Positions 1 through 39,296 of a DNA stretch of 39,296 nt are shown here, one piece after another. The notes beneath the pieces are model-generated. The model did not search any database. It saw only the letters and a list, made by a program, of their open reading frames with translations, and was not told the DNA's origin. The position numbers and the translations under genes are program-made. Position 1 is the stretch's first letter. Every line of letters starts with the position of its first letter. Source of the DNA: Bacteroidota bacterium (GTDB taxonomy: Bacteria; Bacteroidota; Bacteroidia; Bacteroidales; VadinHA17); the NCBI GenBank assembly GCA_030618105.1, contig JAUXED010000012.1, forward strand, positions 1 to 39,296, written 5' to 3'.

Positions 1-261
1 CACTTTCGTGAATTGGAAAGAAATTTCCCCAATTTTCAGTTTAATATTGCTCTTTCCGAACCGATGAAAGAGGATAATTGGAATGGATTAACAGGTTTTA
101 TTCACCAGGTTCTCTATGATAACTACCTTAGTAAACATGAGGAACCGGAGGAAATAGAATATTACTTCTGCGGACCGCCTTTAATGAATAGTGCTGTCGA
201 GAAATTGTTATATGACCTGGGAGTGCCTGATGAGATGATCGCTTTTGATGATTTTGGCTAA
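1..261 (+). CDS. nqrF: NqrF C-terminus (Na+-translocating NADH:quinone reductase subunit F), partial
   Basis: This is the C-terminal end of the NADH-oxidising flavoprotein subunit of the Na+-pumping NADH:quinone oxidoreductase; the rest lies upstream of the window. Visible are the NADH-binding motif [10 protein letters not shown] and the typical ending [10 protein letters not shown]. The open frame runs from the first base. Its stop codon overlaps the ATG of the next gene (TAATG), so apbE is probably translationally coupled. NqrF passes electrons from NADH through FAD and a 2Fe-2S centre to the membrane subunits, some of which carry covalent FMN installed by the ApbE product. The family assignment is secure from these motifs and the neighbour. 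Confidence 0.93.
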
Positions 262-1337
262 TGGAAGAAGTTAAGTGGTTGAGTAAGGTGAGTAAGAGAA
301 CCATATACATTGTTATTGCTTTTCATATATTGCTTCTGTTGTCATATATGAATTACAAGAAGAATGAACGCATTATCCTGGATGGATTTACACAGGGTAC
401 AACCTATCATATTGTTTACAAACAGCCATATTCTCCGGGACTTATCCTGAATCGTAACAAACATAATTACCAGGAAGAAATTGATTCGCTGCTGATAGAA
501 TTTGACCGGACGTTTTCGGTATATATTCCAGGGTCAGTGATATCCCGAATAAATAATAATGATAAGGATGTAAAGGTAGATAGTCTGTTCAGGAAAGTAT
601 TTTATAAAGCGAAAGAAGTTAATGAATTAAGTAACGGGGCTTTTGATATTACTGTCGGACCGCTTGTTAATGCCTGGGGTTTTGGTCCGGAACTCCGTGA
701 GCAGATTGATAGCACTTTGATAGACAGCCTTATCCAATTTGTAGGTATGAATAAAGTGCGAATAGAAAAGGAGAGGTTGATAAAAAGTGAACCCGGAGTA
801 AAATTAGATGTCAATGCTATTGCTCAGGGATATTCGGTTGATATAGTTGCCGGTTTTCTGAGTGACAAAGGAATAAAAAATTATCTGGTTGAGATTGGAG
901 GAGAGATCAGTGCTGCCGGTACTAAAAAAAAGGGAACTCCCTGGAAAGTAGGGGTGGATAAGCCTTATGATTATAATTTTATTCCCGGTCAGGATCTCCA
1001 GGTAATCCTTGCAATGAAAGATAATTCCATGGCTACCTCGGGGAACTACAGGAAGTTTTTCGAGGAAAACGGGGTGAAGTATTCTCATTCAATAGATCCG
1101 AAAACCGGTTATCCTGTCAGGCATAACCTTTTAAGTGTAACTGTTACAGCCCCGGATTGTATGTCGGCAGACGCGTTTGCCACTGCATTTATGATAATGG
1201 GAATGGAAAAGTCATTAAAGCTTGTCAGAAAACTTGATGGAATAGAAGCCTATTTCATTTATTCGGATGACAAAGGTGACTTCTGTACTGAATTTACTGA
1301 TGGCTTCAGGGAAATAATTGTTGATATTAGCGATTAG
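261..1337 (+). CDS. apbE: FAD:protein FMN transferase (ApbE)
   Basis: This 358-residue protein transfers FMN from FAD to a Thr in a target flavoprotein; for NQR the targets are NqrB and NqrC. An N-terminal membrane segment (about residues 13-32) anchors it to the inner membrane, facing the periplasm. Family motifs in order are FTQGTTYHIVY, GAFDITVGPLVNAWGFGP, LDVNAIAQGYSVD, VEIGGEISAAG, HSIDPKTGYPV and SADAFATAFM; the last two shape the FAD and Mg2+ site. The start ATG overlaps the nqrF stop. The last codons and the stop lie in a TTAGCTATTGGCTATTAG-type repeat also found at 12911-12928, so the C-terminal ISD may be repeat-derived. Location next to nqrF points to NQR as substrate. Confidence 0.95.
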   Translation: MEEVKWLSKVSKRTIYIVIAFHILLLLSYMNYKKNERIILDGFTQGTTYHIVYKQPYSPGLILNRNKHNYQEEIDSLLIEFDRTFSVYIPGSVISRINNNDKDVKVDSLFRKVFYKAKEVNELSNGAFDITVGPLVNAWGFGPELREQIDSTLIDSLIQFVGMNKVRIEKERLIKSEPGVKLDVNAIAQGYSVDIVAGFLSDKGIKNYLVEIGGEISAAGTKKKGTPWKVGVDKPYDYNFIPGQDLQVILAMKDNSMATSGNYRKFFEENGVKYSHSIDPKTGYPVRHNLLSVTVTAPDCMSADAFATAFMIMGMEKSLKLVRKLDGIEAYFIYSDDKGDFCTEFTDGFREIIVDISD

Positions 1338-1459
1338 CTATTGGCTATTAGCTGTTAGAAAGATAAAAAGTTTTCCAATATTACACTCTTCCATCTTTCC
1401 ATTCTTCCATTATTCCATTATTCCCTCTATCCCCTCTACTCCCTCTATCCCCTTTCTTA
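1328..1459 (-). repeat. Gene-end repeat element, copy A (GGGATAGAG array plus conserved tail)
   Basis: Read on the minus strand, this has an array of GGGATAGAG-like 9-mers, then AATAATGGAAGAATGG, then a tail containing GAGTGTAATATTGG, a TTTTTATCTTTCTAA stretch and AGCTAATAGC units. The tail matches the tail at 12841-12928 almost base for base. The element provides the C-terminal codons and stop of the minus-strand small membrane protein and the stop codon of apbE. The G-rich strand is the sense strand of the minus-strand gene and fits the pattern G3+N1-7 repeated four times. Confidence 0.85.
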
Positions 1460-1644
1460 AGACGGTTATGGCATTTCATTTCATCATGTTTCGCACAGGT
1501 GATCCCAAGTTTTCTCATCTCTTTGTTTTTTCCAATCTCAAAAGAAGGGAATTTCCCGTTTTTCTTAACAAAAATAGAAATCCCCATAGCAAGAAATGAA
1601 ACTGCTACAACTACACCTGTTATCAGAAACAACTTAATAAACAT
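1381..1644 (-). CDS. small single-pass membrane protein with Cys pair, possible NQR maturation factor
   Basis: This 87-residue protein has one N-terminal membrane helix (about residues 3-26), then KKNGKFPSFEIGKNKEMRK and ITCAKHDEMKC, which contains two cysteines in a C-x7-C arrangement. Short one-helix Cys-containing proteins beside apbE recall NqrM, which is needed to assemble the iron centre of NQR. The resemblance is in architecture and position only, so the function is inference. The last 20 or so residues (KKGDRGSRGDRG and onward) are encoded by a minisatellite and are probably not ancestral. A canonical -7 element (TATCTTTG) lies 24 bases upstream of the ATG, which supports a real gene. 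It converges on apbE. Confidence 0.6.
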   Translation of the reverse strand: MFIKLFLITGVVVAVSFLAMGISIFVKKNGKFPSFEIGKNKEMRKLGITCAKHDEMKCHNRLKKGDRGSRGDRGNNGIMEEWKDGRV

Positions 1645-1667
1645 GCTAATGCCATTTTTGGATGCAC

Positions 1668-1675
1668 CAAAGATA
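1668..1675 (-). promoter_or_regulatory. -7 promoter element for the small membrane protein
   Basis: The minus strand reads TATCTTTG, a full match to the Bacteroidota -7 consensus TAnnTTTG, 24 bases before the ATG at 1644. No TTG is present about 20 bases further upstream, so only half the promoter is convincing. Confidence 0.45.
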
Positions 1676-1687
1676 AAACTTTTTCGT

Positions 1688-1735
1688 AACTCTTCACTCT
1701 TCCTTACTCAATTACTCACCTTACTCAACTTTTAC
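1688..1735. repeat. TTACTCAACT-type simple repeat
   Basis: Degenerate tandem words (TTACTCAATTACTCACC, TTACTCAACT) lie in the divergent gap between the small membrane protein and the PqqD-like gene. The same family occurs at 11960-12010 in the opposite orientation and at 30061-30104. It abuts the -7 element of the PqqD-like gene. Confidence 0.7.
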
Positions 1736-1743
1736 TACCTTTG
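1736..1743 (+). promoter_or_regulatory. -7 promoter element of the RiPP-like operon
   Basis: TACCTTTG matches the TAnnTTTG consensus and lies 19 bases before the ATG at 1763, giving a leader of about 13 bases. No -33 TTG is visible at the usual distance; that region is the simple repeat just upstream. Confidence 0.45.
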
Positions 1744-1762
1744 AAAAAACAAATGAAATATA

Positions 1763-2050
1763 ATGATTGATTTGAACTCTGTCGTTAAACCATCTCCAGG
1801 TATTGTTCCAAGAAAAACGGGGGATGAATATGTCCTGGTGCCTGTCAGTAATAACATTGCAGATATGGATAGTGTCTATACACTAAACGAAACAGGTGCC
1901 TTTATATGGGAAAGACTTGATGGCAAATCAAGTCTTGCAGAAATTATAAACTGCATGCAAAGTGAATTTGATGTGGATGCCGAAACAGCAAAAAATGATC
2001 TCCTTGCTTTTGTTACTGAAATGAAAAAATTCCTTATTGTTACCGGATGA
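1763..2050 (+). CDS. PqqD-family peptide recognition protein (RRE)
   Basis: This 95-residue protein has the PqqD fold signature: VPRKTGDEYVLVPVSNN, SVYTLNETGAFIWERLDGKSSLAEI, then a helical half with DVDAETAKNDLLAFVTEM. Proteins of this family are RiPP recognition elements: a winged helix-turn-helix binds the leader of a precursor peptide and presents it to the modifying enzymes. It is the first gene of a five-gene operon and its stop overlaps the next ATG (ATGA). The presumed client is the peptide encoded at 6662-6820, whose leader carries YKKPEI. In lasso systems the equivalent B1 protein binds a YxxPxL leader motif. The family is clear; the client assignment is inference. Confidence 0.88.
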   Translation: MIDLNSVVKPSPGIVPRKTGDEYVLVPVSNNIADMDSVYTLNETGAFIWERLDGKSSLAEIINCMQSEFDVDAETAKNDLLAFVTEMKKFLIVTG

Positions 2051-2994
2051 AGAGTTTTACCCTTAATATTGCAGACTATAATATCCGGTTTGTATCGACC
2101 GGTCCTGAAACTGACCTTTTCATAAAAAAAAAGTATAGCCACTTTTATTCATGCAGCGGGAATGCTGATATTACAGTTCGTGTACATTCCGGTATTCTTA
2201 CACCTGAAAAAAAAGCTGTCAGGGTGTTTCATGCCCCGTATATTAAAGAGACTGAAAATATAAAGGTAAAAATCAATGATGAGTTCTGGACTGTCTATAA
2301 ATACAATGACGATATATTAATTAAGACTATCCTGCCATTGGGGAAAAAAAACAGGAAAGCCTGCCTGAGAATGAATGCCGGGGCAGATGAGTGGGATCTC
2401 TATATCAGCGGTGCAGATAAAAAAAGAGATCCGCTGGAGTATCCTCTTGACGGTCTGCTGCTCTATTATCTCACTGTAAGGTCGGGCGATATCTTTATTC
2501 ATGGTTCCGGGGTAAGTATAAACAACAGGGGATACCTTTTTGCCGGTGTATCGGGGAAAGGCAAAACCACTATTGCCCGGCTGTGGGATGAGGCAGGTGC
2601 CAGGGTGATACATGACGACAGACTTATTATCAGAAATATAAACGACCGTTTCGTTATGTATAACACACCGGTATATAATAACGAAACACCGCGGTCATCA
2701 CCTGTTGACAAGATATTCCTTATCGATCATGGCACTGCTAACACTATCGTCCCGACAGGAAAAAGTGAAGCCCTTTCACTTGTTATGGCAAACTGTATTC
2801 AGCATTTGTGGAATCCTTCAATAATAGAATTGCTGACCGAAGCACTTGATAAACTAACTTCTGAAACAGATGTCTGCCGCCTGTTTTTCAAACCGGATAG
2901 AAGCGTTATTTCATATATACTGGAAGAATGGGATAGAGGGGATAGAGGGGATAGAGGGAGTAGAGGGAATAGAAGGAAGAAGAATAGTGGATAA
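2047..2994 (+). CDS. HPr kinase-like protein of a RiPP locus
   Basis: This 315-residue protein resembles HPr kinase/phosphorylase-like kinases. A P-loop GVSGKGKTT is at residues 167-175, followed by GARVIHDDRLIIR with a paired Asp at 190-191 in the place of the HPrK catalytic Asp. A HGSGV motif is at 152-156 just before the P-loop. In some lasso peptide clusters such kinases phosphorylate the peptide on Ser, so the likely substrate here is the local precursor rather than HPr. It starts in an ATGA overlap with the PqqD-like gene. The last 20 residues (DRGDRGDRGSRG and onward) are encoded by the GGGATAGAG minisatellite, which also supplies the stop codon; that tail is unlikely to be functional. 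Confidence 0.78.
   Translation: MKSFTLNIADYNIRFVSTGPETDLFIKKKYSHFYSCSGNADITVRVHSGILTPEKKAVRVFHAPYIKETENIKVKINDEFWTVYKYNDDILIKTILPLGKKNRKACLRMNAGADEWDLYISGADKKRDPLEYPLDGLLLYYLTVRSGDIFIHGSGVSINNRGYLFAGVSGKGKTTIARLWDEAGARVIHDDRLIIRNINDRFVMYNTPVYNNETPRSSPVDKIFLIDHGTANTIVPTGKSEALSLVMANCIQHLWNPSIIELLTEALDKLTSETDVCRLFFKPDRSVISYILEEWDRGDRGDRGSRGNRRKKNSG
2921..2990 (+). repeat. GGGATAGAG minisatellite at the kinase 3' end
   Basis: About five 9-bp units (GGGATAGAG, GGGAGTAGAG, GGGAATAGA) follow GGAAGAATG. The strand has at least five G-runs of three or four with 5- to 6-base loops, a canonical intramolecular G-quadruplex pattern. The array is read through in frame by the kinase gene. In another frame it would read IEGIEGIEG. 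Confidence 0.9.
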
Positions 2995-3019
2995 GGGTTT
3001 TATACCAAAACAGGAACAG

Positions 3020-3478
3020 ATGAAAAATAACAGATCAGATTCTATTTTTCTTAAAGATGTAAGTCTGAGTCTTCTGTCAGAGGGTAAGTCGTTACGTATC
3101 AAAGCTGGTGGTTACAGTATGTTTCCTGCAATACATCCCGGTGATATTGTTATTATCGCTCCTGTCAATAACCGGTCAAACCTAATTCCGGGTGATATAA
3201 TAGTTTTTAAGAGAGATTCCGATTTTGTGTTACACCGGCTGACAGATATCAGGCATCATAAAAATAACATTCTCTTTATCACACGAGGCGACAGTAGTAT
3301 GAATGAAGATAAACCAATTACGGCAGATAAAATATCCGGCGTAGTTACTGCAATTGAGACAAGACGAGGGAGAATCCGGCCACATCGCCGCAAAATGCAC
3401 TACCGCCGTAACCGTGCCATGGTCAAACTTGTCCAGCTAATGAAAAAACTCTTTAGCGTAATTCGTCTAAATTCGTAA
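3020..3478 (+). CDS. S26 (SipW-type) peptidase-like protein without a membrane anchor
   Basis: This 152-residue protein has signal-peptidase-like motifs: KAGGYSMFPAIHPGD with the presumed nucleophile Ser33, FVLHRLTD with His72 in the place used by SipW-type Ser/His enzymes, and TRGDSSMNED, the usual RGD box. I chose the ATG at 3020 because the longer frame back to 2870 is only minisatellite sequence and kinase overlap. Unlike normal signal peptidases, no transmembrane helix is visible at either end, suggesting a soluble cytoplasmic enzyme. Inside this operon it could remove the leader from the modified peptide before or during export. The C-terminal IRLNS is encoded by an ATTCGT repeat. Confidence 0.8.
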   Translation: MKNNRSDSIFLKDVSLSLLSEGKSLRIKAGGYSMFPAIHPGDIVIIAPVNNRSNLIPGDIIVFKRDSDFVLHRLTDIRHHKNNILFITRGDSSMNEDKPITADKISGVVTAIETRRGRIRPHRRKMHYRRNRAMVKLVQLMKKLFSVIRLNS

Positions 3479-3488
3479 AATTCGTACT
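3455..3488 (+). repeat. ATTCGTCTAAATTCGT repeat
   Basis: GTAATTCGTCTAAATTCG and following ATTCGTA units span the stop of the S26 gene and the upstream region of the ABC transporter. The reverse complement of this sequence occurs at 6463-6500, so the ABC transporter and nucleotidyltransferase genes are framed by an inverted pair. Confidence 0.8.
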
Positions 3489-3497
3489 TTTACATAA

Positions 3498-5300
3498 ATG
3501 AACAATCAATTCCATAACAATAAGCGTATCCTTTTCTTAAAAGCAGTAAAACTCGTATGGGAATGTTCTCCGGGCTGGGCTACAACCAACATCTTTATCT
3601 CCGTTGTACGAAGTATATTTCCGCTAATACTTGTATACCTCATTAAGCAGCTTGTTGATGGTATTACCATGGTAGCAGGGCAGACCGGTGATATAAACAC
3701 CAACCTGATAATATGGTATATTCTTGCTGTTGTAATAACAATATTCCTTGATGAGGCGGCAACGAGTCTGGGCAATCTGGTGCGTAACAAACAATCCTAC
3801 CGCCTTGAGTCGCACATGCATAACCTGCTTCATTCCAAGTCAATACAGCTTGATCTTCAACACTTCGAAAATCCTGAATATTACGATTCACTGGCTCGTG
3901 CAGCACGCGAAGCACCATACAGACCCAACACTATCGTCAATAATCTTATTTCTATTGCCAGGGGACTGTTATCACTTTTGCTGATGGCAGGACTCCTTTT
4001 TTATTTACACTGGGTAATAGTGATAATCCTTCTGGCAGCCAACATACCTGGAATATGGCTTCGTTTGCATTATGCAGGGGTACTGTATAACTTCAAACGT
4101 GAACAGACACCAGCCGCAAGAAAAACAGCATACTTCAAATGGCTGCTAACAGGCGACAGGCCATCAAGAGAATTGCGCCTGTTCGGACTGGGCGATTATT
4201 TTGCTAATCTCTTTAATAAGAATTTCAGGAAACTTAAAGAAGAAGAGATTGGTATTATACGTAAGAGAACATCCATTGAACTTATTACCGGCATATTCAA
4301 AGCTGCAGCATTTCTTTTAGCACTCGGGTATATTGCTAAAGAAACAGTCAGCTCACAAATATCGGTTGGCGATATGGCAATGTACCTCGTTGCCTTCAGA
4401 CAGGGTATGGTCTATATTAAAGATGTCTTTTCATCGCTGGCAGGTCTCTATGAAGATAATCTTTTCATTGGCGATACCTTCGAGTTTCTTAATCTTAAAG
4501 AGCAGATCGTTGCTGTACCTCCTGTTATTAAACCGGGCAGTCTCAGTAACAATATTAAAATAAGCAATCTCTCTTTCTCATATCCGGGTACCGGTGAACC
4601 ACTGCTCAAAAACCTTAATCTTGAGGTCCGGAAGGGCGAAACGATAGCGCTGGTAGGAGCCAATGGTGCAGGTAAGAGTACACTGGTAAGATTGTTATGC
4701 AGATTATATGATCCGGCTGAAGGGAAAATAACTCTTGATGGTAAGAATATCACACACATGGACCCTGCTTCTTACCGCAGATTATTCTCTGTTATCTTTC
4801 AGGATTTTATGCTATATAACCTCAGTGCAGGTGATAATATCAGGATGGGGGATATCTTCACACCTCAAAACAGGGAAAGAATAAAAACGTCGGCATCACA
4901 AACAGGCATTGATGAACTGATAGAGGCACTGCCTAAAGGATATGATACGGTAATCGGCAGACTTTTTGATGACAGTCGTGAACTTAGCTGGGGCGAATGG
5001 CAGAAGATAGCAATGGCACGCGCCCTGTACAGGGATGCTCCTGTACTGATACTCGACGAACCGACAAGCGCCCTCGATGCCTCAACAGAATATGAGCTGT
5101 TTGGCAGGTTCAAAGAAATAACCCGCGACAGGACTTCAATACTTATCAGTCACCGTTTTTCAAACGTCGGTCTGGCCGACAGGATACTGGTGCTCGATAA
5201 AGGAATAATAGCTGAAGAAGGAACGCATGATGAGCTGATGAAAGCCGGCGGTATTTACAATGAGATGTACACTAAGCAAAGCAGCGGATACAAATTATGA
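3498..5300 (+). CDS. ABC exporter, fused permease and ATPase
   Basis: This 600-residue half-transporter has an N-terminal membrane domain of about six helices (residues 1-320) and a C-terminal ATPase. Walker A is GANGAGKST near residue 387, the signature is LSWGEWQKIAMARAL near 496 and Walker B is LILDEPTSALD near 517, with a switch His in ISHRFS. The signature departs from LSGGQ. There is no N-terminal C39 peptidase, so leader removal must be done by another protein, plausibly the S26-like neighbour. Like McjD-type transporters it probably dimerises and exports the finished peptide and may confer immunity. The gene ends in an ATGA overlap with the nucleotidyltransferase gene. Confidence 0.88.
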   Translation: MNNQFHNNKRILFLKAVKLVWECSPGWATTNIFISVVRSIFPLILVYLIKQLVDGITMVAGQTGDINTNLIIWYILAVVITIFLDEAATSLGNLVRNKQSYRLESHMHNLLHSKSIQLDLQHFENPEYYDSLARAAREAPYRPNTIVNNLISIARGLLSLLLMAGLLFYLHWVIVIILLAANIPGIWLRLHYAGVLYNFKREQTPAARKTAYFKWLLTGDRPSRELRLFGLGDYFANLFNKNFRKLKEEEIGIIRKRTSIELITGIFKAAAFLLALGYIAKETVSSQISVGDMAMYLVAFRQGMVYIKDVFSSLAGLYEDNLFIGDTFEFLNLKEQIVAVPPVIKPGSLSNNIKISNLSFSYPGTGEPLLKNLNLEVRKGETIALVGANGAGKSTLVRLLCRLYDPAEGKITLDGKNITHMDPASYRRLFSVIFQDFMLYNLSAGDNIRMGDIFTPQNRERIKTSASQTGIDELIEALPKGYDTVIGRLFDDSRELSWGEWQKIAMARALYRDAPVLILDEPTSALDASTEYELFGRFKEITRDRTSILISHRFSNVGLADRILVLDKGIIAEEGTHDELMKAGGIYNEMYTKQSSGYKL

Positions 5301-6484
5301 GCCTGTATGCCGATATATCACCGGAAGAGCAATTACTGATATCTCTTTGCCGTCTTTCCTTCAGCGAAAAGCAGAAAAAAAATATCCGTACACTTACGAA
5401 GAAGATAACAGATATTGACAAGTTCGCGTATCTGGCTAACGAACATGGCATTATAGCGCTGGTTTACCATAACCTGAAAGAGACGGGTGTCGGGGACCTG
5501 CTGCCTGAAGAGAAAATGGCATCCCTTGCAAACAGCAGGATGAAAAGCCTGGGGCGTAACACATTCCTTTATAAGAATATTGAACAGGTACTGGAGCTTT
5601 TATTTAGGCAGGGAAAAATAAAAACGGTATTGCTTAAAGGAATGGCTCTTGAGTTGTCTGTATATGGCAATAAGGGATTAAGGCAGATGAACGATATTGA
5701 TATTCTTGTACCCCGTGAACAATGCATGGAAGCAAGAAGGATATTGCTGAATAATGGTTTCCAGTCAATCCCGCTTAAGTCGCCGCTCTATAATCTTATA
5801 CTTCCTTACTATGGCAAGCATCTGCCGGAGTTGATCAAAGGAGGTATTTCTGTTGAGATACACCATAAGCTTTTCGATGGAGCAGATCACTCACTTACGG
5901 AAAGAATGATCACCAACAGCACTGAAATAACATTCAATAATAGCAGTGTGCTTATCCCGCCGGTGCGTGAGTTTTTTCTTTACTTAGTGAAGCATCTTGA
6001 CAAGCATGAAAAAAACGGCGAATCGCAGTTACGCTTATATACCGACCTCTTTTGTATGGTTGATAAATATGAAAAAGAGCTTTTAGATACGGCGCTATAT
6101 AAAGAAGCAGAAGCAGCCGGACTGGAAAAAGAATTGGCAGCTAAACTTTTTCTTCTGAAGCACTATTGGGAAATTTTTATTCATCCGGCACTGGAAACAT
6201 TAATTAATGAAAAGACCCCGGATAATACCACTCAGTTATTCAAAACTTTCTTGTCACAGCCGAAGGGACATCCGGTATTATATAACCGGGCAGACAATTA
6301 CTGCCAGACAATAAAACAGATACAGGGATTACACCGCAGGATGATTTACATACTTGGCGACCTCTTTCCATCACTAAGGTTTATGAAGAAGAGGTACAGT
6401 ACGAGGAGTAAGTTAGGGGCTTTATTGTACTATCCGCATCGGTTGGGGAAACTAATGTATTTAATACGAATTACACGAATTTAG
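5297..6484 (+). CDS. nucleotidyltransferase family protein (NTP_transf_5 type)
   Basis: This 395-residue protein resembles the family of nucleotidyltransferases found in lasso and other RiPP clusters. Key motifs are TVLLKGMALELSVYG and LRQMNDIDILVPREQ, where the two Asp of DID (near residues 133-135) would bind metal, and VEIHHKLFDG near 186. Members are thought to transfer a nucleotide to a peptide or protein; the acceptor here is unknown, but the precursor is an obvious candidate. The ATG overlaps the transporter stop. The C-terminal residues RITRI and the stop lie in the reverse ATTCGT repeat, so the 3' end of the gene has been reshaped by that repeat. No further cluster gene follows except the peptide. 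Confidence 0.82.
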   Translation: MSLYADISPEEQLLISLCRLSFSEKQKKNIRTLTKKITDIDKFAYLANEHGIIALVYHNLKETGVGDLLPEEKMASLANSRMKSLGRNTFLYKNIEQVLELLFRQGKIKTVLLKGMALELSVYGNKGLRQMNDIDILVPREQCMEARRILLNNGFQSIPLKSPLYNLILPYYGKHLPELIKGGISVEIHHKLFDGADHSLTERMITNSTEITFNNSSVLIPPVREFFLYLVKHLDKHEKNGESQLRLYTDLFCMVDKYEKELLDTALYKEAEAAGLEKELAAKLFLLKHYWEIFIHPALETLINEKTPDNTTQLFKTFLSQPKGHPVLYNRADNYCQTIKQIQGLHRRMIYILGDLFPSLRFMKKRYSTRSKLGALLYYPHRLGKLMYLIRITRI

Positions 6485-6500
6485 ACGAATTTCACGAACG
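6463..6500 (-). repeat. ATTCGTCTAAATTCGT repeat, inverted copy
   Basis: The minus strand reads GAAATTCGTCTAAATTCGT and so repeats the sequence at 3455-3488 in the opposite orientation. It supplies the stop codon of the nucleotidyltransferase gene. Confidence 0.8.
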
Positions 6501-6601
6501 GTTAATTCAAAGCATACACAAGTCTTTTATACATCAATGCAACCCATTACCCGCTTTTTTAGTCTTATCTATAACAAATAATCTTAAAATTGAGAATGAT
6601 T

Positions 6602-6633
6602 TTTGGTATATTTATTAAATTATTGTAGTTTTG
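6602..6633 (+). promoter_or_regulatory. promoter of the precursor peptide gene
   Basis: TTTG at 6602-6605, a 20-base spacer and TAGTTTTG at 6626-6633 match the Bacteroidota primary sigma factor consensus (TTTG, 19-21 bases, TAnnTTTG). The expected transcript start is near 6640, about 22 bases before the ATG. The peptide can therefore be expressed separately from, and more strongly than, the enzyme operon. Confidence 0.75.
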
Positions 6634-6661
6634 AAAGTGGTAAAGTCAGCTCATTAACAAC

Positions 6662-6820
6662 ATGAAGAAGATTTACAAAAAGCCTGAAATAAAAAAGATC
6701 GATCTGGATAATTCGATCTCACTTGTTATGCAGACCACCACCCCTGTCAACCCCACTCCCCGTGGTGGTGGTAAAGGAAGTGATGATTCACCGTTTGATG
6801 ATGATAAGCCATTTGGGTAA
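6662..6820 (+). CDS. candidate RiPP precursor peptide, 52 aa
   Basis: This small gene encodes 52 residues. The leader-like part (1-24) begins MKKIYKKPEIKKIDLD and contains YKKPEI at 5-10, which matches the YxxPxL/I motif that lasso RRE proteins bind. The C-terminal part has three Thr (25-27), a Pro-rich stretch, RGGGKG at 34-39, an Asp pair and DDSPFDDDKPFG at the end. It has no Cys, so thioether or thiazole-Cys chemistry is excluded. Possible acceptors for the local kinase or nucleotidyltransferase are Thr25-27, Thr32, Ser40 and Ser43. It has its own strong promoter and lies 177 bases after the nucleotidyltransferase. The role as precursor is inferred from size, leader motif and position; I cannot place the cleavage site. 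Confidence 0.78.
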   Translation: MKKIYKKPEIKKIDLDNSISLVMQTTTPVNPTPRGGGKGSDDSPFDDDKPFG

Positions 6821-6888
6821 GCCAACTTCATTATTTTTTATTCATAATTTTATTTTTGCCATTCGCCTTACGTTTTCATCCTTGTGAT

Positions 6889-6918
6889 GTTACTGGGTGC
6901 TGGGTGCTGGGTGCAAGG
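6889..6918 (+). repeat. TGGGTGC repeat in a convergent gap
   Basis: TTACTGGGTGC is followed by two more CTGGGTGC units and AAGG, giving three GGG runs and one GG run. The same words occur at 34461-34480. The gap between the peptide gene and nhaC (6821-7008) otherwise holds AAAGTAAAAAG-type words (6945-6985) and no gene. Confidence 0.8.
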
Positions 6919-7008
6919 TTTTGGCTTTTAACCTCAAACTCAAGGTAAAAGTAAAAAGATAAAAGTAAAAATTCGCAACTTAACTCGTAACCCGGAACCC
7001 GCAACTCT

Positions 7009-8493
7009 TTAGTAGTCCTTCCTGTCTTCCTCTTTCAGGGTTTTATCAGGTTCATCTTTTGCTAGTCTGCGGATCTTTATATTGAAAGCAGCCATGAAGA
7101 TACTCATAAAAGGACTGATGAGGTTAAAAAATGCAAAAGGAAGATAGGAGAGGGTAGGTACTCCCAGAATCCTGGCTTGTGTTGCCCCGCCGGTATTCCA
7201 GGGAATAAGGGGTGCGGTTACCGTGCCGGCATCCTCCAGGGTCCGGCTGAGCACCTCTGGTTTTAAACCCATGTTTCTGAAGGCTTTGAAATACATCCTG
7301 CCCGGAACAACGATTGAGATATACTGGTCTGATGCGGTAATATTGAAAAAAACACATGTGGCTACTGTTGAAGCGACAAGTGAGCCTGTTGATTTTGCAA
7401 ATTTTATAACACTTTGGGTTATCCTTATTAGTAAACCGGCTGATTCCATAACCCCTCCAAAAACCATTGCCGCGATAATTAGCCAGATTGTGTCCAGCAT
7501 ACCTGCCATCCCGTTGGTGGTAAGAAGCTCATTTACAGCTTCATTTTGAGTGGTGATAGCAACAGTTCCGAACATTGATTTTATCACTGCAATGTATGAT
7601 TTTAACATGTAGCATCCCTGGATATCTGTTATCTGGTGTATGATTTCAGGTTGAAAAATAACTGCAAATATCCCACCCAAAAGGGTTCCCGCGAAAAGTG
7701 ACGGTAAAGGAGGAGCTTTCATTACGATAATAAAGATCAGTAAAGCAGGAACAAGAAATAACCATGGGGTAACATTAAAACTTGTTTCAATAACGTGGCT
7801 AAACTCTCCCATATTGGTTTGCACGGTGTCAAAATTGTAGGTAAATCCTATGATCAGGAAAATGATAAGAGTTATCAGCATTGACGGACCGGTTGTCAGT
7901 GTCATATACCGGATATGTGTAAACAGATCGGTGCCGGACACTGCCGGGGCGAGATTGGTTGTATCAGACATGGGTGACATTTTATCCCCGAAATAAGCTC
8001 CGGATATGATAGAACCCGCCACGATACCTTCATTTATACCCATAGCACTTCCGATCCCGATAAGTGCAATACCGATTGTTGCAATAGTTGACCACGAGCT
8101 GCCGGTGGCAAGTGAGACTATTGAGCATATTACCACGGAGGCAAACAGGAAAATACCCGGATTGAGGATTTTTAAGCCATAATAGATCATTGCCGGAACA
8201 ACTCCGCTGATCATCCATGTGCCTGCCAGGGAACCGATCAGGAACAGGATAAGAATGGATGGCATGGCTGAATTGATGCTTTTAACAATACTTTTTCTTA
8301 TGGATTTCCATTCAAGACCTAGCCGGCTGGCAATTAACCCTGCAATGGCGGATGCAAAGATCAACGCCATCTGGTTAGCCCCGGATAATGTGTCATCACC
8401 AAAAAACAGGACGTTCAGGGTAAGAAAAAAGATCAGGAAAACTATGGGAATAAAAGCCTGGATTAATGAAGGCTTTTTTATATCATGGCTCAT
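7009..8493 (-). CDS. nhaC: Na+/H+ antiporter NhaC family
   Basis: This 494-residue membrane protein has about 11-12 hydrophobic segments and the family's conserved core GAYFGDKMSPMSDTTNLAP near residues 166-184, followed by SGTDLFTHIRYM. It should exchange Na+ for H+ across the inner membrane, in keeping with a Na+ cycle fed by the NQR whose genes begin the window. The start ATG at 8493 precedes MSHDIKKPSLIQAFIP. It converges on the peptide gene at 6662 and is downstream of wzc on the same strand with a 73-base gap. Substrate details within the NhaC family (lactate/malate exchange types exist) cannot be decided from sequence. Confidence 0.9.
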   Translation of the reverse strand: MSHDIKKPSLIQAFIPIVFLIFFLTLNVLFFGDDTLSGANQMALIFASAIAGLIASRLGLEWKSIRKSIVKSINSAMPSILILFLIGSLAGTWMISGVVPAMIYYGLKILNPGIFLFASVVICSIVSLATGSSWSTIATIGIALIGIGSAMGINEGIVAGSIISGAYFGDKMSPMSDTTNLAPAVSGTDLFTHIRYMTLTTGPSMLITLIIFLIIGFTYNFDTVQTNMGEFSHVIETSFNVTPWLFLVPALLIFIIVMKAPPLPSLFAGTLLGGIFAVIFQPEIIHQITDIQGCYMLKSYIAVIKSMFGTVAITTQNEAVNELLTTNGMAGMLDTIWLIIAAMVFGGVMESAGLLIRITQSVIKFAKSTGSLVASTVATCVFFNITASDQYISIVVPGRMYFKAFRNMGLKPEVLSRTLEDAGTVTAPLIPWNTGGATQARILGVPTLSYLPFAFFNLISPFMSIFMAAFNIKIRRLAKDEPDKTLKEEDRKDY

Positions 8494-8499
8494 ATAAGA

Positions 8500-8545
8500 A
8501 GTTCAAAGTTGAAAGTTCAAAAGTTAAAAGTTAAAGGAAGTTACG
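8500..8545. repeat. AAAGTTGAAAGTT repeat
   Basis: Tandem words GTTCAAAGTTGAAAGTTC and AAAGTTAAAAGTT lie between the wzc stop and the nhaC start. The same family occurs at 14068-14093 and, inverted, at 17449-17470. Confidence 0.75.
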
Positions 8546-8566
8546 GGTTAAGAGTTATCAACTAAT

Positions 8567-11026
8567 CTACCCTGATCTTTTACCGAACAGGAATCTCCTG
8601 ATCTTTGAATATAGATTCTTCGAAGTATCTTCCTCGTCACCATAATATCCCTGTCCATAACCATAGCCCTGTCCATAACCATAACCGTACCCATACCCGT
8701 ACCCATAACCAAAATAATAACCATATCCGTATCCATAGTAGCTGGGGATCTTAACATCGTTTACCAGGAGACTTAAGTTCTTAACATTTTTTTTGTTATA
8801 TAGTTCATCAATATATTGAACAACATTTTTAGAGGAATATTTCTGACGGACGATAAAAATATTGGTATCGGTGTACTGTGTCAAAAGTATGGCATCGGTA
8901 ACAATTGCAACAGGCGGAGTATCCAGGATCACATAATCGAATTCTTTTCTAGCTTTATTAAAGAATTCTTTCATTGACGGTTTTTCGAGAAGTTCCGCAG
9001 GGTTGGGAGGTATGGGGCCGGAGGATGCAATGTAAAGATTTTCAATATCAGTAGTCCGGATAACATCTTCATAACTTGTTTCATTAATCAGGTAAGTGCT
9101 CAAACCTTCATCATTATTCACATTAAAGTCTTTATGTATCTTGGGTTTCCTCATGTCTAATCCCACGAGCAGGGTTTTTTTGCCGGACATGGCAATAATA
9201 ACAGAAAGGTTTGTAGCCACAAAGGTTTTTCCTTCACCGCTTATGGTTGACGAAATTGAAATTACATTCCTTTCTTTTTCGGGTAACAGATACTGAATAC
9301 TGGTTCGAATGGATCTGAATGATTCGGCTATGGATGACTTTGGATTTTGTATTACCGGGAGGTCAGATTCACCGTGATTATGCCCAATAGATCCGAGAAT
9401 AGAAACATTTGTATTGTTTTCAATATCAGACCTGTCAATAATCTTGTTATTGAAATAATCGAATAGCAGGATGATAAATAGAGGAATTGCTAATCCAATA
9501 ACCAGTGCTATCATATAGTTCATTGAATTCTTTGGTGAGACTTTTGTCGCATTCTCAACGCGGGCTATATCAAGGATCTTATTATTAGGAATGTTTGATG
9601 CCTGAGCAATTCCTGATTCTGCCCTTTTCTCCAGCAGATATGTGTAAATATCATTATTCAGATTGAATTTTCGTTCAATTCCAATGAGTTCTCTCTCAGT
9701 AGCAGGTAATTTCCTTACCTCTTTAAGGACTTCCTCTATTCTTATGTCCATATCAACCATCGCGATATTAGTGGAATGGATCAGGTTTTCTAAATTTTCC
9801 AGGAGTCCTTCTATGGTATTTTTCAACTTTCGGGTTGTAATATCTATTAAAGGGTTATTTTCTTTCGCGGCAAAAAGCAACTCTGCTTTCTTAGAATAGA
9901 GGTCAGATAATTGTGTTAGAAGTGACATTAATACAGGATCGTTTATACCCACGACCGAAGGGGCTATAATATCTTTGAAGTCCGACTTACTTTTAATATA
10001 ATCAAGAAGATAATTATAGTATTTAAGTTTAATATCAAGCTGATTTCTTTCTTGTTGAAATGATTCAAGCTTTTCAAGAACCGCAGACCCCTCTCTGCTA
10101 ATGTCAAGGATCTTATGGGATTGCCTGAATTGCATTAAATTGGATTCAGCCGATGTGAGCGAATCGGTAATTTCCATTAACAGATCGTCAATAAACTTAA
10201 TAGTATTAACAGCAGTCAGGTTCTTTTCCTCCAGATCAGATCTGATAAATACTTCCATAAGCTTATTTAGATAGTCGACTTCCTGCCGGGCAACATACCC
10301 CTGGGTAGAAAGAGTCAGTATTGAACTTTCTTTATCGGTTACCGCAACACTAAGTTTGCTTCTATACCTGCTGGTGAGTGAATTAAGACTATTGAATATG
10401 AAATAGTACTTTCCGGATGACAGGTTTTCAGTGGAAAAATTCATTTTATCCCTTAAACCGACCGTAAAGTTAAAATCTTCGTTGATAAAGGGTTCGCCGA
10501 ATTTCATTCGTTTTTTAATATTGGATTCTTCATCAATCTCCAGTTCATATTCCATTTCTGAAATAATATTTATATAAACCGGGTATCCGTATCGTTGAGC
10601 GACTGATGTATCGGGCTTTACAATTATCGGTGATTGGATATAAAGTTTGGATTCTGCAATTCCCCTGCGTCCTACATTAACAAAGGTTATCTTGAAATCA
10701 TCCAGTTCCTTCATAACTTTTTGGGCAAGGGAATATGATTTCAGAATACCAATTTCGTTCTGTATATTCTTGCGGTTGCTGAACATATCAACACTTTCAA
10801 TGATTCTTTCAGCACCTATGAGTCCACCCCCTTTTTCTTCATCTCTGACAATAACCGTAGCATTGACACTATATATTGGTTCAGAATACCTGTTTATCAG
10901 ATATGCACTTGTAATGGTGAGGAATAGCGATAATGCAAACCAATACCAGTTAGAAAGTATCTTGAAAAGAAATTTCTTAATATCAATATTTTCTTCCTGG
11001 TAGATATGGTCGGTGCCGTATTCCAT
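8567..11026 (-). CDS. Wzc-like polysaccharide co-polymerase / tyrosine autokinase
   Basis: This 819-residue protein combines a Wzz-type chain-length domain (two membrane helices, near residues 33-53 and 505-525, around a coiled-coil periplasmic part) with a cytoplasmic BY-kinase domain. Walker A is STISGEGKTF near 591, the A' motif is LLVGLDMRKPKIH with Gly where the first Asp is usual, and Walker B is YVILDTPPV near 699. It ends in a Tyr- and Gly-rich tail (about residues 760-795) of repeated GYGYGQ units instead of the usual short Tyr cluster. Autophosphorylation on such tyrosines controls polymer length and export. It follows wza by 6 bases, so the two form an operon. No glycosyltransferase cluster is adjacent. 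Confidence 0.9.
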   Translation of the reverse strand: MEYGTDHIYQEENIDIKKFLFKILSNWYWFALSLFLTITSAYLINRYSEPIYSVNATVIVRDEEKGGGLIGAERIIESVDMFSNRKNIQNEIGILKSYSLAQKVMKELDDFKITFVNVGRRGIAESKLYIQSPIIVKPDTSVAQRYGYPVYINIISEMEYELEIDEESNIKKRMKFGEPFINEDFNFTVGLRDKMNFSTENLSSGKYYFIFNSLNSLTSRYRSKLSVAVTDKESSILTLSTQGYVARQEVDYLNKLMEVFIRSDLEEKNLTAVNTIKFIDDLLMEITDSLTSAESNLMQFRQSHKILDISREGSAVLEKLESFQQERNQLDIKLKYYNYLLDYIKSKSDFKDIIAPSVVGINDPVLMSLLTQLSDLYSKKAELLFAAKENNPLIDITTRKLKNTIEGLLENLENLIHSTNIAMVDMDIRIEEVLKEVRKLPATERELIGIERKFNLNNDIYTYLLEKRAESGIAQASNIPNNKILDIARVENATKVSPKNSMNYMIALVIGLAIPLFIILLFDYFNNKIIDRSDIENNTNVSILGSIGHNHGESDLPVIQNPKSSIAESFRSIRTSIQYLLPEKERNVISISSTISGEGKTFVATNLSVIIAMSGKKTLLVGLDMRKPKIHKDFNVNNDEGLSTYLINETSYEDVIRTTDIENLYIASSGPIPPNPAELLEKPSMKEFFNKARKEFDYVILDTPPVAIVTDAILLTQYTDTNIFIVRQKYSSKNVVQYIDELYNKKNVKNLSLLVNDVKIPSYYGYGYGYYFGYGYGYGYGYGYGQGYGYGQGYYGDEEDTSKNLYSKIRRFLFGKRSG
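8641..8748 (-). repeat. in-frame tandem repeat encoding the (GY)n tail of the Wzc-like kinase
   Basis: Six-base units of the type GGTTATGGGTATGG run through this stretch on the coding strand and encode GYGYGYGYGY with GQ interruptions. Such arrays expand and contract by slippage without breaking the frame, as each 6-bp unit encodes one Gly-Tyr pair. Confidence 0.85.
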
Positions 11027-11032
11027 TCTATG

Positions 11033-11803
11033 CTATAAATTAATAAAATTTAAAATCAATACAAGAGTGCTTATGGTTGAGAGAAATATAGAAAGTGTGG
11101 GGGCATTGATCCTAAACATTTTGGTGCTGATAGGTTCCACGTAAACGATGTCATTTGGAAGCAGGAAAAATCCTTCAGAAGAGAGAACCTTACTACTTGT
11201 AAGATCGATCCTGAAAGTTTCAGTTCCTGATTTTGTTGGTCTGATAATCAGAACTTTTTTCCTGTTGCCATAATCAGTGATATCTCCTGCCATTGCAATT
11301 GCTTCAAGCACTGTTAACTGGTTATTATAATTCCTGTACATACCGGGCCCATGAACTTCACCAAGAACCGAAAACTTAAAACTTATAAGTTTAACAACAA
11401 CAGATGAGTTCTTAAGGATATCATCCGCATGTGACTGAATTATGTTTTTAGCTTCTTCAACTGTTTTGTATAATACATTTACATTACCGATAATAGGTAA
11501 ATCAATATTACCGGAGTCGTTTACGCTATAACCATTGATAAAAAGGCTGGTTTCATTCTGGAAAAGGTTTTGCTGATACCTTCCGGATGTTAAATTAAAA
11601 ATTTCGTTTGCTTCCTGATTCATACTATATATTCTAATATAAAGTATGTCCTGCTTTTGTATCTTATAATCGATTGATTGTTTAAAAAAAATATTGTCTT
11701 CAGTCCCGGCATCCACATCCTGGAGATATAATAATTCCTTTTGGCTTGTACATGAGCTAAACAGAAGGGATAAAGCAATAATGACTTGAAAAAACCTTTT
11801 CAT
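11033..11803 (-). CDS. Wza-like polysaccharide export outer-membrane lipoprotein
   Basis: This 256-residue protein starts MKRFFQVIIALSLLFSSC, a lipoprotein signal with Cys18 as lipidation site. A longer frame reaches 11890, but that would put the start upstream of the promoter's expected transcript start and lose the signal peptide, so I use 11803. The body has a poly_export domain (YKIQKQDILYIRIYSMNQEA) and SLBB-type beta-grasp repeats (VLGEVHGPGMYRNYNNQLTV). The C-terminus is a hydrophobic helix (FLSTISTLVLILNFI). It should form the outer-membrane channel working with the Wzc-like protein encoded next. The promoter at 11860-11891 drives both. Confidence 0.9.
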   Translation of the reverse strand: MKRFFQVIIALSLLFSSCTSQKELLYLQDVDAGTEDNIFFKQSIDYKIQKQDILYIRIYSMNQEANEIFNLTSGRYQQNLFQNETSLFINGYSVNDSGNIDLPIIGNVNVLYKTVEEAKNIIQSHADDILKNSSVVVKLISFKFSVLGEVHGPGMYRNYNNQLTVLEAIAMAGDITDYGNRKKVLIIRPTKSGTETFRIDLTSSKVLSSEGFFLLPNDIVYVEPISTKMFRINAPTLSIFLSTISTLVLILNFINL

Positions 11804-11859
11804 TTTTAAGAGAAATTTAAAACGTCTAAAATAACTAAAATTCTTAATACACTTTACCA

Positions 11860-11891
11860 CAAACATAACCATAATCTCTATTTGTAGCAAA
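11860..11891 (-). promoter_or_regulatory. promoter of the wza-wzc operon
   Basis: On the minus strand, TTTG (11891-11888), a 20-base spacer and TATGTTTG (11867-11860) match the Bacteroidota consensus exactly. The transcript start would be near 11853, leaving a 50-base leader before the ATG at 11803. Confidence 0.75.
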
Positions 11892-11959
11892 TAAAACGGT
11901 TTAGTATAATTGGTTATATGGATGGGGGAAAATGTGATTGATTTTTCTTAACTTTGACA

Positions 11960-12010
11960 ATAGTTGAGTGAGGTGAGTAAGTTGAGTAGTTGAGTGGGTG
12001 AGTAAGTAAG
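11960..12010. repeat. GAGTAAGTTGAGTAG simple repeat
   Basis: Degenerate tandem words of AGTTGAGTGAGGTGAG type. This is the inverse of the family at 1688-1735 and 30061-30104. Confidence 0.75.
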
Positions 12011-12117
12011 GAAGAAAGGTAAAAGTGAGGAAAGAAAAGAAGAAAGTAAGAAGAATGGAGGAAGGAGAAGAGCAATAGTTGCGTTTTTTTGTTAGTTTTC
12101 CAGTAGTAGCTAAAATT

Positions 12118-12708
12118 ATGGAGTTAGATTTCGATTTTTTTTCAATTGAACCGGGAGAAAAACACCCGAAACAGGGAAGGATACTGATCTCTGAACCTTT
12201 CCTCAGGGATCCATATTTCAAACGTTCCATTGTTTTTCTGACAGAGCATAATAAAGAGGGAACTATTGGATTTGCCCTGAACAAACCGGTACAAACCCCA
12301 CTTAATGAGGTGCTTGAAGGCTTTCCTGATATCGACGTTAAAGTATCGCTGGGAGGACCCGTTGGGACCAACACAATTCATTATCTGCATACAATGGGTG
12401 ATATTATTCCCAAAAGTGTGCAGGTTTATAAAAATATCTTTTGGGGTGGTGATTTTAATGCTGTTAAAACTCTTATAACTACCGGGAAGCTTGATAAATC
12501 TCAAATAAGATTTTTTATTGGATACTCAGGATGGAAACCAGGACAACTTGAAAATGAAATTTCTGAGAATTCCTGGTTAATTACTGAATTGGAACCTGGT
12601 TTTATTATGCGTGATCCTGATGAGAATATCTGGAAGGAGATATTACAAAAATTAGGTAAAAAATATAGAATGTGGGCTGATTTTCCCGAAAACCCGGGGA
12701 TGAATTGA
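12118..12708 (+). CDS. YqgE/AlgH family protein
   Basis: This 196-residue protein belongs to the YqgE/AlgH (DUF179) family: GRILISEPFLRDPYFKRSIV, GTIGFALNKP, SLGGPVG and FFIGYSGWKPGQLENEI are its conserved blocks. The molecular role of the family is not settled; in some Gammaproteobacteria it has been linked to alginate gene regulation. The ATG at 12118 fits the family's usual N-terminus; a TTG at 12079 would add 13 residues without family similarity. It probably acts in the cytoplasm. Directly after the stop codon begins a GGGATAGAG minisatellite. It converges on the heptose phosphatase gene. Confidence 0.93.
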   Translation: MELDFDFFSIEPGEKHPKQGRILISEPFLRDPYFKRSIVFLTEHNKEGTIGFALNKPVQTPLNEVLEGFPDIDVKVSLGGPVGTNTIHYLHTMGDIIPKSVQVYKNIFWGGDFNAVKTLITTGKLDKSQIRFFIGYSGWKPGQLENEISENSWLITELEPGFIMRDPDENIWKEILQKLGKKYRMWADFPENPGMN

Positions 12709-12928
12709 TGGAAGAAGGGGATAAAGGGGATAGAGGGAATAGAGGGGATAGAGGGAATAAAGGGAATAAAGGGAATAAAGGGAATAAAGGGAATAGATGG
12801 AATAGAGGGAATAGATGGAATAGAGGGAATAAAGAAATAATGGAAGAATGGAAAGATGCCCGCCTGACCGGACGGGCAGGGAAGAGTGTAATATTGGAAA
12901 ACTTTTTATCTTTCTAATAGCTAATAGC
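12709..12928 (+). repeat. Gene-end repeat element, copy B (array, GC hairpin and conserved tail)
   Basis: This element fills the whole gap between the convergent yqgE and gmhB stops. It starts with about 14 units of GGGATAGAG/GGGAATAAAG (12715-12840), continues with ATGGAAGAATGGAAAGATG, and ends with the same tail as copy A at 1328-1459 including AGCTAATAGC. Compared with copy A it has an extra GC-rich hairpin of about 22 bases. A reading frame through the array would give a collagen-like Gly-x-Arg/Lys repeat, which I regard as accidental. Confidence 0.9.
12858..12877. terminator. GC-rich hairpin between convergent genes
   Basis: GCCCG and CGGGC form a stem around an inner CC/GG pair. It sits within copy B of the repeat and is absent from copy A. 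It could act as a bidirectional terminator, or it could be a REP-like insertion; no T-tract follows directly. Confidence 0.45.
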
Positions 12929-13409
12929 TTATCTGTGATAGTATATCTAGCAGATTTTGGTTTGGTTTTATTTTGATACCTGATAAACCAACTTGTTTTC
13001 CAGCCTCAATATCTCTCTCATTATCACCAATCATGTAAGATTTGTCAGGATCAATATTGAAACGTGCCAGAGCTTTTTCAATGAGTAAAGGTTCAGGTTT
13101 TCTGCATAGGCATTTTTCAATATCAGAGTGATGCGGACAATAGTAAAATTCTTTTATATCTATCCCTTCAATTTCAAATTGCTTTTTTAGCTCACTATGG
13201 ATCTTTTCAACATGTTCTTTTGTATAAATTTGTTTTGCTATTCCACCCTGGTTTGTAATTATAATCAATAAAAATCCCATATCAGTGAATCTTTTCAGGG
13301 CATCGACAACTCCATTATTTATTCTAATATCGTCTGTTTTATAGATATAGTAATGTCCGGCTTCATTGAGCAGAACCCCGTCACGGTCAAGAAATATAGC
13401 TTTTTGCAT
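12921..13409 (-). CDS. gmhB: D-glycero-D-manno-heptose-1,7-bisphosphate 7-phosphatase-like HAD protein
   Basis: This 162-residue HAD-IIIA phosphatase has FLDRDGVLLNE with the catalytic Asp8 and Asp10, IITNQGGI, and MIGDNERDIEAGKQVG. A zinc loop YYCPHHSDIEKCLCRKP carries the three Cys and the His typical of GmhB. GmhB removes the 7-phosphate in ADP-heptose synthesis for lipopolysaccharide core; related HisB-N phosphatases share the motifs, but no his genes are nearby. Length fits the family. The stop codon lies inside the AGCTATTAG end of repeat copy B. No partner heptose genes are in the window. Confidence 0.85.
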   Translation of the reverse strand: MQKAIFLDRDGVLLNEAGHYYIYKTDDIRINNGVVDALKRFTDMGFLLIIITNQGGIAKQIYTKEHVEKIHSELKKQFEIEGIDIKEFYYCPHHSDIEKCLCRKPEPLLIEKALARFNIDPDKSYMIGDNERDIEAGKQVGLSGIKIKPNQNLLDILSQISY

Positions 13410-13455
13410 TTTGTTAAGTTAAGTAAGTAAAGTTAGTAATTTAACTCTTCACGAT

Positions 13456-14067
13456 TCACAATCCCAATTGCTGAAAAAACAGTTTTATTAATCCGGGATC
13501 AATAAAAATCGGAAATATAAAACCAAAAATTGCTCCAAGAAAATGGGCGTCATGGTTAATATTGTCTTTGCCTCTTTTGCTCATATACTGTGAATATACC
13601 AGGTACAAAATACCTGCAATAATTCCGGGAAGGGGTATAAAGTAAAGGAATAATTTATTAAGTGGTGCAAAGAAAATACTGGTGAAAACTATAGCAGATA
13701 CCGCACCTGAAGCTCCTACGGAATTATAAAATGTATCTTCTTTGTGTTTCAAAAGCGTTGTGGTTGTGGCGAATAGAATACCTCCGGCATATAACAATAA
13801 GAAACTAATATTAGGATTCTTAAGCAATCCGGCTATCGCGAGTTGTTTAAAATATTGTTCAACTATAGTGCCAAATGAAAATAAAACGATCATATTAATG
13901 ATAAGATGCATCCAGTCGGCATGCAAGAAAGCATGGGAAAAAAGGCGGTAGTATTCTTTTCTGTGATATACCCGGTAAGGATTAAATTGCATCTTTGACA
14001 TAAGACCAGGACGACCAAAAGAAATAATAGTAATAACTGAAGTGATAATTATTATGCCTATTGTCAT
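13456..14067 (-). CDS. rhomboid family intramembrane serine protease
   Basis: This 203-residue membrane protein has six or so hydrophobic segments and the rhomboid catalytic dyad: VGASGAVSA with Ser120 and HDAHFLGAIFG with His175. HADWMHLIINM near residue 49 is the conserved histidine-rich stretch. I start it at 14067 because a promoter at 14094-14124 would begin transcription near 14087, after the alternative ATG at 14124, and because the extra 19 residues are encoded by an AAAGTTGAAAGT repeat. Rhomboids cleave transmembrane substrates within the membrane; the substrate here is unknown. It is transcribed on the same strand as, and downstream of, the holA gene. Confidence 0.9.
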   Translation of the reverse strand: MTIGIIIITSVITIISFGRPGLMSKMQFNPYRVYHRKEYYRLFSHAFLHADWMHLIINMIVLFSFGTIVEQYFKQLAIAGLLKNPNISFLLLYAGGILFATTTTLLKHKEDTFYNSVGASGAVSAIVFTSIFFAPLNKLFLYFIPLPGIIAGILYLVYSQYMSKRGKDNINHDAHFLGAIFGFIFPIFIDPGLIKLFFQQLGL

Positions 14068-14093
14068 TAAGTTAAAAGTTGAAAGTTGAAAGT
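14068..14093. repeat. AAAGTTGAAAGTT repeat in the rhomboid leader
   Basis: GTTAAAAGTTGAAAGTTG and AAAGTC units fill the space between the -7 element and the start codon, so they would form nearly the entire 5' leader of the rhomboid mRNA. Confidence 0.75.
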
Positions 14094-14124
14094 CAAAAAT
14101 ATAATATGCTGATAATATATCCAA
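14094..14124 (-). promoter_or_regulatory. promoter of the rhomboid protease gene
   Basis: The minus strand has TTG (14124-14122), a 20-base spacer and TATTTTTG (14101-14094), a good match to the Bacteroidota consensus. It decides the start codon of the gene. Confidence 0.7.
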
Positions 14125-14208
14125 GTGAAAGTCTATTTGTTGATTTGTGGATAAGTTTATTTGTAAGATTAAGTAATGATAAACATATTAACCTCTAAAC
14201 TCATACAT

Positions 14209-14266
14209 TTATAAACTATTTATCACCTCATCGCCTCATTACTTCATCACCTCATCACCTCATTAC
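14209..14266. repeat. TCATCACCTCATCACC repeat
   Basis: TTTATAAACT followed by degenerate CATCACCTCATC units lies just downstream of the holA stop. The same arrangement, including the TTTATAAACT start, occurs at 32151-32189, and the words recur at 34481-34515. Confidence 0.8.
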
Positions 14267-14267
14267 A

Positions 14268-15269
14268 CTAATGCAATATTTTAAAGATCAATTCTTTCAA
14301 CAAATTCCCGGAGTCAATACCGGTATTGCCCCAGCCCTTTGATTTCAAATCATACTCTCTCAGTAATGAAATTATTTCAACAAGTTTATGTGAGCTGTAA
14401 TTGCTTGCTGCTTTCTTATATTCATTTACAAAAAATGGATTAATTTTTAGTTCAGAGGCTACTGTTGCAGATGACTTGTTTTTCAAGGAATGGTAGGCCA
14501 GAACCTTGCTGAAAAAGAAATTCAGAGATGAAATAGTAAGTGTAATTGGATTATTTTTCGGGTTTGCTGCAAAATAGTTAACAATACGATTTGCTTTAAG
14601 AATGTCTTTAACGGATAAAGCATTTGTTAGTTCAAAATTGTTGAAATCTTTGCTTATCCCAATATTTTCTTCAATAGTTTCAAGATCAATTTTTTTGATA
14701 TCCGGTGAAAGTGCAATAAATATTTTTTCCAGTTCACCGACTATCTTACTGAGATCAGATCCCAGATATTCGGTTAACAATAATGAAGCTTCAGGTGTAA
14801 TATAATAATTGCGTTCCTTCAAATAGTTGCTTATCCAATCAGGTATTTTATTGTCATACAGCTTATTGGATTCGAACACCAAACTTTTTTCTTTCAATAG
14901 ATTATACAATTTTTTTCTTTTATCAAATTTCTTGTATTTGTATGCAATAACCAGCAGGGTTGACTTAAGCGGGCTTTTTACGTAATAAATTAAATCTTCA
15001 AGTTTATCCAGATATTGAGCTTCCTTAACAATAACAACCTGATTATTTGCCATCATAGGGAATCTTTTAGCTGCATTTATTATTGTTGGGACATTGGTGT
15101 CACGGCCATAAAAGATAGTCTGATTAAATGATTTATCTGATTCGGAGAGGATATTATCAACTATATAATTCGTTATCTTATCTATGTAGTAGGGTTCTTC
15201 TCCATGGAGGAAATATATGGGTTTAAAATTCTTATCTTCAAGATCCTGAATGATTTGGTTGTAGGTCAT
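14268..15269 (-). CDS. holA: DNA polymerase III subunit delta
   Basis: This 333-residue protein has the HolA N-terminus KPIYFLHGEEPYYIDKITNY and blocks such as VVIVKEAQYLDKLEDLIYY, DWISNYLKERNYYITPEASLLL and LGSDLSKIVGELEKI, ending in the helical collar domain. It is the clamp-loader subunit that opens the sliding clamp during chromosome replication. The N-terminal AAA+ module lacks a working P-loop, as in all delta subunits. The start lies three bases after the AMP nucleosidase stop, so the genes form an operon. The length is normal for the family. Confidence 0.95.
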   Translation of the reverse strand: MTYNQIIQDLEDKNFKPIYFLHGEEPYYIDKITNYIVDNILSESDKSFNQTIFYGRDTNVPTIINAAKRFPMMANNQVVIVKEAQYLDKLEDLIYYVKSPLKSTLLVIAYKYKKFDKRKKLYNLLKEKSLVFESNKLYDNKIPDWISNYLKERNYYITPEASLLLTEYLGSDLSKIVGELEKIFIALSPDIKKIDLETIEENIGISKDFNNFELTNALSVKDILKANRIVNYFAANPKNNPITLTISSLNFFFSKVLAYHSLKNKSSATVASELKINPFFVNEYKKAASNYSSHKLVEIISLLREYDLKSKGWGNTGIDSGNLLKELIFKILH

Positions 15270-15272
15270 CTA

Positions 15273-16043
15273 TTAAAATTTAAGATGTTTCATTGAGGAA
15301 CCTTTATTGATCAATTCCAGCAATGAATCTATTCCAATTTGCAAGTGTTCTTCCACAAAGCTGTATGTTACTTTTTTATCACTTTTTGTTGTTTTAATTC
15401 CGGTTGAAATCATTGGTTGGTCTGATACTAACAGAAGTGCGCCTGATGGAATACTATTGACGAATCCTACGGTAAATATAGTCGCAGATTCCATATCAAT
15501 TGCCATAGCTTTTGTCTTTCTAAGGTATTTCTTGAACCTTTCATCATATTCCCAAACCCGGCGGTTAGTTGTATAAACAGTACCGGTCCAGTAGTCACGT
15601 CCATGATCACATATTGCAGAAGAAACTGCTCTTTGCAGGTTAAAAGCAGGTAACGCGGGGACTTCGAGAGGGAGATAATCGTTTGAAGTACCATCGCTTC
15701 TGATAGCTGCAATAGGGAGTATCAGGTCGCCAAGTTTGTTCTTCTTCTTCAGTCCTCCACATTTTCCAAGAAAAAGGACAGCTTTTGGGCGAATTGCACT
15801 TAACAGATCCATTATTGTTGCAGCATTAGCACTTCCCATTCCAAAGTCAATGATTGTAATACCCCTGGCGGTTGCATTTATCATATTTTCTTTTATCCCT
15901 TTTATCGGTACATTACACCAACGGGCGAATAATTCAACATAATATGAAAAATTTGTTAGTAATATGTACTTGCCAAAACTATCGAGATCAATACCTGTAT
16001 ATCGCGGTAACCAGTTTTCAACTATTTCTTTCTTTGTTTTCAT
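15273..16043 (-). CDS. amn: AMP nucleosidase, short form
   Basis: This 256-residue protein is of the nucleoside phosphorylase fold. It shows FGMGSANAATIMDLLSAI, VLFLGKCGGL, LPIAAIRSDGTSNDYLP, AIDMESATIFTVGF and LLLVSDQPM, the last two forming the nucleobase pocket. In Bacteroidota the short AMP nucleosidase splits AMP into adenine and ribose 5-phosphate; it lacks the N-terminal regulatory domain of the Escherichia coli enzyme. It is the first gene of an operon with holA. A purine or uridine phosphorylase assignment is less likely because of the length and the SDGTSNDYLP block. Confidence 0.88.
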   Translation of the reverse strand: MKTKKEIVENWLPRYTGIDLDSFGKYILLTNFSYYVELFARWCNVPIKGIKENMINATARGITIIDFGMGSANAATIMDLLSAIRPKAVLFLGKCGGLKKKNKLGDLILPIAAIRSDGTSNDYLPLEVPALPAFNLQRAVSSAICDHGRDYWTGTVYTTNRRVWEYDERFKKYLRKTKAMAIDMESATIFTVGFVNSIPSGALLLVSDQPMISTGIKTTKSDKKVTYSFVEEHLQIGIDSLLELINKGSSMKHLKF

Positions 16044-16122
16044 AATACATATTTCAAATTATTCTCTATTTGTAAAAAAGAATAAGTTATTTTTGCGAAG
16101 ATAGTAAAAACAAGTATACAAT

Positions 16123-16575
16123 TTGGAGAATTTAAGCTTACCGGCATATGATTTCAGGTATATTGTAAAAGAAAATAAAAAGTATATTTTCGATATAATA
16201 AGAAAGAAATATGTCTTGCTAACACCAGAAGAGTGGGTAAGGCAAAACTTTATACGTTACCTGATAAATGAAAAAGGTTACATTCAATCGTTGATACGGG
16301 TTGAGATGTTTTTTAAATTGAACCGGCTTGCAAAAAGAGCGGATATTGCATTATTTAACAGGAACGGGCAACCAAAAGTACTTGTCGAATGCAAATCTCC
16401 CAAAGTAACGATCAATCAGGTTGTTTTTGAACAGGTGGCAAGATATAATTTAGGTTTCAAAGTTGATTTCTTAATAGTGACTAATGGATTGCAACATTAT
16501 TGTTGCAAGATGGATTATAAGCAAAAAGCATATTCTTTTCTGAAAGAAATACCTGGTTTTGAGGAAATGGAATAG
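16123..16575 (+). CDS. HsdR N-terminal domain (type I restriction R-like) small protein
   Basis: This 150-residue protein matches the HSDR_N_2 domain: PEEWVRQNFIRYLI, then KRADIALFNRNGQPKVLVECKSP with the PD-(D/E)xK-type residues (Asp, and ECK). It contains only the nuclease-like domain and no helicase, so it is not a full restriction subunit; such stand-alone copies are common in Bacteroidota and their role is unknown. It seems to start at a TTG (16123), because an in-frame stop lies at 16102 and no ATG follows until the middle of the domain. A TATTTTTG -7 element at 16088-16095 fits. The stop codon is the TAG inside the first GGAATAGAG unit of the repeat that follows. Confidence 0.85.
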   Translation: MENLSLPAYDFRYIVKENKKYIFDIIRKKYVLLTPEEWVRQNFIRYLINEKGYIQSLIRVEMFFKLNRLAKRADIALFNRNGQPKVLVECKSPKVTINQVVFEQVARYNLGFKVDFLIVTNGLQHYCCKMDYKQKAYSFLKEIPGFEEME

Positions 16576-16809
16576 AGGGAATAGAGGGAATAGAGGGGAT
16601 AAAGGGGATAAAGGGAATAGAGGGAATAAATGGAATATTGGAACGTTTGAGCAAACTTGTTTGCGAAAACCTCATAGCCTGTCCCGAACTTGATTCGGGA
16701 AGCAGGTTGTGGGTAGGATTGTGGGAGCGAATAATGATGGAATGTTGGAAAAATGGGAAGAAAATAAAAGATTTATTCATTTGCTTTATTGCCGACTGCT
16801 GACTGCCGA
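16567..16809 (+). repeat. Gene-end repeat element, copy C (array, two hairpins and GACTGCCGA tail)
   Basis: This fills the gap between two convergent genes. It begins with about seven GGGAATAGAG/GGGATAAAG units (to 16640), then GGAATATTGGAA, a perfect GCAAAC-TT-GTTTGC hairpin (16651-16664), a REP-like hairpin (16678-16706), and ends with GACTGCTGACTGCCGATTA, which supplies the acetyltransferase stop. The layout parallels copies A and B but the tail differs. Confidence 0.85.
16678..16706. terminator. REP-like hairpin TCCCGAA/TTCGGGA
   Basis: TCCCGAA, a five-base loop CTTGA and TTCGGGA form a perfect 7-bp stem, extended outward by CCTG/CAGG across small bulges. Its GC-rich look in AT-rich DNA resembles REP-type intergenic elements. 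It could end transcription from both convergent genes. Confidence 0.5.
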
Positions 16810-17358
16810 TTATTCCTTTTCACCACTGATCAGTTGAAGGAAATATTCATTTTTTCTTCCTGCCCCTGTTTTATTCCACTCTTTTTTTTCTCCTGTGATC
16901 CTGAATCCGTGTTTTTCGAATAGTTTAAGACTTGCAGTATTACCTACATCTACATTAGCAAATAATTGATGTAGTTTCAAAATTTCAAAAGAGTAGTTGA
17001 TCAGGGCCTCGAGAGCTTCAGATGCATAACCCATTTGCCTGAGTTCCTCATTCATTATAAGAATACCAATACCTGCTCTTTCATGAAAGGGATCATAATC
17101 AAAGAGATCAATTGTTCCTATGGTCTGCTCAAGTATTTTAATATGCAGATCGATCATAAATCGCTGTTGCTTTGTTTCATAGATGTCTTTATGAGAATTC
17201 TCAATAAATTGCCTGAGAATAAACTTTGAAAAAGGGGAAGTGGTATTGCCTGCCTGCCAGACAGAAGTATTATTTTCCCATTCGTAGAGTAATTCAAGAT
17301 CTTCCGGCTCAGGGGCTCTGAGTGATATATTTTTGTTCTTTAGATAGTTTTTATCCAA
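16810..17358 (-). CDS. GNAT family N-acetyltransferase
   Basis: This 182-residue protein is a RimJ/RimL- or SpeG-like GNAT enzyme. Visible are ISLRAPEPEDLELLYEWENN at the N-terminus, LRQMGYASEALEAL as the acetyl-CoA-binding loop (Q/RxxGxG/A), and NTASLKLFEKHGFRITGEK as the C-terminal motif. It should transfer an acetyl group from acetyl-CoA to an amine; polyamines or protein N-termini are the usual substrates of relatives, but nothing here selects one. It lies 114 bases downstream of the last PorE-like gene and could share its transcript, although a hairpin lies between them. Confidence 0.88.
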   Translation of the reverse strand: MDKNYLKNKNISLRAPEPEDLELLYEWENNTSVWQAGNTTSPFSKFILRQFIENSHKDIYETKQQRFMIDLHIKILEQTIGTIDLFDYDPFHERAGIGILIMNEELRQMGYASEALEALINYSFEILKLHQLFANVDVGNTASLKLFEKHGFRITGEKKEWNKTGAGRKNEYFLQLISGEKE

Positions 17359-17389
17359 TTGTCCGGAGATTTTTTACGTTCTTCCGACT

Positions 17390-17421
17390 CTGCCAGGAAC
17401 ACCTGCGGCGCACTCTGGCAG
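17390..17421. terminator. CTGCCAG/CTGGCAG hairpin
   Basis: Inverted copies of CTGCCAG frame a GC-rich 18-base loop between the end of the paralogue array and the acetyltransferase start. It may be a terminator or a REP-like element. An AAAGTTGAAAGTAAAAAG-type repeat follows the upstream gene's stop. Confidence 0.4.
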
Positions 17422-17472
17422 GTCTATTATATCTTTATTCTTCCCTTTTTAACTTTTTACTTTCAACTTCTT

Positions 17473-19404
17473 CTATTCCTCCATTTGCCGGTAAACTTTT
17501 TTAATAAATATTTGTTCAGGATATCCCATATTTATTATGTCCGTTCTATGTTGTTCAGCTTCTTCAAGAGTTCTTAGTCTGCCTGTTGTATAACGATAAA
17601 ACAGGTCTTTTCCGAAAAGAACTTTCACATCATCAAGTCCTATAAAAAAAGAAATATCAACAGGGTTATAAAGTGCCATAAGTTGAACGGTAAAGTATAA
17701 AATCTCTCTGTTATCTTCATCAGTTTCATTAACATCTTTTGTTTCAACATCTGTAATGAGTAATGAAGAGTCAATTGATTCGATTACAGTTACCTTTGAG
17801 AAGTCTATGTTAACCGGTACAGGTTTCTCTTTAACAAACGTACTATCAGGTTCCAGTCTGACATCAATAGTTATTATAGATTCCGGACTATCCTCATCAA
17901 GGGAAAGTTCTTTTGTTTGTTTGAAATATCCTATCCCTTCATAAAAAAGTTCATAATCTCCAGTACCGGTAATAAAACTGTATAGTCCGGTAGTTTTATT
18001 CGGGTAACTTACATCAATAGTATCGTTGCTGATGGTATCAATAAGACTGATTGGGAAATCCTCATTAAACAAAATTGCAGGATCCGGTACACTTATTATT
18101 CCTCTAATCTCAAAAACAAGTTCAATTTTCTTCGAGAAGAGATTTATTTTGAATATTTCTTTCTCTTTATAACCTGTAAGCATTGAATAATAAGCAATTG
18201 TTCCATTTCCAATGGGCTGGAAAAATAGATCATCATCGGTGCTATTAATTGGATAACCTATATTTTCAGGTTTTTGCCAGGTGTTGCTTTTCTTTTTTGC
18301 CTTAAATATATCGTATCCTCCTATGGTGTAATGACCTTCGGAGCTGAAAAACAGGATAGAATCATTATTGGTTAGGAAAGGAGTGCCTTCATTGAAAGGC
18401 GTATTTATTGAAGTCCCGAGATTATTAGCAGGACCCCATGTTCCATCAGATTGTAATTCAGACAGATAAATGTCTGTTCCTCCTTCTCCTGCATCCCGGT
18501 TACTGGTAAAGAATAATGTATTACCATCTTTACTGATACTTGCATGTGACTCGTAATATTTTGTATTGATATTATTGTTAAGCTTCATTATCTTGCTCCA
18601 GGTACCATCGGAATAATTACTTACATAAATATTTCCAACAAAGTCATCCGCTTTGTAGATGAATAATTGTGTGCCATCATAATTAAGAGAGGAAGATGAG
18701 ATATCTCTTTGATTTGAGAGCTGACTGGTTATTTCGGTTGGAGGGCTCCATTTACCACTAACTTTTTGTGACATATAAATAGAATTTTCTTCTCCCATTT
18801 CACATGTATAAACCATAGTATTCCCATCTCCTGAAACAGCCGGTCTGTGATTAATAGCAACAATATTTATTTTTTCCCCGAGGGTTTTCTTAGTGAAATC
18901 CAGTGGGGTTTCCATTAATTTTTTTGCATTTTTACATGCCATAATCTCCTGATCAACAAAATCGGAATTAACCATTCTACCCTCACCTGATAACAGATCC
19001 TTGAACTTTGCATATGTTAAGATGGCTTTATCAAGGTTGTTATTGATCCGGAATGCATTACCAAGTGAAAAATATGCATCCAATGGTGCCCTTTTTTCAT
19101 TGAACCGTGTTACTTTGGCTCCATATTCAGAATTTGTTATGGCACTTTGAAGGAAGGGAATGGCTTTTGTCTTTTCATGAGGTATATGTAGATAACAATT
19201 ACCTATCTTATATTGAATATTGGCATTTTCAGGCATCATCTGGTTTAAAACCATATATATCTCATTAGCCTTTTCATATTCACCGTATAAATAGTGAGAT
19301 TCGGCTACAATAAAGAAATCTCTCATCTGGGACTTGCTCTGGGCAAGTGACACAGACATGCTAAGCCAGACGAAAATAGCTAATAAGTAAAATATTTTTC
19401 TCAT
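17473..19404 (-). CDS. PorE-like TPR/PD40 protein 1, SPOR C-terminus
   Basis: This 643-residue secreted protein has a signal peptide (residues 1-22, ending SLAQ), TPR-like helices with KANEIYMVLNQMMPENAN, a PD40 beta-propeller (blades of SKDGNTLFFTSNRDAGEGGTD type), a beta-sandwich near 440-540 and a SPOR-like domain from about 563 (YFTVQLMALYNPVD, FYRYTTGRLRTLEEAEQ). The order TPR, propeller, sandwich recalls PorE of the type IX secretion system, whose C-terminus is OmpA-like instead. SPOR domains bind denuded peptidoglycan, so this copy may localise to septa. Cys70 and Cys157 match positions conserved in four sister proteins. It is the last gene of the array. Confidence 0.85.
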   Translation of the reverse strand: MRKIFYLLAIFVWLSMSVSLAQSKSQMRDFFIVAESHYLYGEYEKANEIYMVLNQMMPENANIQYKIGNCYLHIPHEKTKAIPFLQSAITNSEYGAKVTRFNEKRAPLDAYFSLGNAFRINNNLDKAILTYAKFKDLLSGEGRMVNSDFVDQEIMACKNAKKLMETPLDFTKKTLGEKINIVAINHRPAVSGDGNTMVYTCEMGEENSIYMSQKVSGKWSPPTEITSQLSNQRDISSSSLNYDGTQLFIYKADDFVGNIYVSNYSDGTWSKIMKLNNNINTKYYESHASISKDGNTLFFTSNRDAGEGGTDIYLSELQSDGTWGPANNLGTSINTPFNEGTPFLTNNDSILFFSSEGHYTIGGYDIFKAKKKSNTWQKPENIGYPINSTDDDLFFQPIGNGTIAYYSMLTGYKEKEIFKINLFSKKIELVFEIRGIISVPDPAILFNEDFPISLIDTISNDTIDVSYPNKTTGLYSFITGTGDYELFYEGIGYFKQTKELSLDEDSPESIITIDVRLEPDSTFVKEKPVPVNIDFSKVTVIESIDSSLLITDVETKDVNETDEDNREILYFTVQLMALYNPVDISFFIGLDDVKVLFGKDLFYRYTTGRLRTLEEAEQHRTDIINMGYPEQIFIKKVYRQMEE

Positions 19405-19492
19405 ACCTGAATCATCTAAATATAAACAAATATATTGTTTAAAAACAATTATTTTATAATGGTTTCTCTAAACTTTGAAATACTTTTAAGGA

Positions 19493-20965
19493 CTATTCTT
19501 CATATTTAAAGTAATAATTTCCTGATTCGGTTACATAAGTGAACTTACCTTCTGCTTTGTTAAAGTATATTGTAGCGATAACTTTGTTTGTTAATTTATC
19601 TATAATTCTGATATTGAAATTTTTATCTATTATTAAAATTTTGCCATTCATGTCAACAGGTCCGGAAAACTCACTATCGGTTTTATCTTCATCAGGTATG
19701 ATTTTTATCCTGTATATATCTTTATTACCAAGCCCCTCACGGCTGATTTTTGATATATAACCAATGTATCCATTTCCTACAGGATTGTAAAAAATATTAT
19801 CACTTGTTGTATTTACCGGATATCCGATGTTAGTCGGATTGTCCCATTTACCGTTTTCTTTCAATCCCGAGTAAAATATGTCGAAGCCTCCCATGTTATA
19901 ATGTCCCTCCGAACTAAAATAGAGTATCTTGCCATCGGCAGAAAGGAAAGGAGTTTCTTCATTATAAATGGTATTTATTTTGGAACCAAGGTTTTCAGCG
20001 GGTCCCCATTGCCCGTTTTTCATTTTCTTTGAACTATATATATCCAGTTCCCCCTCGCCCCCTTTTTTGTTACTGGTGAAATACAGAGTATACCCATCAG
20101 AAGAAACAGTGGCATGAGTTTCAGCATGGTTTGAATTTATATTTTCACCCAGCAGTTCCATATTTGTCCACCATCCGTCTTTAAACTTACTTATATATAT
20201 ATCCCGGTTGTTATTACGGCCTTTTACCAGGAACAACTCTTTCCCATCATAAGAAAGACATGTAGGGACAGCATCACCATCCGAACCAACCTGTGGTGTA
20301 ATATTTTCAGGATCTGTCCATTGTCCGTTAATTTTTTTCGATTGATATATAGCGTTATAAAACTTTAAATCTGTCATGAATACAATAGTATTTTCGTCCT
20401 GAGATATGACAGGATTATAATTGGCTGAAGAATTATTTATTGGTTCTCCAAGGTTTGTTTCTTTAATCTTGATAGGAATGTCCTGAATGATCTTTGCTTT
20501 TCCGCATGAACTTATTTCATTATTAACCAGGTTCAGGTTATAATTATCTTCAAAATCAGGCATATCTCTAAAGGTGTTATATGCCTCCAGGGCTTTATCC
20601 AGTTGATTATTAATTCTATAAGCTTTGCCCAGATAGAAATGAGAGTGCCATGGAGCTTGCTTTTCCTTTATCGATTTACTTTTATATTTCAGGGTGGTGT
20701 TTTGTGAAGCTTCTTCAAAAAAGGGAATTCCCTTGTATTCTTCACCCGTTATATTCAGGTAACATAATCCTATTTTATATTTTATATTATCATTCATAAG
20801 ATTTGTGCCCTCAAGCTGAAGAAAATTGAATAAGGCTTCAGGATAGTCTTCAATCTGGAAAAAGAAATCACCATCATCAAGAAACTCTTCCGGTGTATTT
20901 TCTATCTGTGAATATCCGGGGAAGCAGATGACAGCTATTAGCAATAGAAAAACCAAACGTTTCAT
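19493..20965 (-). CDS. PorE-like TPR/PD40 protein 2, no C-terminal anchor
   Basis: This 490-residue protein has a signal peptide (MKRLVFLLLIAVICFPGYSQ), the TPR region, and a PD40 propeller with blades of SSDGYTLYFTSNKKGGEGELD type. It ends within the following beta-sandwich (YVTESGNYYFKYEE), so the wall-binding module present in its sisters is missing. The 88 bases downstream show no remnant of one. Cys68 and Cys154 are kept. It may be a soluble periplasmic partner of the anchored copies or a decaying one; the open frame and intact propeller favour a functional protein. It is transcribed with the rest of the array. Confidence 0.82.
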   Translation of the reverse strand: MKRLVFLLLIAVICFPGYSQIENTPEEFLDDGDFFFQIEDYPEALFNFLQLEGTNLMNDNIKYKIGLCYLNITGEEYKGIPFFEEASQNTTLKYKSKSIKEKQAPWHSHFYLGKAYRINNQLDKALEAYNTFRDMPDFEDNYNLNLVNNEISSCGKAKIIQDIPIKIKETNLGEPINNSSANYNPVISQDENTIVFMTDLKFYNAIYQSKKINGQWTDPENITPQVGSDGDAVPTCLSYDGKELFLVKGRNNNRDIYISKFKDGWWTNMELLGENINSNHAETHATVSSDGYTLYFTSNKKGGEGELDIYSSKKMKNGQWGPAENLGSKINTIYNEETPFLSADGKILYFSSEGHYNMGGFDIFYSGLKENGKWDNPTNIGYPVNTTSDNIFYNPVGNGYIGYISKISREGLGNKDIYRIKIIPDEDKTDSEFSGPVDMNGKILIIDKNFNIRIIDKLTNKVIATIYFNKAEGKFTYVTESGNYYFKYEE

Positions 20966-21126
20966 TGGTTTATTATTTATGATTACCTTCTATAATGAAT
21001 ATTCGATAAAATTTTATTCAACTATTTGTCTTTTTTTATTCAATTATATCAAAATTAAGAAATTGATTGGAAAAACAGAATAAAGCAAGAATTATTTGAG
21101 AAAAAAACAGTCCACAATCATCTTAT

Positions 21127-22992
21127 CTACTTTTTATTTCCTCCTTCTATCTTCTTTAACAGTTCCCTGGTAACTTTTCTAATAAATATATCATCAGCAT
21201 ATCCCATTTTTCGTATTTCCTTTCTGAGTTGTTTAGCTTCTTTATAAGTTTTTAGTATCCCTGTAGTATAACGATAAAACTGGTCTTTTCCGAAAGCAAC
21301 TTTCACATCATCAATTCCTGCAAAAAAGGAAACATCAACAGGGTTATAAAGTGCCATGAGTTGCACGGTATAGTATAGAAACTCTCTGTCATCTTTATCT
21401 GTCTTGTAAGTTTCTTCTTTCTTTACGGGTTTAAGTTCGGTCTTTATATTTATTTCGTCTATGGAATAATCAGAGGGTATTATAAATTCAGTTTTACCAT
21501 CAGAGTATCCATTGACAGAAGCAATTACTTCGTATTTACCGGGTTTTGAGATGGAGTAAACAAATTTACCGGAGGGTAGTTTAGCTTTAGGAGATGCAAT
21601 TTTTCTGGAAGTTGCAGACTCCAGAATATCAATATTTATTTCCCCCTTAGTTTCAGCGGTAAATCCGGAGGCAATAACCACACCTTTGATTTTTACCTTC
21701 CTTGGATTATTGTCAGAATAGATATTCAGATAGTAAATATCTTTGCCACCGTAACTATCCTCATTGCCAAATATTGAATAATAGGCACCAGTCCCGTTAT
21801 TGTGAGGCGAAAAGAAGATGTCATCATCAGTGGAATTAATAGGGTACCCGATATTTACAGGTTTTGTCCAATTATCTGAAACAGATTTTTCAGTATAGAA
21901 GATATCAAATCCGCCTAAGTTTTCATGACCCTGAGAGCTAAAATAGAGCTTTTTACCATCACGGGTAAGAGAGGGGCAATCTTCACTGTAACAAGTATTT
22001 ACAACAGGCCCTAAATTAACCGCGTTACCCCAGTCACCAGTTAACGGATTTTTTTTAGACTTGTATATATCAAGACCTCCGTAACCTTTAATCCTGCTGC
22101 TTGAAAAATATAATGTGGAACCATCCGGGGATTCAGATGCATATGATTCCCAGTATTTCGTATTTATGTTCATATTTAATTTTACAGCATTAGTCCAGAC
22201 ATTATCTTTGAAATAACTTACATATATATCACTGTTAAGATTGTCGTTTTTTGTCATATAAAGTGTTTGCCCGTTAGCCGATAGTGAGGAGATATAAAGA
22301 TCTCCATCTGATTTGATCTGAGGGGTCAGATTAACAGGCATAGTCCATTTTCCATCAATCTTTTTACTAAGCATAATTGCATCATAAAACTTTAAACCGG
22401 TCATGAATACAATTGTATTACCATCTTGCGAAATTCCAGGGTAATAATTGTTATAGGCATCATTGATATTTTGCCCAAGGTTATATGAATCGAAGTGAGT
22501 TTTATTCTGCTTTAGTTTTTTTGCATTCTTGCATGACTCAATTTGCTTCTTAACAAAATTAATGTTAAGAGTATCAGCGGGGTGGTGAAAAGTGAGATGT
22601 TTTTCGTACATCTGTTTTGCTTTAATTATCTCGTTATTAATTTGGTATGCATTAGCAAGATAAAAATATGCATCATAAGGGGCTTTTTTTTCATTGAAAT
22701 CCCCTTCTTTATATCTGTTTGTGAGATTATTAATAGCTTTTTCGAAATAAGGGATGGCTTTATCTTTTCCCCCCTGAATATTAAGATAACACAATCCTGC
22801 CCTAAAATTTAGATTAGCATTATCAGGGTATTTATCGATAAGCTGGAGGTAAAAAGGTAAAGCATCCGGGAATTCTTTATGTAATACAAAATATTCACCA
22901 TCAAGGAACATCTCCTTTTCCTCGTCTTTTTGTGCAAATAGTGTTGGAATAGAAATAAAAGAAAAAAGCAGAATAATCAGCAACTTGTTCAT
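21127..22992 (-). CDS. PorE-like TPR/PD40 protein 3, SPOR C-terminus, hybrid gene
   Basis: This 621-residue protein has signal peptide MNKLLIILLFSFISIPTLFA, TPRs, PD40 propeller, a CarboxypepD_reg-like domain (KIKGVVIASGFTAETKGEIN) and a SPOR-like domain (EFLYYTVQLMALYNPVD, FYRYTTGILKTYKEAKQ). From the start to about residue 530 it is nearly identical to protein 5; its last 80 residues instead match protein 1. The junction reads KKEETYKTDKDDREF: EETYK is left over from the start of an OmpA domain as in protein 5. I use the ATG at 22992 because the one at 23016 lies before the expected transcript start (TAAATTTG at 23019-23026) and because the signal peptide begins here. Cys68 and Cys154 are kept. 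Confidence 0.85.
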   Translation of the reverse strand: MNKLLIILLFSFISIPTLFAQKDEEKEMFLDGEYFVLHKEFPDALPFYLQLIDKYPDNANLNFRAGLCYLNIQGGKDKAIPYFEKAINNLTNRYKEGDFNEKKAPYDAYFYLANAYQINNEIIKAKQMYEKHLTFHHPADTLNINFVKKQIESCKNAKKLKQNKTHFDSYNLGQNINDAYNNYYPGISQDGNTIVFMTGLKFYDAIMLSKKIDGKWTMPVNLTPQIKSDGDLYISSLSANGQTLYMTKNDNLNSDIYVSYFKDNVWTNAVKLNMNINTKYWESYASESPDGSTLYFSSSRIKGYGGLDIYKSKKNPLTGDWGNAVNLGPVVNTCYSEDCPSLTRDGKKLYFSSQGHENLGGFDIFYTEKSVSDNWTKPVNIGYPINSTDDDIFFSPHNNGTGAYYSIFGNEDSYGGKDIYYLNIYSDNNPRKVKIKGVVIASGFTAETKGEINIDILESATSRKIASPKAKLPSGKFVYSISKPGKYEVIASVNGYSDGKTEFIIPSDYSIDEINIKTELKPVKKEETYKTDKDDREFLYYTVQLMALYNPVDVSFFAGIDDVKVAFGKDQFYRYTTGILKTYKEAKQLRKEIRKMGYADDIFIRKVTRELLKKIEGGNKK

Positions 22993-23084
22993 AGATACAC
23001 TTATTAACCAAATCATAACAAATTTAACAATTTATGAATGCATTAAAAATATATTTTTTCTACCTTTTTTATAAAACTCGTGTG

Positions 23085-23132
23085 GACTGTGGACTGCCGA
23101 CTGTGGACTGCCGACTGTAGATTGTGGACTGA
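23085..23132. repeat. GGACTGCCGACTGT repeat
   Basis: About five copies of TGTGGACTGCCGAC-like words lie next to the stop of PorE-like protein 4. The same words end repeat copy C at 16792-16809. Confidence 0.8.
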
Positions 23133-24881
23133 TTAGTAACTAATCTTCAGATCTTCAGGAATCTTGTTAATATACTCAACAGAAACATTTTCAGGAATAT
23201 TCAAAAAATTAAAACAAACGCGTCTGTTAAATTTTCTGCCGAAGGAATTGTCAGTTCCGTCAGGATTCGTATTTTTTGCAACAGGGTGTATTTCGCCTTC
23301 CCATTTGACATCAAGCCGTTTAGAAGTAATTCCTTTCTTTATCAGGTAGCTTTGAACAGATAAGGCACGTTTTTGTGATAGACTAATATTATACTTATTA
23401 CTGCCTATTGCATCGGTATGACCAATAATTACCAAATTAGCAGAGCTAACCCGAGTTAGAAGTTTAAATACAAGGTCGAGTTGCCGGGTTGAAGTTTTTG
23501 AGAGTCCATAATCATCAAATTGGAATAGAATACAATTAATCTCGAAAATTTCCTGTTTCTTTTCTGCCGGTATATCCGTTGTAATAGTGCCCTCAATAAT
23601 AGCTTTCCTTGGGTTTGAAGCATTGAATTGTTCGATTTTAATAATATTCAAATCGTTTGTTTTATCGAAAATGTCGGCAGTATACCCGATAAATTTATTT
23701 TTAGTGGGACAGTAAAAAATATCATTTTTAGTTGTATTAACCGGATACCCAAGGTTTTGAGGTGTGCTGAATTTATTGTTTTTAATACTGCTTCTAAAAA
23801 TATCATATCTTCCCATGTTATTATGTCCTTCTGAGCTGAAGTATAACATATCCCCATCAGGTGAATAAAATGGTGTGCTTTCGTTATATGGAGTGTTTAT
23901 CACTGGTCCCAGGTTTTGCGGACTATCCCAGTTTTCATCTGTTAAAGATGAAATATACAGGTCATATCCTCCTATACTACTTCCGCGGTTACTCGAGATT
24001 ATCAGAAAATGGCCATCGGGTGATTCACATGCGTGTATTTCATCACTTAATGTATTGATTTGATCCAGGGAATTTATTTTAGACCATTTCCCTTCTGTAA
24101 AGCGACTATAGTATAAGTCATAATCAATGTTATTTAATTTCCTGGTTAGGTAAAGCACATCACCGTCATAAGAAAGAGAAGTAATCAGAAAGAAACCGTC
24201 AGATTCAAGTTCCATAGTAATATTCCTGGGTTCAAGCCAATTCTCGTTTTGTTTTTCCGAGAAGTATATGGCTTTATAATATTTCCGATCGCTAATAAAA
24301 GCCATTTTTTCATTGTTACCTGAGAAGACGGGATTATAAATACTAATCCCTGTTTTATTAAATGGTAAAAAGGTTTTATCAACATCTAATGGCGTATTTA
24401 TTAATTTCAGAGCGGTAGAAATGCTATTAAGCTTTCTGTTTATTGTTTCCGGATCCTTACCGGTTGCAATAATATGGGATTTGTACTTTTTGTACTTTGC
24501 TGTGGCTTTGTCAAGTAAATTATTCATCTGGTATGCTTCACCAAGCAATAAAAGTACTTCATATGGAGCTTCAGTTTCAAGATAGTTCTGTGTTTTAAAG
24601 TCAGTTGTAACAGATTTTTCAGCATCTTCGAGCAAGGTAATAGCACTACTTGATTTTCCAGGTATTTCAAGATATGTTCGGGCAAGTTTATATTTAATGT
24701 GGGCAGTTTTTATTCCTTTTTCTAATAAAGCTTCATAGTATGTTACTGCTTTTTTGAAATTACCATTATTAAATTCAAAATCAGCGCTATAGAAAATGCT
24801 TTCCTCATCAAATGTTTCCTGTCCTGAAAGCAGAGTGAAAGGAATGAATAACAGAATGATATATGCGAAAATAGATCTCAT
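23133..24881 (-). CDS. PorE-like TPR/PD40 protein 4, OmpA C-terminus
   Basis: This 582-residue protein has a signal peptide (MRSIFAYIILLFIPFTLLSG), TPRs, PD40 propeller, and an OmpA-like domain from about residue 450: FQFDDYGLSKTS, VIIGHTDAIGSNKYNISL, SQKRALSVQSYL, GRKFNRRV. The Asp of GHTD and the Arg of SQKRA are the usual peptidoglycan (diaminopimelate) ligands. It has almost no beta-sandwich between propeller and OmpA domain, unlike its sisters. It is also the only paralogue in which both conserved cysteines are replaced (KLARTYL, LNSISTALKL), which suggests loss of a disulfide. Its domain order matches T9SS PorE, but it has no lipobox. Confidence 0.86.
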   Translation of the reverse strand: MRSIFAYIILLFIPFTLLSGQETFDEESIFYSADFEFNNGNFKKAVTYYEALLEKGIKTAHIKYKLARTYLEIPGKSSSAITLLEDAEKSVTTDFKTQNYLETEAPYEVLLLLGEAYQMNNLLDKATAKYKKYKSHIIATGKDPETINRKLNSISTALKLINTPLDVDKTFLPFNKTGISIYNPVFSGNNEKMAFISDRKYYKAIYFSEKQNENWLEPRNITMELESDGFFLITSLSYDGDVLYLTRKLNNIDYDLYYSRFTEGKWSKINSLDQINTLSDEIHACESPDGHFLIISSNRGSSIGGYDLYISSLTDENWDSPQNLGPVINTPYNESTPFYSPDGDMLYFSSEGHNNMGRYDIFRSSIKNNKFSTPQNLGYPVNTTKNDIFYCPTKNKFIGYTADIFDKTNDLNIIKIEQFNASNPRKAIIEGTITTDIPAEKKQEIFEINCILFQFDDYGLSKTSTRQLDLVFKLLTRVSSANLVIIGHTDAIGSNKYNISLSQKRALSVQSYLIKKGITSKRLDVKWEGEIHPVAKNTNPDGTDNSFGRKFNRRVCFNFLNIPENVSVEYINKIPEDLKISY

Positions 24882-24934
24882 TTTTTATTTAGAAATTAAT
24901 AAGATAAAGCTTCTGCAATAAATCAAAGTATCTA

Positions 24935-26929
24935 TTACTCTGAAATCTTAAGTTTATCCGGGATAATAATTTTCTCTGGAATTATAAATTTATTATCAGA
25001 TTGAAGAATAATCGCTACTGCTCTTCTGTTAAATTGTCTTCCCTTTGGTGAATCCGATCCATCAGGAAACTTATTAATTGCTATTGGATTATCTTCTCCT
25101 GCACTTGTTGATTTCAATCTTTCTTTTCCAATTCCTTTAGAAACCAGTAATTTAATAACTTCTGCCGATCTGTTCTTTCCGAGTTTAATGTTATAATTAC
25201 GACTGCCTATAAAATCGGTATATCCTCTGATTTCAAGTTTCAGATCCTGATTTTCCGTAAGGATCCGGAATAGCTCATCTATCTTATAAGTTTCTTCCTT
25301 TCTTATTGAAAACTTATCAAAACCGAAAAAGATATTGGGAAGAATAATATGTTCTTTCTTTATGGGTTTGAGTTCGGTCTTTATATTTATTTCGCTTATG
25401 GAGTAATCCGTGGGGATAGAAAATTCAGTTTTACCATCAGAATATCCATTGGCAGAAGCAATTACTTCATATTTTCCGGGTTTAGATATGGAATAAACAA
25501 ATTTACCGGAGGGAAGTTCAGCCTCAGGAGATGCAACTTTTTTGGAAGTTGCCGACTCCAGAATATCAATATTTATTTTCCCCTTAGTCTCAGCGGTAAA
25601 TCCGGAGGCAATAACTACACCTTTGATTTTTACCTTCCTTGGATTGATGTCAGAATAGATATCCAGATAGTAAATATCTTTGTCACCATAATTATCCTCA
25701 TTGCCAAATATTGAATAAAAGGCTCCTGCCCCGTTATTGTAAGGCGAAAAAAAGATATCGTCATCAGTGGAATTAATTGGGTACCCGATATTTACAGGTT
25801 TAGTCCAATTATTTGAATCAGATTTTTCAGTATAGAAGATATCAAATCCGCCCAGAATTTCATGACCCTGAGAGCTAAAATAAAGCCTTTTACCATCCTG
25901 GGTAAGAAAAGGACAATCTTCATTGAAAGGAGTATTTATAACAGGTCCTAAATTAACCGGTTCATCCCATTCACCGGTTTCCGGATTTTTGTCAGACTTA
26001 TATATATCAAGACCTCCGTAACCTTTAGTCCTGCTGCTTGAAAAATATAGTGTGGAACCATCCGTAGATTCAGATGCATGTGATTCCCAGTATTTCGTAT
26101 TAATGTTTTTATTTAATTTTACAGCCTCTGTCCAGACACTATCATTGAAATAACTTACATATATATCACTGTTAAAATTATCATTTTTTGTCATATAAAG
26201 TGTTTGCCCATCAGCTGACAGGGAGGAGACATAAAGATCTCCATCTGATTTAACCTGAGGTGTCAGATTAACAGGCACAGTCCATTTCCCATCTGCTTTT
26301 TTGCTGTATAATATTGCATCATAGAACTTTTGGCTGGTCATATATACAATTGTATTGCCATTTTGCGAAATCCCAGGGTAATAGTTGGCATATGCATTAT
26401 TGATATTTTGCCCAAGGTTATATGAATCGAAGTAGGTTCTATTCTGCTTTAGTTTTTTTACATTCTTGCATGACTCAATTTGCTTATTAACAAAATCAAT
26501 GTTAAGTGTATCACCAGGGTCGAGAAAAGTGAGATATTTTTCGTAGGTCCGTTTTGCTTTAATTATCTCGTTATTAATTTGGTATGCATTAGCAAGATAA
26601 AAATATGTATCATAAGGGGCTTCTTCTTCTCTAAAATCCCCTTCTTTATATCTGTTTGTGAGATTATTAATGGCTTTTTCGAAATAAGGGATGGCTTTAT
26701 CTTTTCCCCCCTGAATATTAAGATAACACAACCCTAACCTATAGTTAAGATTAGCATTATCGGGGTATCTCCCGATAAGCTGGAGGTAAAAAGGTAAAGC
26801 ATCCGGGAATTCTTCATACAACATGAAATATTCACCATCAAGGAATATCTCTTTTTCCTTGTCTTGTTGGGCAAATAGTGTTGGAATAGTAATAAAAGCC
26901 AGAAGCAGAAAAATCAATAACTTTTTCAT
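24935..26929 (-). CDS. PorE-like TPR/PD40 protein 5, OmpA C-terminus
   Basis: This 664-residue protein has signal peptide MKKLLIFLLLAFITIPTLFA, TPRs, PD40 propeller, a CarboxypepD_reg-like domain (VKIKGVVIASGFTAETKGKI) and a full OmpA-like domain: ILPNIFFGFDKFSIRKEETY, LEIRGYTDFIGSRNYNI, GRQFNRRAVAI. It is the recent duplicate of protein 3, including about 90 bases upstream of the gene. I use the ATG at 26929 because the promoter at 26954-26983 would start transcription close to the longer start (26947). Peptidoglycan binding and a periplasmic scaffold role are inferred from the domains. Cys68 and Cys154 are kept. Confidence 0.88.
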   Translation of the reverse strand: MKKLLIFLLLAFITIPTLFAQQDKEKEIFLDGEYFMLYEEFPDALPFYLQLIGRYPDNANLNYRLGLCYLNIQGGKDKAIPYFEKAINNLTNRYKEGDFREEEAPYDTYFYLANAYQINNEIIKAKRTYEKYLTFLDPGDTLNIDFVNKQIESCKNVKKLKQNRTYFDSYNLGQNINNAYANYYPGISQNGNTIVYMTSQKFYDAILYSKKADGKWTVPVNLTPQVKSDGDLYVSSLSADGQTLYMTKNDNFNSDIYVSYFNDSVWTEAVKLNKNINTKYWESHASESTDGSTLYFSSSRTKGYGGLDIYKSDKNPETGEWDEPVNLGPVINTPFNEDCPFLTQDGKRLYFSSQGHEILGGFDIFYTEKSDSNNWTKPVNIGYPINSTDDDIFFSPYNNGAGAFYSIFGNEDNYGDKDIYYLDIYSDINPRKVKIKGVVIASGFTAETKGKINIDILESATSKKVASPEAELPSGKFVYSISKPGKYEVIASANGYSDGKTEFSIPTDYSISEINIKTELKPIKKEHIILPNIFFGFDKFSIRKEETYKIDELFRILTENQDLKLEIRGYTDFIGSRNYNIKLGKNRSAEVIKLLVSKGIGKERLKSTSAGEDNPIAINKFPDGSDSPKGRQFNRRAVAIILQSDNKFIIPEKIIIPDKLKISE

Positions 26930-26953
26930 GATACACATGTTAACCAATTATAA

Positions 26954-26983
26954 CAAAATTAATAATTTATGGACGCATTCAAA
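26954..26983 (-). promoter_or_regulatory. promoter upstream of PorE-like protein 5
   Basis: The minus strand has TTTG (26983-26980), an 18-base spacer and TAATTTTG (26961-26954). The spacer is one base shorter than usual. The homologous sequence upstream of protein 3 keeps the -7 element as TAAATTTG but has lost the TTG. Confidence 0.55.
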
Positions 26984-27043
26984 AATTATTTTTCCTACTC
27001 TCTTAATAAATTTCGTTTTATAGAGAATTTGGTAAATTGTGTA

Positions 27044-29893
27044 CTATTCCTTATGCTTTTTTTTTCGTTGAATGTAAAAGAAAATAATAGCTACCAAAAC
27101 GAGTGATAGCCCCCAGGCAATTCGTCTTCGGGCGTTCCTGGCTTTTTCTTTTGTTGAAGAGATATAGCTGGTAATTTTTTCTTCGTCTAACTGACTGCCG
27201 GAAACTATTTTAGTAATTATATTTACTACATCTTCACTGGTAAATTTCTCAGTTGAAGATTTTTGTAATAAATATTCAATTAAATCATCTGCATTGGTTA
27301 TTTTCATCTCTTCATGGTTCAAAGTCTGAAGAAATAAATTAAGTTCTCCGTCAGATTCAATTAATAACTTATTGTGGAAGTTTTTTACTTCAGGATTACC
27401 ATTTAGTGCTATTGAATAAATGAGTAGTTGAAAATCTTTTTCTTTAATATTTTTTTGCTCAACTTGCCTGGAAAGATATTCATATAATTGCGATGATGTT
27501 TGTATTTCCGGGCCAGGAATCTGAAGGGTATCAAGGATTTCCTTCAAATCGCCGTAAGCATATTTGGTTAATGATTCTTTGAAAGTTATTAATAGATCCC
27601 GATTGTGAAGATCATCGATAATAAATATTGATTTAACTTCTTCTTCTGTAAATGCTGATGATATGCCTGCCTTTTCTGTCAGATGCTGCATCAATTCATC
27701 AGGCGTGCTAATATTTTCTTTCTGCAGATCAATTTCATCAATGACATTGCTTATATCTTTTTCTGTATTGACAGCAATAAAATTTCTGAAATCTTCAATT
27801 TCAATAATACCATCGTTTGCTCCAATTGTTACTATCTCTTCCAATTCATTTTTTGGGATTGATTGTTTGGCAAGATATTCAAATAATTCTTCAGAGGTTC
27901 CAATCTCTTGATCTTTAAGGTTGATATCTTCAAGAACAGCTATCAGATTATCACTTTTTGCAAGGTTTTTAAGAGTTCCGAGCAGACCTGTAAGTTCTTC
28001 AGATGGTTCTTCCTTTCGACTTTTTGAAATTAAATCTGCAACAGGTTTTTTGACCGGTGGGATGAATGATATTTCAGTTTCTTTTATGGTTTGATTGCCA
28101 AATTGATCTGTAAGCGTAAATTTCAGTTGGTTATCACCTTCAAGCGGAATAGCTTTGTAGGCAAATAAAGTGTCTGTGATGTAAAACGTGTCAGCTTTTT
28201 GTAATAAGGAGTCTTGAAAGTAATGGACAATCAGCCTTGAGTTATTTTCAGTTTCAAGTTGTAATATAAGTGGCTTATTATCAGTAACAATAAAACTGGT
28301 GTCCGGTATCTCAAAATCAGCAATCAGATCCAGCGGTATCAATTCCACAGAAGGTATTTGAATCCTGTCATTTTCCTGGTTTGCTGACATAGAAATAAGT
28401 TCACTTGTCTTTTCAAGATTTGTCCCACTGAAAATCAATTCGTAATCACCGGCAATCACTTCTACAAAATATTCTCCGGTTTCTAAGTTGGGTTTAACAA
28501 CAGCAATAGTATCGCCTGCCGGATAGTTGACAACATATACTCTGAATGATTCATCAAACTTCCATTTGATATTTTTTATAGATACTATACCTGACAGTCT
28601 GAATTTTCTTGGATGTTCTTCGGAAAAAATTTCCAGCAGAAAAATATCTCTTTCACCCATTCCTTCATCAGTAAACTGTGAGTAATAAGCAAAGTTTCCA
28701 TCTTTTGCAGGTGCATAAAAAAGATCATCATCTGGTGTATTAATAGGATACCCCATATTTAATGGTTTTGACCATTCAACAGAATCCAGTAATGTAGAAT
28801 ACAAAATATCATATCCACCTGTGTTAAAGTGTCCGTATGAACTAAAAAACAAGGTTTGTCCATCTTCAGTAACAAAAGGTGTTTCTTCATTATATTCTGT
28901 ATTGATATTAGGTCCAAGGTTAACTGCCGGTCCCCATTCGCCGAGCGAGTCTTTTACAGATCTGTATATATCAAGCCCTCCGTATGTTCCTTTCCGGTTG
29001 CTGGTAAAATACATTGTGTTCTCATCTTTGGTAACACAGGCATGAGATTCCCAGTATTTATCATTTATATTTTCGTTCAATTTCTCTACACTCGACCACA
29101 CACCATTTGAGTAATGGCTGATATAGATATTTCCAACATAATTATCGAGTTTATAAAGGTAGAGAGTTGTCCCGTCCCACGAAAGTGCACAGGGGTACAG
29201 ATCTTCATCCACTCCTAACTGGAATGTTAAATCTATAGGGTTACTCCAGGTACTATTAACTTTTTCAGAAAAGAAAACACCGTCGAAAAATTGCAGGGCC
29301 CGTGTGTAAACCATTTTTGTGCCGTTTCCGGATACAACAGGATTATAATCAGAGAAACGTGTATTTACAGGCTCTCCAAGGTTATGATATTTGAGGAATA
29401 ATGGATTCTGCTGTAGTTTTTTTGCATTAAAACATGACTCCATCTGTTTATTAACAACAACCGAATCATAAATCTTTGGGTTAAGCAATTCTTTAAATAT
29501 GGAATAGATTTCAAGTGCTTTATCAAGTTGTTTGTTTACCCGATATGCATTGGCCAGAAAATAATAAGCATCTACGGGTGCCTGTGTTTCCCTGAAAGAA
29601 CCTTCTTTGTACTTCTCGTCTGTGTTCAAAATTGCTTTTTCCAGATATTCTATCGCTTTATCTTTCTGTCCGGGGGTGTTCAGGTAACACTGTCCGATCC
29701 TATACCTGTAATTGTCATTTTCAGGGTAAATTTTAAGCAAATCAAGATAACCCGGGAGGGCTTCATTGTATTCCTCGTACAGAACAGATGATTCCGACCA
29801 GAAGAATTTTTCTTTTAACTCTCTTTTCTTTTGTCCTGACGCAGATATAGATAAAAGAAAAGCAATAAGTAAACTGAGGTACAATGGTCTCAT
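27044..29893 (-). CDS. PorE-like TPR/PD40 protein 6, helical repeats and C-terminal membrane anchor
   Basis: This 949-residue protein is the first and largest of the array. It has a signal peptide (MRPLYLSLLIAFLLSISASG), TPRs with Cys69 and Cys154, a PD40 propeller, a beta-sandwich, a second Ig-like sandwich near 560-620 (DNQLKFTLTDQFGNQTIKET), then four degenerate helical repeats of 61-71 residues (about 641-906) with the pattern I-x-T-x-x-[DE]-L-x-[EQ]-[YH]-L. It ends with a membrane helix (WGLSLVLVAIIFFYI) and the basic tail QRKKKHKE. It has neither OmpA nor SPOR. The topology suggests a periplasmic protein tethered to the inner membrane. I do not recognise the helical repeat as a named family. 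Confidence 0.82.
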   Translation of the reverse strand: MRPLYLSLLIAFLLSISASGQKKRELKEKFFWSESSVLYEEYNEALPGYLDLLKIYPENDNYRYRIGQCYLNTPGQKDKAIEYLEKAILNTDEKYKEGSFRETQAPVDAYYFLANAYRVNKQLDKALEIYSIFKELLNPKIYDSVVVNKQMESCFNAKKLQQNPLFLKYHNLGEPVNTRFSDYNPVVSGNGTKMVYTRALQFFDGVFFSEKVNSTWSNPIDLTFQLGVDEDLYPCALSWDGTTLYLYKLDNYVGNIYISHYSNGVWSSVEKLNENINDKYWESHACVTKDENTMYFTSNRKGTYGGLDIYRSVKDSLGEWGPAVNLGPNINTEYNEETPFVTEDGQTLFFSSYGHFNTGGYDILYSTLLDSVEWSKPLNMGYPINTPDDDLFYAPAKDGNFAYYSQFTDEGMGERDIFLLEIFSEEHPRKFRLSGIVSIKNIKWKFDESFRVYVVNYPAGDTIAVVKPNLETGEYFVEVIAGDYELIFSGTNLEKTSELISMSANQENDRIQIPSVELIPLDLIADFEIPDTSFIVTDNKPLILQLETENNSRLIVHYFQDSLLQKADTFYITDTLFAYKAIPLEGDNQLKFTLTDQFGNQTIKETEISFIPPVKKPVADLISKSRKEEPSEELTGLLGTLKNLAKSDNLIAVLEDINLKDQEIGTSEELFEYLAKQSIPKNELEEIVTIGANDGIIEIEDFRNFIAVNTEKDISNVIDEIDLQKENISTPDELMQHLTEKAGISSAFTEEEVKSIFIIDDLHNRDLLITFKESLTKYAYGDLKEILDTLQIPGPEIQTSSQLYEYLSRQVEQKNIKEKDFQLLIYSIALNGNPEVKNFHNKLLIESDGELNLFLQTLNHEEMKITNADDLIEYLLQKSSTEKFTSEDVVNIITKIVSGSQLDEEKITSYISSTKEKARNARRRIAWGLSLVLVAIIFFYIQRKKKHKE
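27176..27973 (-). repeat. protein-level helical repeats in PorE-like protein 6
   Basis: Four units start near residues 641, 702, 768 and 839. Each has a conserved core: IGTSEELFEYLAKQ, ISTPDELMQHLTEK, IQTSSQLYEYLSRQ and ITNADDLIEYLLQK, each followed by an acidic helix such as FTEEEVKSIFI or FTSEDVVNIIT. The DNA is diverged, so the repeats are old. Confidence 0.75.
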
Positions 29894-30007
29894 AAAATAA
29901 CCTGTTAAATGGAATGATACGAATTTACTAATATAATAAATTGATTTAATAAATTTATGATGAACTATTAAAATAACTTGATAAAAGAAAACTGAATGCT
30001 AAATAAA

Positions 30008-30050
30008 GAAATGCCTAAAGTTATAAATGACTAAAATGACTAAAATTCAA
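30008..30050. repeat. ATGCCTAAAGTTAAAAATGACTAAAA-type repeat, copy 1
   Basis: AAATGCCTAAAGTT, ATAAATGACTAAAATGACT and AAAATTC words occur here and again in the same orientation at 32093-32140, so the glycosyltransferase gene is framed by direct copies. Confidence 0.75.
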
Positions 30051-30060
30051 AATTCTGTCT

Positions 30061-30104
30061 CTTCCTCCTCCTTACTTACCTACTCACCTACTCAACTACT
30101 CACC
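30061..30104. repeat. TTACTCACC simple repeat at the glycosyltransferase 3' end
   Basis: TACTTACCTACTCACC and CTCAACTACTCACC words directly abut the stop codon. Same family as 1688-1735 and, inverted, 11960-12010. Confidence 0.75.
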
Positions 30105-32054
30105 TTAATTCCCTAATTGTTTCCATTTCTTAAGGATTATCTCAAGGTCTTTTGATAACCGGTAATCTTTTGCATAAGAAAGATTAATGCGCTTAATTTC
30201 CTGCCCGGTAGAACGGGGATACAGACTCGCTGGAGTCAGCACCCCTTGTTGAACAGAATCTTTTTCCATGCTTTTTATGTCTGCTTGCAAATTGTATCCA
30301 ACCCATGATTTTCTGCCTGAAATTACATAAAATATATTTACAATAAAATTATATTTTTTCTTAACAGTAAGAATCGATATGGGTAATGTTAGCAGAAATA
30401 CTAATGAGATGGTCAGGTCCAGTATTCTTTTCTTACGGAGGTTCTTTTTCTTGCTAACAGCATTCAGACTGATTTCAAATATTTCACCTTTTGAATCAAT
30501 TGAATGACTTCCTATGATAGATAATCCTTCAGGATGTGCAATTTTAAAATCAATGTTAAGCTGGCTTAATTTCATCATATTTTGGATAATTTCTTCAGAA
30601 GAAATTGCTTTAGCTGAAAAAATTATTTCATTTACCTTGTTTATCCTGATAATATCAGCGAGTTGATTATATGGTCCCAACGAGTCATTTTCTTCTGAGT
30701 CTTCACCCGGATGTACAAAGCCTGCAATTTTGCGCATTTGAACAAGGTCGGGAATGATTTTTATCAACCGTTGATACTCAATATGATCGGCGATTATCAA
30801 TGTTTTTTTTGTATCCGGGTATAAATTAAAAATTGCGATTCCAAGTTTATTTACGAAAAACCGAAAAGTCAGTGTTAACCCCAATGCCGATATTCCTCCC
30901 ATTAATATCAATGCCCTCGAAAATCTCAGGTATGACGGAAGAAGTGCGTATATTATAAGAATAAAAATTGTGCCGGTAATAATTCCTAATAGAATATTTA
31001 CAGGCCTTGCAGGCTTATCATAGCCATTATTGGCATATATTGAAATTATCCATATTAATATATAAACAGGTACTACAAATTGCAGGAACTCAATAGGGTA
31101 ATAATCTGCATCCTGGAATTTTATTTTTGCCCAGAATGGGGTTAGTATGAAAAAGCCTGAAAAAATCAGTAATGCATCAATTAAAGGTAAAAGCAGAGTG
31201 CCTATTGCTCTTTTAAGGATAGAAAGGCTTGCTCTGAAATAAATGGCGAGATTAATAAAAAGAAGAAAAATATGCCTGTTGCCAATTGAAAAATGTTTTT
31301 TGGCAAATATTTTCATCGCTTTATAGAATTGTACTACATAATTGATGCTGCTTTTCCTTGTGCTTTCCCCTTTATAGTGTATAATTGTTGTTCCGGGGTA
31401 ATAATAGTTAGAAAAACCAGCTTTTTTCAACCTGTATGAAAGGTCAATATCTTCACCATACATAAAAAAGTTTTCATCAAGTAATCCGGTTTTGTCCAGT
31501 GCACTCATTCGAAGGAACATAAATGCGCCCGGAATTACATCAACTTTATGGGTTTCTTCAGGATTCAGGTAACCAAGATTATATTTCCCGAATAATTTTG
31601 ATTTTGAAAAAAGTCGGGTAAGACCGAATATTTTAAAAAAGGCGACCCCCGGTGTTGGCAGACTACGTTTTGATTCAGGCAGAAAACGGCCTTTCCCATC
31701 AATAAGCCGGACACCTAAAGCTCCTGCATCTTTATGTTCATCCATAAACCTGATACATTTTTCGAAGGTGAATTCTTCTACCATTGTATCAGGATTTAAT
31801 AATAAAACATATTCTCCCCCGGCTTTTTTAATTGCCTGGTTATTAGCCCTTGAGAAACCATAGTTTTCGTTGTTCCTGATCAGTTTTACATCAGGAAAGT
31901 TTTTCCTTATCATAGAAATTGATCCATCGAGGGAATTATTATCAACAACAAAAACTTCTGAACTAATATTTTTTAATGCTTTGAATACAGATCTTAGACA
32001 TTGGTCTAAGAAAAACCTGACATTATAGTTGACAATAATTACCGAAAGCTTCAT
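30105..32054 (-). CDS. GT2 glycosyltransferase fused to a sugar-phosphate-transferase-like membrane half
   Basis: This 649-residue protein has an N-terminal GT2 domain of rhamnosyltransferase type (KLSVIIVNYNVRFFLDQCL, EVFVVDNNSLDGS, LLLNPDTMVEE with the DxD-like site, FFMYGEDIDLSYRLKKAGF), then four or five membrane helices (about 285-405). A nucleotide-fold region follows (KTLIIADHIEYQRLIKIIPD), then a short half resembling the polyprenyl-phosphate sugar-phosphate transferases (KRILDLTISLVFLL, ISGRKSWVGYN, NLSYAKDYRLSKDLEIILKK). That last part lacks the usual Arg-Pro and acidic catalytic blocks, so it may no longer be catalytic. The enzyme probably adds a sugar in envelope polysaccharide synthesis. 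I use the ATG at 32054 over one at 32069 because the domain starts there. Confidence 0.82.
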   Translation of the reverse strand: MKLSVIIVNYNVRFFLDQCLRSVFKALKNISSEVFVVDNNSLDGSISMIRKNFPDVKLIRNNENYGFSRANNQAIKKAGGEYVLLLNPDTMVEEFTFEKCIRFMDEHKDAGALGVRLIDGKGRFLPESKRSLPTPGVAFFKIFGLTRLFSKSKLFGKYNLGYLNPEETHKVDVIPGAFMFLRMSALDKTGLLDENFFMYGEDIDLSYRLKKAGFSNYYYPGTTIIHYKGESTRKSSINYVVQFYKAMKIFAKKHFSIGNRHIFLLFINLAIYFRASLSILKRAIGTLLLPLIDALLIFSGFFILTPFWAKIKFQDADYYPIEFLQFVVPVYILIWIISIYANNGYDKPARPVNILLGIITGTIFILIIYALLPSYLRFSRALILMGGISALGLTLTFRFFVNKLGIAIFNLYPDTKKTLIIADHIEYQRLIKIIPDLVQMRKIAGFVHPGEDSEENDSLGPYNQLADIIRINKVNEIIFSAKAISSEEIIQNMMKLSQLNIDFKIAHPEGLSIIGSHSIDSKGEIFEISLNAVSKKKNLRKKRILDLTISLVFLLTLPISILTVKKKYNFIVNIFYVISGRKSWVGYNLQADIKSMEKDSVQQGVLTPASLYPRSTGQEIKRINLSYAKDYRLSKDLEIILKKWKQLGN

Positions 32055-32092
32055 AATGCACAATGACAAGGTGAAAGGATAAAAGTAATTTA

Positions 32093-32140
32093 AAATGCCT
32101 AAAGTTAAAAATGACTAAAATGATTAAGAAGATTAAAATT
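32093..32140. repeat. ATGCCTAAAGTTAAAAATGACTAAAA-type repeat, copy 2
   Basis: This is the second copy of the repeat at 30008-30050, upstream of the glycosyltransferase. Confidence 0.75.
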
Positions 32141-32150
32141 CGGTTTTCCC

Positions 32151-32189
32151 TTTATAAACTTTTCATCACCTCATCACCTCATCACCTCA
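32151..32189. repeat. TCATCACCTCATCACC repeat
   Basis: TTTATAAACT then three CATCACCTCAT units, downstream of the recR stop; matches 14209-14266. Confidence 0.8.
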
Positions 32190-32224
32190 AAGCAACACTG
32201 CTTCACAATTCCTTAACTCTCATA

Positions 32225-32854
32225 TCAGGATGAGAATGAAGATTCAAACAGGGTTCGGTTAACAATTGACCGCCCTAAAGTTATTTCATCTGCGTATTCC
32301 AGATCATCACCAATTGAAACACCTCTTGCAAGTGTGGAAATCTTTACTCCGGAATCTTTAAATTTCCTGTAAAGATAGAAATTGGTGGTATCCCCTTCCA
32401 TAGTTGTCGGTAAAGCAAGTATTATTTCTTTCACCTGTTCTTCATTTTTGATTTTTGTTTCAAGAGTTTTAAGCATAAGGTCCCCTGGCCCGAATCCGTC
32501 AATGGGAGATATAATACAGCCTAGTACGTGGTAGATACCATGATATTGTTGAGTGTTTTCTATTGATAAAACGTCCCGGATATTTTCAACGATACAAATT
32601 GTAGAATGGTCTCGTGAGTGGTTTGCACAAATCTTACAAAGATCTGTATCGGAGATGTTATTACAACTCCGGCAGTATTTTATTTCATTATGCAATTTGA
32701 TAATCGAATCTCCAAAGCTCTGAATCTCGTCTTTGTTTTGCCTTAGCAAGAAAAGAACCAGTCTTAATGCAGTCTTTTTTCCTATACCGGGGAGCTTACT
32801 GAATTCATTTACAGCATTCTCCAGTAGTTTTGAAGAGTATATATGCCCGAGCAT
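32225..32854 (-). CDS. recR: recombination protein RecR
   Basis: This 209-residue protein has the RecR plan: helix-hairpin-helix ([20 protein letters not shown]), a four-Cys zinc finger ([19 protein letters not shown]) and the Toprim domain ([52 protein letters not shown]). With RecO/RecF it loads RecA at gapped DNA. Length and motif spacing are normal. It has its own promoter and is divergent from the symporter gene; the glycosyltransferase gene lies downstream on the same strand. Confidence 0.96.
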
Positions 32855-32879
32855 TATAAATAATTGTCTGTTATTTGTT

Positions 32880-32910
32880 CAAAATTAACTGCAATTTACT
32901 GTTTAAACAA
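32880..32910 (-). promoter_or_regulatory. promoter of recR
   Basis: The minus strand has TTG (32910-32908), a 20-base spacer and TAATTTTG (32887-32880), matching the Bacteroidota consensus. The ATG follows 25 bases after the -7 element. Confidence 0.72.
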
Positions 32911-32994
32911 TCTTTTTTCTTTTTTTTAGATGTTTTTGCTAATCTTGCGTTTCAAACTTTTGCAGGTCAATAAAGCTATTAACTATTTCAGATT

Positions 32995-34446
32995 ATGTCA
33001 CCGGGAGTTATTTTCTCAATCATTGCTGGTTATTTCTTAGTGCTTTTAATTATTTCTTACCTAACTGGGAAGAAAGCTGATAATGCTGCTTTTTTCCTCG
33101 GAAACCGTAAGTCTCCCTGGTATATTGTTGCTTTTGGAATGATTGGTGCAAGTCTGTCTGGTGTTACTTTTATATCGGTCCCCGGATGGGTTGTTGACAG
33201 CCAGTTTTCGTATATGCAGATGGTGATTGGCTATCTTCTCGGCTATCTCGTGGTTGCCAATGTTTTGATGCCTTTATATTATAAGCTGAATCTTATTTCA
33301 ATATATACATATCTTGAATCCAGGTTTGGGTTCTTTTCATATAAAACAGGAGCGGCATTTTTTCTGCTTTCACGGATTATTGGTGCTGCTGTACGGTTGT
33401 TCCTTGTTGCTAATGTTTTACAAATAACTGTTTTCAGCGAGTGGAATGTGCCATTTATTGCTACTGTTGTTATAACTGTTCTGCTGATATGGTTATATAC
33501 CAATAAAGGAGGTATCAGAACAATAATCTGGACTGATAGTCTTCAAACTTTATTCATGCTCCTGGCAGTAGGGTTAAGTGTATATTTTATAAGCCGTTCT
33601 TTAAATCTTGATTTTAGATCAATGGTGAAAACTGTTGCAGATCATTCCCTTTCACGAGTATTATTTTTTGATGATTGGCATGACAAGCGATATTTTCTTA
33701 AACAGTTTTTCAGCGGTGCATTTATAACTATTGTTATGACAGGTCTTGATCAGGATATGATGCAAAAGAACTTAAGCTGTAAGAATATTAAAGAGGCAAA
33801 GAAAAACATGTATTGGTTTAGTATCGTATTAGTACCGGTTAACCTTATATTTATGTCATTGGGAGTACTACTATTTGTATATGCCACTTCGAATGGAATT
33901 GATATACCTGAGCAAACAGATGATCTGTTCCCTCTTATTGCCACTCAGGGTTATTTGCAGCCTGTTGTCACTGTTCTTTTTATTCTTGGTTTGATCGCTG
34001 CAGCTTATTCCAGTGCCGATTCGGCACTTACTTCACTAACTACATCATTTACAGTAGATATTCTTAACACAAAAGGGTTGGTTGAGAATGCTCTGAAAAG
34101 GATCAGGAGGCGTGTTCATATATTAATTTCAGTTATCCTGGTAATTGTTATACTGATCTTTAAGGTTATTAACGATCAAAGCGTTATCAGTGCTATTTTT
34201 ACTGTGGCGGGTTATACTTATGGTCCGTTACTGGGATTATACAGTTTTGGACTTTTTACTAAATTTAAGGTTAAAGATAAACTTGTACCATGGGTAGCGG
34301 TATCTTCTCCCGTTATATGCTATATTCTTAACATATATTCAGAAACCTTATTAGGCGGATACCAGTTTGGTTTTGAATTGCTAATTCTCAATGGGCTAAT
34401 TACTTTCACCGGATTATACCTGATAAAAGAAAAACAAACGAAATAA
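32995..34446 (+). CDS. sodium:solute symporter (SSS family)
   Basis: This 483-residue membrane protein has about 13 hydrophobic segments and the SSS-family pattern: NAAFFLGNRKSPWYIVAFGM in the first loop, GASLSGVTFISVPGWV, a conserved GLIAAAYSSADSALTSLTTSF near residues 334-354, and TDSLQTLFMLLAVG. It uses the Na+ gradient to import a small molecule. The substrate cannot be read; relatives carry sugars, amino acids, nucleosides or sialic acid. Together with NQR and NhaC it fits a cell running a sodium cycle. It is divergent from recR and converges on the acyl-CoA ligase gene. Confidence 0.9.
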   Translation: MSPGVIFSIIAGYFLVLLIISYLTGKKADNAAFFLGNRKSPWYIVAFGMIGASLSGVTFISVPGWVVDSQFSYMQMVIGYLLGYLVVANVLMPLYYKLNLISIYTYLESRFGFFSYKTGAAFFLLSRIIGAAVRLFLVANVLQITVFSEWNVPFIATVVITVLLIWLYTNKGGIRTIIWTDSLQTLFMLLAVGLSVYFISRSLNLDFRSMVKTVADHSLSRVLFFDDWHDKRYFLKQFFSGAFITIVMTGLDQDMMQKNLSCKNIKEAKKNMYWFSIVLVPVNLIFMSLGVLLFVYATSNGIDIPEQTDDLFPLIATQGYLQPVVTVLFILGLIAAAYSSADSALTSLTTSFTVDILNTKGLVENALKRIRRRVHILISVILVIVILIFKVINDQSVISAIFTVAGYTYGPLLGLYSFGLFTKFKVKDKLVPWVAVSSPVICYILNIYSETLLGGYQFGFELLILNGLITFTGLYLIKEKQTK

Positions 34447-34460
34447 AGAAGAAAGTTTCT

Positions 34461-34515
34461 GGTTACTGGGTGCTTGGTGCATTTCCTCATTTCCTCATCA
34501 CCTCATTTCCTCTTC
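34461..34515. repeat. TGGGTGC plus TCATCACC words in a convergent gap
   Basis: GGTTACTGGGTGCTTGGTGC at 34461-34480 repeats the words at 6889-6918; CTCATTTCCTCATCACC words follow to 34515. The gap between the symporter and acyl-CoA ligase stops contains little else. Confidence 0.75.
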
Positions 34516-34533
34516 TTCCCTTTTGTCTTGACA

Positions 34534-36315
34534 CTAGCCTTCATATAAAAAGATTTCTTTAATAATATGCTCGTACTCCTTGTATATGAAGTTTCTCTTA
34601 AGTTTGAGTGTGGGTGATAACTCGCCGGTTCCGGGAGTCCATTCTTTGTAAACAAGCCTGGATCTCTTTATTTGTTCATGAAGAGCCAGGTTTTTGTTGA
34701 TCTCATTCACTTCTTTCTGGTATCTGGCAACTACTTCGGGTATCTGAATCAATTCTTTATTATCGCGGTACTTTACATCATGAATTGAGCACCAGTTATG
34801 CAGGAACTCGAAATTAGGAGATATAAGAGCGCTTGCAAATTTTTCATTTTCTCCGATAACCATAAGCTGTTGGATGAAGAATGATTCCTTAAATTTATTC
34901 TCGATTACTTGTGGGGCAATATATTTACCACTGGAGAGTTTAAATATCTCTTTTTTCCTGTCAGTGATCTTCAGGTACTTATTATCAACCATCATACCGA
35001 TATCACCTGTATGGAACCACCCATCTTCATCAATAACCTCTTTAGTAAGTTCAGGTTTATTATAATAGCCCATCATAACGTTCGGACCTTTACATAGTAT
35101 CTCTCCATCATCAGCAATCTTTACTTCCACATCTTCAATTACCGGACCAACTGTACCAACCATGATTTCATCCTTTGTTAAATTATTAACAGCAATTACG
35201 GGGGAGGTTTCCGTAAGTCCATACCCTTCGATCACACGAATATTGGCAGCCCAAAAAATAGTAGCTAACCTTGGCTGTAGGGCAGCACCACCGGAAACAA
35301 TTAAGCCAATATTGTCACCCAAAACTTCACGCCATTTGCTAAATATGAGTTTATCAGCAATTTTAAGTTTTTGTTTGTAGAACCAGGAGTTCGCTCCGTG
35401 GAGTTTAAATTTCATTCCAAGGTTTACAGCCCAGAAGAAGATTTGCTTTTTAATATAAGGCAGGTCTCTACCTTTCCCGATAATTTTGTCATAAACAGTT
35501 TCAAGGAGCCGCGGAACAGTAGGGAATATTTTAGGTTTTACATCTTTCAGATCGTTTACAATAGTTCCCATATTCTCAGCATAATAAATACTTAATCCTT
35601 TATATTGAAAATGATAGTTAAGCATTCTTTCATAGATATGACACAAGGGGAGAAAACTTAGAGACTTTGATTCCGGTCCGTAAGGATGAACCGTGGAGGA
35701 GGCAATAACATTGCTCATAAGATTAGAGTGACTAAGCATTACCCCTTTAGGGTCGCCGGTGGTTCCTGAAGTATAGATCAGGGTAACCATATCTCCAGGC
35801 TTAATACTATCTTTAATCGTGACAAGTTCATCCCTGTATTTATCAGTATTTTCTTTACCAAGCTCTTTAACTTCAGTCCAGTTTTTTGCTCCTTCAACCT
35901 TATTAATTGTATAAATACCTTCAATACTTGCGGCTTTATCAACAATGGGCTTGATTTTTTCAAACAGGCCTTTATCTGATACAAAGATCAGTTTTGGTTT
36001 TGCATCATCAAGAATAAATTCATACTCCTCCACACCAATAGTTGGATAAATTGGAATATGTATCATTCCTGCCTGGCTGATACCCATGTCAATAAAATTC
36101 CATTCGGGCCGGTTATTAGAGACCATAGCTACTTTATCACCTTTCTTCAGTCCAAGACTTAGAAGTCCGTAACTAACCATAGTTGCAAGTTCAACATAAT
36201 CTTTAGCGCTGTATTTGACCCACTGGTTATTTTCCTTGCCCGCAAGGATGTCATCTTTTTGTGGGTAGTTTTCCAGTAACCTGTCTAAAATGTTAAAAGT
36301 TCGTGTTATTTCCAT
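34534..36315 (-). CDS. long-chain fatty acid-CoA ligase (AMP-forming), copy 1
   Basis: This 593-residue adenylate-forming enzyme has the ATP motif LIYTSGTTGDPKGVMLSH, GYGLTETSPVIAV, GWFHTGDIG and TDRKKEIFKLSSGKYIAPQ, and the late catalytic Lys within SPTLKLKRNFI. It should activate long-chain fatty acids to acyl-CoA through an acyl-adenylate. The type is the large membrane-associated FAA/ACSL-like form common in Bacteroidota. A TATATTTG -7-like element lies about 24 bases upstream without a clear -33 box. The next gene upstream on the same strand is a paralogue, about half identical by eye. Confidence 0.92.
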   Translation of the reverse strand: MEITRTFNILDRLLENYPQKDDILAGKENNQWVKYSAKDYVELATMVSYGLLSLGLKKGDKVAMVSNNRPEWNFIDMGISQAGMIHIPIYPTIGVEEYEFILDDAKPKLIFVSDKGLFEKIKPIVDKAASIEGIYTINKVEGAKNWTEVKELGKENTDKYRDELVTIKDSIKPGDMVTLIYTSGTTGDPKGVMLSHSNLMSNVIASSTVHPYGPESKSLSFLPLCHIYERMLNYHFQYKGLSIYYAENMGTIVNDLKDVKPKIFPTVPRLLETVYDKIIGKGRDLPYIKKQIFFWAVNLGMKFKLHGANSWFYKQKLKIADKLIFSKWREVLGDNIGLIVSGGAALQPRLATIFWAANIRVIEGYGLTETSPVIAVNNLTKDEIMVGTVGPVIEDVEVKIADDGEILCKGPNVMMGYYNKPELTKEVIDEDGWFHTGDIGMMVDNKYLKITDRKKEIFKLSSGKYIAPQVIENKFKESFFIQQLMVIGENEKFASALISPNFEFLHNWCSIHDVKYRDNKELIQIPEVVARYQKEVNEINKNLALHEQIKRSRLVYKEWTPGTGELSPTLKLKRNFIYKEYEHIIKEIFLYEG

Positions 36316-36784
36316 GTTTTTTGTTTTATGTGCGGCTTCAAATATAGATATTTTTATATAAAGTTCGACCAGACCTTATTTAAAGGGATGAATATCTAAT
36401 AGAGAGTGGCGTAAAAGACTGTAGTACTGCGTGTTGCTATTGAATAAAAATGTGAAAGTTTTTCGAACGAAAACTAATTAGTGTCTGTCAATAAAGTCAA
36501 ACATTCTCGAAATAAAGCGCCCACCTACATTCAATCTTCCTTACGGGGCAGGCATATAGAAAATCCCAATTATCAAATAACAAATTACAAATAAATATCA
36601 AATAACAAATTACAAAAATTCAAAAAAAATTAACCGATATATTGTCTGTACTCTTTTCACTTTTTTGAACATTGGGATTTGTAATTTATTTATTATTTGG
36701 TGCTTGTTTTTTGTAATTTTTACTGTTTATTTAAATTTTCGGACTTTATAAACGGGCTCTAATTGGATTGTTATGGCAGAAAAG
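36316..36784. other. intergenic region between two acyl-CoA ligase genes
   Basis: This 469-base gap has no credible gene. It contains a candidate small mobile element (36480-36760) and, inside it, an inverted pair of ACAAATTACAAATAA-type words (36563-36615 and 36671-36720). Confidence 0.7.
36480..36760. mobile_element. candidate MITE-like element with imperfect terminal inverted repeats
   Basis: The left end AGTGTCTGTCAATAAAGTC (36480-36498) pairs with the right end 36742-36760 at 14 of 19 positions, including nine matches around AATAAAGTC. Both ends are flanked by AATT (36476-36479 and 36761-36764), as a 4-bp target duplication would give. The interior also folds back on itself. There is no transposase gene. 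At 281 bases it fits a non-autonomous element, but no second copy is in the window. Confidence 0.4.
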
Positions 36785-38578
36785 CTAATCTCTGTTTTTC
36801 TTTATAGGATTATAGATATTCATAATCAATTCCTTATATTTTTTAAGGATGAAGTGTCTGCGGAGTTTCAGGGTTGGCGAAAGCTCGCCGGTCAGGATAC
36901 TCCATTCCTCGCTGACCAGAATAAACTGTTTGATTTGTTCCGGCATTCCGATAGATTGGTTGGATTTGTTTATTTCTTCCTGAAACCGGTTGATTATGAC
37001 CGGTAGTTGTATAAGCTTTTTTCGGTCAGGGATCTTTATTTTATGAATAGTTTCAAGCCATTTGCTTAACATGTCAAAATTTGGAGATATTATAGCACCG
37101 GCAAACTTTTCTCCTTCACCGATAACTATTACCTGGTTTATCAAATCGGATTCTTTTAACCGGTTTTCAATTACCTGGGGGGCTACATATTTCCCATAAG
37201 AGGTTTTAAACAATTCCTTTTTTCTTCCTGAGATTTTCAGAAAATTCCCGTCCTGTAATTTGCCAATATCGCCGGTATGGAACCATCCATTTTTATCAAG
37301 CACTTTCTTTGTTAGTTCAGGGTTTTTATAATATCCTAACATAACATTTGGTCCTTTACATAGAATTTCGCCGTCGCCTGCAATTTTTATCTGAACACCA
37401 TTAATTACAGGACCAACAGTTCCGATGCGTGATTTATCAAGGGGATAATGATTTAGAGTGATCACTGGAGAGGTTTCAGTTAGTCCGTATCCCTGGAAAA
37501 CCGGAATTCCTGCAGCCCATAATACTTTTTCAACATTTGTTTGTAAAGAAGCACCGCCACACCCAATAAACCGGACTTTTCCACCAAAGGCTTTTCTTAT
37601 TTTGCGAAATACAAGAATACCGGCAACTTTTCTTTTCAACTTATAGGATGCTTTTAGTTTATGGTTATGCGGATATTCCCCGGCAATCTGTAATGACCAG
37701 TCCAGTATTTTTTTCTTAATTCCTTTTAAGTTACTCCTTTGGTTATGCATAGCAAAATACACTTTCTCAAGAAGCCTGGGGACCGTTGTAAATCCATCTG
37801 CTTTGGTCTCACGCAGATTTTCAGGTATGGTTCTGAAGCTTTCAGCATAATAAATTCCTGTTCCGGAATATTGAAACTGGTAATTTGATGTTCTCTCAAA
37901 GATATGACACAAAGGGAGAAAACTCAATACTTTGTGTTTTGGTCCTAAAGGCTGAAGTTTTGAAGAGGCAAGAACATTCGAGATTATATTTCTGTGTGAA
38001 AGCATTACCCCTTTTGGAAATCCTGTTGTTCCTGAAGTATAGAGAAGTGTTGTAAAATCTTCCGGTTTAATACTTTGTTTTATCTCTTTTAGTTTTTCCT
38101 GAAGTTTATTTTTATTCTTTCTTCCCAGTTTTACAATTTCGTACCAGTTATTGATACCTTTTTTCCTGTCAAATGTGTAGATGTCCTTAATTCTATCATC
38201 CTTTCTGATTATGGGATGAATCTTGCTATACAACAATATATCTGAAATAAAAATCAGTTTGATCTCTGCTTCTTTGAATATATATTGGTAATCCATTCTG
38301 CTGATAGTGGGATATACCGGAACATGGACCACACCGATCTGGCTCATCCCCATATCAACAAAATTCCATTCAGGCCGGTTATTTATACTTACAGTTGCAA
38401 TTTTATCACCTTTCCTAAAGCCCATTCCCAGAAGGCCTAAGCTGACTAAATTTACTAATTCAACATATTTTTCTGTACTGAACTTTTTCCAGTTGCTATT
38501 CCTTTTATAGGCAAAGGCATCGTCCCTGGGGTGATTCTCTAACATATGATCTAATATATCGAATATCCGTGTGGGCAT
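36785..38578 (-). CDS. long-chain fatty acid-CoA ligase (AMP-forming), copy 2
   Basis: This 597-residue enzyme shares the domain plan of the neighbouring copy: LLYTSGTTGFPKGVMLSH, GYGLTETSPVITL, GWFHTGDIGKL, SGRKKELFKTSYGKYVAPQ and SPTLKLRRHFI with the catalytic Lys. All catalytic motifs are intact, so both copies should be active; different chain-length preference or regulation is a reasonable guess. The protein is more basic than copy 1. It is the upstream gene of the tandem pair and is divergent from the ChaN-like gene. A repeat- and MITE-bearing gap of over 200 bases between the copies makes a shared transcript uncertain. Confidence 0.92.
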   Translation of the reverse strand: MPTRIFDILDHMLENHPRDDAFAYKRNSNWKKFSTEKYVELVNLVSLGLLGMGFRKGDKIATVSINNRPEWNFVDMGMSQIGVVHVPVYPTISRMDYQYIFKEAEIKLIFISDILLYSKIHPIIRKDDRIKDIYTFDRKKGINNWYEIVKLGRKNKNKLQEKLKEIKQSIKPEDFTTLLYTSGTTGFPKGVMLSHRNIISNVLASSKLQPLGPKHKVLSFLPLCHIFERTSNYQFQYSGTGIYYAESFRTIPENLRETKADGFTTVPRLLEKVYFAMHNQRSNLKGIKKKILDWSLQIAGEYPHNHKLKASYKLKRKVAGILVFRKIRKAFGGKVRFIGCGGASLQTNVEKVLWAAGIPVFQGYGLTETSPVITLNHYPLDKSRIGTVGPVINGVQIKIAGDGEILCKGPNVMLGYYKNPELTKKVLDKNGWFHTGDIGKLQDGNFLKISGRKKELFKTSYGKYVAPQVIENRLKESDLINQVIVIGEGEKFAGAIISPNFDMLSKWLETIHKIKIPDRKKLIQLPVIINRFQEEINKSNQSIGMPEQIKQFILVSEEWSILTGELSPTLKLRRHFILKKYKELIMNIYNPIKKNRD

Positions 38579-38745
38579 ATGCGTTGTTAGTTTGCTTTCT
38601 ATAAATATACAAAAAGTATATCAATTAAATGAATGTTTTTCAAGATAATCCGGTAATACATTTGAAAAGAAATATGAGTAATTTTGAAATTATAAAAAAA
38701 TGATAGTCTTTTGTAAGAACAAATAATAAATAAAATTTTAAATAG

Positions 38746-39296
38746 ATGAAAACAAAAACATTTCTCTTCCTGTTGATAAGTATGACTTTATTGGCTTTTA
38801 AAAGTGACAAACATGCTTTTCGTGTTTTTAATAGTGAAGGTAAACCGGTGAAGTATCAAAAAATGCTTGAAAATCTGGAAGAGGCTGATATTGTTTTTTT
38901 CGGCGAATTACATGATAACCCAATTGCCCATTGGCTTCAATATGAGCTTACCCGTGACTTGTATAATATAGAAGGTGAAGACCTGATTCTGGCAGCAGAA
39001 ATGTTCGAAGCAGATAATCAACTGTTGATGGACGAATACCTGGGTGGACAGATATCAGAAAAAAAATTTGAAGCAGAGATGCGCTTGTGGAACAATTATG
39101 CGACAGATTATAAGCCACTTGTGGTATTTGCAAAAGAGAACAATCTTCGTTTCATAGCTTCCAATATTCCGCGCCGCTATGCTTCAGTTGTTTTTACTAA
39201 AGGATTTGAAGGCCTTGAAGAATTATCTGATGAGGCAAAAACTTATTTCCATCCATTACCTGTTCCATACGACAGTGAGGTTGAATGTTATAAATC
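38746..39296 (+). CDS. ChaN-family (haem-binding/Tiki-like) protein, partial
   Basis: The first 183 codons are in the window. A signal peptide (MKTKTFLFLLISMTLLAF) precedes the family core: DIVFFGELHDNPIAHWLQ with the Glu and His typical of ChaN/Tiki domains, LAAEMFEADNQLLMDEYL, and FIASNIPRRYASVVF. Relatives bind haem or act as metal-dependent peptidases; ChaN is an iron-regulated lipoprotein in some Campylobacter-type bacteria. Here no lipobox Cys is seen. A TAATTTTG element lies at 38679-38686 without a good -33 box. The gene continues beyond the window. Confidence 0.88.
   Translation, partial: MKTKTFLFLLISMTLLAFKSDKHAFRVFNSEGKPVKYQKMLENLEEADIVFFGELHDNPIAHWLQYELTRDLYNIEGEDLILAAEMFEADNQLLMDEYLGGQISEKKFEAEMRLWNNYATDYKPLVVFAKENNLRFIASNIPRRYASVVFTKGFEGLEELSDEAKTYFHPLPVPYDSEVECYK

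Follow-up and report, generated by a model that had tools for sequence, protein, structure and literature searches.

Linear polyphosphorylated peptides (LPPs), which are specified by the lppAKBSDN genes of Paenibacillus alginolyticus and were published in May 2026 (PMC13381572), are the closest described counterpart of the locus reported here. According to the portions of that paper available to us, heterologous expression of the same gene set yielded a linear polyphosphorylated peptide: the HprK-like LppK adds phosphates, the signal-peptidase-type LppS removes the leader by cutting after T-1 in an RRE-dependent manner, and deletion of lppN caused no detectable change. The same portions call LPPs restricted to Bacillota in the discussion and describe the peptidase cluster as predominantly Bacillota, and the role of the peptides was unknown at publication (PMC13381572).

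We analyzed a window (the whole stretch of 39,296 nucleotides) from a Bacteroidota bacterium. Our reading, which we consider probable, is that its six-gene locus corresponds, in Bacteroidota, to the LPP RiPP systems, with a cassette that serves scattered precursors and with a surface-protein partner. From our analysis, the locus very likely produces a small phosphorylated peptide that it also trims and exports, the product being unmeasured. With LPP published, the peptide type itself is no longer new.

Table 1. Features of the locus, with positions in the window
Feature	Position	Strand	Basis
A: PqqD-type RRE, putative leader-binding protein, LppB/B1-like	1763..2050	+	PF05402
B: HprK-like peptide kinase, LppK/PadeK-like	2047..2994	+	TIGR04355, PF07475, both under cut-off
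C: S26/archaeal-type signal-peptidase-like, putative leader peptidase, LppS-like	3020..3478	+	TIGR02228, PF00717
D: MsbA-type ABC exporter without C39 peptidase, LppD-like	3498..5300	+	PF00005, PF00664
E: NTP_transf_5 nucleotidyltransferase, LppN/PsmN-like, DxD in NDIDILV	5297..6484	+	PF14907
F: precursor peptide, 52 aa, YxxPxI leader	6662..6820	+	profiles A1, A7
F leader, residues 1-25, predicted cut after Thr25	6662..6736	+	inferred
F core, residues 26-52, xPF C-terminal motif	6737..6817	+	inferred
Possible Bacteroidota-type promoter of F, TTTG-N20-TAGTTTTG	6602..6633	+	weak

Using Pfam and NCBIfam profiles together with the translations, we observed all six genes (A-F, Table 1) that the preliminary description had listed, i.e., PqqD/RRE, HprK-like, S26-like, C39-less exporter, NTP_transf_5 and a YxxPxI peptide. 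Its view that the bounding genes are unrelated is also borne out (ApbE on the 5' side, a Na+/H+ antiporter on the 3' side); the start of the locus, which it placed at 1736, has to be corrected to the first start codon at 1763. Four-base overlaps join A to B and D to E. The reading frame of C is open from 2870, and the start homologous to that of its relatives is the ATG at 3020. The promoter-type pattern TTTG-N20-TAGTTTTG, which we take to be the Bacteroidota-type consensus, has 5 matches in the window (mean expected 2.4; at least 5 in 10 of 100 shuffles). The locus is followed, 1.7 kb downstream, by genes of the Wzc and Wza type.

Protein A scores 73.8 bits against PF05402 (PqqD; cut-off 23.4). 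Searched against PDB, the RRE profile A3 matched PbaB1 (9x90; E 5.8e-9, 38.9 bits), TbiB1 (2.5e-8, 36.9 bits) and LppB (9x8z; 1.6e-6, 31.1 bits), so by these profile scores, with no tree, A is no closer to LppB than to the lasso RREs. Two conserved columns of A3 (column 42, N in 15 of 20 rows; column 79, D in 19 of 20) align with N33 and D70 of LppB, which are leader-binding residues. Kinase B stays under the cut-off of PF07475 (19.4 bits, E 7.9e-4; cut-off 33.3) and of its best NCBIfam model (TIGR04355 HprK_rel_B, E 2.9e-9). Its catalytic residues are nonetheless observed throughout the 17-row alignment A2 (H152 in 17, K173 in 17, D190 in 16 and D191 in 17). An AlphaFold2 model of B built with five close sequences had a mean pLDDT of 32 and gave no usable structure. 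Peptidase C exceeds the cut-offs of PF00717 (26.2 bits; cut-off 23.3) and of TIGR02228, the archaeal/ER-type signal peptidase I (58.8 bits; cut-off 51.85), and its profile A4 matches SEC11C (7.7e-12). The catalytic triad is kept in the 19-row alignment (S33 in 19, H72 in 19, D97 in 18), with spacings of 39 and 25 that are identical to those of LppS (S29/H68/D93). Exporter D carries ABC_tran (PF00005) and ABC_membrane (PF00664), no C39 domain is listed for it by the Pfam and NCBIfam profiles, and its best NCBIfam model (TIGR02203 MsbA, 2e-81) falls below its own cut-off; E is a clear NTP_transf_5 protein (PF14907; 160 bits, E 1e-46, cut-off 31.2). Within 6 kb of the kinase gene, an A-type gene is found in 26 of 31 cassette loci, a strong D match in 20 (with a fused copy besides in L278) and an E-type gene in only 11. 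Fusions of S26 with ABC were seen in 5 genomes, and HprK-S26 fusions in all 3 examined genomes of genus g11.

Peptide F matches nothing in Pfam or NCBIfam; in its own genome it is recovered by the precursor profiles A1 (2.0e-32) and A7 (5.6e-20), F itself being a row in both. F is not a chance ORF, since the peptide is retained (83-90% identical) beside the locus or a fragment of it in five of the genus's six other genomes, and profile matches in relatives rule this out as well. The sixth (G003, 87% complete) has no match to E, the peptide or the kinase, and a plasmid collection has no match to F. Profile searches found the peptide conserved across many families, so the lack of conservation that the preliminary description named as a refutation does not apply as far as these searches go. 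In alignment A7 (53 rows), the Bacteroidota precursors keep the leader motif YxxPx[ILV], T/S at Y+20 and M/L at position -3 (each of the latter two in 53 of 53), Pro at aligned columns 28 (51/53) and 31 (52/53), and xPF/PY within the last 14 residues (45/53). No single core Ser/Thr is conserved: every core has at least one, five of 53 lack Ser, and at strict core position 3, 2 rows have Ser and 34 have Pro. The second-best PDB match of A7, a crystal structure of the lasso leader TfuA together with its RRE, has an E-value of only 1.2. Judged by these alignments, the Bacteroidota branch has its own putative precursor family, which is new.

We observed a strong co-occurrence of precursor and kinase. 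Among 393 genomes of the order, 32 have a precursor (A7, E<=1e-5), 31 a kinase (E<1e-38) and 27 both (p 1.5e-32); in other words, the kinase is found in 27 of 32 precursor-bearing genomes vs 4 of the other 361, leaving five precursor-bearing genomes without a strong kinase match and four genomes with the reverse. Excluded from these counts were five of the 37 genomes with an A7 match (E above 1e-5) and 25 of 56 kinase matches (E 7e-29 to 5e-16, mostly covering the C-terminal half only). Each genome has one kinase match, and precursor genes are scattered, up to five per genome. As for linkage, 16 of 31 cassette loci were observed to carry a precursor at most 6 kb from the kinase, and in 15 the precursor immediately precedes the kinase on the 5' side; five of these (G193, G206, G277, G307 and contig C8 of G258) were not among the sequences from which A7 was built. 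The linked peptide lies between PqqD and HprK in 14 of the 16 loci, and 3' of NTP_transf_5 only in the window and its genus. An apparent loss of the peptide in genera g8 and g2 was dismissed, as the profile located it on other contigs, beside large cargo. When the narrower model A1 is used, no precursor match is seen in 36 of the 73 genomes of the window's family that carry the kinase, and 3 of 40 precursor-bearing genomes (A1, E below 1e-8) have no kinase. In 395 genomes of the phylum, the kinase occurs outside the order in only two, both of one genus.

Outside the window, the commonest neighbor of a precursor is a type IX secretion system (T9SS) cargo protein. The upstream neighbor ends in a T9SS sorting domain for 39 of 44 precursor genes vs 12 of 145 controls (p 2.6e-24), or 39 of 46 if two precursors with an opposite-strand upstream neighbor are counted as misses. 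The sample was the best 57 of 87 distinct precursor places (best 30 per search, window excluded); five loci of the window's genus were left out, and of the remaining 52 eight were dropped (five without an upstream ORF of 120 aa, two with an opposite-strand neighbor, one with unread bases). The test ignored ORFs shorter than 120 aa, which removes most PqqD genes, and favored the longest ORF within 700 bases; therefore an in-cassette precursor is scored with the gene that precedes PqqD. The controls are a random draw from the 187 ORFs of at least 200 aa at loci L110-L149, and some also adjoin precursors. The p-values overstate independence because close relatives contribute many of the precursors (21 of 44 from the window's family).

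The cargo is of a particular kind. A profile of it matches RemA (8gl6_D, E 6.2e-27) over about 530 C-terminal residues of RemA, and this RemA-like module is found in 39 of 45 precursor-adjacent cargo proteins vs 0 of 30 controls, whereas a YPNP-like motif is found in 2 of 45 vs 24 of 30. The 30 controls were the top-scoring sorting-domain matches of six genomes and are thus biased to canonical tails; three of them look like a wrong frame. No RemA-like neighbor was seen beside the precursor in the window's genus, and at E 1e-5 the RemA-like region of the cargo profile has no match in the window's genome; the HMMER profile search for the module missed at least one protein that bears it (L122). 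No link between T9SS and RiPPs was found among the matches listed in a literature search, whose scope excluded most subscription journals and bioRxiv preprints. In the available parts of a Bacteroidales RiPP survey (PMC10352776) and two RRE papers (PMC12710340, PMC7470986), we found no HPr, S26 or nucleotidyltransferase terms, nor, where it was sought, the term type IX.

The locus shares its accessory set and YxxP leader with paeninodin-type lasso clusters, and its RRE resembles lasso RREs no less than it resembles LppB, which raises the question of a lasso pathway whose cyclase and B2 protease were lost or are supplied in trans. In the window's genome (95% complete assembly), to which the genome-wide cyclase search was limited, three Asn_synthase matches (21.1-30.4 bits) do reach the family cut-off of 21, but they cover only 62-102 of 354 positions, so no whole cyclase is seen, and the best Transglut_core3 match (13.8 bits) is under the cut-off of 26. 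The motif SGGxDS, the ATP-binding signature of the lasso cyclase, is absent from ORFs of at least 150 aa in all 31 cassette loci, and a different leader protease is in place. Apart from these fragmentary cyclase-family matches, the absence of both lasso enzymes claimed in the preliminary description stands within the scope of these searches, and the linked cyclase that it said would refute its reading has not turned up so far. We reject membership in the lasso peptides, and consider a lasso pathway with missing or distant enzymes very improbable.

The other alternatives concern what the peptide is for. Each of six genomes has from 25 to at least 150 sorting-domain matches, and a T9SS neighborhood could be a mere by-product of such abundance; against the controls from the same loci this is scarcely credible, and the partner is a special subclass, with the RemA-like module and the near absence of YPNP-like motifs (the module control being biased as noted). 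Exported modified peptides are often bacteriocins, and the patchy distribution (a strong kinase match in 31 of 393 genomes) would suit exported antimicrobials that share an operon with RemA-like cargo merely for co-expression. We find this unlikely, given one machine with several precursors, most of them adjoining a homologous adhesin region, and conserved Pro columns and xPF/PY ends rather than fast-changing cores; without a dedicated search, no immunity gene came to our notice. Less likely still is a cassette that serves the capsule, with the peptide or enzymes regulating or decorating polysaccharide export: it is favored by the Wzc/Wza-type genes of the window, by precursors at L146, L148 and L149 that have Poly_export or NusG-type genes nearby, and by the statement in the available parts of the LPP paper that LPP clusters often lie in capsule loci (PMC13381572), but elsewhere T9SS cargo is the commonest neighbor (capsule genes were not counted and had no control).

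In the LPP-like reading that we prefer, A would bind the YxxPxI leader of F and B would phosphorylate F on a Ser/Thr; C, which A would present, would cleave the leader after Thr25, D would export the linear product, and E may extend the phosphate with another group. In many of the relatives, several precursor genes dispersed over the genome appear to share a single cassette. The peptide would most likely act outside the cell together with the RemA-like surface protein, because most tested precursors lie just downstream of large T9SS cargo. Gene content and catalytic residues, together with the conservation, linkage and co-occurrence of the parts, are what we observed directly. Phosphorylation, cleavage after T-1 and its dependence on the RRE have been demonstrated for LPP only (PMC13381572, as far as available); that the Bacteroidota branch does the same chemistry, as well as the acceptor residue, export by D and action on or with the adhesin, is inferred. 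The earlier proposal of a RiPP without a cyclase gains support for phosphorylation and an S26-like leader peptidase by analogy, because LPP matches enzyme by enzyme and the catalytic residues agree; its nucleotidylation has no support. Tentatively, and as a possibility we would not bank on, this would be a two-part surface system in which a single cytoplasmic cassette matures several short phosphopeptides, each with a RemA-like adhesin of its own encoded next to it; each ABC-exported peptide would bind or be attached to the RemA-like C-terminal region of that cargo and would be needed for its display or function.

By these results an LPP-type machine is also present in Bacteroidota, where its precursor family is different, and RemA-like type IX adhesins become a definite partner of the precursors, so the role of the phosphopeptides becomes directly testable. 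Through the partner link, work on RiPP maturation and on type IX secretion would come together, and, if true, the two-part surface system would give LPP-type peptides their first known role.

Among known systems, the HPr-rel-A/SynChlorMet cassettes (TIGR04352/04353, TIGR04248/04249) share the PqqD and HprK-like pair; all matches to these models here are below curated cut-offs, and we know of no S26 or RemA-like link in them. The paeninodin/pseudomycoidin lasso type (PMC9266682, available in part) has in common the RRE, an HprK-like kinase with His-Lys-Asp-Asp, the nucleotidyltransferase and a Y/WxxP leader, whereas here no B2 protease, no whole macrolactam cyclase and no conserved C-terminal Ser acceptor were found, and an S26-type protease is present instead. 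RemA/RemZ, type A T9SS cargo of Flavobacterium johnsoniae (PMC10994853), resembles the precursor-adjacent cargo in the RemA C-terminal region; the available part of that paper mentions no modified peptide. Compared with LPP, again as described in the available text (PMC13381572), the Bacteroidota branch differs in that its precursor genes are scattered, that S26-ABC and HprK-S26 fusions occur, that T9SS RemA-like genes stand as partners, and that an NTP transferase is close to only 11 of the 31 cassettes. The LPP motif YxxPxVLxHQxIxFETxxS is not met; only YxxPx[ILV] and T/S at -1 are kept, HQ is absent in the Bacteroidota rows shown, the Y-to-T spacing is 20 rather than 15, and the acceptor Ser at core position 3 is rare. 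What the two share is a discrete RRE, an HprK-like kinase with its His-Lys-Asp-Asp kept (though B does not reach curated family cut-offs), an archaeal-type signal peptidase with the same triad spacing, an MsbA-like exporter, an NTP transferase, a YxxP precursor with T at -1, the lack of a cyclase and, in the window, capsule genes nearby.

The window (contig C24 of a 2.39 Mb assembly in 184 contigs) carries tightly packed genes for a PqqD-type RRE protein, an HprK-like kinase, an S26-like peptidase, an ABC exporter without C39 and an NTP_transf_5 protein (together, the cassette), and a small gene of the same locus encodes a 52-aa precursor peptide; the locus is flanked by ApbE and a Na+/H+ antiporter. 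No lasso protease was found above the cut-off in the assembly, which is 95% complete. Asn_synthase matches in it pass the family's low cut-off, yet they span merely 62–102 of 354 positions, and the SGGxDS motif occurs in none of the 31 cassette loci of the order sample. The gene content given in the preliminary description (five genes and a small peptide, without lasso protease) stands, and matches to the cyclase family are only partial.

Further features of the window and of related loci are listed in the table. The tandem run at the end of the kinase gene gives this kinase a low-complexity tail (GDRGDRGSRGNRR) that is missing in the other 16 proteins of our kinase alignment. Capsule genes are often found near the clusters for linear polyphosphorylated peptides (LPP) of Bacillota (PMC13381572).

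The peptide, for which conservation across homologous loci had been in question, is real and conserved. It is kept in 5 of 6 other genomes of the genus (83–90% identity), adjoining the locus or a fragment of it, and has a full-length counterpart in g11, another genus of the family (54–56% identity). A profile built from nine sequences matches 42 of 117 family genomes at E 0.1 (40 of these with E below 1e-8) and 26 of 393 order genomes at E 1e-3; a 53-sequence profile matches 32 of the 393 at E 1e-5. All 53 aligned precursors share Pro8 and Asp16, with M or L at position 23 and T or S at position 25; Tyr5 is kept in 52 of them, and 45 have xPF or xPY inside the last 14 residues.

The peptide belongs to the cassette. 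Strong kinase matches (E below 1e-38) were found in 31 genomes of the order sample, i.e. in 27 of 32 peptide-bearing vs 4 of 361 peptide-less genomes (p 1.5e-32). Five genomes have the peptide without a strong kinase match (G238, G278, G350, G405 and G413) and four have the reverse (G013, G154, G347 and G428); in G013 the cargo gene reaches a contig end at the place where one would expect the peptide. We retrieved all 31 cassette loci, some of which stop at contig ends, and searched them with profiles for the single parts. Within 6 kb of the kinase we found the RRE protein in 26 loci, the peptidase in 28, the exporter in 20, NTP_transf_5 in 11 and the peptide in 16. The peptide lies directly 5' of the kinase in 15 loci (in 14 of those between RRE and kinase), and after NTP_transf_5 in the window; five kinase-adjacent peptides come from outside the profile-building set (G193, G206, G277, G307, and G258 on contig C8). 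At the family level, the kinase is present in 37 of 40 peptide-positive genomes, and 36 of 73 kinase-positive genomes have no match to the nine-sequence profile. In five genomes (G047, G419, G333, G468 and G154) peptidase and exporter share a single open frame, which makes an S26-type parallel to exporters with a built-in peptidase; kinase and peptidase share one in all three fetched g11 genomes.

Precursor genes occur at up to five sites per genome, and the kinase has one match per genome (in the order, with at most six candidates scored in each); in the family, two matches were seen only in G080 and G125, as neighbouring fragments of one gene. Of 44 testable upstream neighbours of a precursor, or of a precursor paired with PqqD, 39 have a type IX secretion (T9SS) sorting domain at their C-terminus (TIGR04183, E 0.01; 39/46 if two opposite-strand neighbours are scored as misses), vs 12 of 145 control C-termini from the same loci (p 2.6e-24). 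With the Pfam tail model, 30 of these 44 neighbours were matched. Judged by sequence, this precursor-adjacent cargo is a special kind of T9SS protein: a region of about 270 residues before the tail is found in 39 of 45 such proteins vs 0 of 30 other T9SS proteins, and the usual YPNP-like motif in 2 of 45 vs 24 of 30, the 30 being a biased control (best-scoring sorting-domain matches, hence leaning to canonical tails). Five cargo proteins scanned whole gave only chance-level Pfam/NCBIfam scores in this region. A profile of seven cargo proteins matches residues 891–1422 of RemA (8gl6_D, E 6.2e-27), the gliding adhesin of Flavobacterium johnsoniae (PMC10994853). Of 37 region-bearing proteins in the loci read, 33 are followed on the same strand by a precursor or PqqD gene within 2.5 kb; the search that gave the 37 missed at least one protein (in L122, also with a precursor downstream), and since loci were picked around precursors or the kinase, this count is a description, not a test. 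Precursor-adjacent cargo proteins reach 2,705 residues; in the five scanned, beta-helix and fn3 matches remained under cut-off.

Features observed in the window and in fetched loci
Sequence	Positions	Feature
window	1420–1460	tandem run of ATAGAGGG-like units, 5' of the locus; strand opposite to the next run
window	2930–2980	run of the same units, 3' end of kinase gene
window	8567–11890	Wzc-type tyrosine kinase with Gly-Tyr-rich tail and Wza-type export protein, near the locus
window	17473–29893	six successive large genes; the five scanned resemble T9SS PorE and CHU_0125 (TPR/PD40/OmpA kind), all far under curated cut-offs
window	19493–20965	gene left out of that scan
L146 (genus g8)	8765–9745	additional NTP_transf_5 copy adjoining a cargo-precursor pair, apart from main cassette
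L149 (genus g8)	3502–5323	as in L146; additional S26 enzyme copy also beside the pair
L036 (G013)	3870–7535	about 3.6 kb of unidentified genes splitting kinase from peptidase; look of an accessory insertion
L122	17–8131	precursor-adjacent cargo
L126	2653–8505	precursor-adjacent cargo; BNR_assoc_N over cut-off
L130	8793–11762	precursor-adjacent cargo; Big_5 Ig-like domains over cut-off

Loci of the window's own genus have no such cargo next to the peptide, and the RemA-like part of the cargo profile has no match at E 1e-5 in the window's genome, which has 28 sorting-domain matches. Perhaps the partner is another protein in this genus, or the cargo link has been lost. Outside the order, among 395 genomes of the phylum, kinase matches at E 1e-25 were limited to two genomes of one genus in another class (G526 and G616, E about 1e-63); the search otherwise matched only the window's genome and, weakly and over part of the profile, G440 within the order. 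In G526 and G616, RRE, kinase and peptidase genes adjoin a large protein whose end resembles a sorting domain by eye; no exporter or recognised precursor was found near these three genes.

Six matching genes of Bacillota (lppAKBSDN) were described in 2026 as making LPP (PMC13381572). In that report, LppK adds up to four phosphates at a sole site, core Ser3; LppS, a SipW-like signal peptidase whose triad is Ser29-His68-Asp93, cleaves behind Thr-1 and needs the RRE protein LppB to do so in vitro; and lppN deletion had no detectable effect. Our peptidases have Ser33 and His72 in 19 of 19 aligned sequences and Asp97 in 18, a spacing identical to that of LppS. Lasso-tailoring kinases depend on a His-Lys-Asp-Asp set (PMC9266682), whose residues are present in 17, 17, 16 and 17 of our 17 aligned kinases. 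By alignment to LppB (9x8z; PMC13381572), with the numbering offset derived from the printed alignment, LppB Asn33 and Asp70 correspond to RRE columns 42 (Asn in 15 of 20) and 79 (Asp in 19 of 20). The T/S at -1 and hydrophobic residue at -3 of the precursor agree with the LPP cut. Given these likenesses, the best reading, inferred with no product measured, is that the RRE protein would bind the leader, the peptide would be phosphorylated, the leader would be cleaved after Thr25, and the product would be exported as a linear peptide. The earlier proposal of a cyclase-free phosphorylating RiPP with an S26-like leader peptidase gains support from this, its chemistry being inferred by likeness to LPP.

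We do not file the system as strict LPP because of three differences. With positions numbered strictly from the predicted cut, 2 of 53 precursors have Ser at core position 3 and 34 have Pro there (Pro in 51 of 53 in the matching alignment column); the Y-to-T distance is 20 in this branch vs 15 in LPP; and no single core hydroxyl is conserved, while each of the 53 cores has at least one Ser/Thr. The system is a variant working, as inferred, like LPP; its kind is already published for Bacillota, and the variant and its link to T9SS cargo are new.
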